In this document: in pieces, positions 1 through 64,000 of the stretch | How positions within the stretch are numbered: position 1 is the first letter of the stretch | Layout: the number at the start of each line of letters is the position of its first letter | Source of the DNA: Hydnum rufescens UP504 | Taxonomy: Eukaryota; Basidiomycota; Agaricomycetes; Cantharellales; Hydnaceae | NCBI GenBank assembly: GCA_014904985.1 | Contig: MU128961.1 | Coordinates: forward strand, 92,444 to 156,443 | DNA: 64,000 bases | Reading direction: 5' to 3' | Notes under the pieces: model-generated | Databases searched by the model: none | Seen by the model: the letters and a program-made list of their open reading frames with translations, nothing else | What the model was told of the DNA's origin: nothing | Program-made: the position numbers and the translations under genes

Positions 1-528
1 AGACAGAAGAGCAGACGATCTGGGATGTTCCTCTCGATCTTGGGTCTGGCCAGAACCCGCCCGAACCCCCGACCATAAACCCACGGAACGACACGCCGCG
101 AACGACCCCCACAAACGAAAACCACAGGGAGGACCTATACAACCCGCCGTACGTATGACCCGGAGTACAGGGCCTCAGTACCCGACACCCGCTGCAGCGG
201 GTGTGGGGTACTGCAAGGTCAGTTTTCTTTTCCTTTTTATTTTTTATTCTTGTGGCACAAAAAGAGCAGCGTAAGCTGCTCTTTTTGCACTGCATTACTG
301 TTCAACTAACCTTTCATTTTAAATTCCTCTAGATCCTGAACCCGAACTCGCGTACACCCCCAAGCGCCCATGAACAAAAATCCGCTCCCCCGAGGGAGCG
401 CCCAAATGGACCTGGCCCCGACCGGGGCATATGGACCCCACCCGCTGCGGTGGGTGTGGTGGGTATATGCAGGTGCGTGGCCTGCATGAACTATGCCCCC
501 CCCTGTGGTGGCAAACCCCAGGGGGGGG
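1..528 (+). repeat. DHA copy 1: rightward double-hairpin array (left end outside window)
   Basis: Exon-like and intron-like blocks alternate. The exon-like block ends in a palindrome at about 177-212 (CCCGACACCCGCTGC / GCAGCGGGTGTGGGG), followed at once by a splice-donor-like AAG|GTCAGT. The intron-like block carries an A-rich/T-rich hairpin and ends CTAAC...TCTAG. A second exon-like block (333-528) contains a second GGTGGGTGTGGTGGG-type hairpin and runs into an 11-G tract at 521-531. No sustained reading frame is seen. The segment from about 330 to 528 recurs inverted at 22878-23110, so it belongs to a dispersed family. Its function is unknown. Confidence 0.75.
218..332 (+). other. Intron-like DHA unit, 115 nt
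   Basis: The donor-like site is AAG|GTCAGT at 218. A perfect 13-bp stem follows (CAAAAAGAGCAGC at 258-270 pairing with GCTGCTCTTTTTG at 275-287, loop GTAA), then branch CTAAC at 306-310 and acceptor CCTCTAG ending at 332. Splicing is inferred only from these signals. Confidence 0.6.
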
Positions 529-793
529 GGGATAATATGTATATAGCGTAATATGTATATAATAATAGTAGTAATAATAATAATAATAATAAATAGTAAA
601 CAAACAATAGTAAATAAACAAATAATCTAGCACAGCCATGGATTGGCCGATAGATGGCCAAAAAAACTGAATTGGAATGGCTTGATTTCAGCCGAAAGGT
701 CTGGGGGACCTCTTAGGTACCATTTTCTGCCCCGAAAGTGGTACCTAAATTAGGTCCCCTATGTGACTGACCAGCCTGGGTTTGTATGGCCAT
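521..793. repeat. Right terminal region of DHA copy 1
   Basis: It contains a G tract, an AATAATAAT/AAATAAATAA tract, a pair of GGTACC-centred motifs (AGGTACCATTTTCTGCCCC and GAAAGTGGTACCTAAATT) and the outward end GTGACTGACCAGCCTGGG. The whole block recurs inverted at 17790-18062 with very few differences. The motif CTGACCAGCCTG also closes the other DHA copies at 4833-4853, 15190-15215 and 43405-43430, so I take it as an element end. No target-site duplication could be fixed. Confidence 0.65.
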
Positions 794-1477
794 TCTTGGG
801 CATGTTCTCACCTATCACAGTCATGTTGGTGGCATTTTCATTCATTGTTTTTTCATTTGTGTTTTCACCTCGTGTGTTACTGTTTGGGCTTTGGCTGTTC
901 ACATGCCTGTCATTGGGTGGGGTTCCACCTCATGCCCCAGATCAGGCCATGATCTAAGATAATAAATATTTGTTAGTAAACAAATTTAAAGCAGTGCAAA
1001 AAGAGCAGCTTTTGCTGCTCTTTTTGCACTGTTGTATCTGCTTCAATCAAAAAAAAACTCCCCTTACATGACCACACACCTGCTGCAGGTGTGTGGTCAT
1101 TGGCTTGCCTCTCTAGGCAGTTGCCTGTTCAGTTTGTGGCTGTGTAGAGAGCGCAACTCAACACTGGCAAATGCCAGCACTCAAAAAATGCCCAAGTCCT
1201 GTGGCCACAAGTACAATATAAATTAATAGCAAGCATCTAGACATGTTCTAAATACTAAATAATAAATATTTATCCAAAAATGAAAGAAGATGAAAATAAT
1301 AAGTCAGGGCTCAATAAGGCACAATATGCCTATCTTGCAAAGGGGATTAAACCATGTCTATAGGTCAGAATTGGCCCAAATTTAAATATATTGGTGGTAT
1401 ATGTGCACCCTACATGGGCAACTGATTATACTGGATGATCCTTTCATTTTTCAATTTTTCAGGCTTCAATTCCCTAT
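794..1477 (-). repeat. DHA copy 2, leftward-reading arm
   Basis: One clear unit is in minus orientation: exon-end hairpin CACACCTGCTGCAGGTGTG at about 1076-1096, a donor-like site read on the minus strand at 1067, an intron hairpin at 993-1030, and TTTACTAACAAA plus TTAG on the minus strand near 954-980. From about 1040 onward the arm mirrors the arm right of 1478, so the copy is a divergent pair of arms around a palindromic centre. Confidence 0.65.
954..1067 (-). other. Intron-like DHA unit, 114 nt
   Basis: On the minus strand: GTAAGG donor at 1067, a perfect 17-bp stem (993-1009 with 1014-1030, loop TTTT), TACTAAC branch and CTTAG acceptor at 954. This is one of the longest perfect stems in the family. 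Confidence 0.6.
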
Positions 1478-1798
1478 TTAGGGAATTGAAGGCATGAAAA
1501 ATTGAAAAATGAAAGGATCATCCAGTATAATCAGTTGCCCATGTAGGGTGCACATATACCACCAATATATTTAAATTTGGGCCAATTCTGACCTATAGAC
1601 ATGGTTTAATCCCCTTTTCAAGATAGGCATATTGTGCCTTATTGAGCCCTGACTTATTATTGTCATCTTCTTTCATTTTTGGATAAATATTTATTATTTA
1701 GTATTTAGAACATGTCTAGATGCTTGCTATTAATTTATATTGTGCTCATGGCCATGGGACTTGGGAACTTTTTGAGTGCTGGCATTTGCCAGCATTGA
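1157..1798. repeat. Near-perfect palindrome (~640 bp) at the centre of DHA copy 2
   Basis: The symmetry axis lies between 1477 and 1478, in TCCCTATTTAGGGA. Both arms carry the same series of words in mirror order, for example AAATATTTATCCAAAAATG on the left and its complement near 1680-1700, with a few substitutions (TTGCAAAGG versus TTTTCAAGA). Weaker symmetry continues into the flanking array units, from about 1040 to 1950. No reading frame is evident. Confidence 0.85.
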
Positions 1799-2231
1799 GT
1801 CACACTCTCCCTCCGAACTCCACAACCACAACAATCACAACAACCACCCAGAAAGGGAAGCAGGGTAACTGCCTGGAAAGGGAAGCAGACGACCACATGC
1901 CCACAGTGGCACCTGCCACTGTGGGCACATGGTCATGTAAGATGAGTTTCTTTTTTAATGTAGTACCTACAAGGGCACAAAAAGAGCAGCACCAGCTGCT
2001 CTTTTTGTGCTGCTTAGGATTTTTTTACTAACATATCTTCTATTATTCTAGATCATGACCTGGTCCCAAGGCATGGCAGGACTTGCCAAATGATGTGGGC
2101 CCAGATGGCAACACACCAAACAGAAATGGGAGAAACATGATGCAACACACAAGAACATGACACAAGAACATGCCCAATGAGTGGCCCAGAGACCACACAC
2201 CCACTGTGGCAGGTGTGTGGTAGTATATAAG

Positions 2232-2332
2232 GTGAGTTTCTGCTCAAGTAGATACAGCCACACAAAAAGAGCAGCTTTTGCTGCTCTTTTTGTGCTGGTT
2301 TTAATTTGTAACTAACATATCTGTTTTTCTAG
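2232..2332 (+). other. Intron-like DHA unit, 101 nt
   Basis: Donor TATAAG|GTGAGT, a perfect 15-bp stem 2261-2275/2280-2294 with a TTTT loop, AACTAAC branch at about 2309-2315 and acceptor TTTTTCTAG at 2332. This is one of the best consensus units. Confidence 0.65.
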
Positions 2333-2810
2333 GTGATCTGCTTGACCACCAATGAAGAAAATAATGAATGGAACAGACACCTGCCAAATGAACCCCAAGC
2401 CCCCTGAAACGACAGCCCACCACATGAACACATGCCAGACAGCAACCCACATACCAAAGGCCACATTCCCAATGAAAACCATGTGGGCGAGACCACCAGA
2501 TGACAGCACAAAATGATGCAGAGCCAACAAGTGGCCCCAGGAACCACACACCTGCTGCGGTGGGTGTGTGGTACCACAAGATAAGTTTTTTTTATGTTTT
2601 ATTCTTTTTGTGGCACAAGAAGAGCGGCATAAGCTGTTCTTCTTGCAATCTTTAATGTTTCACTAACATGTTTAATCTTCTAGCTTTTGGACTCACACCC
2701 ACATGAACCCCCAACCCAAACCTGCCAAGCAAAACCCACAACCATGACCCTGCCAAATGAAGACCCAGTGAGCAAAACCCTGCCCAAAGACACACCAAAT
2801 GACCCACCCC

Positions 2811-3656
2811 TGTCAGGGTGACACTGCCGTCGAAGCCACAAACAGAAAGAGGGAAGAGATTAATTAACCACACGCTATCACAGTGGGAATCCTGAGTATA
2901 CACCACACAACAAGGGACACACAAGTCTCGCACCTATCACAGTGGGAATCCTGAGAGATTGAAACTGGTGATCCCCAACTGCGAAGGGCTATAAATACTA
3001 TTTCCTGTACACAGCCTCCAGCCTTCCAGAGCCTTCCGCCATCTTCCATAACCTTCCGGATCCTCCTAGAATGCTGGCTCCACAGCCCATCAGTCAGCCT
3101 CCACAGCCACCATCACTAAGCCTCACTAAGCTGATGCAGCTGTGTTATGAATCCTGTGCACACCTCCACATGGCTATGCCCCAACTTCCATATGTATCCC
3201 CCTTAGCGTATGTACTTCCAAGGCAGTGTACGCCTGGGTACTCCAAAGGTGTCCAAAGTGTCAAATGACCGTAATGATGTGGATGGAGTACAGATTGGGA
3301 CAGGTGATGTGGATTCAGGGACTGGGGGTAGAGGAGGAGGAGGGGGAGTCTGGATTGGCAACTCCATGGACTCATGTGGGGAACGAGGGAACGACAGGTG
3401 CTGACAAGGGTGCCAATGCTGCCACTGGTTGACTACCCAGCCCATAGCCCGCTGGCTGAGGCCCAATAGAATGAGGGCAATAATAATAAGAGAAATGCCA
3501 ATAATGGCAAGGATGACAATAACCCCCATAGTGAATGGAGGGAGAGAGGAGACAAGAGCATTTGAGGAAGTAGGCGCCATATGATAGAGTCGATGAAGAA
3601 TGATACTCTGACAGGTAAGTCCTTAGGTGGAAGCAAATGTCAATTTGATCCTGACA
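2811..3656 (-). mobile_element. Solo LTR of a Gypsy-like element, TSD ACCCC
   Basis: The block runs TGTCAG...CTGACA and is flanked by ACCCC at 2806-2810 and 3657-3661, a 5-bp target-site duplication. Orientation is inferred from a doubled GGATTCCCACTGTGATAG-like word (here on the minus strand), which resembles the doubled GGATTTCCGCTTCC word in the LTR of the full-length Gypsy element at 30660. No internal retroelement sequence is attached. A second, rearranged copy lies at 6754-7659. Confidence 0.85.
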
Positions 3657-3794
3657 ACCCCCCCCCCCCCTTCCCATACAACATGATAAAGAAAACCACA
3701 AAAACATGACCAGCGTGACCATGACAGACAAAAACATGCACAGCAAATGGCAGCACAAACCACACCTGCTATGGCAGGTGTGGTTCTATATAAG

Positions 3795-3897
3795 GTGAGT
3801 CCCCCCCAATATATACAGTGGTGCAAAAAGAGCAGTGAAAGCTGCTCTTTTTGTGCTGCTTTGAATATTTTCACTAATGTATCTTTTATTACTCAAG
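3795..3897 (+). other. Intron-like DHA unit, 103 nt
   Basis: Donor TATAAG|GTGAGT, stem 3823-3855 (GCAAAAAGAGCAG / CTGCTCTTTTTGT), branch CACTAAT at 3872-3878 and acceptor CTCAAG at 3897. Confidence 0.55.
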
Positions 3898-4269
3898 ATC
3901 ATGGCCACAATGAAAACCTGCAAAACCCAAATGACAACATGCCAAACAGCAATGCATCAAATGAGCACACGACAGACAACAACATAACAGATGAGAACAT
4001 GCCCAGCAAGTGGCCCCAGGAACCACACCAGCCATGGTGGGTGTGGCCTATATACAGGGAGTCCCTGCCCCCAGTAGTGTATAGCTGTGCTGCTCTTTTG
4101 TGCTGCCTTTACTTCTTTACTGAACAACTTTTTTTTTCTATTAGGTCTCACCTTTCACATGAGCAAATACCAATGTGAGAACCCCATGACCCTGCATATC
4201 AAAACCCAGCTGACCATACATGGGGAATATAAAGTACCACACCCGCCACTGTGGGTGTGGTACTACAAG

Positions 4270-4369
4270 GTGAGTTTTTTTTTATTAATCCTGTGGTGCA
4301 AGAAGAGCAGCATAAGCTGCTCTTCTTGCAAAGCTTTATTGTCTAACATATTGTTTTCTTTTTTCCTAG
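4270..4369 (+). other. Intron-like DHA unit with a covaried stem, 100 nt
   Basis: Donor ACAAG|GTGAGT, stem GCAAGAAGAGCAGC / GCTGCTCTTCTTGC, branch TCTAAC and acceptor TTCCTAG. Against the common CAAAAAGAGCAGC stem, the A-to-G change in one strand is matched by T-to-C in the other, so pairing is kept. Confidence 0.6.
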
Positions 4370-4620
4370 ATCTTGGACTTGAATCTGCATGAACCCCCAA
4401 CCCCAAACCTGCCAAATGAACACCCAGTGAACAAAGATCTGGTGAGCCAAACCCCACAACCCACTCCACAACCCCAAACCTACCAAGCTGAACCCCACGA
4501 CCCCAAACCCAGGGAACCAAGCCAAACCCCCCACATGAAGGTGAGGTTTTTTCTTTGGCTGTGATTGCACAAGAAGAGCAGCCTCTGGCTGTTCTTCTTG
4601 GGTGCATGGGTGAGCCCACT

Positions 4621-4853
4621 GGGCAAGCCTATCATTGTATATAATAATAGTAGTAGTAATAATAATGATAAATAAATAAATAATCCATGGCTAGGGGCCC
4701 CAGGGGCCCCTGGGCTGCTTGACCAGCCCCCTTGATTGAATTGCAGGGGCCCCCGGGGGACCCCCAGGTCTGATATCTAGTTAGACCATATAAATGCAAC
4801 CTTTGAAGTATCTAATTAGATACTGATAATTGGCTGACCAGGCTGTTTGAATC
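4621..4853. repeat. Right terminal region of DHA copy 2
   Basis: Order of motifs: an AATAATAGTAGTAGTAATAA tract, palindromic GGGGCCCC blocks (about 4696-4765), the conserved word CTAGTTAGACCATATAAATG (about 4777-4797), and the end GGCTGACCAGGCTGTTTGAA. The same order is seen at 10795-10945, inverted at 15190-15350, and at 43096-43435. Confidence 0.7.
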
Positions 4854-6346
4854 AGGATCAACTTTGATTCCCATTACCATATCAGAATTGAATAGGGTTT
4901 TGAGCCCTGAGATTGACAGGTGGCCAAATCTCCAGTGGGCCTCTCCCCATGAGATCAGCACAGGACTCGATGATGCATAATTGGCTGCCTCGGTCATTCA
5001 CACTCATCCCTCCAATATATATGATGTATTGCATAATATTCCTTCCATTATGGTGTTGGAGGGATAAAACCCTACTACATATATTCTGCTTCAGGATCCA
5101 ACTACCTCCTCAAATGAATCCAATTTATTCAATTCCAATCCTTCAAATGCCTACCATTCCTTTGATTGCCATATGATGTGGATTTCAATTCTCCAAGACC
5201 CACTTTATTTCTCTTTCCTCCACCTTGTACACAAGACATTTATTTGTCCATCTCCAAGTCTTCAACAGACTACCTCAAATTGTAGTTACTTCAAGCCCAG
5301 CCAACTGTGGCTCAGGCAATTCAACTTGCCCTGTTTGTTTGGTACTCAATCCATTATGCATTGCTCATTGCCTCGGCAGGGATATACAAGTCCCAATTAT
5401 ATAATCAAGATTGCCTAATCCTTTGGATCCAACTCACGGATTAGTCACATGTTAAATAGGGGCTATTCACATACTCTCAAGGAGTATTTCGCAAATATCT
5501 CCCTCATTTTTGATAGGATCAACTCCGCAAGATAGTGCTCAGAAAGCTACGATCAATACCTATCCAACGGTACCACATACGCGTTTATCAGATGCGAACT
5601 GCATCCTCCAGATCGATTTTACCTCATGCTCCACACTATCCATCAGTATTTTGCGACTATCTCCACCAGTTTTGATCTGATTCATTAGTAATGACCACCC
5701 CTGGAAAGACGCTAAAGATCCGCATCGAATGGTACCAAGGGCAAAACGAGCGGATTAGAACTCGGCTTTCTGTAATTTAGTCTCCTCATGTCTCATTTCA
5801 CTTTTACCTCCGCTTTTCTGATTACTAAAGGCAATTATGGTTCCGGCACCCTATGTCCGATGGAGGGTACATCTAGGACGACCAGTTTCACCTTTCCCCA
5901 ATGGATTCTGTTCAGTAGGAGAGGAGGAATACCTTGGTTAAACCATATTCCCCTATTCTGACTTGTTAATTGAATATCTCCTTCAGTTTTGAAGCTTTTG
6001 ACTCAATCTCTTTTCATCATTTTCACCTTAACCCCACCTTTCTGCCGGTTACCATGGAATTATTCCAAGATGTATATTAAGTGCAGGGGATGCGAATTTT
6101 GATTGATTTTCCCCTCACCCTCAGTCTCTAAAGTCTTGAAGGACAGCTGTTGGCATCAGGGTGACTTCCAGAATACATCTAGTATTGTTCATGCTTTGGA
6201 TAGGCCCTCAAAAGGAGAGCCATCAGTGTGATTTCTGAATTAAATCCTCCGTTCATTCATTGTTAGAGCAAGCCTGCCCTAGCAAGACAATTTCTCAACA
6301 TCAAGGCCTTTCATTCAATTGGACCTTAACCTACAGATTGACTCCA
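4854..6346. repeat. Unclassified dispersed repeat C (about 1.4 kb)
   Basis: It has no convincing reading frame. It shares collinear similarity with the sequence between the two genes of the Harbinger element (about 45865-47250): both carry GGCAATTCAACTTGCC, a CTC[T/A]AAGGAGTATTT word followed by TCTC.CTCATTTTGAT, and a GAACGGTACCA...GAACGGATCAAAA motif. The last motif recurs as a diverged ~100-190 bp tandem motif here and in repeat B. Confidence 0.5.
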
Positions 6347-6753
6347 TTGTGGAAGATAAAAACATCCAGTATCAGAAAATGCAAAATCACACCACTTCCA
6401 GCCTTTGGACAATCACATGACCAATTACGAAATTAATTACAGCTACGTGCGGAAATCGAATTCGTTCTATAACTCCGTCAGTTTTGATCGGAGAGGTACG
6501 CCCATATAACGCTTAGAAAGCTACGATTCACACCTTTCGAACGGTACCAAACACAAGTCGAACGGACCAAAACTGCACTCTCCAGGCCAGTTTTACTACC
6601 AAAATCCAGAATTTCCAGTAAAAAACGAATTTATCCGTCAGTTCGCATTCAATCCTTTCGGAACAACTGCGCATAGAAAGATATAAAAAATCCGCATCCG
6701 ACGGTACTGAGCACGCGAAGAACAGATCAAAACTGAGCTCTACAGAACGATAT
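6347..6753. repeat. Unclassified dispersed repeat B, copy 1 (truncated)
   Basis: It starts GGAAGATAAAAACATCCAGT and matches 17256-17650 along its length; a 72-bp piece of the same start recurs at 7321-7392. It contains two diverged copies of a CCGTCAGTTTTGATC...TCGAACGGTACC...CAAAACTG motif. No protein is evident. Confidence 0.6.
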
Positions 6754-7320
6754 GTTCCCTTTCTCCCCACATGAGTCCATGCAGTTGCCAATCCAGACTC
6801 CCCCTCCTCCTCCTCTGCCCCCAGTCCCTGAATCCACATCACCTGTCCCAATCCGTACTCCATCCACATCATTACAGTCCTTCGACACTTTGGACACCTT
6901 TGGAGTACCCAGGCATACACTGCCTTGGAAGTACATTCACTAAGGGGATACATATGGAAGTTGGGGCATAGCCATGTGGAGGTGTGCACAGGATTCGTAA
7001 CACAGCTGCATCAGCTTAGTGAGGCTTAGTGATGGTGGGTGTGGAGGCTGACTGATGGACTGTGGAGCCGGCACTCTAGGAGGATCCAGAAGGTTATGGA
7101 AGCTGGCAGAAGGCTCTGGAAGGTTGCAGGCTGTGTGCAGGAAATAGTATTATAAGCCCTTCGCAGTTGGGGATCACCAGTTTCAATCTCTCAGGATTCC
7201 CACTGTGATAGGTGCGGACTTGTGTGTCCCTTTTGTGTGGTGTATACTCAGGATTCCCACTGCGATAGCATGTGTTAATTAATCTCTTTCCTCTTTCTGT
7301 TTGTGGCTTCGACGGGTGGG
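6754..7320 (+). mobile_element. Inverted fragment of the 2811-type LTR
   Basis: This is the reverse complement of about 2825-3390 of the solo LTR, ending GGCTTCGACGG. The missing U3-side part of the same LTR is found in the opposite orientation at 7397-7659. The LTR has therefore been broken and one part inverted, with a repeat-B piece (7321-7392) between the parts. A TATTATAAG word at about 7147-7155 fits an LTR core promoter. Confidence 0.7.
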
Positions 7321-7396
7321 AAGATAAAACATCCAGTATCAGAAAAAGCGAAATTACACAACTTCCAGCCATTGGACGATCACAGACCGATTATGG

Positions 7397-7659
7397 ACAG
7401 GTGCTGACAAGGGCACCAATGCTGCCACTGGTTGACTACCCAGCCCATAGCCTGCTGGCCGAGGCCCGATAGAACGAGGGCAATAATAATAAGAGAAATG
7501 CCAATAATGGCAAGGATGACAATAACCCCCTTAGTGAATGGAGGGAGAGAGGAGACAAGAGCATTTGAGGAAGTAGGTGCCATATGATAGAGTCAATGCA
7601 GAATGATACTCCAATGGGTAAGTCCTTAAGTGGAAGCAAATGTCAATTTGATCCTGACA
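7397..7659 (-). mobile_element. U3-side fragment of the 2811-type LTR
   Basis: It aligns in the same orientation with 3393-3656, including the shared end GATCCTGACA at 7650-7659. It abuts the truncated Copia at 7660, so the Copia lost its reverse transcriptase half before or during this insertion or rearrangement. Confidence 0.7.
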
Positions 7660-7756
7660 GTGCAGTCTCCATTGATGTTGCAGGTCTCTGCTGTTGGGCT
7701 GGCACAATTTGCTTAGTTGACTTTGGGTTGTCCAGTTTACAGTAATTGACCTCATT

Positions 7757-8890
7757 TCATGCTTGGGTAGAATGGATTGCTGGAGGTGGCTGCATTGTTT
7801 TAGGGATTTTGGGGGGTACATTTGGTGTCATTGCTACAGTGTCTGCTGGGGCTTGGACAGGTATGTGAGTGTCCTCTTTTGTACTCTCCCCCTCACTTGC
7901 AGCTGGCTTTACTGATGGCACACTCATCTCCACCAGTTCTCCAATCCTGAACTCAACAAAGCTCGCATTGGATCCCTTGTGTTCCTCAAATGTGAAGTCC
8001 CTTGACACCTGGATTCTCCTGGTTGTTGGGCTATAGTATCTGACTGCATGGGGTCCATCTTCAAATCCAATGAATATGAATTTGTTGGCCTTGGGATCAA
8101 GCTTTGATCTGTCACCAGTATCTAGGATCCAGACATCACATCCGAATTCACAAAGGTGAGTGACATTGGGTTTCTGTCCCATCCAGGCCTCATATGGGGT
8201 ATGGTTGGTCAATGCTTGGGTTGCCACATGGTTACGTATGTATGAGGCATATTTCACTACCTCAGCCCATAGGAATGGGGGCAGATCCCATGCAATTAGC
8301 ATTGTGCATGTGAGTTCTATTAGAGTATGGTTCAGCTGCTCAGCTATACCATGTTGCTCTGGTGAATAGGGGGCTGTGGATTGGATGTCAATCCCTTGCT
8401 CAGCACACCATGCCTTCAACTCCTTGGTGAAGTATTCAGACCCATTGTCAAAGTGAAGGTATTTTGGCTTTCAACCAATGTGAGTCTCGATCCATGCAAC
8501 ATAGTTTTTAACCTCACATACTGCTTCAGATTTCTCTTTCAGGAACATGACTGTATTTTGCCTTGTCACATCATCCGTAAATGAGATGTAATATCTGCTT
8601 CCCCCTAGGGACTTGGTGTGTGTGGGTCCCCACAGGTCTGAGTATGTGAGATTACCTGGGGAATGGCTCCATTCAGCTGTTTCTTTTGGAAACAACTTCT
8701 GATGTGCCTTCCCTTGTATACAGGCTGTGCAGTTTATACTGAGTTTGTATTTAGGATTGACAATGAGTCTGTTAATGATGCCTGAATTGGCAAGATGTTT
8801 GAGGCCAGATACTGAGATGTGACCAAATCAGTGATGTATTTTGTCCCACAAGTTCTGTTTCCCTTCCATCACTGATCTTGCATGTTCACC
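7757..8890 (-). pseudogene. Copia GAG-pre-integrase and integrase (broken)
   Basis: The GAG-pre-integrase zinc motif reads HH*FGHIS: the usual Arg of HHRFGH is TGA at 8828-8830, exactly a CGA-to-TGA change. It is followed by C-x2-C (NCTACIQ). The integrase core follows with YSDLWGP, GGSRYYISFTDD and, after a short frame break near 8420-8470, YSPEQHGIAEQLNHTL. The family normally has AERLNRTL there; both Arg-to-Gln and Arg-to-His are CG-to-CA changes. The fold would insert the element's cDNA, but the copy cannot be functional. Confidence 0.85.
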
Positions 8891-8926
8891 CATGAGTTTT
8901 GCCTTTGCATTTAGCAGATAGACCTT

Positions 8927-9493
8927 TCAGGAAAGCTTCCCTTGGGCTACCTTTGTGCCATTTGCTTGGCTTATGTGCGCATTGCCCTGGTTGAAGGTGA
9001 CTGAACTGCCTTGTTCGTCAACCTTACTAACTGACATTAGGCAATTGAGGGCTGATGGGGCATACATGACATCACATAATTGGATTGGGATTGTGTGTCC
9101 ATTTATGTTCAAGAGTAGGGTTACAGTCCCATGTCCAAGTGATTCGAGGCACATGGCTTCACCTATGCCTCTGATGGATTCATGTTTTGGGGTGAACTCA
9201 CTGAACATCTCTCAGACAGTAGCAATGTGGGAGCTGGTTCTGGAGTTGAGCAACCAATTGGTTTTGCTGAAGGTTGGAGTGGGGCGAGTGAGGTATGCAA
9301 CATCAGGCAGGCTCTCTGTGACTTGTTTTGCTGTTTCTGAGTTCTCCGCCTTGTTTTTTGCATCCTCCTGTTTCTTCTTCTCCCACTTTTTCTGGAATGG
9401 CCCTTGGCCTTCCTTCCCTCCCCCTTTCAACCAACAGTCTGCCTTCCAGTGGCCTGGCCATTTGTAGTTCTCACATGTTGGGCTGGTACTCAT
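8927..9493 (-). pseudogene. Copia nucleocapsid and protease (inactivated)
   Basis: A zinc-knuckle-like CENYKWPGHWKADC (about 9440-9485) is followed by a lysine-rich linker and a protease motif reading WLLNSRTSSHIATV at 9214-9258. The family normally reads LLDSGASSH, so Asp, Gly and Ala have become Asn, Arg and Thr, each explained by one G-to-A transition. The catalytic Asp is lost. The downstream block (8927-9208) carries the YAPSALNCLMSVSKV motif usual after Copia protease. Confidence 0.8.
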
Positions 9494-9574
9494 TATGGGA
9501 TCTGTTTGCTTCCCTCTGGGTGCACTGGTATTCAGGTTGGTGACTTCAGCAGCATCAGTCTGTTCTCTGCAGCA

Positions 9575-10195
9575 TCAATCTTCCTCCATCAGGATGGAAA
9601 TGAGCTCACTAGAGTTGACATTGAGACTTAAGCTCACACTCACAATTGAGCCAAATAACCTGCTAGTGAATTGATCCCATGATTCAGATAACAATGTGAT
9701 GAGCAGGAGAGAGAAATCTTCATCAGTCATGGCATGTCCCATGTTGGCCATTTGCTCCTGGGCCTGCCTGAAGGCTGCAATGTGTTCCTCCATCCAAGTG
9801 CCTTCCTCCATTGTCACACAGAATAGCCTTTTTTGGGCCACAAGGACAGCACATGTGCTTTTCAGTCCCTTGATTGTATGAAGCTGTGACCAGATTTCAG
9901 CAGCAGTCTTTGCACCCTTGGTGTGATTCAGTTCCGAGCCTGAGATTAATATAAGGAGGAGCACTCAGGCCTCTTGGTCTTTTGCATCCCACTCCCTCTG
10001 GATTCTCTGTGCTTCGGTAACTGCTGGATTGTTAGGGGATCTGGATTCAGGTATTGCAGGGCAGGGTATTGTGCCATCCATGTACCCAAGGAGACTGGAA
10101 AGTACCATGAGACTGGAGACATGGGTTTTCCATTCATACCAGTTGGTAGTGTCTAATTGCTTTAGCCATAGGAAGCTTGCTGACAGAGACGACAT
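9575..10195 (-). pseudogene. Copia gag capsid-like region
   Basis: The likely start is the ATG at 10195, reading MSSLSASFLWLKQLDTTNWYEW, the usual N-terminal LDxxNWxxW motif of Copia gag. The continuation includes AAEIWSQLHTI, HIAAFRQAQEQMANMG and LLSESWDQF, as in the UBN2/gag family. The frame breaks near 9965. It would form the capsid of a retrotransposon particle. Confidence 0.8.
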
Positions 10196-10794
10196 AGATG
10201 GAAATTTTTAAATGAATGTGTGTATTTGTGAATGAATGAGTCCTAATCTGCCCTTCCACTAGTGAGATGGGCCCATAACCTATTGAGGCTATGGCAGGAG
10301 AGGACCTGGGAGCTATCCCAGCAAGCAGATTTAAGGACAGATTTATCAGATGGATGAAACTGTAACAAACGGAACTAGCTGGTATATTAGGTAATTAGTA
10401 ATGAATGAATGGGGTGCAGGTTGGTTCCCTCAACAAGGTATGCATGCTTTGAGGTCATCAGAGTATGCTCATGGCATGGAGGTAGTAGGTAGTACAGCAG
10501 CAGAGCCTTGACAGAAACACTACCCATGGTGGGATGAATGAGATGAATGAGTACCAGATCAAGACTATCAATCAGATCTGGATTTTTTTTTTTCTTCACC
10601 ACAGTTTTTTTTTCACAGAAGCTTTTTTTTCCCACCTACATTTTTTTGCATAGTCCACACTCATATGCAAACAGCTGTAAGGGCTTCCCATTCCTACTCA
10701 GCCTGAGTACCCAATCACTCCCCCTGACCCTTAACACCAGGACCTATCCTGATACCCCCTCTTATATGACTTCTCCCTGGTCATTTTCTAAGTT
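10196..10794. other. No gene seen; probable Copia leader and LTR remnant plus DHA debris
   Basis: There is no sustained coding potential. Immediately upstream of Copia gag (10200-10365), leader or LTR sequence would be expected, but no paired LTR or clear tRNA-complementary primer site was found. T-rich runs and CACAGT words at 10585-10660 resemble degraded DHA sequence. Confidence 0.4.
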
Positions 10795-10945
10795 CAGAGC
10801 CAGGGACCCCTGGGGGCCCCTGCCTGAACCATGGAAATCACCCCAGCTGGCCCTGGGGGCCCCAGCATCAAAACCTCTAGTTAGACTATATAAATGCAAG
10901 GCTCATAATATATAACTAGACCTACATTTGTGGCTGACTGAGTTG
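10795..10945. repeat. DHA terminal region, isolated copy
   Basis: It contains GGGGGCCCC blocks, then CTAGTTAGACTATATAAATG, then GTGGCTGACTGAG, in the order of the other right-hand DHA termini. It runs directly into the palindrome starting at 10946. Confidence 0.6.
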
Positions 10946-12183
10946 GAGCAAGATCTGAATAAGGCAATATAATATGACACTAAACAGGGGATTGTATAAA
11001 TCAGAGTGCCCCTAAAATTGAATATTGAGGCCATATATATATATATATGTACTATGTGGTGGATACCTTAAAATGGACATCAGATATCTCCAGAGGCGTG
11101 TAAGAGTATAATTTCCTTATTTGGGTATGTGTATTTCCTCATTCATTCAGCCACATCCTAGTATTAGAGCCTATAAATTGGCAATTGGAACTTGATCCAG
11201 TATTTCCATGAAAATGTTTTTTTTTCATAATTTTTAAGGCAAATGCTATGTCATGAGTTTCACATAATCACTTCTGGTCAATAACTCCAAGTAGAATCAC
11301 CAACTACTCTGATTGTGTGGAACTTGTGACATAGCATTTGCATTAAAAATTATGAAAAAAATACACTTTTGTTGGCATACTGGATCAAGTTCCAATCACC
11401 AATTTATAGGCTCTAATACTAGGATGTGGCTGGATGGATGAGGAAATACACATACCCAAATAAGGAAATTATACTCTTACACACCTCTGGAGATATCTGA
11501 CATCCATTTTAAGGTATCCACCATGTAGTATATATATATATATGGCCTCAATATTCAATTTTAGGGCATTCTTGTAATGAAGTGCCTCCCAGATTCAGGA
11601 GGGCACTCATTGTTGTACTTGGACAAAGTGGAGTCGACAGGTTGGGAGCAGGAATGAGGGGAAGGGGAGAAGAGGTAATCACACTGCCCTCAGCACTGGC
11701 TTTGGACAGAGGAGCTGGACACAGAGCTAAGCACTGGCTTTGCTCTGAGTCCAGGGGAAAAGAGTGCAAGGGAGTGGGGGTCATGGCAAAAGGCATAAAG
11801 TAGTGATTGGCCAAGTGGCACAGTCACTATCTAAGGAGAGGATGGGGGATCAGTGAGAGGAAGGACTGTCCTACTCACTACTTTCCTGCTAGGGTCCAGA
11901 GGTGTTACTCCCAGACTAGGAAAGGCCTAGTATTAGTGGCTACTAGACAGGCCAACCAGATAGACAAGTAGAAGCAGAGACAGAAGCAGGTTTCACAGTT
12001 TCTCACTAGGTGATAAAGATCTGGGCAAAGGTTCACTCTTTTATTCCATGGAATCTGCCATATATACATGACTTTTGAGTCCTAACTTAATTATGTAATA
12101 CACTATATTACAATTCTGATTTATGCAGGCAATCCAATCCCCTGTTTAGTGTCATAATATATTGCCTTATTCTGATCTTGCTC
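10946..12183. repeat. Foldback/MITE-like palindrome interrupted by a solo LTR
   Basis: The arms 10946-11262 and 11321-12183 are inverted copies once the LTR at 11573-12112 is removed. Shared words include GAGCAAGATC at both outer ends, AATATGACACTAAACAGGGG, GGATACCTTAAAATGGA and GCAAATGCTATGTCA near the ~58-nt loop. Single mismatches are scattered. No protein is encoded. No outer target-site duplication was resolved. Confidence 0.8.
11573..12112 (-). mobile_element. Solo LTR of the outer chromovirus family, TSD ATTCT
   Basis: It begins TGTAATGA and ends TATATTACA, like the LTRs at 23872 and 42195, and shares their order of words (GGAGTCGA, CTCAGCACT, GGGAAAAGAGTG, CTATCTAAGGAGAG, GGGCAA). 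ATTCT flanks it at 11568-11572 and 12113-12117. It is much more diverged and CpG-poor, so it is an older insertion than the element at 23872. Strand follows the orientation of the full-length copy. Confidence 0.85.
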
Positions 12184-12625
12184 ATTCTTGTCTTTTTCTT
12201 CAATATTACTACCAGAATAACTATAAAATAAATATCATGCATAATCTTTTTAGTACTCAGGCTGGGACACTGCAATGTGGTGTCTTTTATGCCAGACATT
12301 CAGTGCTTTTTTAATTTTGCACTTGCCAGCATTGAGTCATGGCTTCCTCCAATGCCTGATTATGGCCTACAGCAACCTGTCAAGTGTGAGTGAGCACCAC
12401 ACCCCAGTGATGATGCTGGGTGTGGTGAATAAGGTACAATTTTTCTTTAGTTTTGTGCCAAAGGAGCTGTTCCAAGCTGTTCCTTTTGCACCCTTTCATT
12501 ATTTACTAATATCTTGAGTTCTTTTCATCATAGGGATGATCACTCAAGCCCACCACCCCCTGCACATCAAATGACAATGACAATGATATGACAATCCTAT
12601 CATCATTGTTGCACATGATGCTGGA
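12184..12625 (+). repeat. DHA subfamily 2 array, left part
   Basis: It contains an exon-end hairpin ACCACACCCCAGTGATGATG / CTGGGTGTGGT, the donor-like ATAAG|GTACAA, an intron hairpin CCAAAGGAGCTG / AGCTGTTCCTTTTG (12460-12493), branch TACTAAT and acceptor ATCATAG near 12534. The following exon-like block is interrupted by the hAT element, whose TSD is ATGCTGGA. Confidence 0.65.
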
Positions 12626-14138
12626 TAGGGCTCCTGACAGGTCAGGTTTGGGTTGGGTCAGGTCAAACCTGCACCAGTCACCATTGCCTACAGGCCCAAC
12701 CCATACCTGCAGGTCATGACCTGAAAACCTGAAGGTTGATCTGCAGGTTTCTCATGTGGTAGCACCTGTAGTATAAACACATATGACCCAGCACATAAAC
12801 CCCTCTTATTGTGTAATTATGGGTAAGGGAGTCTAATTACATGCCTCAGGATCCAGATATTAACATACTCCTCATCAGCATTAGTTTTTGAATCATATCT
12901 GCCTTAAGAAATGCATGACAGAGTGAAATTACATCCCAACCAATATTCAGTGAGCACTCCACACTAATGGAGGACCCTATGGGAATAAATGAGGAGCATG
13001 CCTATCAGTAGGTGAATTGTCCACACCTAGGATGGCTAAGAAATTATGAGCAGCTCATGTGAGGACAGGATAATTGTATTTATTTGTCTTCCAGAACACA
13101 AGGGGATCACTGTCCATGGGGATTTGAGCTTCCAAAAAGATAGGGCCCAAGTCCTTGACTTGGGGTCCTGTAGGTGCCTTGAGTTTTGAGCTTGGGAAAA
13201 AGTATATCCATTCCATCAAAAAGAGCCAAGAATGTGCTTGTTCTGGATCGAGTAGGCTCAGACATGATGATTACATCCATGTGTGCCCAGGGTTGCCCAT
13301 TGAGACCCTTCTAACCAATAAGGTTGCTTCAGAGCCACCTGAGCCCATATTCCCAGACCTGTGGATGACCTGCAGGTCTGCAGGTCAGGACCCACAGGTC
13401 AAGAATTCCTTAGGGGAGGAGGAGGAGGAGGAATTCTAGTTTATATACTGCAGTAGGCTCCCAAGGGTCCAAGAGTGGTCCAAATACATGACGAGTCAGT
13501 ACCTGAGAGTTAATCTAATGTTTCAATCAGAGTATTGTGAAGGGGGTGAGTGAAGGGGTGTGGATTCAGCAGTGTGCAGGTGTGATCTGAGATGGGTGAG
13601 ACAATGAGAGAGAGCCATGGGAACATATTAAAAAGGGACAGGCATATAAAGATTTAATCAAAGTGAAACAGCACACCTGGTGGGATGCCAGGTTGTTCGC
13701 ACATATGAATGCTGACAGGGGGCGAACACTTGTAGGAGTGGTGGCAGACAGTCCCTTCAGTTGTGGAGGTGGAGGAGAAAATGGTAGGAGAGAAAGGTGA
13801 ACAGTTCCATCCCAATATCGTATCTAGTGCATCAGCATTACCCATATATCTTGGGAGGTGGGCAGATGTTAGGATAGTGTGGGTTTACATCTTTGAAAAA
13901 GCCCCCAAGGCCTCGATAAAGGCCGCAAGGTGTATGTTACCATCCATCGTTCCCAAAAGTTTTGCTGTGTTGCAGTCTTGGTCAGTGTCTCTGAGTAGGT
14001 GGCGATGACCCTCATGCAGCATGCATGATTGTAGGTCATGTTCGCAGGTCTGTAATTCCTTAGGGGCCAACCCCAACCCACAACCTGCAACCCAACTGGG
14101 AAGGTGACCTGCATTGACCCAACCTGTCAGGAGCCCTA
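12626..14138. mobile_element. Non-autonomous hAT element, TSD ATGCTGGA
   Basis: Terminal inverted repeats TAGGGCTCCTGACAGGT begin at 12626 and end at 14138. Identical 8-bp duplications ATGCTGGA lie at 12618-12625 and 14139-14146. A TAGGG start plus 8-bp TSD is diagnostic of hAT transposons, and the subterminal GGGTTGGGTCAGG words fit too. The 1513-bp interior has no recognisable transposase (no BED finger, no hAT dimerisation motif in the short frames present), so mobility would need a transposase supplied in trans. Confidence 0.85.
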
Positions 14139-14532
14139 ATGCTGGATCTTCTATATCCTGTGCAACCAAAGCAACCAACAGAAAAACACCCCAAATAGGT
14201 CATCACACCCCAGCCTCACTGGGGTGTGATCATAAGGCACATATATTAATGCATACATCTCCTCTTGCAAGAGTGGGGCAGCTTTCAGCTGCCCCTTCTG
14301 TGCAGCCTTATTTTTACTAATACATTGAGCTGTCTTCATTGTAGGGACTATTTCATCCACCGAACCACTCCCCACATGTCAAACATCAATCAAGGCTGTA
14401 TTGTCACTGTCAATGAAGACAATGCAGTCATCTGCACAATTACTAGTCTTATGCCCCCATGCAGCTGAAGAACCCAATGAGTCACCATGAGAAAGACACC
14501 ACATCCCAGCCTTGCTGGGATGTGGTGATGAG

Positions 14533-14640
14533 GTATGTGTTATATATGTATGTCACCTTTTTCAAAGAGGGCAGCTCTTAAGCTGCCCTTTTTGCATTCC
14601 TTTGATTCTTTACTAACCATTCAGACTTGTTTCATTACAG
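14533..14640 (+). other. Intron-like DHA subfamily 2 unit, 108 nt
   Basis: Donor GATGAG|GTATGT, hairpin centred near 14580, branch TTTACTAAC and acceptor TTTCATTACAG at 14640. Confidence 0.6.
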
Positions 14641-14798
14641 GGTCTCTCTCTACTTCCCACCCTCCTCACATGCTTCAAATGACAAATGATGATCCCATTG
14701 TCATCATGGGCAATGTGGGTCATATGACCTCAGGAACCAGCAATAAAGCACCTGAAACAGGAAACCACACCCCAGCTTTGCTGGGGTGTGGTAATAAG

Positions 14799-14902
14799 GT
14801 GAGTTTATTCATCCTTCATCTTGTCTTGTGCAAAAAGGGCAACTTCAGGCTGCCCTTTTTGTGCCACTTTAATCACATACTAATACTTTGTTTTCATTTC
14901 AG
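14799..14902 (+). other. Intron-like DHA subfamily 2 unit, 104 nt
   Basis: Donor AATAAG|GTGAGT, stem GCAAAAAGGGCA / TGCCCTTTTTGT, branch ATACTAAT and acceptor TTTCATTTCAG at 14902. Confidence 0.6.
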
Positions 14903-15189
14903 GGACTATCACTACCCTCCTCCCCCACTTCAAATGATGACAACAGTGGCAATTCTGTCATTGTCATTATGAATGACTGTGGATCTTATGACCCTGTATG
15001 ACCAAAGATCCCAATGATCCAAACCACCTGCATGATAAGCAGGACACCACACCCCATCATTGCTGGAGACCACAATGATACAAAGGTAACTTCAAGTTCA
15101 AGTGAGGACTTAGACACCAGTGGAGACCAATAGACACCACCATGAATGGCAGAGTAATTACAAGTTTAATTGAAGACTTGGACACTGTT

Positions 15190-15350
15190 AGTTCTGTTGT
15201 ATCTGAACAGGCTGGTCAGCCACTTTTCCACATCATATTAGATATCATGAGCCTTGCATTTATTGATCTAACAAGATGTTTATACCAGGGGGCCCCTGGG
15301 GGCCCCTGCCAAATCATTATTTATTAATTTATTATTATTGTTATTATATT
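15190..15350. repeat. Left terminal region of DHA copy 3
   Basis: This is an inverted version of the right-hand terminus: the outer end GAACAGGCTGGTCAGCCAC, a CCTTGCATTTATTGATCTAA word (complement of the TATATAAATGCAAGG motif), GGGGGCCCC blocks near 15287-15310 and an ATTATTATTG tract. The leftward-reading array starts just inside it. Confidence 0.65.
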
Positions 15351-15569
15351 AGTATATACATCCATCAGCTCACCCCATACCCAAGAAGAGCAGCCAGAGG
15401 CTGCTCTTCTTTCACAATTATAGCTAAAAGAAAAAAAGACTTACCTAAAGGGGATACTTACCTCCACCCCAGTTGGGGGTGCCATTCACTGGTTTCATCA
15501 TGGGTTTTGTTCATGGCATGTCATTCAGTGGGTTTGTGGTCAGGGGTTGTGCAGGTTCTGCTACAAGAT

Positions 15570-15668
15570 CTAGATAAATAAATAATAGATTAGTTGGATA
15601 TTAATTCAGCGCAAAAGAGCAGCTTACAAGAATATAAAAATAAAAATAAAAATAAAAATAACACTTAC
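15570..15668 (-). other. Intron-like DHA unit, 99 nt
   Basis: On the minus strand: CCAG|GTAAGT donor at 15668, an AAATAAAAATAAA tract, a degenerate GCAAAAGAGCAGC half-stem, CAACTAAT branch and ATCTAG acceptor at 15570. The stem partner is mostly replaced by the repeat tract. Confidence 0.5.
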
Positions 15669-15779
15669 CTGGTAGTACCCACACCTGCTTCAGGGGGTGT
15701 GGGGTACTGGGCTGGTGGGTGGGTTGATGGGTTGATTTGGGTGGGTGTGTGTTTGTGCATTGGGGTTGGACACCCCAAC

Positions 15780-15882
15780 CTAGAATGGAGAACAATATGT
15801 TAGTTAAAATCAAAAGTTGCACAAAGAGAGCAGTGACTACTGCTCTCTTTGTGCATTAATAGCTACTAATAAATATACATAC
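15780..15882 (-). other. Intron-like DHA unit, 103 nt
   Basis: On the minus strand: ATATAAG|GTATGT donor at 15882, hairpin GCACAAAGAGAGCAGT / ACTGCTCTCTTTGTGC, a TTTAACTAAC branch and CTAG acceptor at 15780. Confidence 0.55.
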
Positions 15883-16470
15883 CTTATATAGCCACACACC
15901 CGCCACAGCAGGTGTGTGGCTCCCTGTTTCCCTGCTTGTCTTCTCCATGGCTTCCTGTGCATGTTGTTGTTCATTTGTTCATTTGTTGGCTTGTTCATTT
16001 CATCCCTGTACCATGTCATTCAGGTGTCAATGGGGGGGGTTATGGGGGTTCTCACATTGGTATTTGTTTGTGCAGGAAGTGATGACCTAGAATATAAGAT
16101 TATATATTAGTTAAGAGTTAAACAACATGCAAAAAGAGCAGCTTTTGCTGCTCTTTTTGCATGGCTGTAGGTAGTGGGGGGGAGGAACTCACCTGATATG
16201 GAACCACACACCTGCTGTGGTGGGTGTGTGATTCCTGGCATGTCATTTGATGTGGTCATGTCCTTGTTTGGCACATTGCTGTGTCACATTCCCATGCATT
16301 GCACTGCCATGTCACATTCCTGTTTGGGCTCTCATCATGCATTGGGTGAGGCCTCAATCTAAAATAAATAAAGGCACATTAGTAAAAAATTCCACAGCAA
16401 CACAAAAAGAGCAGCTTTTGCTGCTCTTTTTGTGCCATTGTATCTACTGGAAAAAAGACTCACCTTGTGA

Positions 16471-17255
16471 CCACACACCCACAGTAGCAGGTGTGTGGTT
16501 CTATACTTGGTATGTACCCCCAATGATGCAAAAAGAGCAGTGAAGCTGCTCTTTTTGTGTTGCTTTTAATTTTTTAACTAATAATATTTTATTTTAGGTA
16601 TCAGCACACATGAAGACCATGAAGAACCCCCCCAGAATGATAACACACCCACAAATGGGGTCTGGAAATGACAATGCACCACACGAAGAGACAAACCACA
16701 CACCCGCAGTAGTGGGTGTGTGGTTCTATACTTGTTGGTATGTAATGTACCCCCAATGATGCAAAAAGAGTAGTGAAAGCTGCTCTTTTTGCATCACTTT
16801 TAATTTTTAACTAATGATTTTTTATTCTAGGTATTGTCACAAATGAAGACCCATGAAGCAAGCCCCCCCTGAATGACAACACCCCCATGAATGACAATGC
16901 ACCACATGAAGAGAAGAGCCACACACCTGCAGTAGCAGGTGTGTGATTCTATACAAGGTATATAATAGTGCACCCCCCAATGATGCAAAAAGAGCTGCTC
17001 TTGCTGCTCTTTTTGTGTTCATTATAATTTTAATTTTTAACTAACACCTTACATTTATTCTAGGTTATTGCCTCAACCACCCACCACACAAACCCCCCCA
17101 TAGGAAATGACACCATGACTGGCCAAGCAAATGCCGAACAAAGCCCACCAACAATGACCAGCCAAGAGACACCCACCAGACAAAACCCAGGAATGGGGAC
17201 CCATGATGCAAGACCACAGAACCCCAAGACAAACCACACACCTGCCAAAGTGGTG
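16471..17255 (+). repeat. DHA copy 3, rightward-reading arm (truncated)
   Basis: The arm switches orientation at an exon-like palindrome around 16471-16500 that has a donor-like site on each strand, so it is a divergent centre. Units have intron hairpins at 16528-16560, 16760-16792 and 16984-17018. The last exon-like block ends abruptly at repeat B (17256), so the right terminus is lost. Confidence 0.7.
16510..16597 (+). other. Intron-like DHA unit, 88 nt
   Basis: Donor ACTTG|GTATGT, stem GCAAAAAGAGCAG / GCTGCTCTTTTTG, branch AACTAAT and acceptor TTTATTTTAG at 16597. Confidence 0.55.
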
Positions 17256-17789
17256 TGGAAGATAAAAACATCCAGTATCAGAAAATGCAAAATCACACCA
17301 CTTCCAGCCTATGGAATGATCATGTGACCAATTATGAAATTAATTATGGCTATGCACGAAAACAGAATTCATTCAATTGCTCCATCAGTTTTGATCAGAA
17401 ACGTACACACATATAATGCTTAGAAAACTGCAATTCACACCTTTCCAATGATACCACATACAAGTCAAACAGACCAAAACTGCACTCTCCAGACCAATAT
17501 TACTATCAAAACCCAGAATTTCCAGTAAAAAATGAATTTCTCCATCAGTTTGCATCCAATCCTCTCAGAACAACTGCTCCTAGAAATATATAAAAATACA
17601 CATCCAATGGTACTGAGCATGTGAAGAACAGATCAAAACTGAACTCTACAGAACAATATTACTATCAGAATCAACACCCATCAGTATTTTATGAATTTCT
17701 CTGTCAGTTCACATCCAATCTGCTTGGAACCATCACAACCAGAAAACTATTAAAAATTTGCATCGAATGGTACCAGGCACAACTATTGC
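17256..17789. repeat. Repeat B, copy 2 (longer)
   Basis: It starts GGAAGATAAAAACATCCAGT and follows 6347-6750, then continues ~140 bp further. It includes three diverged copies of the TCAGTTTTGATC...GAATGGTACCA motif. It lies between DHA copy 3 and the left end of DHA copy 4. Unclassified. Confidence 0.6.
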
Positions 17790-18062
17790 AGATACAAACC
17801 AGGCTGGTCAGTCACATAGGGGACCTAATTTAGGTACCACTTTCGGGCAGAAAATGGTACCTAAGAGGTCCCCCAGACCTTTCGGCCGAAATCAAGCCAT
17901 TCCAATTCAGTTTTTTTGGCCATCTATCGGCCAATCCATGGCTGTGCTAGATTATTTGTTTATTTACTATTGTTTGTTTACTATTTATTATTATTATTAT
18001 TATTATTATTACTACTATTATTATATACATATTACGCTATATACATATTATCCCCCCCCCCC
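17790..18062. repeat. Left terminal region of DHA copy 4
   Basis: This is an inverted near-copy of 521-793, starting GATACAAACCAGGCTGGTCA and ending in an 11-C tract (18052-18062). In the inverted copy (1-531) the G tract joins directly to CAAACCCCA; here the matching TGGGGTTTG appears only at 22878, after the low-quality block and gap. It pairs with the right terminus near 43405-43430 (shared CAGATACAAACCAG). Confidence 0.65.
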
Positions 18063-18302
18063 GGACCAACGGTACAAAACCAAAGGACCACAACCCACTT
18101 CGTGTGGTGTGTCCTACAATGTTTTTTTTCTTGTATTTTTATCTATATTGTACAACGACTGCAAAAAGGAGCAGCGGCAAAAAAGCTGCTCCCTTTGCGT
18201 CCAACTTTTGAATTTTTTTACTAATTGAGAGTCCAAAACTGGAAAGCCACGCCAAAAGAAAAAAACCCGTACGAAATGCACACAAAAAACCCTGGCTGAA
18301 CG

Positions 18303-18348
<46 letters not shown>

Positions 18349-21300
18349 AAAAAAAAAAAAAAAACCCGCCAACGGCGGGCGTCTGGTTTACTAATTTTAA
18401 AAAAAAGGGAAGGGGCTTTTAATTTTTTTTTCCCGTTATCCCAAACGGCGCAAAAAAAAAAAAAAAAAAAAAAAAGGAAGCAAAGCGAAAAAGGCTTTTT
18501 TGCTTTTTTTTCTTTTTTTTGGGCGTTCTCTTTTTTATTAAAAATTTAAAAAACTAAAAAAATAATTTTTTTCATTCTAAAGGGTTTATTGCCGCAAATT
18601 TGGAAAAAAAAGGACCTTTGCGGGAAAAAAAAATAGCCCCCGCCAAAGAAACGGAACAAAAAAACAATCCCCGTTGAAAAAAAACGACGGGGACACCCCA
18701 AAAAAACAACCAAAAAGGACCGAAAAAAACCCCCACCCAAAACAAAACCCCGCGTGCGGGGTTGTTTTTGTTGGTTCTATTAACAAAAGGTAAATGTAAA
18801 AAAATTTTTGTAACCGCCCCCAAACCCCCCAAAAAAACAAGCGCAAAAAAGAACTTTGCAAAAAAAAAAAAAGGGGCAAAAAAAGCCCTTTTTGGTGTCG
18901 TGTTTTAAAACTTTGGTTAAACTTGATTCAAAAAATTTTTTTTTTGTAATTTCTAATGATTTTCTTTTTTTTCCTTTTTCCCCCCAAAAAAAACTGAAGT
19001 ACGTTTGCCCGAAAAAAAAAAACCCCAAAAAAAAAAAAAAAAAAAAACCCAACCCGAAAAGGAAACTGTTTACGGGAAAAAAAAAAAAAAATAAAAAAAA
19101 CCGGGCAGTCGAAAGGGTTTTAAACGGGAACCCCGGAAACAAAACAAAAAAACGAAAAAAAGTTTTTTTTTTACCCCCCAACAACCCCCAACCAATATGC
19201 GGGTTTTGTGTTTTGTTTTGGTTACTTTTTACAAGGTTAATTTTTTTTTTAAAAAACTTTCTTTTACCATTCTACAGTTGGATGCCCCAAAAAAGGGAAA
19301 AAAAAAGCAGCGCCAAAAAAAAAAAAAAGCTTTTTTGGGCCCCTTCGGCGGGTCCAAAAACTTTTTTTTGAAAAAAAACTTTTTTTTTTTTTTTTACTAA
19401 AACGGTTTTCGTTGAAATCAATTTTCAAAAATTCTAAAGGAATTGAAATTTTTTTTTGAAAAAAAAAAGCTTCCCGAAAAAAACGAAGGGAAACAAAAAA
19501 ACAAGGGGAAACAAAAAAAGGGCCGGGCGGGGGGGGAAATCCCCCAAAAACTACCCGCAACCAAAAAAACGGGTTGAAAAACTTTTTTTTTTGGCCAAAA
19601 TTCCCCAAAAAAAAAAAAAAAGCCCAACCTTTTCAAAAAAAATGGGCCAATCTTGACGAAAGAAAAGGCCGGGGCGAAAGCCCCCAAAAATTTCCAAAAA
19701 AAAAAAAAGGCCCAAAGGGCGCCCAAGCAATTTTGCCCCAGTTTTTACCCAACATTTTGGGCCCCCCTCAAGTTGGGGGGGTGTTTGGTTTTTTTTTTAA
19801 CAAAAAAAAAAAAAAAAGGGTCTTGTTTTTTTGAAATTTTGAATTTTTAATTTTGCAAAGTTTTGGGCGCAAAAAAAAAAAAAAAAAAAAAGAAGCAAAA
19901 AGCAATAAAAAAAGCTTTGCTTCTTTTTTTTGTTTGCTGCTTTTTGAATTTTTTAAAAACCTTAATTTTATTTTTTGCTGGCCTTTTGTGACCCCCCACC
20001 CCAAAAAGCCAAAAAAAAAAACCATTTTGTTTGGCTTCCCTGAAAAAAAACCGGGCATCTGAAAAACCCCACCGGATTGGGACCCCCCCAATTCCAAAAA
20101 AAAAAAAAAGGGTCTCGAGGGGAAAAAAGGCAAAAAACCGGATGGTTTTTTTTAACCAACAAAACCCTTGGCCTAAAAGCGGGGTGGTTGGGTATGTTTT
20201 TTTTAAAAAATTGGAAATTTTTTTAAAAAAAATAAAAAATAAAAAAAAAATATCAATTAAAAAGTTGATAAAAAAAAAAAAAAACAAAATTGTGAGACTG
20301 CCAAAAAAATGAAAAAAAAAAAAAAAAAAAACAAAGCCCCCCGGGGCCTTTTGGGGGTGAAAAAAAGTTTGGATAAAATTTGATAAAAAAAAATTAAAAA
20401 AAACTATTTTAAAAAAATGAAAACCCCCACCCAAAAAAAGAAAGGGGGGGAAAAAAAAAAAACTTATAAAATAAATTTAAAAATTTTACCGGTTTTAATT
20501 TATCCCCGATTTAAATGCCCGCAAAATTGGGGGGGGCCCGCTGTCCTGCAAAAAAAAAAAAAAAGGGTTTTCTGAGATTTTTTTTGGCTCTCCTAAGAAA
20601 AAAAAAAAAAGGTTTTTTCCCAGTTTTTTTCGGGGCCAAAAAAAAAAAAGTTTTTTCGGCCAATTTTTTTTTTTGGGCCATTCGGGCCAAAAAAATTTTT
20701 TCTAAAAAAAAAAAGCCCAGAAAAAAAAAAAAAGGTTTTTGCCAAAAGGAACCCATTTATAAAAATTGGGCCATTTTTCGGCCAAGGAAAAATAGGATTG
20801 GGGAAACCTTAAAAACGTTTTAAGGTACCATTTTTTAAAAAATTCTGCCCCCCAAAAAAAGTGGTTTTAAAACCTTAACCTTAAAAGGTAGGGCTTAAAG
20901 ATTGGGGGGAAACGGGGGGACCAAAAAAAATAAAAAGGGGTATTTTAAACAAAAAAACTGCTTTGGGGGGTTTTTTTTTTCCTTTCTGGCCAATTTGAAA
21001 AAACCCCCCCCCCAACCCCCATGCAAACTGGTTTCCTTTTTTTAATTTAAATTTAACCCCAAGTAAAAAACAAAAAAAAAAAACCCAATTTCTTAAAAAA
21101 AACCAATTTGGGAACCCCCACCCAAAAAAAAAAAAAAAAAATTAAAATTCTCCCCATGAAAAACCTCAGAAAAATTATTTTTTTTTGTTTTTCCCTTTTT
21201 TTTTTTATTTTTTTTCACTTTTTCCCCAAATTTTAAAACCCATTTAAAAAAAATTTTTTTTTAAACTTTTCCTAAGGAAAAACCCTTTTCCCCACCAAAA

Positions 21301-21890
21301 AAAAAAGATTTTTAAAAGGGAAAAAAAAAAAAGAAAATAAAAAAAAAAACCCCAAACCCCTTCCTTGGGGACAAACTTTTTTTAAATGGGGAAATTTGGG
21401 GGGGGGGACTCCCACCAAATTTTTTTTTAAACCTTTTCAAAAAAAAAAACCCCCAACTTTTATGAGAGAATAAAAAAAAATAAAAAAAAAAAAAAAACCC
21501 CCCACCCCCCTTCCTTAAAAAACCAAAAAAAAAAAAAACCCCCTTTTAAAATTTGGTTTTTTCTGTTTTAAAATTTTTGGGAAAAATTTGACTTCCACCC
21601 CTTTTTCTTTTTTGCAGAAAAAAAAAACCCCCTTTTATTTTGGAAAAAATGACCTTTCCCCACCCCTCTCCTTGGGGAAAAAAAACCCCAAAAAACCCTT
21701 TATTTTGTTTTCCTTTACCATTTTTTTTATGGGGACTTTTTTCCACAATTTATTTTGATGTTGAGGGGTTCCCATTTTTCTCCTCTAAAAAAAAAAACCC
21801 AACAAAAAAAAAAAAAGCCACCTTTGGGGGAAAAAAAAAAGGTAATAACAAAAAAAAAAAGGCCTTGGTTAAAGGATTTTTTTTTTTTTT
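18063..21890. other. Low-quality homopolymer-rich stretch, probably misread DHA array
   Basis: Runs of A, T, C and G dominate. Recognisable ghosts of the array remain: GCAAAAAGGAGCAGC / GCTGCTCCCTTTGC at 18160-18205, AGCTTTGCTTC / GCTGC words near 19910-19945, and acceptor-like TTTTTTACTAA words. The long Lys/Phe-rich reading frames here are products of the homopolymers. I treat this as sequencing or assembly error and annotate no gene. Confidence 0.7.
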
Positions 21891-22267
21891 CCTGTATCCC
21901 CCATCTCCTCACTACTGGAATATACTACTGTCTACAAATCTGCTTGCATCTGAAGAGAGTACTAATCTAAACCATCTGGAGCTAAGTCATATACAAGGTT
22001 GTTAAGACTAAGTCACTGGAAGCCCTCTATGCAAAATACTAAGCCAAGGATAGTTGCAGGACCTAAGGTTAGAGTTGCTGGACATCCAAGGAAAGGTGAG
22101 TAATAACAAAGTCAAGTCAGAAGAAGAAAGAAACACATTGACACACTGAATCAAGCTTAAACTAGTCTAGAACCTCTTTAGAATCTGCATTTTGCCCAGG
22201 AGGACACAAATAGGTACACACAAATAGCAGTAAACAGTCCAATACAACACATATAAGCCTTTCATGA
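21891..22267. other. Ordinary-quality unique sequence, no gene seen
   Basis: About 380 bp of normal composition between the homopolymer block and the gap. There is no long frame, no hairpin unit and no terminal motif. Confidence 0.5.
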
Positions 22268-22877
22268 NNNNNNNNNNNNNNNNNNNNNNNNNNNNNNNNN
22301 NNNNNNNNNNNNNNNNNNNNNNNNNNNNNNNNNNNNNNNNNNNNNNNNNNNNNNNNNNNNNNNNNNNNNNNNNNNNNNNNNNNNNNNNNNNNNNNNNNNN
22401 NNNNNNNNNNNNNNNNNNNNNNNNNNNNNNNNNNNNNNNNNNNNNNNNNNNNNNNNNNNNNNNNNNNNNNNNNNNNNNNNNNNNNNNNNNNNNNNNNNNN
22501 NNNNNNNNNNNNNNNNNNNNNNNNNNNNNNNNNNNNNNNNNNNNNNNNNNNNNNNNNNNNNNNNNNNNNNNNNNNNNNNNNNNNNNNNNNNNNNNNNNNN
22601 NNNNNNNNNNNNNNNNNNNNNNNNNNNNNNNNNNNNNNNNNNNNNNNNNNNNNNNNNNNNNNNNNNNNNNNNNNNNNNNNNNNNNNNNNNNNNNNNNNNN
22701 NNNNNNNNNNNNNNNNNNNNNNNNNNNNNNNNNNNNNNNNNNNNNNNNNNNNNNNNNNNNNNNNNNNNNNNNNNNNNNNNNNNNNNNNNNNNNNNNNNNN
22801 NNNNNNNNNNNNNNNNNNNNNNNNNNNNNNNNNNNNNNNNNNNNNNNNNNNNNNNNNNNNNNNNNNNNNNNNNNNNN
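22268..22877. other. Assembly gap, 610 N
   Basis: An uninterrupted run of N. Sequence to its right is a clean inverted copy of 1-528, to its left unrelated unique sequence, so the join across the gap is unproven. Confidence 0.99.
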
Positions 22878-23260
22878 TGGGGTTTGCCACCACAGGGGGG
22901 GCATAGTTCATGCAGGCCACGCACCTGCATATACCCACCACACCCGCCGCAGCGGGTGGGGTCCATATGCCCCGGTCGGGGTCGGTTCCATTTGGGCGCT
23001 CCCTTGAAGGGTCGCGGTCTTCATTTGCGGGCTTCGTTCGTGGTAATTGTTTGCCGCGTCTCGTTCGGCGGGTTCTGCTTGGGGGCTCGCGGGGGTTCTG
23101 GTTCAGAATCTAGAGAAATAAATGATGAAATGTTAGTAGAACAGCAATGCAGTGCAAAAGAGCAGCCTATGCTGCTCTTTTTTGCGCCACAAGAATAAGA
23201 AATAAAAAAAATAAAAAGATCTTCTCTCTTTTTCATGAGCATCCCACAATATATCATTGA
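22878..23260 (-). repeat. DHA copy 4, leftward-reading arm
   Basis: This is the reverse complement of about 330-528, then an intron-like unit on the minus strand (hairpin 23151-23187, TTTCTCTAG acceptor complement near 23110, ACTAACAT branch complement). It is more CpG-rich than the other arrays (CGCGGGGGTTC, GTTCGTTCG), so it is probably a younger copy. Confidence 0.65.
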
Positions 23261-23866
23261 CTATAGCTAGTCCATACCACAACCTTATCCTCCACTGAAT
23301 ACCATACACAACTTGTTAGAGAGTGATCAACCATCAGAGCAAACCAGCCCATTGAATAAAAACAGAAATACAGTCTCCCATCTACACACTGACTGAACCA
23401 GAGTTTGATTTGACAGTCATCAGAGCTCCCAATCCCTCTTCTATGGTGGATGTGTGGTAATTAAGGTAAATAAATACAATTGCACCAAAGTATGCTGCTC
23501 CTGTGGTGTAGCTTTTCTTTTTTTTTACTAACATATTATCCTGTACTGTGGGTTTCATCTACCCCCACCCCCAAAATGAAACCCAAGAATGACAGAACAT
23601 GACATGAGGCCACAGAAGCCTGGGATGAACCCCACACCCGCTTCAGTGGGTGTGTTAATTTTTAAAGTAAGTATTCACCCTCTATTAGTGTGACCACACA
23701 AAAGGAGCAGCATGTGCTGCTCCTTTTGCATGGTTTTTCTATTTTTACTAACTTATTACTTATTATCATAGGTATCTTTTGAGCCTCAATCAAGACCCGA
23801 GACCCCACCATACAAACATGCACCCCCCAAACAAAACCCATGAACCCATAGATGATGACCAGCCCC
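23261..23866 (+). repeat. DHA copy 4, centre and rightward arm (left part)
   Basis: A non-repetitive centre (to about 23440) is followed by rightward units: hairpin CACAAAAGGAGCAGC / GCTGCTCCTTTTG at 23693-23728, exon-end hairpin CCCCACACCCGC/AGTGGGTGTG at 23630-23655, branch ACTAAC and acceptor ATCATAG near 23771. The next exon-like block is cut at AGTAC (23867-23871) by the outer retrotransposon and resumes at 42766. Confidence 0.65.
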
Positions 23867-23871
23867 AGTAC

Positions 23872-24435
23872 TGTAATAGTGCATTGTTCGACTGCAAACG
23901 TACGCAATAGTCGTCGTTAGATAAGGCGGAGTCGATGGGGAGAAGAAAGGGATTGAGAAGAGTAGAATTCCTGCCGCTCTCAGCACTAGCCTCGAGCAGG
24001 GGAACCGGGCACGGAGCTAGGCACTTGCTTCGCTCCAAGTCTGGGAGAAAAGAGTGTGGGGGAAGAGGGAGGATGATGAAGGCAAGTAAGTAGTCATTAG
24101 CCAAGTGGTGTAACGACTATCTAAGGAGAGGGATAGAAGTCAGTGAGTAGGCTAAAGGGCTGTACTCACAGTCAGAGTCATGTCGATACGAGACTCGCCA
24201 AGTAGGCCAGCTGTCCGAGTGGCCGCTAGAACAGAAAGAGGGGGGTGCATCAGTAGCAGGTCACGTCGATAGTGACATGATGGGAAGGTTTCGCGGGTCT
24301 CGCGTGAGTGTAGAGGTCCGGGCAAGAAGTTACTCTCCATTTGGTAACATTCGTGACTACAATCATCGCAGACCACGCTATTACATAAGTGTCCTAAAAT
24401 AGAAAGGACTTCATATACTAAAGAGCTATATTACA
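23872..24435 (-). repeat. 3' LTR of the outer chromovirus
   Basis: 564 bp, TG...CA ends. It differs from 42195-42760 mainly by CG versus TG or CA pairs (for example GTGCATTG versus GCGCGTTG). The purine-rich GGGGGCAC on the minus strand just outside it (24436-24443) is the likely polypurine tract. Confidence 0.9.
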
Positions 24436-24467
24436 GTGCCCCCAGCATGGGACCTAAGATTCGTAGT

Positions 24468-27060
24468 CTAGCACCCCAATATCATCCAGATTGAGATCAT
24501 TGAGGATAACTTCATAGCGCTCGTAGAGGCAATTCCATCTGAATTGTTCGCTACCGTACGTGCCCGTGCTCCAATAGATGTCGGGTCAATTTCAGGAATT
24601 TTGCGCGTGGCCCAGGTTAAGGCATCTTGATGAAAGCTGTGCAGAGGGATCGGTATATTGAATTGTAGGGGCTCCTCGTACGAGAGGTGGTTAGTGAGAA
24701 TGGCCAGTAGCTCTCCAGTGGCTCCACACAGCTGGACTGCCAGCGAGGTGCTCATCCCTAATAGTTGGTCCCTCCTCTGTTCGAGTAATCTGGTGAGCAT
24801 GGCTGGTAGGATGAGATAACGAGACATAAGGGTTTGTGCAGGGTTGGGTCCCTTGGGGGGACCCTTCAGGAAGAAGAGGGACTTGAGCGATGTGGATTTG
24901 AAGATGGTTTTGGGGGGGCGCGTGAAGCTTCCTCGCACTTTGACCAGCCCTGGGGCAGGATACTTTTGGGTTCGAGCGATGCATCGACCATCAATGTCCT
25001 CAGTATACCTAGCTCGGATGTACGTATCCCAACTCTGGAACCTGCCTTCTGAATATGGAAGGGCCCTGGCTGAGGGCTCAGATGGGTAGCTTCGCGAGGC
25101 TCGGCGTTGACTTTCCAGGGCCTGGCGGGCTCGGTCTTTATCTATGAAGACGAGGACCAGGCAGGGTTCCTCATAGTGCCATTCAGCTACTCCCGATCCA
25201 TATCGGTCCATCAGTTCATCTTCGAGTCGTTCTTGTGAGTTAAGATACACAAAGGGAGAAAGTTCCACTGGGAACCTGTCCGTTCGCGCCCCAGGTCATT
25301 CCCAGACCTCAATCGAGTCTGAGGACGAGGAGAGGCCTGGCGTTTCCACAATTGAGGGGTCTGGAGTGCTGGATATCTCTTCTGGGAGAGTGAAGTCATG
25401 GTCTGCAAACTGACCCTCCTCCTCATAGGGCCTTAATTCCTCCTCAGGGTACTTAGGGGCTTCATGATGGGGGCGGATGCACCATTCCTCTGGGGAGCTA
25501 GAATGGGGCCTCCTAGCGGACCTCAGGATGGAGGGGTAGAGGGTGTCCGTCTCGTCCAATCTTTCCAGGAGCGCGGGGGGGGCCCCATGAGTCTGTACTG
25601 CTGGGTCAATCAGACAAGCAAGCAGGGCCCTTTTTGCAACCAGCTCCGGGAAGGGTTCAGGTTCGAGCCATTGGAGGCCGCGTCGTATCATCCAGTCGCG
25701 ACATGTCAGGTAGTTCTGGTGGAGGAATGCGGGGGGCGGCATAACGGGACCTTGTGGAACAATTTTGGTGAGGGATAGTGTAGCCTCCCCAAGTACGGCC
25801 TGTAATTCCATCAGCACTGGTAGATAATTGCCTTCTTGAACTTGGGTTAACCAGCAAATGAGGCCCTCGAGGTAATTTTCACCCTGCGGTCCTTGCGGTC
25901 TCCGGAAGTAAGAAGGGTGATGTACGTAGTAAGGCCCTGTATGATTAGTGCCTTTGGGGTGGCCTATCTCGGCGATCCAGACAGATTCGGGGGGCTCAGC
26001 AGGTGGCTATCATATTGAGCCTTCAGTTCCCTCTCGAATTGCTCCTGGATAGCTTCCTGTGCATCGGGGTCCCTCAGGTTCCAAAAGGGGTGCCTATCCT
26101 TGATCTTCCATTCAGCGTCGGCCCAGAAATTCGAGATCCTTGTGGTACCACGGGGATACAACTCTATCTTGGGATTCTCATTCTTGATCCTCATAGTCCA
26201 AATGGGTATGCCTAGTTGCGTGAGCCCTTCGCCAATGAGACGGGATCGGTGATCCTGGCTCGAGACGATAAGACCAGCTAAGCTGACGGTGGTTCGGAAT
26301 CGCAGGGGGTCAAGCCTTTCCTTGAAGCACCAGAGATATAGGATGACTCTGAAGGACATTTGAACGTAACCTAAGCCATCCAGGAGCCACCGTCTGAGCT
26401 CTTGTGTGACATGCACTGTCTTCCAGGCGGGTGCAGGGATGGCTCCTTGGTGTAATAGGTACTGCCACGTGGATCCATAGTGCCAGTCTTGGTCATAGGT
26501 AGAGGGAAGGATAATGTGGTGGGTCCGAGTCATTTGGTCGATGCATTGCAGGCAACGGGAGAGGACTGCCCTGGCATTTCGAGCCATCTGGAGGTACCAG
26601 ATAGAGAGGCTCCTCAGGCTCTGATTGGGCCCCTTGCTTGCAGGAGGTCGCTACGAGGGTTGAATTCAAATTCTTTGACACCTAATGGGATGAAAGCACG
26701 GTGTAGTGGGAATGGGTAACCCTTTGGCAGGAGCTGCGTTCGGAGAGTCCACTCGAACTTCCTGAGCCATCCCCATTCATCTAGATGCTCCCACCAATAT
26801 CCATAGGGGTCCCTGGCAAATGGGGCGAGTCCCGGGACACGGGGGTAAGGGCCGGCGAGGTTCAGCAGGGTGAGACTATAGACGTAGAAATAGGTGGTGC
26901 GCTGGTATGAGAAATATTCCACTGGACGGTGCTCCGGATCTTCTTCAGCATCTCCGTATTGGGCATAATGGAAGCTAGAGGGATCGGCATCTTCGCCTGG
27001 CAAAGCATAGCGCCACCCATGCTGGAATCCCCAGTGTCTTCAGGGGCCGGGATGCTGCAT
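24468..27060 (-). pseudogene. ORF3 of the outer chromovirus, unknown function (~860 codons)
   Basis: On the minus strand an ATG at 27060 (MQHPGP) lies ~125 nt after the pol stop at 27186-27188. It opens a frame that continues to a TAG at 24468, broken by TGA codons (including 25296-25298) and frameshifts near 26640 and 25985. Read in pieces it gives YFSYQRTTYFYVYSLTLLN, GYWWEHLDEWGWLRKFEW, RRWLLDGLGYVQMSFR and an acidic Glu/Ser-rich stretch before WE, then a basic C-terminal third. I see no signal peptide, no clear membrane anchor and no Cys/His zinc pattern, so an envelope is not supported. I do not recognise the family. Its position between integrase and 3' LTR, and its length, show it is a genuine extra gene of this element family. 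Confidence 0.7.
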
Positions 27061-30000
27061 CCAGTCCTAATAATGTAGAAGTGAGGAAGGGGGAGTGGAA
27101 GGGAGAATAAAGAAGGGAAAGGGAGAGCTAAATAGTGATCCGCAGCCTTGCGGTTAGCCTCATGGCATAAACATTTTAGGGAGTGTCACTCTAGGGTCTT
27201 GCGATACTCCCTGAGCCTCGAGAAGGCATTCCGCAACGCCGATTCCAGTTCGAACGTGTCATGCTCTGGCCCATACCCTTTCCACCGTACTAGGTACTCT
27301 CTTCGTTTCCTTAATGGGTTGTATCTGTGGCCTACTAACTTTTCAACCTCATATTCTTCTTCTGTTGACAGCTCCCTTAATTCTGGGAGCTCTGCTCTTC
27401 CTCCACTTCGCTCATCCGGTGGTACTTAGTCAAATGGTGGATGTTCACAATGGGGTGCATTTTGTACTTGGGTGGTATGTGTAAGTGGTAGACTACAGGG
27501 TTGAGCTTTTCTGAGATCTGGAAGGGCCCTATGCGCTGCTGGACTAGCTTCCTCCCCATCCCTTGTACATCGACGAGCTCTAGGGAGTGAGGGTTCACTA
27601 GAACCTCATCTCCTTCCTGGAACTCTTCATCACGCCTTCCCAAATCGTAAGCTTTGGCCTGCCTAGCTTGAGCGCGGGCTAGAGCATCTCTCGCTCGTGA
27701 CCGGTGTACTTCTAGTTCACTGATGAATGTCATGGCCGTCGCGCTATTGAGTTCGAAGCGTTCAAGGCCTCGGCTGGTGGGATCTATTACATTAGCACTT
27801 GTGCAGGGGAGTATCCGTGCAACAGGAAAAATGGCGAATAGCCTGTAGAAGAATGCGGGGTAGAATTATGGGCCATCGCGAGTGTCCCTAGCCACTGGGC
27901 CCAAGAACTGCGATCTCCAGCTGTATACGCTTGTAATGCAACCTCCAGGGTGTCGTTCGCCTTTTCTGTCTGGCCATCCATTTGAGGGTGGTGGGATGTG
28001 GAGAGCAGCAGGTCCAGATTCAGGTGCTTTGCTACTGATGCCAGAAGGATTTGGCCCATCTGGCATCTCTGTCTGCAATCATCTGGTGAGGAATGCCATA
28101 TTTGAGCACAATGTGTTCCACAAACAGGCTGGCAAAGCCCTCCTGCTTCAAATTTGAGGTGGTGGGGATGTATTGGACAAACTTTGTGAGCTTGTCCATG
28201 ACTACCAACACTGTGTCATGCCCTCTTGACTTCGGGAGGCCTGTGATGAGGTCCAGAGTCACCACTTCAAATGGGAGCAGAGGGATCGTGTGGGGACGTA
28301 ACTTCCCTATGGGACCTTGCTTGTCTGTCTTGATTTTCTGGCAGACGTCGCATGTCCTTGTAAATTCTACAACGTCCATCCACATTCTTGGCCAGTAGAA
28401 CCTCGCGGCCAACCTGAGAAACAGCCTGGAGGAGCCTGCATGTGCTGATTCCCCAGGTAGCTCATGATTTTCCTGTAGGATTCTTTGTGTCTCCGATTTG
28501 GGTACACACAGTCGGGCTACCCAGTCAGCATCACGGAAGAGAAGAAGGCCTTCATCCAATTGGTAAAATCTCTGAGCCGCAGAGAGCTCAACCTCGTCAA
28601 CCATTGCTTCCTCCCAATGCCTCTTAAAGCTCAGGTCCTCTTGGTACCCTTTGACAAAGGATTCTATTTGTGAGGGATGGGCAGCTATGTTCAGTGTTCG
28701 GGGAAGCCATTCTCGTGCCGGTGGGTTCCCCATCCTGCGTCGTTGTCACGCTGCTTCCTCCATTTCATCTGGTGGAGATGACGATTCCTTCGTAGCTATC
28801 TGTTTCTGCTTTTGGGATCTAGTCGTCAAAAAGGCCGCTCGTGCTGCTGGTTGTCTGTCGACCGTGTCCTCCCAGGAATATATCATCTGCTCAGGAAGCT
28901 GACTTGGGAGGGGGGAGAGCTGTCTTCCACCGGCGATTGATGCGGTGGAATCTGTCTCAGTCTTGAGAGGGGGTCGACGTTGGAATGTACGATCCCTGCT
29001 CTATGCACTATGTCCAGGCCTGGATATGCTGCGAATACAGCCCCCCACGCCGCTAGACGCCGGTTGGCATTCTCACAAGTCCTAGCCCATTGCAGTGCAG
29101 CATGATCGGTGATCACAATGTTCTTTTCACCCTCAATGAAGGGCTGGAAGCGCACTAGCGCTTCCTTCACTCCCAGGGCTTCTTGTTCTGTCGCTGAATA
29201 GTTCCGCTCGGCTGTCTTTAGTGATCGACTCCAGTAGGCTATGACCCTCTCTACATGGACTATCGTTTCTTCTACATCTTGGGCCCAAGCTCTGGTTCAG
29301 GTGCATCATCTGTATTTCGTGCGATCTGATGGGCCAGTCTTGGTACTGGTTCACCCTCAGCATGGGCACGTAAGATTCGTTCATAGGTCTTGGTACCCTT
29401 CAGATCCTGTACTGCTATAGGTTGAATTTGCTGTAGGCTAGATCCTATAGCTATGTCCGAGGCATCCGAATAGATTCGGTATGGTTTCCATGCCATAGGG
29501 TGTCCTAGCACCGGGGCCAAGACCAGGCCCTCCTTAACGTCCTCAAAGGCCTGTTCCTGTTCGGCCCCCCAGAGCCAGCTTACATTCTTTCGTAACAGCT
29601 CAAACAATGGTGCAGCTCATTCTGAATAATGAGGTATGAAATGAGAGAAGTACACTGCCATTCCTAAGAATGTCTGCAGTGATGACCTGTTATGGGGGCA
29701 AGCTAAGTTCATTACCACCTTTATCTTTTCCTTGTGGGTCGATAGTCCAAGCCGGGAGACCTTCTGACCTAATAGTAGGATTGAAGTGTACATGAAGTGG
29801 CACTTCTTGGGCGCAAGTGTCAATATCGCCTCTGCACATGCTTGCAGCACTTTGTCCAGGTGGTGCAGGTGCTCTTCATAGGATTTTGAGTATACAACGA
29901 TGTCGTCTATATACACCAGTGAGAATATCCATAAGAAGGGGGTGAGGATCGCCTGCATCATCCGTTGGAAGATGGATGGGCCATTATGCAGGCCGAAGGG

Positions 30001-30659
30001 CATCCGCCTGAACTGCCATAATCCCCAGTGTGACCTGAAAGCTGTCTTCTCCTTGTCCTCATCCCTCATTGCCATCTGGTGGAAGCCAGCCAATGCATCT
30101 AGCGCTGAGAGAACTTGTGATCCTGAGAGGGCCTGTAGGATCTCCGATTGCCTAGGGATTGGGAATTCATCAGGAATAGTCATGGCATTCAACTTCCTGT
30201 AGTCAACACAGAATCTAGGCTTCCCATTCCGGTATGCGATGACTACCGGGGCTGCCCAGGGGCTCTTTGACGGTTCTATGACCTCTTGGCGAATCCACTT
30301 GTCCATTTGCTCGTCAATAACTTGCCTTTTCGCTGGTGAAGCTCCATACATAGGCATCGAGACCGGGTGGGTATCCTCCTTTGTGCGGATCTTGGCTATC
30401 GTCTCTAACGTTCCTAAGCAATCATCAAAGCTGAAAGCTCGGATGTGCTTTCGGACCAGCACCAGGGTCCGAGCCCTTATCTCAGGAGGGGTGTCCAGGG
30501 CTATATCAATGAGTTCTTCCAGCTTCTTCAAATCGTAGGTTGTGGGATCAGCTGGTTCGGATGTTTTGGGACCCCATAGCTCATCTGGCCCATCTGGTTC
30601 TGGAGGGATCTCCAAGGCTCTAGACTGTGTGAGACCCTGATCTGACATATCTTGGTCCC

Positions 30660-31272
30660 AGTCAGAGTTCGTCCGTTTCCCGGTTAATTCCAGATTTGTT
30701 TCCGGATCTGTTCCGGTTTGTTTCCGGTTTGTCCCCACCTCCATTTCATTTCCCCTTCATTTCCTCGTTTCCTTTACTTCCGGTTCTCACACACTTACCC
30801 CTGGCCCTGTCCCTGTCCCCTCCACTTTCCCATCCCCTGCCCGCTCCCCTCTTGTGCCTGCCCCCCTGTAACCACCTCTCATCAAGCGATCAATCCCCTG
30901 TAGTATAGGAACTATGTATAAGTAGTCCGGGGCAAAATCCAGAGATTCAGCTTTGGTCTCTCAGGATTTCCGCTTCCACTCCGGACTGCAGGTTAGCCTC
31001 ACTGTACCTATTCCCTTAATGTTAATCTCAGGATTTCCACTTCCACTCCAGACTGCAGTCCGAGTACTTTCCAGTTGACTCTGTGAGCTTAAGGACCACT
31101 GTGCTCGTTTCCGCCTAGTCCCTTCCGGGCTGCTGGATTGCCTCTCCGTCTCAATCTCATTATCTCGTTCTTGCCCGGATTCTCCCGGACTTACCCGGAC
31201 TCATGCCGGACTTAGTCGGAGTTATCTGTGTTTATATTTGTCTGGTGCTCTCGTCGCAGCGTGGCCCTGACA
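30660..31272 (+). repeat. 5' LTR of the inner chromovirus
   Basis: 613 bp, starting AGTCAGAG (the usual TG mutated to AG) and ending GGCCCTGACA. A TATAAGTA word at about 30916-30923 is a plausible core promoter. A doubled CTCAGGATTTCC word follows, at about 30960 and 31026. Confidence 0.95.
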
Positions 31273-31350
31273 GAAGACCAAAGCTCTTTCACGAGCCCAC
31301 CATCCGGATTGCTTAGTATCGCTGATTTCCCTCCTACCCCTCATTCCGAA

Positions 31351-32445
31351 ATGTCCGACGGTGCTCCAGTAGCCATTACCGCTGACCACCTCCAACACCT
31401 CCTCACTCAACTCCAACAACAGAATGCCGCCCTTCGAGAAGAACTGGATGACATGCGAAACCAAGGGACACACGTCGCAGGCTTTGTGTCTGCCGCAGTC
31501 CAGCAGACCCTCCAGCAACAACCCCCGCCTACCCAATCCACTCATGAGGCCAAGGGGGCAGACCCCGAACCGTTCTCGGGCGACCGGAAGAAGACGGAAG
31601 GTTTCCTGTGCTCCGTCCGGCTGAATATTGCTCTCCAGCCCAGAGTCTACCCCACAGAACTGCACAAAATCCTATACACCCTCTCCTGGATGAAGGACGG
31701 AACCGCCGGAGCATGGGCGGAAAGTCTTTCCACCTCTTTCCTGGACCCCGAGACTCATAACCCATATGAGACCTTCGAGGAGTTCTTGGTTGCCTTCAAG
31801 AGTGCCTTCGGGGAGCCAGATCGGGAGTTCACTGCCCGGTCCCAACTTTGGAACCTGAAGCAGGGAAAGATGTCCGCCGAGGAGTACACCGCGCACTTCG
31901 ATGCCTTGGCAAGTCGAACCGGCTTCAGAGAGGAGGCCCTTATCGATGCATACCAATGAGGACTCAATGAACGATTGCTGGAGAAAATGCACCTCAGCGA
32001 CCTACCAGGGACCCTCGGAGGATGGCAGGACATGGCACGCCGGCTGGACAACTTATACCTCCGGTTCCGACAGGCCACGGCGAGCACGAACCCCTATGCA
32101 CTGAGGAACCCTCCAACACCCACGGAGAAGCCCCAGACAACACCCCCTGCCCCCAGGCCAACCCCAGTGCCTCCTGTGGCAACACATTCCTCATCAACTT
32201 CATTTGCCCCCATGGACGTAGACTCCACACGGAAGCAAGAGGCACGACATTGTTACAACTGCCAGGAGCTGGGACACATCTCTCGTGACTGCCCGCACCC
32301 ACGAAAGCTGCGACAGTTCGTCTGGGCAACGGAAGACATCAGAGCAATCGTCCGTGAGGAACTACGGAAGCTGTTCCCACCCGCAAAGGACACACCGGAA
32401 CCCTCAGGATCCACTCCGCAGGGTTTTCCCAATGGTCAGCAGTGA
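31351..32445 (+). pseudogene. Inner chromovirus gag (one TGA)
   Basis: The ATG at 31351 (MSDGAPVAIT) opens a coiled-coil-like Gln-rich N-terminus (LQQQNAALREELDDM). The capsid-type core follows (PEPFSGDRKKTEGFL, FLDPETHNPYETFEEFL, LWNLKQGKMSAEEY), then a Pro/Thr linker and a CCHC zinc knuckle CYNCQELGHISRDC (about 32250-32293). A single TGA at 31957-31959 interrupts it (Q-TGA-G, most simply CGA). Gag ends at TGA 32443-32445; pol overlaps it by 4 nt in the -1 frame, so frameshifting or reinitiation would be needed for pol. Confidence 0.9.
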
Positions 32446-35400
32446 AGGATGCGTCCTGCTTGACCAACAGATTCACCCCCCTCCAAAACTGTACATACGG
32501 AATCGGAAATGACATGTTTTTCTCCGATGATGAGAGTGATGATTCTGAAAACGTATCCACCTATACCAACCCTGTTTATAGCCCTCCACCCTCGATCCGC
32601 CTCCTTTCCGAAGACCCTAGACGAGCCACGGAAGTCAAGGTGAAAATCCAATCACCCCGGACTGGAGCCATCTGTGCCGGAACCGCTCTACTGGACTCTG
32701 GAGCAACCGGGATGTTCATGGACCCGGCCTTTGCAAAGGAGAATGGATTAGACGTACGGTCGCTCGCCCGCCCCATCCCAGTCTATAATGTCGATGGAAC
32801 GCTCAATGAGATGGGATCTGTCCGCGAAGAAGTAGAAGTCATCCTCCGGATTGACAACCACTCCGAACGGGTGGTGTTCTCCGTGATCGGACTGGGTAAA
32901 ACCAAATTGATCATAGGGCACACCTGGCTCCACCACCACAACCCGGAGATCGACTGGACAACAGGGAAGCTGACGCTGACCCGATGCCCATCTGACTGCC
33001 GAGCAATGATCCGGAGAGTACGGAATACGGAATGCCGACGAGAGAGAGATGGTCGGAAAGCCGTGGAGACACCCCGGAACGAGCCGCACCACTGGACGAC
33101 GATGATGAGACCCTGACCTTGGAAAAAGGGGATGCTATTTTTGCAGCCTACTTCCCTGACGACAGCGAACACTCCGAAATCGTCCGAGCAACGTCCACCC
33201 CTTCTCAGAGGCTGGCAGAGGCTGCTAAGATGAAAGCAAACGAACCTGCCAAAACCTTCGAGGAGCTCGTACCCGAGGAATTCCGTGACTTCCAAGACGT
33301 GTTCTCCAAAGACTCCTTTGACCAACTCCCCACCCGGAAGCCATGGGACCACCACATTGAGTTCCAAGAAGGAACTCAGCTACCTCCTCCCGCCAAACTG
33401 TTCCCGCTGTCCCCAGGTGAACAGAAAGAACTCGACGACTTCCTGAAGGAGAATCTCACTTCCGGTCGAATCCGTCCGTCAAAGTCTCCAATGGCTGCTC
33501 CAGTGTTCTTCATGAAGAAAAAGGATGCAGGGTTCCGCCTAGTCCAGGACTACCGGAAACTCAACGACATCACGGTTAAGAACACGTACCCCTTACCCCT
33601 GAATCTCTGACGTCATCGATCGACTCCGTGGAGCCAAAGTGTTCGGGAAACTTGACCTCCAGTGGGGATTCCAGAACATCCGGATGGCAGAAGGAGACGA
33701 ATGGAAAGCAGCATTCTGGACGAACCAAGGACTGTTCGAACCGTTGGTAATGTTCTTCAGACTTTGCAACTCCCCCGGGACATTCCAGAACATGATCAAT
33801 GATGTCCTCAGGGAGTGGATCGACAACGGAGTATGCATTGTGTACCTGGATGACATCTTATGCTTTGCCAAGACTCGAGAAGAGTACGTCCGAGGCATCC
33901 GAGGCATCCTACAGACCCTCCGGGAAAACAAACTCTTCCTGAAACCGGAGAAGTGTGAGTTCTTCCGAGATCGGATCGAATACCTGGGGATGATATTCAC
34001 ACTGGACCATGTGGAGATGGACCCTGTCAAAGTCAGAGGCGTAACGGACTGGCCGGAGCCCAAAAACCTGAAAGAAACACAGTCATTCTTAGGGTTCATT
34101 AACTTCTACCGACGATTCATTCAGGATTTCGCCAAGGTTGCCAGACCTCTAAACGATCTCACCCGGAAAGACACACCCTTCTGGTGGACCGATGCAGAAC
34201 GTAACGCCTTCCTTAAACTGAAAGCCCTCGTCACTTCCGCACCGATCCTGGTGTTTCCCTCCGAGTCCGGACGCTTCCGAGTGGAGGCGGACGCCTCTGG
34301 GTATGCAACGGGAGCTGTACTCTCCCAACTCCAAGATGACGGGAAGTGGCACCCAGTGGGCTTCTTGTCAAAAGCTTATCCGAAGCCGAGAGAAACTACG
34401 ACATCTACAACAAGGAACTCTTAGCCATCATCCGGGCCTTGGAAGCTTGGAGACACTACCTCGAAGGTTCCCCTCACTCGGTCGAGATCCTGACGGACCA
34501 CCAGAACCTCCAGTACTTCCGGTCTGCCCAGAAGTTGAACCAGAGGCAAGCCCGGTGGAGCATATTCCTCTCTCAGTTCAACTTCACCCTCCAACACCGT
34601 TCCGGGACACAGTCCAGGAAGCCTGATGCCCTCTCACGACCGGTCAGACCATCCACGTGGGGACTCTGACAATTCCGACGTGGTGCTCCTGAAACTGGCC
34701 GCCTTCCAGACACGGGCCACCAACTCCCCGGAGGTCATCACAGTCGAAGGGCCCAGCCGGAGCCTGATGGCACGGATTAAAAGGGCAACGGAGATCGACG
34801 ATAAAGTGGTCCAGATCGTTAAGGAGCTGAATGGGGATGGACCAAAGACACACCTCAAGGATTGGGAACTCCATGGCTCCACGGTTCTCTACTGAGGCCG
34901 CGTATATGTCCCGTTGGACCCCAAACTCCATCATGACCTCGTGCACGAGCACCATGATACTCCGACCACGGGTCATCCCGGATGGTGGAAGATGTACGAG
35001 CTGGTATCCCACCACTACTGGTGGCCGGGGATGTCTCGATACATTGCAACCTATGTCTCTACCTGTGACACTTGCAACCAGATGAAAACCTTCCCTTCCA
35101 AGCCGTCCGGAACACTCCACCCCAACCCTGTGCTGGACCGTCGATGGCAGGTCATATCCGTGGACATGATCACGGAACTCCCGGAATCACATGGATTTGA
35201 CAGCATGATGATCGTCATCGACCGATTATCCAAATGAATCCATGCAATGCCCACGACCACCACAGTCGACTCTGCCGGGGTCGCCCTCTGTTCCGAGACA
35301 ACATGTGGAGACATCATGGCCTTCCGGAAACCATTATCAGCGACCGAGGCTCCACCTTCACTTCCAAGTTCATGAAGGAGCTGAACTCACTCCTTGGCGT

Positions 35401-36300
35401 TAAAACGAATTTCTCGACAGCATTCCACCCCCAGACAGATGGACAGACGGAGCGTGTCAATCAGGAAATTGAGCAATACCTCCGGATCTTTGTTAACCAC
35501 CAGCAGAACGACTGGGCGGAATGGCTCCCTATTGCGGAATTCACATATAACAACCGTGTGCACTCCTCTACACGCCAGACCCCGTTCCAGCTGGACTCCG
35601 GACAGGACCCCTGCCTTGGCACTGAACCAGTCTGTGCCGGGACGGTTGAAGCCGCCTCAGACTTCATCACTCGGATGCAGAAGGCTACGGACGAAGCCCA
35701 GGCTGCCTTACAGAGGGCTGCAGAAGACATGGCACGCTTCTATGATGCCCACCACACAGACGCTCCGGAATACACAATTGGCGACCAAGTTTGGCTAGAT
35801 GCACGCGACATCTCCACCGACCGCCCCACTAAAAAACTCTCTGACAAATGGCTTGGACCCTATAAGGTTGATAAAGTCATCTCCTGCTCTGCCATCCGTC
35901 TCAAACTCCCTGCCTCCATGCGTATCCACCCAGTGTCCTATGTATCCAAACTCGCCCCTTCTGACCGGACCCGATTGCAGAGCGCACAGCTCACCCCCCA
36001 CCACCCCCAATCTTACGAGGAGGTGAAGAGGAGTACGAAGTCGAGCGAATCGAGAATTCCAGGTATTTCTGCCGGAAACTCCAGTACCTAGTGAAGTGGA
36101 AGGGGTACCCGGCTTCCGACAATGAATGGGTCCCCGAAGCCAACCTGGACAATGCCCCAGAGGCCGTTCAGGAATTCCACCGGACTCATCCGGAGGCCCC
36201 GAGATGCATTAATGCCGTGGAGTTCGCATCCATACCGTTCCGGACCACCCAGTTCCTTACGGAGTCTCCGACAGACCTCCCGGACTGGTCGACGCACTGA
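32446..36300 (+). pseudogene. Inner chromovirus pol with C-terminal chromodomain
   Basis: The frame opens within the gag stop region. Protease LLDSGATGMF has its Asp at 32694. Reverse transcriptase shows [26 protein letters not shown] and VYLDDIL (YLDD 33843-33854). RNase H has VEADASGYATG (about 34280-34312) and [16 protein letters not shown]. Integrase has a zinc finger ending CDTC (about 35069-35080), VDMITELPES, ISDRGSTF (Asp 35342-35344) and NQEIEQYLR. The chromodomain has EEEYEVERIENSRYF and YLVKWKGYPASDNEWVPE (about 36022-36150). TGA stops lie at 34893-34895 and 35235-35237; frameshifts lie near 33070, 33601, 34380, 35288 and 36020. It would carry out reverse transcription and integration; inactive here. 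Confidence 0.92.
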
Positions 36301-36380
36301 CGGGTTCAAGGAACAACGTATTTACAAGGAGGAAAGAAAAAGGAAAAAAGGAGGAGTGGAAGACAGAACAACAGCTCGGA

Positions 36381-37266
36381 CTACTCATCGTCCTTGTCAT
36401 CATCGTCCTCATCGTCCATGTCATCGTCCTCGCCATCAACATCGTCGTTACCACCCTCGCTATCCGTTATATTGATGGGCTCCTCGGTACGCTGACGCTT
36501 GATCCCGCGTCCAGACGACAGACCCCCACCGGAGGCTGGCTCGACCGTTCCAGACCTGATCCCCATCCACTCCGGACTCGGGACCAGAGGGTGAGAAACC
36601 ACCTGGCGAGGGACCAGGTGCCGGGCAATGGCCTGGAGAGAGTCTCGCATCTCCCCCACCGAGAATGCCATCTCCTCCGCGGCCCGGGCCTGCTTCTCCA
36701 ATGCCTCGGCCGACCGTTTGTGCGCAAGCGCGCTTTGCTCCGCGGCTACCGCAAGTCGGAGCTGGACGTCCGCTGCAGGAGCACGAGCATGGCCCCGACC
36801 CGTCGATGGCTCGGCTCCAGACGCCCCTTCGTTGCCCAGCGTGCATCAAACCTTTGCCATGAAGCACGGCCGGCACGCCCGCGTTCCCGGCTTGTCCTGG
36901 GGGACACACGGGATCCAGTGCTGAATACAGCGAATGCACACGGTAGACCTGGAAGACATTATTACCAAGTAAGCGGAACTTCACCAAGACACGGACTCAC
37001 GGCTGGTTTGCAGAGTCCTCCCAGACCCTCCTGGCAGTAGCCTCCACGGTAGCCTTCGCCTCTGCGGCAGCCTTGGCCTCTGCAGCGGCCTTGGCCTCCG
37101 CAGCTGCCTTACGACGTGCCACCTCAGCTGCCTTCTGCTTCGCCTCCTCCTTCCGCTCCTCCTCCGCGAGCCTGGCCTCCTCCTCCTGTGCCTCCCTCAA
37201 CACCTGCGCAGCCTCTTCACGGCGGAGACGAGCTTCTTCGAATGGAGAACAATTATTGCCTGACAT
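36381..37266 (-). pseudogene. Antisense two-exon gene in the inner chromovirus: Cys-rich coiled-coil protein
   Basis: The ATG at 37266 (MSGNNCSPFEEA) opens exon 1 (37266-37001), encoding a Glu/Ala/Lys/Arg-rich coiled coil with repeated AEAKAA heptad-like units. A 52-nt intron (37000-36949; GTGAGT...TTCCAG) joins in frame to exon 2. Exon 2 has a Cys-rich cluster CIRCIQHWIPC ... ACRPCFMAKV-x-CTLG, a second amphipathic helix (HKRSAEALEKQARAAEEM), and a very acidic tail of Asp/Glu after TDSEGG, ending TAG at 36381. One TGA (36846-36848) sits in the cluster, most simply CGA (Arg). The C-x2-C...C...C-x2-C...C spacing resembles zinc-cluster-like modules of basidiomycete proteins, but I do not assign a function. 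It lies wholly between chromodomain and 3' LTR, antisense to the element. Confidence 0.65.
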
Positions 37267-37338
37267 ATTACGTGGCACAAGAACTCCGGATGTTTCCGCA
37301 GATCGATCCTTCCCGCCCGCTCGGGATGATCGGGCTTA

Positions 37339-37350
37339 AGAGGGGGGTAA
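37339..37350 (+). promoter_or_regulatory. Polypurine tract of the inner chromovirus
   Basis: AGAGGGGGGTAA directly precedes the 3' LTR (TGTCAGAG at 37351), the expected place and composition for plus-strand DNA priming. Confidence 0.75.
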
Positions 37351-37964
37351 TGTCAGAGTTCGTCCGTTTCCCAGTTAATTCCGGATTTGTTTCCGGATCT
37401 GTTCCGGTTTGTTTCCGGTTTGTCCCCGCCTCTGTTTCATTTCCCCTTCATTTCCTCGTTTCCTTTACTTCCGGTTCTCACACACTTACCCCTGGCCCTG
37501 TCCCTGTCCCCTCCACTTTCCCGTCCCCTGCCCACTCCCCCTCTTGTGCCTGCCCCCCTGTAACCACCTCTCATTAAGCGATCAATCCCCCGTAGTATAG
37601 GAACTATGTATAAGTAGTCCGGGGCGAAATCCAGAGATTCAGCTTTGGTCTCTCAGGATTTCCGCTTCCACTCCGGACTGCAGGTTAGCCTCACTGTACC
37701 TATTCCCTTAATGTTAATCTCAGGATTTCTGCTTCCACTCCGGACTGCAGTCTGAGTACTTTCCAGTTGACTCCATGAGCTTAAGGACCGCTGTGCTCAT
37801 TTCCGCCTAGTCCCTTCCGGGCTGCTGGATTGCCTCTCCGTCTCAATCTCATTATCTCGTTCTTGCCCGGATTCTCCCGGACTTACCTGGACTCATGCCG
37901 GACTTAGTCGGAGTTATCTGTGTTTATATTTGTCTGGTGCTCTTGTCGCAGCGTGGCCCTGACA
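37351..37964 (+). repeat. 3' LTR of the inner chromovirus
   Basis: 614 bp, TGTCAGAG...CCCTGACA. It aligns end to end with 30660-31272. The CG dinucleotides kept here are TG or CA in the other copy and vice versa, for example CCG decayed to CCA in one LTR and CTG in the other at several sites. Confidence 0.95.
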
Positions 37965-39193
37965 GTCCCCCAGCGATCCTTTAGCTAGCTTCTGAACCAC
38001 TTGAGCATATGCTTCCAAGCACTCCTGGTGAAGCTCCCCATGTGCACAGTCCAGATACTTATCGGGATCGTGTAGGACGCCCAGAGTGTCGCCTTTTCGA
38101 ATCCATTCCCAGGTAGGCAACGTATTGGCTACGGGTATTATAAGCTCGCCGGACTTGATCAAAGTGGAAGGGGCAGCTAGGAAACATCCATTATGAGTGG
38201 GGAGGGTGACTCTTTCCATAAACCACTCGTCTCGTCCTGTGGTCAGTCCCTGAACAGGGACTTTGGCAACCCAACAGGGGCGGATCCGCACATCCTTGGT
38301 GGCTCGTACCAGCCACGGTGCCGAGGATTTTGGCAGGACACCTATGGGGTCTCTTGAGGCGGCGAGGTAGGCAGATCAATCCTTGATCCCCGGGGGGTGA
38401 CGGGGACGCACTTCAAAGTCCTTTACCACTGGGGGAGTCGAGTGTGCTTGCACATCGAATGCCTCCTGTGGCTGGTTAATCAACAAGTGTGTCTCTTGGG
38501 CTGTCCTGAGCACGGAAACTTCGTAATTGACCTGAAAGTCCTCTCCTAGTAGGACTGGGACATTCATTTTCAGTATCACGTAGGCCTCCTCAATGAACTC
38601 CAGCAGTCGTCCGTCAGCCGTGGGCATGAAGATGGGGAGGTTGATGTAGCCTAGGATCTTTGCCTGGTTCGTGAGCTCAAACAGGCTGAGCTTCATTCCT
38701 TTTTGTAGCTTCGGTCACCATTCTAAGGCCTTGTAGCACTCTTCTGAGATCAACATAATATCTGCGCCTGAGTCCAGTCGTAACTGTACTTCTGGAGCCG
38801 AGGGCATCCCTAAGTGTCCTCCATAGATGCTAAGAGCTGTAATGCCCAGAGCAGATTTGCCAGGGGGTGTGGTTCTGGCTTTTGCACAGCGGATAACCTT
38901 CACTGGAAGGATAGCCAGCATTTCAGCCAGTTCTCTGAGCCCCTTTTTGGGCGTAGCTGGTCTTATGGCGATGGTTAGAAGTTGCTGCGTTGCCACGTGC
39001 ACTTCCTTTGCTACTGGCTTGTCAGGCTGCTTTTTGCGGGGGTCCAAGGGGGTTCTCACCGGTGGGGGAAGTAGTATATTATTTGTCGCTATGTTTACAT
39101 TATGCAACAAGTCACTTCGCGTCTCTACATATGTGGGCTTCCGATTAAATACAGGGGAGCTCGATGGCGGAGCAGGCTTCATTAGCTCCTCAA

Positions 39194-42094
39194 TTAAAAA
39201 TTTGGCGTAGCATCGATTATAGCAGCGTAAGCCGCTTTGTAGCCAGGGGATTCATAGCACCTATGCTCCTTCTTAAGAGTCTTCCTTTCCAGATGACTAG
39301 AATACGCCCCATGGTGTTTGCAGTCCCTCACCCAGTGCTTGTCACTTCCACAGGCAAAGCATTTCTGACCAGGCTTGTGGTGGCTAACTACCGAGTTGTC
39401 GCGGGGGTATGGATAGGTTTTTTCCACACTGTCTGCTATTTTGCTGTTGGGTTGAGGGTGGGATCATGGAATGCCAGTTCGCCCCCCTTGCCGTCACCCT
39501 ACGCTAAACGCGTTTGAGGTATTGTTCCCTTCCTTTTCCTCACTAGAGTACTGGAAGGCTCCCTCGGGATCGTCTTCGAAAGCCGAAAAGGTTGAATCGT
39601 CTTCAGCCTCTCCTGTAGCGTCATCCTGGGCCACGAAGTTGGCCCTTCTCGAGTTTCCTGCTTCCATTCGCCGTTGATAATGCTGCGTGGACTTCCACTG
39701 CATCACTAGTGTGGGCTCGAATTGTTTGGCAAGCATGAGGACTGACTCGATTGGCGGCCTCTCACTCCACCGCAGGATGATGTCCCATGGTGTGGGAGTG
39801 TTCCCCATCACTGAAGCTGTCTCCTCTGGGCTGTTCGCAGTAAACCGAAGGAAGATGCGTGATAACAGGATACGTCGCTGAATGTACTCAGCAGGCGACT
39901 CCTGAGGATGGTCGGTGCTTCGAAATACTTCGCTATTGTATTTGAGGCGTTCAGAGGTATACCAGGCTTCGCCGAGGTAGCGATGCAGCACCCATTCACA
40001 TAAATTGTCCCATGATTGAAGGATGGTATGCTTGATGGGTGTCGAGTGCGCTCACCAGGCTGTCGCCACAGCTCCTTTGAACCTTAGGGACGCAATTGTA
40101 GGCATCATACGCTCCAGTTCAGGGCCTAAATTTATGAGGTCGTTGCACTCGTAGAGCCAATCGATGGCCGTATCCTTGTCGCCATCCCATTCAGGCACCA
40201 CAGTCCACTTGAGGCGGTGATCCCAGGTGATTCCTTGGGGCAGGACATTGGCTGTGCCTCCTGGGGGGCCTGGAGGTCCAGGGGGGCCAGGGGGGCTGGG
40301 TGGTCCTGGGGGGCCAGTAGGGCCAGGGGATCCTCCACTGGGAGGGAATCCTGGGCCTGGGCCACCTCATCCTGGACTTCCGCTACCGCCGCCATCACCA
40401 CCACCGCCGCCACCCCTTGATGGTCCCGGCTCACTGCCCTTAGAGCTGGTAGGGCATGAGGGGGGAGGCATCGGGCCTTTCCCTTTAGACCCCGTAGGGA
40501 TCGGCTCAGACATTCTGGCGTAGAGGGGGCCCGAGAGTGCAGTGCTCCCGTTCGAGGCTTGAGAGATGAGAAGCCCCTTCATTGGCGGGAATGCGAAGGG
40601 TACGGGAGCGGTGGCCTGCTCTTGAGGGAAGAGGGTCGCTGGTGGCCTGGTTGGGAGAGAAGAGAGCATCTCAGCATAGTACCCATGGGCCCTTGACACT
40701 CCCGGGGCTGGCAGGGCGGGTGTGTCAGTTGCTGCATTCCAGAGGGACCTTGCCTGCCCGGCTCCTCCTTCAGCAGATTCCACTTGGTTGATGAGGTAGT
40801 TGGCTAGTGGCGAACAGGTGCGGGGTGCCTCCCCAACACGATGCATATGGGCACCTCCACTTGGAGGGAGTCCCAAATAGTCCCCACCGACTCCCAAATT
40901 GGCTTTCAACGGGGTCCATAAGGCGTTACGCAGCCCTTCCCCCAGGGTGGACACTCATTGGGAAAAGGTCGCAAATCGATTACGAGGGTTGGGCGTGGGA
41001 GTGCTCGAACCTTGAAGAGGCACTTCCTGCCACTTTGAGGGGGACGACTCCAGATCAATGGAGGAGGCTCTATAGTTGGACGAGCGAGAGAACGCGGCTA
41101 ACTCTGAAGGGGGGGTTGGCCAGGCTGGCACATCGAGTATGGATCCCAGCCCTGCGTTCGGACTGAGGGTTGTCCAGCAGCTGGTACTCGCCCGTTGTTC
41201 CTCTAGGGTGGTGGCTGATACAAAGAGCCCTAGGCCATATGGCTCGGCATCAATCCGAGGCAGGGGCTGCACCTCAAGAGCTTCCTCCATCTTGAAGTCA
41301 TACTCTCCATACTTGGCAGCCTGATTTCCAGAAAATGGGTGTCTGGACGCTTGTACTATGGGGCGAACCCCGTCGACGTCAGCTTCTAGAGCCTCCCATC
41401 CCACAGCTACAGCTCGCCTGGCAATTTTCTTAGTGGGCAGGCGTGGGTCATGCCAGGCCTTATGCAGCCATTCCCTTAATTCAGGGGTAGGAGGTAGCGA
41501 ATCCTCTGAGGCCATAGGGGTCGATAGACTCTCCCCCTGGTGGAGCTTCCTCAGCTTGTACAGCCTTGCAAGGGTCAACTCTGCCCGTAGTTTCAACAGC
41601 TTGTCGGCCATCATAAGTTTTTTAAGCTCCTTAGATGTCCAGAGTTGCTCGGTCAATTTGGAATCCCGATCTATTACAAAGGTATGGGGCTCTTCCCCTA
41701 CTATTGCTATGACATCAGTAATGACATTCTGCAGCCTCTCTAGCGCGGTTTGGATCGTAATGAGGAGCTCCCAATCCACATACCACTCCTGCTGATCCTC
41801 CTCGAATAGGAAGTATGAGGTGTGATATTGGGCAGGCGCAAACTTCGTCCATATGGAGATGAATTGGAACATTGTAATAGGTGCGCTCGAAAAGGGGTCG
41901 GTGTAGTCTCCTACCAGCTCATTGAGTCTCTTGACAATCTCGAGGTACCAGGCTAGTGACCGGAGCTGGGGAGGGATAGCTACACATTCGTGCGTGGCAG
42001 GGTGATAGAGCACATCTTTGTGATCCGAAGATGGGACATGGTGAGCAATTCTCATGTGGAGGTTGAGCTTCAGAGACTTCGACCGGCGACCCAT
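39194..42094 (-). pseudogene. Outer chromovirus gag, unusually long (~965 codons, five TGA)
   Basis: The ATG at 42094 (MGRRSKSLKLNL) lies 100 nt inside the 5' LTR. A ~380-residue N-terminal region without recognised domain follows (WTKFAPAQYHTSYFLFEED, EEPHTFVIDRDSKL). Then come a Pro/Gly-rich collagen-like stretch (GPTGPPGPP type, about 40240-40390), a capsid-type core (PEWDGDKDTAIDWLYECNDL, ESPAEYIQRRILLSRIFLRF) and a CCHC knuckle CFACGSDKHWVRDC (about 39320-39365). The whole stretch is one reading frame with no frameshift, broken only by TGA at 40955-40957, 40367-40369, 40052-40054, 39494-39496 and 39464-39466. There is no TAA or TAG. Confidence 0.85.
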
Positions 42095-42180
42095 GGTCGA
42101 CAGGGACTCGTGTGTGTAGAGAGGGGAGGGAAGAGTGGAGGGAGTGCGTGGTGTTGGGATTGGTTCAACCGCCTTGTCGG

Positions 42181-42193
42181 CTAGAGGGAACCA
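42181..42193 (-). promoter_or_regulatory. Probable primer binding site of the outer chromovirus
   Basis: On the minus strand TGGTTCCCTCTAG starts one nucleotide after the 5' LTR end (42195). TGG would pair with a tRNA 3'-CCA. The tRNA identity was not determined. Confidence 0.6.
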
Positions 42194-42194
42194 A

Positions 42195-42760
42195 TGTAAT
42201 AGCGCGTTGTTCGACTGCAAACGTACGCGATAGTCGTCGTTAGACAAGGCAGAGTCGATGGGGAGAAGAAAGGGATTGAGAAGAGTAGAATTCCTGCCGC
42301 TCTCAGCACTAGCCTCGAGCAGGGGAACCAGGCACGGAGCTAGGCACTTGCTTCGCTCTGAGTCTGGGAGAAAAGAGTGCGGGGGAAGAGGGAGGATGAT
42401 GAAGGCAAGTAAGTAGTCGTTAGCCAAGTGGCGTAACGACTATCTAAGGAGAGGGATAGAAGTCAGTGAGTAGGCTAAAGGGCTGTACTCACAGTCAGAG
42501 TCGCATCGATACGAGACTCGCCGAGTAGGCCAGCTGTCCGAGCGGCTGCTAGAACAGAAAGAGGGGGTGCGTCAGTAGCGGGTCACGTCAATAGTGATGT
42601 GACGGGAAGGTTTCGCAGGTCTCGCGTGAGCGTAGAGGTCCGGGCAAGAAGTTACTCTCCATTCAGTAACATCTGTGACTACAATCATCACGGACCACGC
42701 TATTACATAAGTGTCCTAAAATAGAAAGAAGGACTTCGTATACTAAAGAGCTATATTACA
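42195..42760 (-). repeat. 5' LTR of the outer chromovirus
   Basis: 566 bp, TGTAATAGCG...CTATATTACA, followed by TSD AGTAC (42761-42765). Differences from the other LTR are nearly all CpG decay, in both directions. Confidence 0.92.
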
Positions 42761-42765
42761 AGTAC

Positions 42766-43095
42766 TGAGTACGAACTGTGTGACCATGGTACAAAACAGT
42801 ACCACATACCCACTTTGGTGGGTGTGTGGTACTACAAGGCTTTTTTTTTTTATTTCTATATCTACAATGATGCAAAAGGAGCAGTGCAAGCTGCTCCTTT
42901 TGTGTCACTTAGTTTTTTTACTAACTAGGATCCAAATTGAAGCATGGCAAACACAACCCATGACCCACACCCCTAGTACCACACACCCACTGAAGCAGGT
43001 GTGTGGTGCTATTAAATTTTCTTTTTTTTAATTTCTATAGACAGTACCACACCTGCCCCCAAGTGGGTGTGGTGCTATTAGATAGTTGTTTTTTA
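42766..43095 (+). repeat. DHA copy 4, rightward arm (right part)
   Basis: It resumes the exon-like block cut at 23871. Exon-end hairpin ACCCACTTTGGTGGGT (about 42808-42823), intron hairpin GCAAAAGGAGCAG / CTGCTCCTTTTGT at 42872-42905 and branch ACTAAC. Two shorter hairpins, CACACCCACTGAAGCAGGTG and CACACCTGCCCCCAAGTGGG, follow with degenerate donor sites. Confidence 0.65.
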
Positions 43096-43435
43096 AATAA
43101 ATAAATAAACAAGTAAATAAGAACAACACATGGGACTACCAAATGAAACTGGGGGTACATATGTATAATATAGTGATAATAAATAAATAAATAAATAATT
43201 ATAGATGGAGCATATTATCCCCAATAAGCCCATATGGCCACTGTCCTGCAAGTCTGAGAATCTCTAAGTCCCAGTCTAAGGTGAGGGGCCCCACCTTGTC
43301 TCATGCCAGTGAAATCATCCAGTGGGCCCCAGGGGCCCCCACCTAAAAACCCACTCTTAGACTAAATAAAAGCAAGGCAAAAGGGCCTAACTAGATATAC
43401 AATTAGTGGCTGACTGGTTTGTATCTGAACTAAGG
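43096..43435. repeat. Right terminal region of DHA copy 4
   Basis: An AATAAATAAATAAATAA tract, GGGCCCCAGGGGCCCCC (about 43325-43342), a TTAGACTAAATAAAAGCAAG word and the end GTGGCTGACTGGTTTGTATC. The last part matches, inverted, the left end at 17790 (GATACAAACCAG). Without retroelements, gap and low-quality block the copy would be short, but its true internal length is unknown. Confidence 0.65.
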
Positions 43436-43879
43436 AGTGGGGAGGAACTGGAAGATGGAGGAGGTTCTGGATCCAATGGATTAGCCCAGTCTGCAGGACT
43501 AAGGCCATTTCATATAGCCTGACAAGGTAGTAGCTCTTGAAGGGAAAGAGTCTCTATGCCCACAAGGGCAAAGTAGGTGGGCTTAGTCATCAAGACTGGG
43601 GTTGCACAATGTGTAGTGCATAATATGTAAGTCCACAACTCCATGAGATGGACAGATGGTAGTGGTAGAAAAGATACATTTCCTGGGCATTGCCACAGCT
43701 CTTTCCATACAAGTTGTGTGACTAAGGAAAGGCTATGTAAGAAAGGAGCAACTCCCAGGACAGCACCAAACTCCTCTGTGAGGAAAAGCTTTCCACTGGT
43801 TTGGATTTAGAAAGCTATACTAAACCCTTTTAAAAGAAGGAAGTCACCTCATGGCTTAAGGGATCTATAACACCACTAA
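43436..43879. other. No gene or recognised repeat seen
   Basis: About 440 bp of unique-looking sequence between DHA copy 4 and the foldback relative. No frame or structural signal stood out. Confidence 0.5.
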
Positions 43880-44412
43880 CAGACACCATGAGACACCAAT
43901 AGGTACCAATTTCATACACCATAATGAGACAACCTTGATAGGCCTCTTCAAAGTCAATAATTAAGATCTAGACATCACTAGACACAACTGATTTAGACAT
44001 GCCTAAATTAACCCTTGATATGCCTCTTCAAAGTCAATAAGTAAATTCTTCACATCACTAGACATCACTGATTTAGGGTCCATTCAGCTGCAGAGATTCA
44101 CCTGAATTTGTCCCAAAAATCACACCCCAAATCTCACTGAGAATCTTTCCCCTTCACTCTCAGGTAACACCGAATATTTGTTCATAGTGAATCTTGTCTA
44201 CAGTACTAGCCCTAGTATCATATTGATCTATTGTGTATATGACACCTGTTTCTCATCTTCTGGCTACAACTGCTGCCAAAGCAATCTGACATCACACAAT
44301 GCATCATGTGTAAGTTCTGGCTATTGCTGCAACACTCCAAGCTATTGCAGGCACACTAACACTATACCATAAACAGTACTTTAACAAGATCCCTTACCAT
44401 ACTTCCATTCTC

Positions 44413-45627
44413 ATGGGGCAAGCCTGGGTAGAGGAACTCCTGGCTGGCCACCCAGACCACATTAAGGACCAGCTTGGAGTCCAAAAGAGTGTCTTTAGAA
44501 AGCTACTCAAAAAACTTGACCAGCAGACATCTGTCAGTAGTTCAAAGCACATAACAGCTGAGGAAAAACTGGCAATATTCCTATACACCTGTAAGACAGG
44601 ACTTACAATATGCAATATCATGGAGTGATTCCAACAAAGCAATGACACAATATCTAAGTTTGTGATACCTATTATTTTGCTAGGTGCTCACTGATATCTA
44701 GTGTTATAGGTGCTTCTATGAGATCCTACATGCACTGTCAGGTGCTGATGGGGATTTCTATCAAGCTCATGTCTGACTTCCCACTCCAGTGAGTCCTGTC
44801 CCTCTGACACTTCAATCCAACCTGAAGTTCTTCCCATTCTTATGTGGTACACTTGGTGCAGTGGATGGCACACATATCCCTGCATGTGCCTCAGCAGAGG
44901 ATCAAGCTAGGTATCAGAATAGGAAGGGGGGAGTCTTGCAGAATGTCCTTGCAGTCTGTTCATTCGATTTGAAGTTTATATATGTGATGTCAGGATGGGA
45001 GGGGTCTACTGCTGACTCACAGCTATGGCATTCTGCAAGGCTGATGGACCTGTCCATTCCAGTCAATCATTATTATCTTGGAGATGCTGGTTTCCCATTG
45101 TGCAATGCACTGTTGGTGCCATACAGGGGAGTCCGCTACCATCTCAAAGAATGGGAAAAGGCAAAGTCAAGGCAGGCTCTCCCCTTCTACACTCTAAGCT
45201 AGCAATAACAATTGTTTTAAATTGAATTAGGCCAAGTAACCCACAATAATTGTACAACCTTCAACATGCCTCAGTTCACAACTGCATTGAGCATATCTTT
45301 GGCATAATGAAGCAGCGCTTTCGAATCCTTCTCACAGCACCCGGGTACTGTGGAAGAACACAGGCCAAGATTGTCACTGCTTTGTGTGCCATGCACAACT
45401 TCATTCACATCTACAACCCCTATGAAATATGTGACTTCAATGACATCCCTAGTGACTACGATGACTTGGCACCATACTGACTAGCCAATGGCTCAGCTGG
45501 TGGCCTTATTGAACCTGCCACCATAACTCATGCAGAGAAAGTCAGAGCAGAAACATTCAGGGACAACATTGCACAAGTGATGTGGGTAGATTATCAAGAG
45601 TATCTAGCACAGCATAATGCATTATAG
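44413..45627 (+). pseudogene. Harbinger DDE transposase (HARBI1-like), broken
   Basis: The N-terminal helix region has VFRKLLKKLDQQ and TAEEKLAIFLYTCKTGL. The catalytic domain has LGAVDGTHIPA (first Asp, about 44856-44888), YLGDAGFPLCNALLVPYRGV (second Asp, about 45075-45135) and IEHIFGIMKQRFRIL with the catalytic Glu (about 45286-45330). It ends AQVMWVDYQEYLAQHNAL with TAG at 45625. TGA codons at 44626-44628 and 45478-45480 replace positions where Arg fits the family (M-E-R-F-Q). A further stop and frame changes lie around 44640-44790 and 45195-45255, some of which may be introns. It would cut and paste the element; inactive. Confidence 0.88.
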
Positions 45628-45864
45628 GAGAACATTTTCAAATCATGTGGAAGGTATTCTTGCTACTCTACCAAACCCTTTGACACATCACATATGAGCA
45701 GAAATGGCAGTAAAATGAAGACTATGCTGCATGGAAAGTTGACCAATGTGTGAAGGAATTGCTAACAAATGGATCCAGACTACCAGTCTTCTGATTGCCA
45801 TATGTTCCAGTCTCCAAGAGAGCCTTCACACATTTGGCAGTCAATTCTAGCATGCACCCCTTAG

Positions 45865-47250
45865 TGTCAGGTTTTTGAGGGCAAGGTATGCATCTGCAGC
45901 TTTCATATCCTCCTGGAAACATGACTACAGTGTTGAGGATAAATCCTACACCATAGAATCCTCATCCAAGGCTATTTTCCTTATGAAGGAATCAATTACA
46001 TGTCACTGTGCTCATTTAATTCCATCATCATTTGTTTATTCAAGAATCAATTGGATTCTACCTTTTCAACTCATAATATCACCTGATTCCTTTACCATGA
46101 ACATCAGTCAATTTATTGACTATCCATCAGACTTCAACAGTCCTCATCAAAAAGGGGCAGTTTATGCCCCACATCAAGTCCATTTTCTTTGGACAAGGCA
46201 ATTCAACTTGCCATCCTTCTTCAAGACTGTATGACTTGCCTGCTCTTCCAAGTCATCCTACTGCCTTAAGGGCAATGGATTGTGATTATGTAACAATGCG
46301 GACCAGGCCTCATTCCAATTCTGGACTCGCAGATCTGTCACATGATCCAGAAAGGGGCCACACTACTCTAAAGGAGTATTTTTCGAATTTCTCTGTCATT
46401 TTGATCTAGATCGACTCAAAACTACTGCTCCTAGAAAGATATCAATTGTACCTATCGAACGGTACCAAACACGAAATGAACGGATCAAAAATGCAGTCCC
46501 TGTTCTATTATCTTTCCAATATTCATACTCTGAAGGAGTATTTCTTGATTTTCGAAGCCAATTCTTATCCAATTTCATTCACGAGTACCACACCCTAAAA
46601 TCTGTTAAAAATGCGCATCGAATGGTATCAAGGGAAAAGTGAGCAGATGTGCAACTCCACTTTTCACAAGACAACTCCCTCCCCATGACTCCCCCTTGCT
46701 CCACCATTCAAAATAGTGAATTACTTCAGGCCCTCTTATGTCCAATGGAGAGACCCTCAGGGTGACCTATTCCACTTTTCCTTAAGGGAACTTGTCCAGA
46801 ATTGAAGGAGGAATAGCATGTAATGTGTCAATCTCCCCTTTTATCTTGAAATTGGAATATCTCCATCAGTTTTGAAGATTTTAACTTCATTTATTTTTCT
46901 CTATATGTCGCCTTAAGTCAACTTTTTTACTTTCTATTGAGTCAAAGTTTGGATTGTATATTAGGTGCAGCTAGCACACAAATTCAGTAGTTCTCCCCAT
47001 CCCTCCAGTTTGAAGCTCCTTGAACAGCTGCTGGTCCCTGGGTGATTTCTCCCTACAGAAAGAGAATTCTAACTACACTTTGACTAAGGTCTCAAGAAGA
47101 GATTCTTAGGGTGTGGTAATTTGACACAAACTCACATTCTCACTTAATTGCTTGGGCTTTGTTGGCTCACTGCAATTTCCCCTGTTCAAAAGACCTTCCC
47201 CCACTTGGACCTGAACATCCAGATTAGTTCTGTGATTCCCTTCTTCATCC
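45865..47250. repeat. Repeat C-like sequence inside Harbinger
   Basis: It lies between the transposase and SANT genes and is collinear with 4854-6346. It is either an insertion or the original intergenic part of this Harbinger family; in the latter case 4854-6346 would be a Harbinger relic. No terminal duplication was found at its edges. Contains GAACGGTACCA and GAACGGATCAAAA motifs. Confidence 0.45.
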
Positions 47251-48522
47251 CTGGCTCAACATTGTAGACTGTAGTTGGATGAGTTTGATAACCATCCTGC
47301 TTACAATGGCCAGCAAATCCTCAATAGGCAAATGTGAGTCAACTTCCTGAAGCTGATCAATTGCACTGGTTTGGTGCTTTGCCCATGGGAAAGGAGTGCA
47401 GCTGCAGATGTTTGCTTGGGGGAGGTATGAGAGTGATGCTCAAGGAGGAAACCAGCTTTCAATACTTCAGCCATCTCAGAGACAGACTCTTGCATTGCCT
47501 GTACTGCATTTCCTGTGGATGCACACTTCTTGTGGCAAAGTGTATCAATGGGCATCACCAATGCAACATGCTTGAGTGTAGGTATGGGAGACACCTGTTC
47601 TGGAACCTCAGGGATGTGTGTCAGAGATGGTGCCCAGTCTATAGAAACCTACAATTTGTGACATGGCAAGGTATGATATTAGCACCTTTCATTATTCTGA
47701 AATAATGATGAGTGTCACCTCTTCTTCCTCATCCTTCTCAGATGAATTCCCATTATCATCAGGGGCTCCAGAGCCCATTGATTGCATTTTGGGTTGTGTC
47801 TTGGGTGGCATCTTGTATTGTGCATTGGGCAATGTCTCATATTGTGCCTTGTATTCAGTTTGCAATATGGGATGGTAAGCACCCTCTCCAGTTGCTATTG
47901 TCCCACTGAACAAGTCATCGAGTTCATTGTAGAAGCGCAATCCTTTGTTTCTGAAAGGGCTTGCATTTTTGTGACTCTATGCAATACAATCAGAACTTCA
48001 TTCCATCCTCAAGCCTTGTGAGAAAATATGAACCCATACCTTGATATATGCCTTCCAAACATCCAACTCCATGTCCTGACAGCCATGCTCATCATCATAG
48101 GAAAAGCCAGATACATCCTTGAGTTCTTTAACTGTGTTGTAATATTTTTTAAGCTGTATAGTTTCTTGGGTAAGTGCTGCACACAGAAGAAAGGTTGTAC
48201 ATGCATGTACCAAGGTAATATGTGTACTAACAGCACCCTTATCTTTCACACCACCTTCAGTGTGAGTTTTTGCCAGAGCATCAACAGCAGCTTGGAGAGA
48301 AGCAGCCTTGAAGCCATTGTCTCCCATGTTTCCTGCTGCTTTCTCTGCCAGGAGCACCCTGAGCAATTCCTCATCATCTTCTGGTGTCCATTTTGCATTG
48401 GCTTCTTTCCTTTTTTTTGGTGCCTTTGTTGATGGTGGGGGCATGGAAACAGAAGTACTGACAGATGTAGTAGCCAGGATAGAGACAGGGGCATGTGCAA
48501 CTGGTGGTTTTGTTCTGGGCAT
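47250..48522 (-). pseudogene. Harbinger accessory SANT/Myb-like DNA-binding protein
   Basis: The ATG at 48522 (MPRTKPPVAHAP) starts a Ser/Pro-rich leader, then the SANT-like helix WTPEDDEELLRVLLAEKAAG (about 48330-48395) and, after a probable intron near 48190-48240, LKKYYNTVKELKDVSGFSYD. A donor GTATGG near 48040 and acceptor CATAG near 47978 join to PFRNKGLRFYNELDDLF. An acidic stretch (EKDEEEEV) and a C-terminal helix AVQAMQESVSEMAEVL follow. The last part (DSHLPIEDLLAIVSRM) is in another frame, so there is a frameshift or further intron. In this transposon class the protein binds the ends and helps import or recruit the transposase. Confidence 0.75.
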
Positions 48523-49110
48523 GGCACTCAGCAGCAGCAGTGGTATCCCAGAATGAGAAGGATAGGACTTGGACTGAGAGTTTTAGGTAGAGATTCAATG
48601 GACAGGCCGAAACAGCTGCAAAATTTTTGATTTGATTTTGGTAAAATCTTGAGATTATGGGGAGATGCATCACAACATTTTTACTATAAGATTTGGACAA
48701 GATTTGGATGAATTTTTGTAGCCAAATGGACCCTTAGGCCTTTTCAATTCAAGGTCAATAATTAAGCTCAGGACATCATTAGACATAATTGATTTAGGCA
48801 TGCCTAAATCAACCCCAGAATGCCTATCAAATAGTGAAAAAGCCTGGGAGTGGTGCCTGTGGCAGGCACAGATAGGCACACCTATTATAGGGACTTAGAA
48901 AATTTTCATCTTCTGAACACCTTTAGACACTGACTAGATGTGCCTATATGAAAACCACCTTAGGTCATATGCCAATGCAACTGGAACCCACCTAAGAGGT
49001 ACCATTTTGAGGGTGTGTTAGGTGCAGTACATGGATCACAAAATGGGGTCAGAGTAAATTAAGGAACAATTATTTGTACATTTCCAGCTTGAAGAGTAAC
49101 ATAATGCCAT

Positions 49111-52100
49111 TTACAAGGGTGTCACTGCATGTTCAAGATTGTGTACAAATGGATGATCTTGAAGATCCACAATTATAACATGACCATCCTCACATCCAAG
49201 TGCAAATTGGAATTGATGTGATAGACTTGATTCCTGGGCATCAGTGCTCAGAGAATAATGTGGAGGGATATAGCAGATGCGTGTAAGATGATTTCCATGG
49301 GAGCCTGGTGCTTGGATCCAGCCACCCACTCTACTCCCACCCACTCTACTCCATGCAGGTGAACTGAGCCTTACAGTGGGAGAGAAAGCCCCTGGAATTG
49401 AGCCAGAGAGTAACTCAGGGCATTGGGACATCAAACTCCATGCAAAGGTCTTGGTGTGAGTTTGAGAGATGAGGGTGTGGCCATCCAAGGAGAATATAAC
49501 TGCTTGAATGCTTGTAGAATAACTTGCAAGAGTTGCAATGTGTGCACCCAACATGACATCCCACAGGCATATGGTTTTATTGGATGAGGCTGATGCAAGC
49601 CATAGACCATTTGGTGAAAATGTAACCAAGGTAACCCAATCAGAATGGCCTTGAAGGGTTGCACTGTGTGCACCTGACATGGCATCCCACAAGCATAGGG
49701 TATGGTCATATGAGCCTGATACAAGCCATAGACTATTGGGTGAAAATGCAACCAAGGTGATTTGATCAGAATGGCCTTGAAGGCTTGCAATGTGTGCACC
49801 TGACATGGCATCCCACAAGCATACAGTATGATCAACTGAACCTGATGCAAGCTGTAAACCATTGGGTGAAAATGCAACTGAGGGGATAAGACCAGAATGG
49901 CCTTGAAGAGTTGCCACATGCATGCCTGACATGGCATCCCACAAGTGTATGGTATGATCACCTGAGCCTGATGCAAGCTGTAAACTATCAGGTGAAAATG
50001 CAACTGAGGTGACTGAACCAGAATGGCCTTGAAGAGTTGCCACATGTGCACCTGACATGGCATCCCACAGGCATAGGGTAGAATCCTGGGAGCCAGAGGC
50101 AAGCCACAACCCATCAGGTGAAAATGCAACTGAGGTAACTGATTTAGAATGGCCTTGAGCAGTCACAAGGTGTGCACCAGACACAGCATTCCACATGCAT
50201 AGGGTACAATCATGTGAGCCTGATGCAAGATGTAAACCATCAGGTGAAAATGCAACTGAAGTGACCTTATCAGAATGGCCTTGAAGAGTTGCAATGTGTG
50301 CACCTGACATCACATCCCACAAGCACAGGGTATGATTACGTATACCTGCCACAAGCCATAAACTGTCTGGTGAAAATGCAACTGAAGTCACCCCCTTAGG
50401 AGAGTGAAGAGTTCTAATGTGGACAGCCAATGCAGCATCCCATAAGAACAGGGCACCATCATATGAGCCTGATGCAAGCCATAAACCATTGGGTGAAAAT
50501 GCAACTGAGGTAACCCAATCAGAATGGCCTTGAAGAGTTGTCACATGCATGCCTGACATGGCATCCCACAAGCATAGGGTATGATCATGTGAGCCTGATG
50601 CAAGGTGTAAACCATCAGGTGAAAATGCAACTGAGGTAACCCAATCAGAATGGTGTTGAAGAGTTGCCACATACAGGCCTGAGACATCCCACAAGCATAG
50701 GGTATGATCATATGAGCCTGATGCAAGCCGTGAGCCAGCAGGTGAAAATGCAACTGAAGTAACCCAATGAGAATGGCCTTGAAAGGTTGCAATGTGCATG
50801 CCTGACATGGCATTCCACAAGTATAGGGTACGATCATGTGAGCCTGACACAAGCTGTGAACCATCAGGTGAAAATGTAACTGAGGTGACTGCCTGGGAAT
50901 GGCCTTGAAGAGTTGCAATGTGCTCCCCTGACAAGGCATCCCACAAGCACAGGGTACGATCATATGAGCCTGACACAAGCCATGAACCATCTGGTGAAAA
51001 TGCAACTGAGGTAACTGCACGAGAATGGCCAAGCAATGTGCTCAACCTCTGCGGCCATTGCGCCTCCACACCCTGCAGCACCCTGATACAACTCTTTACA
51101 TCTTTTGAATATGTCTTGTACAGCACAGTCTCACATGGCGTGAATGCCAATGCAGAATGGTACACCTGCAGTGCACTCTCCCATATCAGATCACTGTGAG
51201 CAAGAATGAACCGCCATGCATCGGCTAACATAGTAACCAGAGCCACCTCACACACCGAATTCATCTGTCATCGGAATGACTCCAATTAAGTGCTGATTCG
51301 ACGTCCAATAGTGAATACACATACCGCCCACCAGTGTGCCTTTTCCATCTCCGTCGCGGCACTGGAGAGACTCCCAATCAGGCTCATTGCTTCAATCCAC
51401 ATCAAAATCCATCGCATTGAAAATTCCTCCAGTGCTTCCACCATTCTCTTCTCCCCCAACTCCACTCCCGACAGATGAAATGCCCAATACCTGCATGCAT
51501 ACTGCACCTCCACCGACAGTGCATTACTTATTTTCTGTTCCAATCCGTCCACTTCACCGTTCAATAGGGAGAAATCCGAGATCTCTGCCATATCCTGCTT
51601 CAAGAATGATGCCATAAGCTCGAGGCATCGCAATGCATGCCGTAGCTCTTGATCTGGTACAGCAACAATCACGAACTCAGGGATAGAGCATTGTGAAGGA
51701 TCGGTAATGAAGTCGCGAAACGAAGGATGATAAATGTGCGGGGCCTTGTCCGGAGTGGAAGGAGCGATGATGATGGAGCGAAGGTGATGGAGAGCATTAT
51801 CAACGTCGTCTTGTTTATACTTGACAAACCGTGCCAACGAACCAAGAGAGGAGAGGTTCGCGGAGTAACACAATACTACCGACCACCGTTTGAAAGCATT
51901 TCATGATCACTTTACGGTTAGAATCCGAGATCGAGTTCCGAAGCACCCCAATATATAAGCTGTCCAGCTGCGAGTACGGCGTTGCTTCCGATTCCTTGCT
52001 GAGCTTGTGTATCCAGTATAAGGTGTAGATGGCCACGAGGATCTCGAACACGAGTGTCACCAATGAATCGGATCGATGTGGCTGCATAAATGAACAATTT

Positions 52101-53595
52101 CCCAGATTTCTCAACCAGCGCATTGATTTCTCCCTCTGTCCAATCTGGAGCATTCGCAAGCTTCAGTTTCTTCGGAATCTCCCTCAATTCATGCTGAATG
52201 TAAAGGCGGAGATCTGCATCAATCACAGAATCTTCAATATCGTGGAGGATTCTCTTTGCGAGGTTCCTGGCCTCATCGAACACCGAGGAGATATGGGGCT
52301 CCGGACGACTGGTGATTAAGATGCGAAGGAAGGGTAATTGTGAGGCGTGAGAAAGCAGTAGTTGTAAAATCGTGGCAGCACCCTGTTCTTCACACTCATC
52401 AAGCGCATCAAGCACGATGAGTGTAGACCGCCGGTGCGAGTCGAGTTTGCCAAGGGGCTTCAAGATCAATCCTTCAAATTGAGTGAATGGCTCCTTATGG
52501 CCCAACGTTGCATCTTGTCGTATGGCCTCCCCGATGATGTTTTTGAATTGTTTGTCCGATTGTGCGAGTTGGAATGCGAGCGTCGGGAAGACAATGTGCG
52601 GATCGCGCAAAGGTGCGTTGCTCCGGGAAAAGAAGAAGCTCCCCCCTAGCGTGCTATTCTTGTCCGTTCGTTCGGCCACCGTTTTCGCAATCGTTGACTT
52701 GCCGGCTCCCGCCAGTCCCATAAGCCAGTAGACAGGGGGGGTCCCACTTTCCGTGCTCTCGAACCATGACATGATTTCTGCCAATATTGAAACACGGGTG
52801 CCTTCGAGGCATGATGAGAGGGCGTCCTCACGGGCAGAGTCGTAGGCCGCAGAGTCGGCACGACGGAGAGACATGACGGCCGCGGACCGTTCTGTGAAGT
52901 CCAATCTCAGCGAACGAGCAGTTCGAAACGGGAGGGATTCTTACTTTCGAGAAGTAATTCTTGCTCTTGATGGAGCGTTTGGCTAACCTGGATCATCCGC
53001 GCCGGTCAGAAGACAGAGGAAGAGACATTGCAGACAAACACACCTGAAAACGGTCAAGGGCTGCCTTAATATTTTGGGCGAAAGTGGGTAGATCCCGGTC
53101 ATCTTCCTTTCGTGACAAGAAGCGACGCACAACCCCCGTGGAAGATTTTTCCTTCACATTTGATGAAATACTCTCTAAATCTCTAATTTTCGACGCCACA
53201 CGTATTAGTAGTAGATTCACATTATCAATCAAGGCGTCGACACTCACTTACTCAACCTCAGTACATCGTCCTCAAGGGCAGATGAGAGATTGTTTCGATC
53301 CATTTTCGTCAGGGGCTCCAGAAGATCTGTTAGGCATCGAATATGATGTTCTAGTTCTCGCAGCGTCGAGGAGTTCTGGGAAGTTTCCTGGGAGGACACA
53401 GGGAGCGATGAGGGATGATAGCTCCAAAATGAGGAGCATGATACTGACATCAATGCCTTCGACAACATCAAGGAGAATGTCAATCCCGGCCTTAGCACCC
53501 GGGACAGGGATTACGTCGAGGACGGAGCGAAGAAGCCCGAGGATCGCCAACGAGACGCCTTTGGCAATCTTCCCAGTCTTGAGGAACCACTTCAT
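49111..53595 (-). CDS. NACHT-WD40 NLR-type protein, six exons, two frameshifts
   Basis: The start chosen is the ATG at 53595 (MKWFLKTGKIAKG). Exons on the minus strand: 53595-53449, 53387-53252, 53182-53044, 52987-52945, 52891-51325 and 51264-49111, with 53-69 nt introns and consensus sites. An N-terminal helical region precedes a NACHT ATPase with Walker A GLAGAGKST (about 52694-52720) and Walker B LIVLDALDECEE (about 52390-52425). A helical linker follows, then at least 12 regular WD40 repeats of ~42 residues (about 51045-49530, consensus VTSVAFSPDGLWLASGSYD) and a degenerate tail ending TAA at 49111. Frameshifts lie in exon 5 near 51990 and 51865. They may be real or sequencing errors; without them it would be ~1,395 residues. 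Such proteins act in fungal non-self recognition, with WD40 repeats as the sensing part and NACHT for nucleotide-driven assembly. The signal-transducing N-terminus is not recognised. Confidence 0.85.
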
Positions 53596-56286
53596 CTGGA
53601 CGATGGGGATGTGTGGGTAGACACTGTTGGATTCGTGAGGAACCAACTATGAAATGAGAGAGGATCGCTCTCTAACCTATATCGGAACGATAGATTGGAA
53701 GATTGGACGAGATTACTGTAATAAGAGGACACGTTTTCACCTGTCATTGCCTTGTGTCCCATGGCCTAGCCCCGCGGTAAGTTCCATTGACTCATTTTGG
53801 GTTCAGGAGTGTCGGTGCTGCCGCACTGTGGCCAAGATCGCTCCCTCTGGCTCGTCAACAAAATCAACGCTCCAGCCAGTTCACCTCTTTCCGACTTGGT
53901 GATTCTCCATGTGCCCTGGGATTTGAATTCCCCAGTCGATTCAGGGGGACTTTGGGCCTGGCATGAAACGAATGGGGTCAGGGTGATATCTTTGTCTTGT
54001 TAAAAGTCATATTATACCTCCAGCCCAAGGGCCCAGAAAGGGGTCTAATTTGAGAGGATTTGTGGTTCCTTGATTATTCTCGCAGGTATTGCTTCGCTTT
54101 TCACCACTGTGAACATCTCGACGTCTGAGGCTGCGAGGATGTTGGCTCAAAGGGTGATCCTCGGGTGGGCGTCCTGGCTTTTCTTGTATTTGAGGGGAAC
54201 ATAGGGGCCAATAAGAACCCGCGATCCATTTCACCCTACTCAATACTTTATGAAAGTGGGTGGCCATGACAGCATTGTTGGTGAAAATAGTCAGGTGACC
54301 ACCATTTTTGCGGAGCTGGTGGTTTCTGCTGTGTCTGCCTCGGGCATTTGGCTCTTTGGTCTTGAGATGAAAGACTATGAAGCCCACTGCATGGGACATA
54401 TCATTGGGTCTGCTCGGCGAGCACGCGAGGACGACAGTGTGAAGCCCCTTGAAACTTACTACCCAACGACCCAACGTATAAGGTGTTCATCGCTGCATAT
54501 TCAATCGTGGTTGTCCGCGACTCCTCTAAGATAGAACAATCAAGGTTCCAATGGATTTGCTCAATTTAATTAAGAAGCCGAGGTTGATATTGCCGGATAA
54601 TTGTCGTTCCCCAATTCAGGTTATCATAAAACAGAGGTGATGTTGGTCCTGGTCAATAGCAAGCCCTCAACTGTTCCATATTCACAGACTTTTTGGTGCT
54701 CAAAGGCGACCAGGAGCCTAAAGTGTTTTACCCACCATCAATCGACAAGCTGGATGGACCCCCAAAGTCATGAGAACCCGATCGGCCCCACTCAATCGAT
54801 TCTTTTCCCAATGCAATTGTAACCACTGCTGACATTCCTTCCTTCAGGGGCCCTGGCTGATCTTTGCAACGTTCTCTTCCCAGGAAACACCTTACCTAGC
54901 TCATATTTACGCCTTTTTTTCCCTCATCCACAAAACTGAATGCAGTGGCCCTATACATCCCTACGTCCTTTGGTTATTGTATTCTGAGAGTCCTGGGAGG
55001 AATTCTTCTGCATTTCTATCAAAAGCTACAGCTGCATTCGATGTTGAAGGAGGAGCCTCTGTTCTCGCGGAAGTCCCCTCCACTTCCTCTCATGCATGCG
55101 AGCGTGAGGGATGCAGAAGTGGACCAGGCATCCAACATTCTGGAATCTCGTCCATATCTACCCATGCCAATAATGGCCTCGCTCTGATGCAATCTGACTG
55201 GAAATGTACCATCTCACTATTCTACTGTGGCTTCTTCCCGCCGATGGCTCTCTTGACGTGGAGACTTCAATATGTGTATCGCTGGGACATCATGATCCAG
55301 AAAGAGGGCCTAGAATCGATATTAACCTTGAGGTGTGGTGGTGCAATGCCATATCCTCGAACCATTCAAACAATGGGGTCCCACATAGATACACAGCCAC
55401 CGGTTACTCTCAAAGCTGTACGTGATCCAGACCAAACGTCCCTGGATATATTTATGGCTGGATTATGCTTACTGCAGTTCCTAGATACCAAAAAGCATGG
55501 AACTTGGACGTTAATCCCAGACCCGTCAGTGGCATTACTTGCTCTGACACCTGAGGCAATCATATTTGGGTACCTAGTTAGGTAGAATATTCTATATAGG
55601 TACATTCTACCTAAGTAGGTCTAATCTCTATGAGTTTACTAGGGTTGCTCTCAGGTTTGTGCTTGAAAAATCAGGCTTGCTAGGCCATATTTTTTGGCAC
55701 TGGGTCCCCCTCAAAAATACCAGGGGTTCAGGGGCGGTAGCCCCCGAGAAGCTCTGGGGTATGAGGTCCGGGTAAACCCGAAAATGGCCAATGGGAGCCC
55801 TGCCTTTGCTTGGGTAAGCCAATGTTAGCTTCCGACAGCACTGGGCGATCTTTTGGTCCGGAATCAAAGCTTTGGGCTCGCCTTGGTCTCACTTTCACCT
55901 TCGCGAGGTTGCCCACCCCTGCTTTTGTCTCGCCTAACCCTTCCTGGGTGACCCCACTACTACACTGGCTAGGGAACCCCTGGCTATAGAGGATCCTGTT
56001 TTGTCCTACTTTCATCTCTATAATCATCTCAATCCATATTCCATGCTGTCATCTTTTGTGTCTGTTCCGCCAAGGGAGTGGGAGGCAGAACAGGACTCAA
56101 TATAAACAACCTTTCTTGTGCTTTCGGCTCTACTACCGTGAGCCCACACCTTCAAAGTGATATTAACCTCATCTTTATTTGTGATCTCTAGCGCTGTACA
56201 CCGTGCTCCCTATCACTCTGACTCCATTTGGGCAGATGCAAATCATAATGTCGAACATTGTTTTCTCCCCATCACCTGATTTGATT
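53596..56286. other. Intergenic region; no gene I can support
   Basis: It starts just upstream of the NLR gene. Frames of up to ~200 codons exist (54007-54474 minus, 54977-55585 plus) but show no domain, repeat or spliced continuation. At 55570-55620 GGTACCTAGTTAGGTAG and TAGGTACATTCTACCTAAGT form a small imperfect palindrome. At 55733-55748 GGGGCGGTAGCCCCCG forms a short hairpin. Confidence 0.5.
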
Positions 56287-56949
56287 ATGGGGGTTTGGGT
56301 ACAGAAGCACAATGTCATCTTTAGGGACAATGAGCCATTGTGCCATTGTTCTGTTACTGGTGAGCCCTGCAGTCATTTATTTTTTCACTAGTATCTTTAA
56401 TTTGATATCACTCGAACAGCGAGATTCGTTTCAATCCCTGAGGGTGAAAATAAGGGAAAGCACTTCTATGCATGTGGCAGAAGGAATGAGTGCGACTTTC
56501 TCACCTAATGCACCCTCAAAATAGTACCTCTTAGGTGGTTTGAGTTTGCATCTGCAAACCACCTAAGAGGTGTTCTGAGTATAGGTGTGTCTAAGACACG
56601 CCTGAGGGGTATTTTTGGGGAATTTTTTTTCTAAGTTCACTATATAGACATGTCTAAAATAGCCTGCCACAGGCACCGCCCGGGAGGGTTTGTTCACTGG
56701 CTGGAGAGTGTTACAGGGTCTAATTTAGGCATATCTAATAAGATATTTTCTGGAGCCTCAGAGGTGTCTATCATCCTTACTGTGTGTCTACTGGTGTCTA
56801 AATCAACATTTTGAGCCCAAGACCTCTGGTGGCAGTACTAATAGGTGTCTAATGTTGTCTAGATCCAATAATAATCCAATAATAATGGTGCTATTGTGGA
56901 TGCATGTCTACTAGTGTCTAAATTGAAACAAAGGCATCTGCTCAGGGGG

Positions 56950-57895
56950 AGATCATTAGACATGTCTAGAGATGTCTAGAGATGTCTAGGTGTGTCTAGA
57001 CATATCTAGACACATCTAGTCATGTCTATAGTCATGTCTAGACATGTCTAGTCAGGTCGTATAAGTCACTGTCTTATACATGTCTATTTATAGTTCATGT
57101 CAGACAGTCTATCATTGTCATTTGTTTTAGACATGTCTAGTCTGTCTATAGTCAATGTCTAGAATGTCTTCTATGTTCTTTTTTATGAGTATGGTCTAGA
57201 CAATCTAGCTCAGTTTTTTTTTTAGTCATGCTCGTAGACATTTGTGCTAGTCATGGCTATAGTCATGTCTAGAACATCTAGTCACTGCCTTATTTAATAT
57301 GATCTCTATGTCTAACCATCTACGCCACGGCGCTGTCTCAGACACGCATCTATCATGTCTAGGACACATTCTCGAGTCCATGTGTAGACACCATCTCACG
57401 TCATGTCCGTAGACACATCGCTAGACATGTGTCTGTACTTAGTCATGTCTAGACAACATCTAGGTCCATGTCTAGCACACATCTAGACATTTCTATAGTC
57501 ATGTTCTAGACACTTTTCATCTAGTCATGTCTAGACACATCTAGTCATGTCTAGACACATCTAGACATGTCTAGAGACATTCTAGACATTCATAGTCATG
57601 TCTAGACACATCTATCATGTCTTAGACATCGATCTAGTCATGTCTAGACACATCTATACATGTCTAGTCATGTCTAACACCATGCATAGACATGTCTAGC
57701 ACATGTCTAGACATGTCAGTCTGACACATCTAAAGTCATGTCTAGTCATGTCTAGCATCATGTCTAGACATCTAGTCAGTAGTCATGTCTAGTCATGTCT
57801 AGACATCTAGCACATCTAACATGTCTATAGTCATGTCTAGACACATCTAGACATGTCTAGACACATCTAGACATGTCTAGTCATGTCTAGACAAG
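56950..57895. repeat. Minisatellite TAGACATGTC, left arm (irregular)
   Basis: Repeats of TAGACATGTC, with TAGTCATGTC and TAGACACATC variants, are broken by many small indels and stray bases (for example around 57060-57420). The mirror tract in the right arm is clean. TAGACATGTCTA is itself a palindrome, so each dimer can pair. Confidence 0.85.
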
Positions 57896-60800
57896 GAAAA
57901 GTGCATTAGGTAATATCCCATAATAACTTTGGATATCCAGTTACATAATAAAGTGTTCTTATTTAAAAAAAAGCCTAAATGCGGAAATTGGATGAAGTAC
58001 ATCCAAATAATATTTAGCCATCCAGCCCAATGGAGGCCCAGGACCAGGGGAGGTGCCTGGGATGGGTGGAGGACCCCTAAGGACCCTGGCTGAGTGAAGA
58101 AACCAGGCCCAGAGCAAGTGGCTAGTGCCTGGAGAGATGGGGGTAGTAAAATGAATACCGAAATTGCGGAACTTTCCGGATCTGAACCGCTGGGCGGTTC
58201 GTTCTGAAATTTGGCACATGATTGGGGACTATTAGGGCGAAGAACATATTAAAATTTCAGCCAATTCCGATCAGTAGGTATTGAGATATGAGGAAAACAA
58301 GTTTGGACACTGAAAATTAATTCCCTCCCCTTACAGAATACCTGGGAACTTGAAAATTTGCACAGAGTATGATAATATAATGTACTAATTATGTGCCAAA
58401 TATTATCCCAATCCACCACTTTAAGTTAGGGAACTGGACAATGGATACCAGAGGCAGTAAAAATTGCCAAAAAATACCCAATGAGCAGACTATTCTGAAA
58501 CTGGGCATGTGATTAGACACTGCTTAGGTGAAGAACATATTAAATTTTCAGCCCAATCCATGCAGTAGGTACAGAGATATGAGGCAAATAGGTTTCAACC
58601 TTGACAATTGATTTACTCCCCCCTACAGACAAGATATGGACTTGAAATTTACATGGAGTATGACCATGTAATCAAATAAATATGTGCCAAGAATCAGCTT
58701 ATTTTGTTTACTTCTAGGCATTGAACTCCCTTTTCAGGAAAAAAGGGAACAAAAGCCTACCATAAATGTAGAACACTCCACATTAGGACCAAACTAAGTG
58801 GAATAGGCTTAGAATATTATAACACTGACTATATCCAAAAATGAAATACATTGGATGTGTGGAAGTGGTTGAAATTCAGGGGGAGGGGAGGAAGATCAAA
58901 AGTCAATTATATAAGATGTAGAGCAGAGGTTGCTCTAATATAATGCCAATAGTTTCATACATATATGGGGAGTATACATACTAAATATCAGCCTGATTGG
59001 ACTCCATCTAGGCACTATTCCACAGCACTCCCCCCTAAATAATAATTTCCTCCCCAGAGCCTTCCATCCATGCAATGGCCCTTAAAATTCACCCTTAGGT
59101 CAGCCAAATACATTCATAACATTCCCCAAAATTTCAGATTCATGACTCCAGTGTGAGAGTGTCCATAATATTTTCAAGTTTCACTGACATACCCCCTCCA
59201 ATTGGGGCACTTCCAGAGCTCCAATCACTTCCATTTTTTGTAGGCCACAGCCAGCCACCATTTGAGGCTCAGGCCCAAAATTTCAGCCCATTCTAAGCAC
59301 TTTTGACATTGGTCACATGATCAAGATCCCCCCCTCCCCCTGCTTCACTCAGTGATCCAATCTGTATGAAAGCTGTTGCCATCTGTAGTAGTAGTATGTA
59401 AAAGTGTATGATTCAAATTTCAGAACATTCCATGCCATATTGATTGAGTTATTCAAGAAATATTCTAGATCTATTCAATTTGGGGGGTAGAGGTATGGTA
59501 TGTAGTGAAATTTCACTACATACCATACCTCTACCCCCCAAATTGAATAGATCTAGAATATTTCTTGAATAACTCAATCAATATGGCATGGAATGTTCTG
59601 AAATTTGAATCATACACTTTTACATACTACTACTACAGATGGCAACAGCTTTCATACAGATTGGATCACTGAGTGAAGCAGGGGGAGGGGGGGATCTTGA
59701 TCATGTGACCAATGTCAAAAGTGCTTAGAATGGGCTGAAATTTTGGGCCTGAGCCTCAAATGGTGGCTGGCTGTGGCCTACAAAAAATGGAAGTGATTGG
59801 AGCTCTGGAAGTGCCCCAATTGGAGGGGGTATGTCAGTGAAACTTGAAAATATTATGGACACTCTCACACTGGAGTCATGAATCTGAAATTTTGGGGAAT
59901 GTTATGAATGTATTTGGCTGACCTAAGGGTGAATTTTAAGGGCCATTGCATGGATGGAAGGCTCTGGGGAGGAAATTATTATTTAGGGGGGAGTGCTGTG
60001 GAATAGTGCCTAGATGGAGTCCAATCAGGCTGATATTTAGTATGTATACTCCCCATATATGTATGAAACTATTGGCATTATATTAGAGCAACCTCTGCTC
60101 TACATCTTATATAATTGACTTTTGATCTTCCTCCCCCTCCCCCTGAATTTCAACCACTTCCACACATCCAATGTATTTCATTTTTGGATATAGTCAGTGT
60201 TATAATATTCTAAGCCTATTCCACTTAGTTTGGTCCTAATGTGGAGTGTTCTACATTTATGGTAGGCTTTTGTTCCCTTTTTTCCTGAAAAGGGAGTTCA
60301 ATGCCTAGAAGTAAACAAAATAAGCTGATTCTTGGCACATATTTATTTGATTACATGGTCATACTCCATGTAAAATTTCAAGTCCATATCTTGTCTGTAG
60401 GGGGAGTAAATCAATTGTCAAGGTTGAAACCTATTTGCCTCATATCTCTGTACCTACTGCATGGATTGGGCTGAAAATTTAATATGTTCTTCACCTAAGC
60501 AGTGTCTAATCACATGCCCAGTTTCAGAATAGTCTGCTCATTGGGTATTTTTTGGCAATTTTTACTGCCTCTGGTATCCATTGTCCAGTTCCCTAACTTA
60601 AAGTGGGTGGATTGGGATAATATTTGGCACATAATTAGTACATTATATTATCATACTCTGTGCAAATTTTCAAGTTCCCAGGTATTCTGTAAGGGGAGGG
60701 AATTAATTTTCAGTGTCCAAACTTGTTTTCCTCATATCTCAATACCTACTGATCGGAATTGGCTGAAATTTTAATATGTTCTTCGCCCTAATAGTCCCCA

Positions 60801-61133
60801 ATCATGTGCCAAATTTCAGAACGAACCGCCCAGCGGTTCAGATCCGGAAAGTTCCGCAATTTCCGGTATTCATTTTACTACCCCCATCTCTCCAGGCACT
60901 AGCCACTTGCTCTGGGCCTGGTTTCTTCACTCAGCCAGGGTCCTTAGGGGTCCCTCCACCCATCCCAGGCACCTCCCCCTGGTCCTGGGCCTCCATTGGG
61001 CTGGATGGCTAAATATTATTTGGATGTACTTCATCCAATTTCCGCATTTAGGCTTTTTTTTAAATAAGAAACACTTTATTATGTAACTGGATATCCAAAG
61101 TTATTATGGGATATTACCTAATGCACCTTTTCC

Positions 61134-61820
61134 TTGTCTAGACATGACTAGACATGCCTAGACATGTCTAGACATGACTAGACATGTGTAGACATGTGTA
61201 GACATGACTAGACATGTGTAGACATGTGTAGACATGACTAGACATGACTAGACATGACTAGACATGACTAGACATGTCTAGATGTGTCTAGACATGTCTA
61301 GATGTGTCTAGACATGTCTAGACATGACTAGACATGACTAGACATGACTAGACATGACTAGACATGACTAGACATGACTAGACATGTCTGGATGTGTCTA
61401 GACATGTCTAGACATGACTAGACATGACTAGACATGACTAGACATGACTAGACATGTCTAGATGTGTCTAGACATGTCTAGATGTGTCTAGACATGACTA
61501 GATGTGTCTAGACATGACTATAGACATGACTAGATGTGTCTAGACATGACTATAGACATGACTAGACATGTCTAGACATGACTATAGACATGACTAGATG
61601 TGTCTAGACATGACTATAGACATGACTAGACATGTCTAGACATGACTATAGACATGACTAGATGTGTCTAGACATGACTATAGACATGACTAGACATGTC
61701 TAGACATGACTATAGACATGACTAGACATGTCTAGACATGACTATAGACATGACTAGATGTGTCTAGATATGTCTAGACACACCTAGACATCTCTAGACA
61801 TCTCTAGACATGTCTAATGA
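61134..61820. repeat. Minisatellite TAGACATGTC/TAGACATGAC, right arm (regular)
   Basis: About 65 ten-base units in regular phase, mainly TAGACATGAC, TAGACATGTC and TAGATGTGTC, with a higher-order block containing TATAGACATGAC at 61500-61760. This is the mirror of the irregular left tract. Confidence 0.9.
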
Positions 61821-63306
61821 TCTCCCCCTGAGCAGATGCCTTTGTTCTAATTTAGACACTAGTAGACATGCATCCACAATAGCACCATTATTATTGGATT
61901 ATTATTGGATCTAGACAACATTAGACACCTATTAGTACTGCCCCCAGAGGTCTTGGGCTCAAAATGTTGATTTAGACACCAGTAGACACACAGTAAGGAT
62001 GATAGACACCTCTAAGGCTCCAGAAAATATCTTATTAGACATGCCTAAATTAGACCCTGTAACACTCTCCAGCCAGTGAACAAACCCTCCCAGGTGGTGC
62101 CTGCGGCAGGCTATTTTAGACATGTCTATATAGTGAACTTAGAAAAAAAATTCCCCAAAAATACCCCTCAGGTGTGTCTTAGACATGCCTATACTCAGAA
62201 CACCTCTTAGGTGGTTTGCAGATGCAAACTCAAACCACCTAAGAGGTACTATTTTGAGGGTGCATTAGGTGGACTTTCTATGTAAGTTAATATGATTTAT
62301 CTGCTCTTCTCCACTTTAAGGTTCTTCATTTCAGACTGGGTTTGTCTCCCAATGACGTGGCACGTGATGTGTTTGACAACTGGATGCCTTACACCTATTA
62401 GGCCAAGCAACCATCCCAGAATCGTTGTTTTGATGTTATGCCGCACCGCCAGTCTGCAAGTCAAGTGGGCAGCCATGGAGTAGGCGAAGACAATGACTTT
62501 GATATGAATCCAAGAGCTTCTGTGTTCAGTATGTACCTAAATTTATGTCCTTCGTATTCAGGCTAACCTAGGGTTGTTCTCTTAGATTCTCCCTCGAGGC
62601 GCAGGTTCAAACCCTCGGCATCCACTATCTCAGTCCCTCCAAAGGCTACTCCCTCGAATCCATCTTCGCCCATCAAGTCAGGAACCAGTTTGGCTTCGTC
62701 ATCGGTTCCTGTTACAATGGACGTTGGCATCGGTACATTAGGGGGTGGCATGTCTGAGGTCGTGGGGCTCTAATTTTTCTTGTTTCGATTTCCGATTTCT
62801 CACCATTCCTTTTCATAATATACAGATTACCATCCTCCTTGAACAAATGAAGCTCGAACTCACTGGTACTTGATTGGAGATTGCTGCCCTTCAACATGAA
62901 GTTGCCGGACTAGGTAGGGATATGTCTGGGGTGTGGAGTGACGTTGGAGAGCTCCATGACCTCCTTGCTGGTGATGATGTTGAGTAACTAGTTAGTACCG
63001 TGTCTGCATCGTGTTCCGCCTCATGCTTCGTGAGGCAAAACCTGGTGGACTTGCACTTCTGGGTTCATCCACTGCATATCTATGAGCGAACGATGGCCAT
63101 ACATCTCTTGGAGTGTTCTCTTATTCTCTCTATGCTCGCATCTTTGTCTTTTGTGATCTCTCATGTTCCGCAGTGTTTGCTCCTCATTTTCAACTGCAAT
63201 GGATGGTTGTACTATCCTCAGTGCACATTGCAGAGAACCAGTGAAAGTGACAGCTCCAGAATGCCTTCGCAGTTAAGTGTTTTGAGATACCTGTGAGTTT
63301 GAAGTC

Positions 63307-63984
63307 TTGTCTGATATGTTACCAAGTAGCCATCCAGAACGAGAGCCAGGCCGCTGGCGTCGTATTGGGAACTCAAATTCACTGGAATGGGAGTCTCTCA
63401 TCCGAGATACCCAGCATCCAAATGTGCTACATGGTGGGGATCACACAGCCCACATTTCAAACCTATCCACCTCTACAACACTAGAACCTCCTTCACATAT
63501 GTCGTCACATCCTCATGTGTCTTTCCACCGCAAGGAGACTGTCCGGCGTCCCTGGCATCCACAAGTTCAACACGATGGAAACCATATCATACACATATCT
63601 TCTTCCTCAACCTCGACAGTACCACCTTCAGCAAGTGGCTCCTCAAATCCACATACTTCCCACCACCAGGATCTTCAGGTGGCTGCCGCCTCATTGCATT
63701 CACGGAGCAGGCTGCATTATGAACCACAAACCCAGCCACCTACACTTGCATTGAATATCGTCCCCCATCATTCTACTTGCCCTTCAGCACCGAAGCGACA
63801 AGAACCTGGAGGATCACGAACGACAGTGAACCATCTTGGAAATCTGGCATCTCGTATTCCCTCTGATCCTTCAGTCCCTGACTTCATTTGTGACGCATTC
63901 CAGTCACTCCAGGCTGACTCTCTGGCTCCTTCAGGGGACCCGACATCACTGCATCATCCCCTTCCTAGCCGAAAATGCTCATGA
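63307..63984 (+). CDS. Hypothetical Ser/His/Pro-rich protein (225 codons), uncertain
   Basis: An open frame from ATG 63307 (MSDMLPSSHPEREPGR) to TGA 63982-63984. It is low-complexity with repeated HISNLSTSTT / HISSSSTSTV and HPHVS/HPQVQ motifs, which points to an internal duplication of ~40 residues. No domain is recognised. It follows the GRF gene by ~320 bp in the same direction and could be an unrelated gene or a decayed exon. Bases 62988-63306 hold no frame I can support. Confidence 0.35.
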   Translation: MSDMLPSSHPEREPGRWRRIGNSNSLEWESLIRDTQHPNVLHGGDHTAHISNLSTSTTLEPPSHMSSHPHVSFHRKETVRRPWHPQVQHDGNHIIHISSSSTSTVPPSASGSSNPHTSHHQDLQVAAASLHSRSRLHYEPQTQPPTLALNIVPHHSTCPSAPKRQEPGGSRTTVNHLGNLASRIPSDPSVPDFICDAFQSLQADSLAPSGDPTSLHHPLPSRKCS

Positions 63985-64000
63985 CGCTCCAGTGGCATCG

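Follow-up and report, generated by a model that had tools for sequence, protein, structure and literature searches.

Introduction

Foldback elements, such as Drosophila FB and Galileo, carry long inverted arms of tandem sub-repeats around a centre. Fungal introners and symmetrical stwintrons are reportedly multi-copy families of related introns with inverted-repeat features. Target duplications of 8 bp are described for Zisupton and for the described Dileera family, and the same source gives Kyakuja 7-bp duplications, 5'-CA..TG-3' termini and described families without terminal repeats (PMC12730594). Host defence systems, HUSH in mammals and SCANR in Cryptococcus, would, as portrayed in PMC8770142 and PMC5851062, give a transposon reason to profit from introns or from efficient splicing.

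The family that we describe here is a non-autonomous DNA transposon of Hydnum rufescens, of the cut-and-paste type with terminal inverted repeats (TIRs). Like foldback elements it has inverted arms of tandem sub-repeats around a centre, but its sub-repeats are spliceable two-hairpin exon/intron units that point outward and have apparently selected splice sites. Whereas in introners and stwintrons the intron is mobile within genes, here introns lie inside a larger transposon with its own duplications. The family shares 8-bp duplications with Zisupton and Dileera and CA..TG ends with Kyakuja; unlike KDZ (Kyakuja-Dileera-Zisupton) elements, it lacks an internal transposase and has a body made of exon/intron units, and unlike the described Kyakuja families it has terminal repeats. 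HUSH and SCANR are host defences, and a link between such a system and this family in Hydnum would be hypothetical. We found no description of an element of this type in the open-licence literature.

A two-armed element with its own target duplications

An intact copy occupies positions 302-5001 of locus L040 (4,700 bp). Its ends read CA...TG, its terminal repeats are homologous, and a perfect target duplication of 8 bp, CACACAGT, flanks both ends. Overall, 8-bp duplications were found in four copies and one self-insertion, and a 7-bp duplication (GATGTTC) in one copy of a sister subfamily (L024). The other three copies are that of L020 (GGTTACCA at either side), that at C6:358666-364202 (CCCAAATC at either side) and one with ends at 15207/43421 of the window, the whole 64,000-nucleotide stretch analysed (TATCTGAA at either side). 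In the self-insertion, in L021, the 8 bp are inverted: end a carries ATGAAAAC and end b the reverse complement of it. Seven further end pairs lacked a target duplication: five of six fetched pairs (three c/d, one d/d and one other, the b/a pair alone having one), the single KDZ-containing pair examined (on C2), and the b/a ends at 1504/5973 of L023. Since several end pairs lack duplications, neighbouring ends seem often to come from different or broken copies. The end pattern has 1,793 matches in the genome, against 8 for a control.

In full copies, two arms run in opposite directions from a central palindrome, each an outward-reading chain of units. At all 16 ends with a unit within 1.5 kb (15 different units), the nearest inside unit points outward. 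No unspliced ORF of at least 220 aa was found in L040 or within the L020 element, and we call the family non-autonomous because L040, lacking such an ORF, has no transposase of its own. LTR retrotransposons have direct LTRs with reverse transcriptase, and Helitrons have no target duplication, a 3' hairpin and a CTRR end. Both were rejected given the inverted ends, 8-bp duplications, CA..TG termini and lack of a long ORF.

Spliceable units in the window and in the genome

A unit comprises, in order, a T-poor exon, usually an exon-end hairpin, a donor, a hairpin intron of about 105 nt, a branch site and an acceptor. The window holds several nested or truncated transposon copies, not a single array:

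176..332, + strand: unit; exon-end hairpin 176-213, intron 218-332 (GTCAGT, hairpin 258-287, branch site ACTAAC)
764..778, - strand: transposon end of type c, CAGGCTGGTCAGTCA read inward; right end of a copy with its + arm at about 1-490
954..1100, - strand: unit in the left arm of copy 2; exon hairpin 1100-1068, intron hairpin 1033-990, donor apparently decayed
940..2065, no strand: central palindrome of copy 2, centred at ~1502, with 81% identity between the two strands read 5' to 3'; includes the first unit of each arm
1898..2051, + strand: unit; exon hairpin 1898-1927, intron 1937-2051, intron hairpin 1974-2011 (scan)
2191..2332, + strand: unit; exon hairpin ~2191-2222 by eye, intron 2232-2332 (GTGAGT, hairpin 2261-2294)
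2543..2683, + strand: unit with decayed donor; exon hairpin ~2543-2573 by eye, intron hairpin 2616-2645, acceptor 2683
3758..3897, + strand: unit; exon hairpin 3758-3785, intron 3795-3897 (GTGAGT, hairpin 3815-3862; scan)
4233..4369, + strand: unit; exon hairpin 4233-4264, intron 4270-4369 (GTGAGT, hairpin 4297-4330; scan)
4541..4604, + strand: arm-terminal hairpin of the AAGAAGAGCAGC type, no branch site found, followed by AATAAATAAATAAT
4831..4845, - strand: right end of copy 2, type a, CAGCCTGGTCAGCCA
12397..12533, + strand: unit of another subfamily; exon hairpin ~12397-12428, intron 12434-12533 (by eye)
14202..14343, + strand: unit; CCCCAGC-type exon hairpin, GC donor by eye, intron hairpin 14273-14297
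14495..14640, + strand: unit; exon hairpin 14495-14529, intron 14533-14640 (GTATGT, acceptor by eye)
14763..14902, + strand: unit; exon hairpin ~14763-14792, intron 14799-14902 (GTGAGT; by eye)
15208..15222, + strand: left end of a 28-kb copy, CAGGCTGGTCAGCCA; outer flank TATCTGAA, equal to the flank of the right end at 43421
15383..16499, - strand: left arm of the 28-kb copy; terminal hairpin 15411-15383, donor 15444 (scan)
15878-15780, 16192-16087 and 16463-16359, - strand: introns of this left arm (scan)
15923-15888 and 16499-16470, - strand: exon hairpins of this left arm (scan)
16510..17063, + strand: right-pointing introns 16510-16597, 16738-16830 and 16958-17063 with GTATRT donors (first and third by eye)
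17800..17814, + strand: end of type c of a further copy, to which the minus-strand units at 22878-23200 probably belong
23110..23181, - strand: unit; intron hairpin 23181-23156, acceptor 23110 (scan)
23667..23771, + strand: intron (GTAAGT, hairpin 23699-23728, ACTAAC; scan)
23872-42760: LTR retrotransposon of 18.9 kb that breaks the array of the 28-kb copy
42803..43075, + strand: distal right-arm units continuing the broken array; one decayed intron with hairpin 42866-42909, and more exon hairpins by eye
43407..43421, - strand: right end of the 28-kb copy, CAAACCAGTCAGCCA; outer flank TATCTGAA

Scanned by script, the window gave 22 rows, of which two were spurious (~19.9 and ~40.6 kb) and 20 were family intron hairpins; two more were seen by eye (about 12455-12491 and 16984-17016). 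The unit plan proposed in the original prediction holds for these hairpins, which lie, as it had stated, on both strands, but many copies are decayed. A strict GTRAGT donor is present in 7/20 scanned hairpins (8/20 with that at 14831-14861 reoriented by eye), and the remaining donors are GTATGT, GTCAGT, GTAAGA, GC or lost. The units it had reported at 22878-23866 and those at 42766-43095 are on opposite sides of the LTR retrotransposon. It had not seen that the arrays form the paired arms of a DNA transposon that ends in TIRs and makes target duplications.

We extended the analysis to a wider sample, the window plus loci L020-L040 (L030-L032 being all N). There, 98 of 164 hairpins with full flanks have a donor, a branch site and an acceptor; the signals occur in one orientation only in 97 cases, in both in 1 and in neither in 66. 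With shuffled flanks, all three signals appeared in 293 of 6,560 trials (4.5% per orientation). Among 58 introns found independently of the intron hairpin, 54 have it and the other four look like false positives. Introns have a median length of 105 nt (IQR 101-109), and the branch A lies 38 nt from the hairpin centre (IQR 37-39). An exon hairpin (stem of at least 9) is missing in 30/98 units, and the distal units of the right arm of L040 have no GT donors.

Across the genome, 6,408 places per strand match the palindromic intron-hairpin pattern when up to 3 mismatches are allowed, against 0 for its control, and an exon-hairpin arm followed by GTRAGT has 1,606 matches (both strands summed), against 2. 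The combination of donor, intron hairpin and branch site gave 1,935 matches, a count that includes some places twice (2 among the 100 matches listed), against 0 for the reversed pattern. In a local comparison over 237,665 bases, wrong-strand decoys with an antisense donor or an antisense branch site gave 0 each, against 56 for the true pattern. The exact intron-hairpin pattern had 0 matches in viral contigs. Unselected loci L033 and L036-L039, a control of just 50 kb given the all-N loci, had no hairpin by the standard pattern; a looser pattern found one intron-type match in L033 and one exon-type match in L036.

Introns of one plan in thousands of copies might suggest that the hairpin intron is itself the mobile unit, which invades host genes and leaves arrays as a by-product, and a study of Hypoxylaceae reportedly found introns with inverted-repeat symmetry to have spread. 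Yet the target duplications surround the whole two-armed element, exon hairpins travel together with the introns, the matches listed are mostly clustered (though some stand alone), and the small unselected control lacked standard-pattern hairpins. This makes an introner-like origin highly improbable, and we rejected the mobile intron because the insertion unit is the whole element.

Splice signals conserved between subfamilies

In 105 alignments with identity of at most 86%, core splice signals are conserved at 94-100% between subfamilies, against 71.3% (4182/5865) in the remainder of the introns. This holds for the donor GT (201/210), the purine at +3 (105/105), +4A+5G (198/210), +6T (104/105), the branch T and A (205/210), the acceptor Y (100/105) and the acceptor AG (206/210). 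Exon bodies are conserved at 75-76%, the three other branch-motif positions at just 82.9% (261/315), and both hairpins fall below the core signals (intron hairpin 84.6%, exon hairpin 82.0%). Such values argue strongly for purifying selection on splicing during the divergence of the subfamilies. The possibility, raised in the original prediction, that donors and acceptors might not be conserved relative to the hairpins across the genome is contradicted by this conservation and by the 1,935 matches against 0.

One might also explain the units at the DNA level, on the model of foldback or CACTA-like elements: their palindromes would be transposase-binding or cruciform subterminal repeats, and the splice-like signals relics of a captured host intron. 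The arms are inverted arrays around a palindrome, non-autonomous DNA transposons often have subterminal repeats, and palindrome correction alone could yield paired changes in stems. However, binding repeats need neither splice signals more conserved than both hairpins and the intron background nor nearest units that point outward at every scored end, and we consider this explanation unlikely.

The exons lack a coding signal. Internal exon lengths modulo 3 are distributed 20/14/14, a frame is open in 22/48 exons against 36.7% in shuffles, and the longest ORF across the correctly spliced arms of L040 (145 aa), searched as a conceptual junction-spanning translation, had no protein homologue at E 0.001. 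Rfam gave 0 matches at the gathering threshold in the window. We rejected a protein-coding reading on the exon phase counts, the share of open frames and the lack of a homologue for the spliced ORF. Exons spaced by introns with canonical signals would also be expected of a decayed or captured multi-exon protein gene, or of a tandem host gene family, within the transposon, but the same three observations leave it scarcely credible. The original suggestion of spliceable units making a multi-intron non-coding RNA with structured exons thus gains support, at the level of sequence, from the conserved core signals, the one-way orientation and the lack of coding signal.

Hairpins and the exon junction

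Both stems covary. Changes on both sides affect 16/18 pairs of the intron stem (82 cells, against 28.3 shuffled) and 10/15 pairs of the exon stem (60 cells, against 23.2 shuffled). Intron hairpins have a median length of 40 nt; the loop is mostly of 4 nt, and the stem spans roughly 16 bp or more. Silencing or regulatory small RNAs could derive from hairpin introns after their excision, or from structured exons, and both the thousands of hairpins in the genome and the Piwi-domain matches at several loci, some with stops, would be in line with this. Against it, hairpins of ~40 nt are short for a Dicer substrate, Dicer products do not need conserved splice signals, and both arms give related sense strands, which would not pair into long dsRNA. 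We find this role very improbable, and the earlier idea that hairpin introns feed RNA silencing received no support.

In the 52/98 units with an unbroken exon stem of at least 9, the centre of the exon-hairpin loop lies at a median of -23.5 from the junction (IQR -25.5 to -21.5). This coincides with the position of the exon junction complex (EJC) known from human cells, where the reported iCLIP signal peaks at -24 (PMC6675937). Stem length and gap to the donor are anticorrelated (rho -0.64), which is uninformative, as it follows trivially from a fixed loop-to-junction distance. The mean unpaired probability at -27..-20 in the 98 units is 0.52, against 0.60 elsewhere and 0.56 in shuffled sequences; it is hardly reduced because the loop sits there, and we do not claim plain inaccessibility of this site.

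Transposase candidates

KDZ domains occur at no fewer than 154 places in the genome and hAT domains have 90 matches; no KDZ gene with ends of this family was found. KDZ, which fits by duplication size and termini, may be the best candidate for a transposase acting in trans. According to PMC12730594, hAT elements usually make 8-bp duplications, and hAT fits by duplication size only, which taken alone is compatible with it. Of the eight KDZ places listed for C1-C6, two have one of the first 100 ends listed within 3 kb, which we do not count as enrichment because it is near chance by a rough hand estimate; in comparable parts of the matches listed, KDZ domains are not clearly enriched beside ends.

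Discussion

Our results make it likely that this TIR transposon carries as cargo a spliced non-coding RNA kept by selection. The evidence strongly suggests that Pol II would transcribe each arm as a unit, from a start close to the central palindrome, which in copy 2 is presumed to be a divergent promoter. The host would then splice the arm transcript into a multi-exon non-coding RNA ending near AATAAA-rich sequence ahead of the terminal repeat. More tentatively, splicing and a hairpin placed on the EJC site might make the RNA, or the locus that it comes from, look like a host gene. It might so escape decay or transcription-linked silencing, and transposition could continue with transposase supplied in trans.

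Several precedents bear on these last steps. In Cryptococcus, also a basidiomycete, intron removal is reported to lower greatly and cumulatively the mRNA of most tested genes, and introns can act negatively too (PMC3744415); poorly spliced transposon RNAs are described as entering RNAi (PMC5851062). In the HUSH study, protection is attributed to the intron itself and not to splicing (PMC8770142). Because there the intron itself protects and introns are sometimes negative, selection on splicing as such would not be expected from these precedents. Furthermore, 91/115 differences between L040 and L020 are at CpG, a decay suggesting that the elements are probably methylated, which counts against a fully successful escape from silencing. 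A bolder version, which we think doubtful, is that the transposon imitates host genes at the RNA level: the intron-dense non-coding transcript would be purpose-built, splicing would be needed for spread, hairpins on the EJC site of most exons would control or block EJC loading and hence decay, and the intron hairpin would set the geometry for efficient splicing.

If our interpretation is correct, selection has preserved splicing signals within mobile DNA although the RNAs concerned have no coding content, and on the scale of about 1,900 strict matches in one genome. It would become testable whether transposons use introns to evade the surveillance that tells host from invader, known as a defence in mammals and Cryptococcus, and whether exon-end structure tunes EJC loading. 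The family also offers students of splicing in mushrooms a large natural collection of related introns, nearly fixed in geometry and with hairpins that covary.

Results

The original prediction, that this DNA of the ectomycorrhizal hedgehog mushroom Hydnum rufescens (Cantharellales) carries exon/intron units with two hairpins each, was borne out in the window, where 20 family hairpins were found by scan and 2 more by eye. Its GTRAGT donor held in part: it is strict in 7 of these 20 hairpins by scan (8 of 20 by eye), and variant or decayed in the rest. Genome-wide (63.2-Mb assembly, 539 contigs), the palindromic intron-hairpin pattern had 6,408 matches per strand with at most three mismatches, against 0 for a reversed control, and the exon-hairpin arm followed by GTRAGT had 1,606 against 2. 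The ordered donor, hairpin and CTAAY matched 1,935 times against 0, a count that includes a few duplicates (2 among 100 matches listed). In the 237,665 bases of sampled loci, with 123 hairpins (246 over both strands), the true pattern occurred 56 times; decoys in which either the donor or the branch site had been turned antisense gave 0 and 0.

In the window and the further loci L020-L040 of the same genome (L030-L032 being all N), donor, branch site and acceptor surround 98 of the 164 hairpins with full flanks, and 97 of these 98 units show them in a single orientation only; shuffled flanks give all three signals in 4.5% of cases per orientation. The introns measure 105 nt (IQR 101-109), with 46 nt (43-48) from donor to hairpin centre and 38 nt (37-39) from there to the branch A. 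The signals read AAG/GTRAGT, ACTAAY and mainly TCTAG, a consensus drawn from units pre-selected for such signals. Upstream of the donor, 68 of the 98 units have an exon hairpin of at least nine paired bases, against 2 of 98 when shuffled. The reverse search, for exon hairpin, donor, branch site and acceptor, recovered the family intron hairpin in 54 of 58 introns, and the best intron hairpin beat all 20 of its own shuffles in 53 of the 58.

The family is a TIR DNA transposon, in which two arms of units diverge from a long central palindrome. Its copies are flanked as follows.

Element copies and end pairs with their flanking repeats
L020, about 4211-9519: full copy, flanked on both sides by GGTTACCA
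L040, 302-5001: full copy of 4,700 bp, flanked on both sides by CACACAGT
C6:358666-364202: copy on another contig, flanked on both sides by CCCAAATC
Window, left end 15207, right end 43421: copy with TATCTGAA common to both flanks
L021, 5745-6199: apparent self-insertion, ATGAAAAC before end a, its reverse complement before end b
L024, c/d end pair: GATGTTC (7 bp) as duplication

L040 (C289:14601-19300) and C1:370210-375518 are among the young copies. Since the window ends share TATCTGAA, a single 28-kb nested copy covers most of the interval. Its array is split by an LTR retrotransposon lying within it (23872-42760; LTRs at 23872-24435 and 42195-42760, 94% identical, AGTAC on both sides), whose ORFs include a reverse-transcriptase domain along with others that look polyprotein-like. 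At L021, ends a and b each abut one side of one 8-bp site within the element, inverted, which fits an apparent self-insertion. In a set of six end pairs, of which the C6 copy is one, the five others showed no target duplication; none was found at the contig C2 pair flanking KDZ (Kyakuja-Dileera-Zisupton superfamily) or at the L023 ends 1504/5973.

The subfamilies with ends a to f share the terminus CA....GTCAGYCA, with 1,793 matches genome-wide against 8 for the control. Sixteen ends have a scored unit no more than 1.5 kb inward, and at all 16 this unit reads outward (two of them, both in L022, rely on one common unit). Units just beyond the ends, from neighbouring copies, read towards them in six cases and away in three. 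AATAAA-rich sequence lies at the outer limits of the L040 arms. Between two copies of 97.5% identity, CpG sites account for 91 of the 115 differences, which points to decay through methylation. At window positions 10945-12180 a second long palindrome was recognised by eye, with a type-b end at 10945; it may mark the middle of one more copy, now broken.

Other features of the window and its flank
57247-61757: inverted palindrome of 4.5 kb that matches its reverse complement at 93% identity, bordered by arrays of the 10-bp satellite CTAGACATGA plus variants
49111-52940, minus strand: ORFs resembling a NACHT/WD40 protein (by eye)
49111-52940: array of 126-bp repeats, 78% identity
7396-10700, minus strand: Copia-like integrase remnant
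3393-3656: 264-bp stretch recurring at 7396 with 94% identity; may be LTR sequence
18300-22877: A/T homopolymer-rich, GC 31-33%, then N from about 22268 to 22877
Within the window: Myb/SANT-like ORF, with named relatives at 76-87% identity in Hydnum rufescens UP504
G000:C53:62444-92443, directly upstream of the window: all N

We aligned nine L040 introns with other copies that were no more than 86% identical; of the 105 alignments, some involve copies related to one another. Conservation reached 95.7% for the donor GT, 100% for a purine at +3, 94.3% for +4A+5G and 99.0% for +6T, 97.6% for the branch T and A (82.9% for the three other positions of the motif), and 95.2% and 98.1% for the acceptor Y and AG. 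The intron hairpin stood at 84.6%, the exon hairpin stretch at 82.0%, the exon bodies at 75-76% and the remaining intron at 71.3%. The core splice signals are the best conserved class measured, and this sequence pattern is our main reason to infer that element RNA was spliced while the subfamilies diverged.

The exons are non-coding. A protein-coding reading was rejected on the lengths of 48 internal exons modulo 3 (20/14/14), on open frames in 22 of 48 against 36.7% in shuffles, and on the longest ORF across correctly spliced arms, whose 145 aa had no homologue at E 0.001 in a protein search. The bodies of these exons, minus their last 48 nt, contain 12.1% T and 66.2% A+C. Cryptic GTRAG occurs 4 times inside internal exons against 7.9 in shuffles, and among the longest 'exons' two or more hide a GTATGT-donor intron that the exon search passed over.

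Both hairpins covary. In 63 of 69 non-redundant intron hairpins (six were left out for pairing below 12/16 with a 4-nt loop), 16 of 18 pairs show changes on both sides, with 82 such cells against 28.3 when shuffled. In the 50 of 69 exon hairpins with at least 10 of 13 pairs, the figures are 10 of 15 pairs, and 60 cells against 23.2. Selecting hairpins for pairing inflates the percentage paired and affects both-side changes less. Palindrome correction at the DNA level could also give paired changes, so the covariation supports conserved palindromes and is no proof of RNA function.

Discussion

No transposase was found within the element. The genome has KDZ domains at no fewer than 154 places and hAT dimerisation domains at 90. 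One source gives 8-bp duplications for Zisupton and the described Dileera family, 7-bp duplications and CA..TG ends for Kyakuja, and usually 8 bp for hAT (PMC12730594). The element combines an 8-bp duplication, as in Zisupton and Dileera, with CA..TG ends, as in Kyakuja; these ends favour KDZ over hAT as the candidate source of transposase.

As a container the element is of a known kind, for non-autonomous TIR transposons can have long inverted arms. Its unusual cargo of outward exon/intron units with two covarying hairpins under splicing selection may be new; our search of the open-licence literature found no described transposon with such a body.

Divergent transcription would start from the central palindrome, the host would splice the arm transcripts, and RNA 3' ends would fall near the AATAAA-rich tails. 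An unbroken exon stem of at least nine is present in 52 of the 98 units; here the loop centre lies at -23.5 from the junction (IQR -25.5 to -21.5), and the hairpin spans positions -27 to -20 in all 52. A long stem capped by a 4-nt loop would give the helicase of the exon junction complex (EJC) a poor place to land on single-stranded RNA, so the exon hairpin may, more speculatively, block or position this complex. EJC crosslinks in human cells peak at -24 (PMC6675937). Equally speculatively, EJC control would shield the non-coding RNA against decay.

Precedents come from three studies. In Cryptococcus, intron removal lowers mRNA for most tested genes, though introns can act negatively as well (PMC3744415), and transposon RNAs that splice poorly are channelled into RNAi (PMC5851062). 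In mammals, introns shield from HUSH even without splicing (PMC8770142), so this precedent alone would leave selection on splice sites unaccounted for. Piwi-domain and Mago matches were found in the H. rufescens genome. Many strong introns may thus let an element pass for a host gene.
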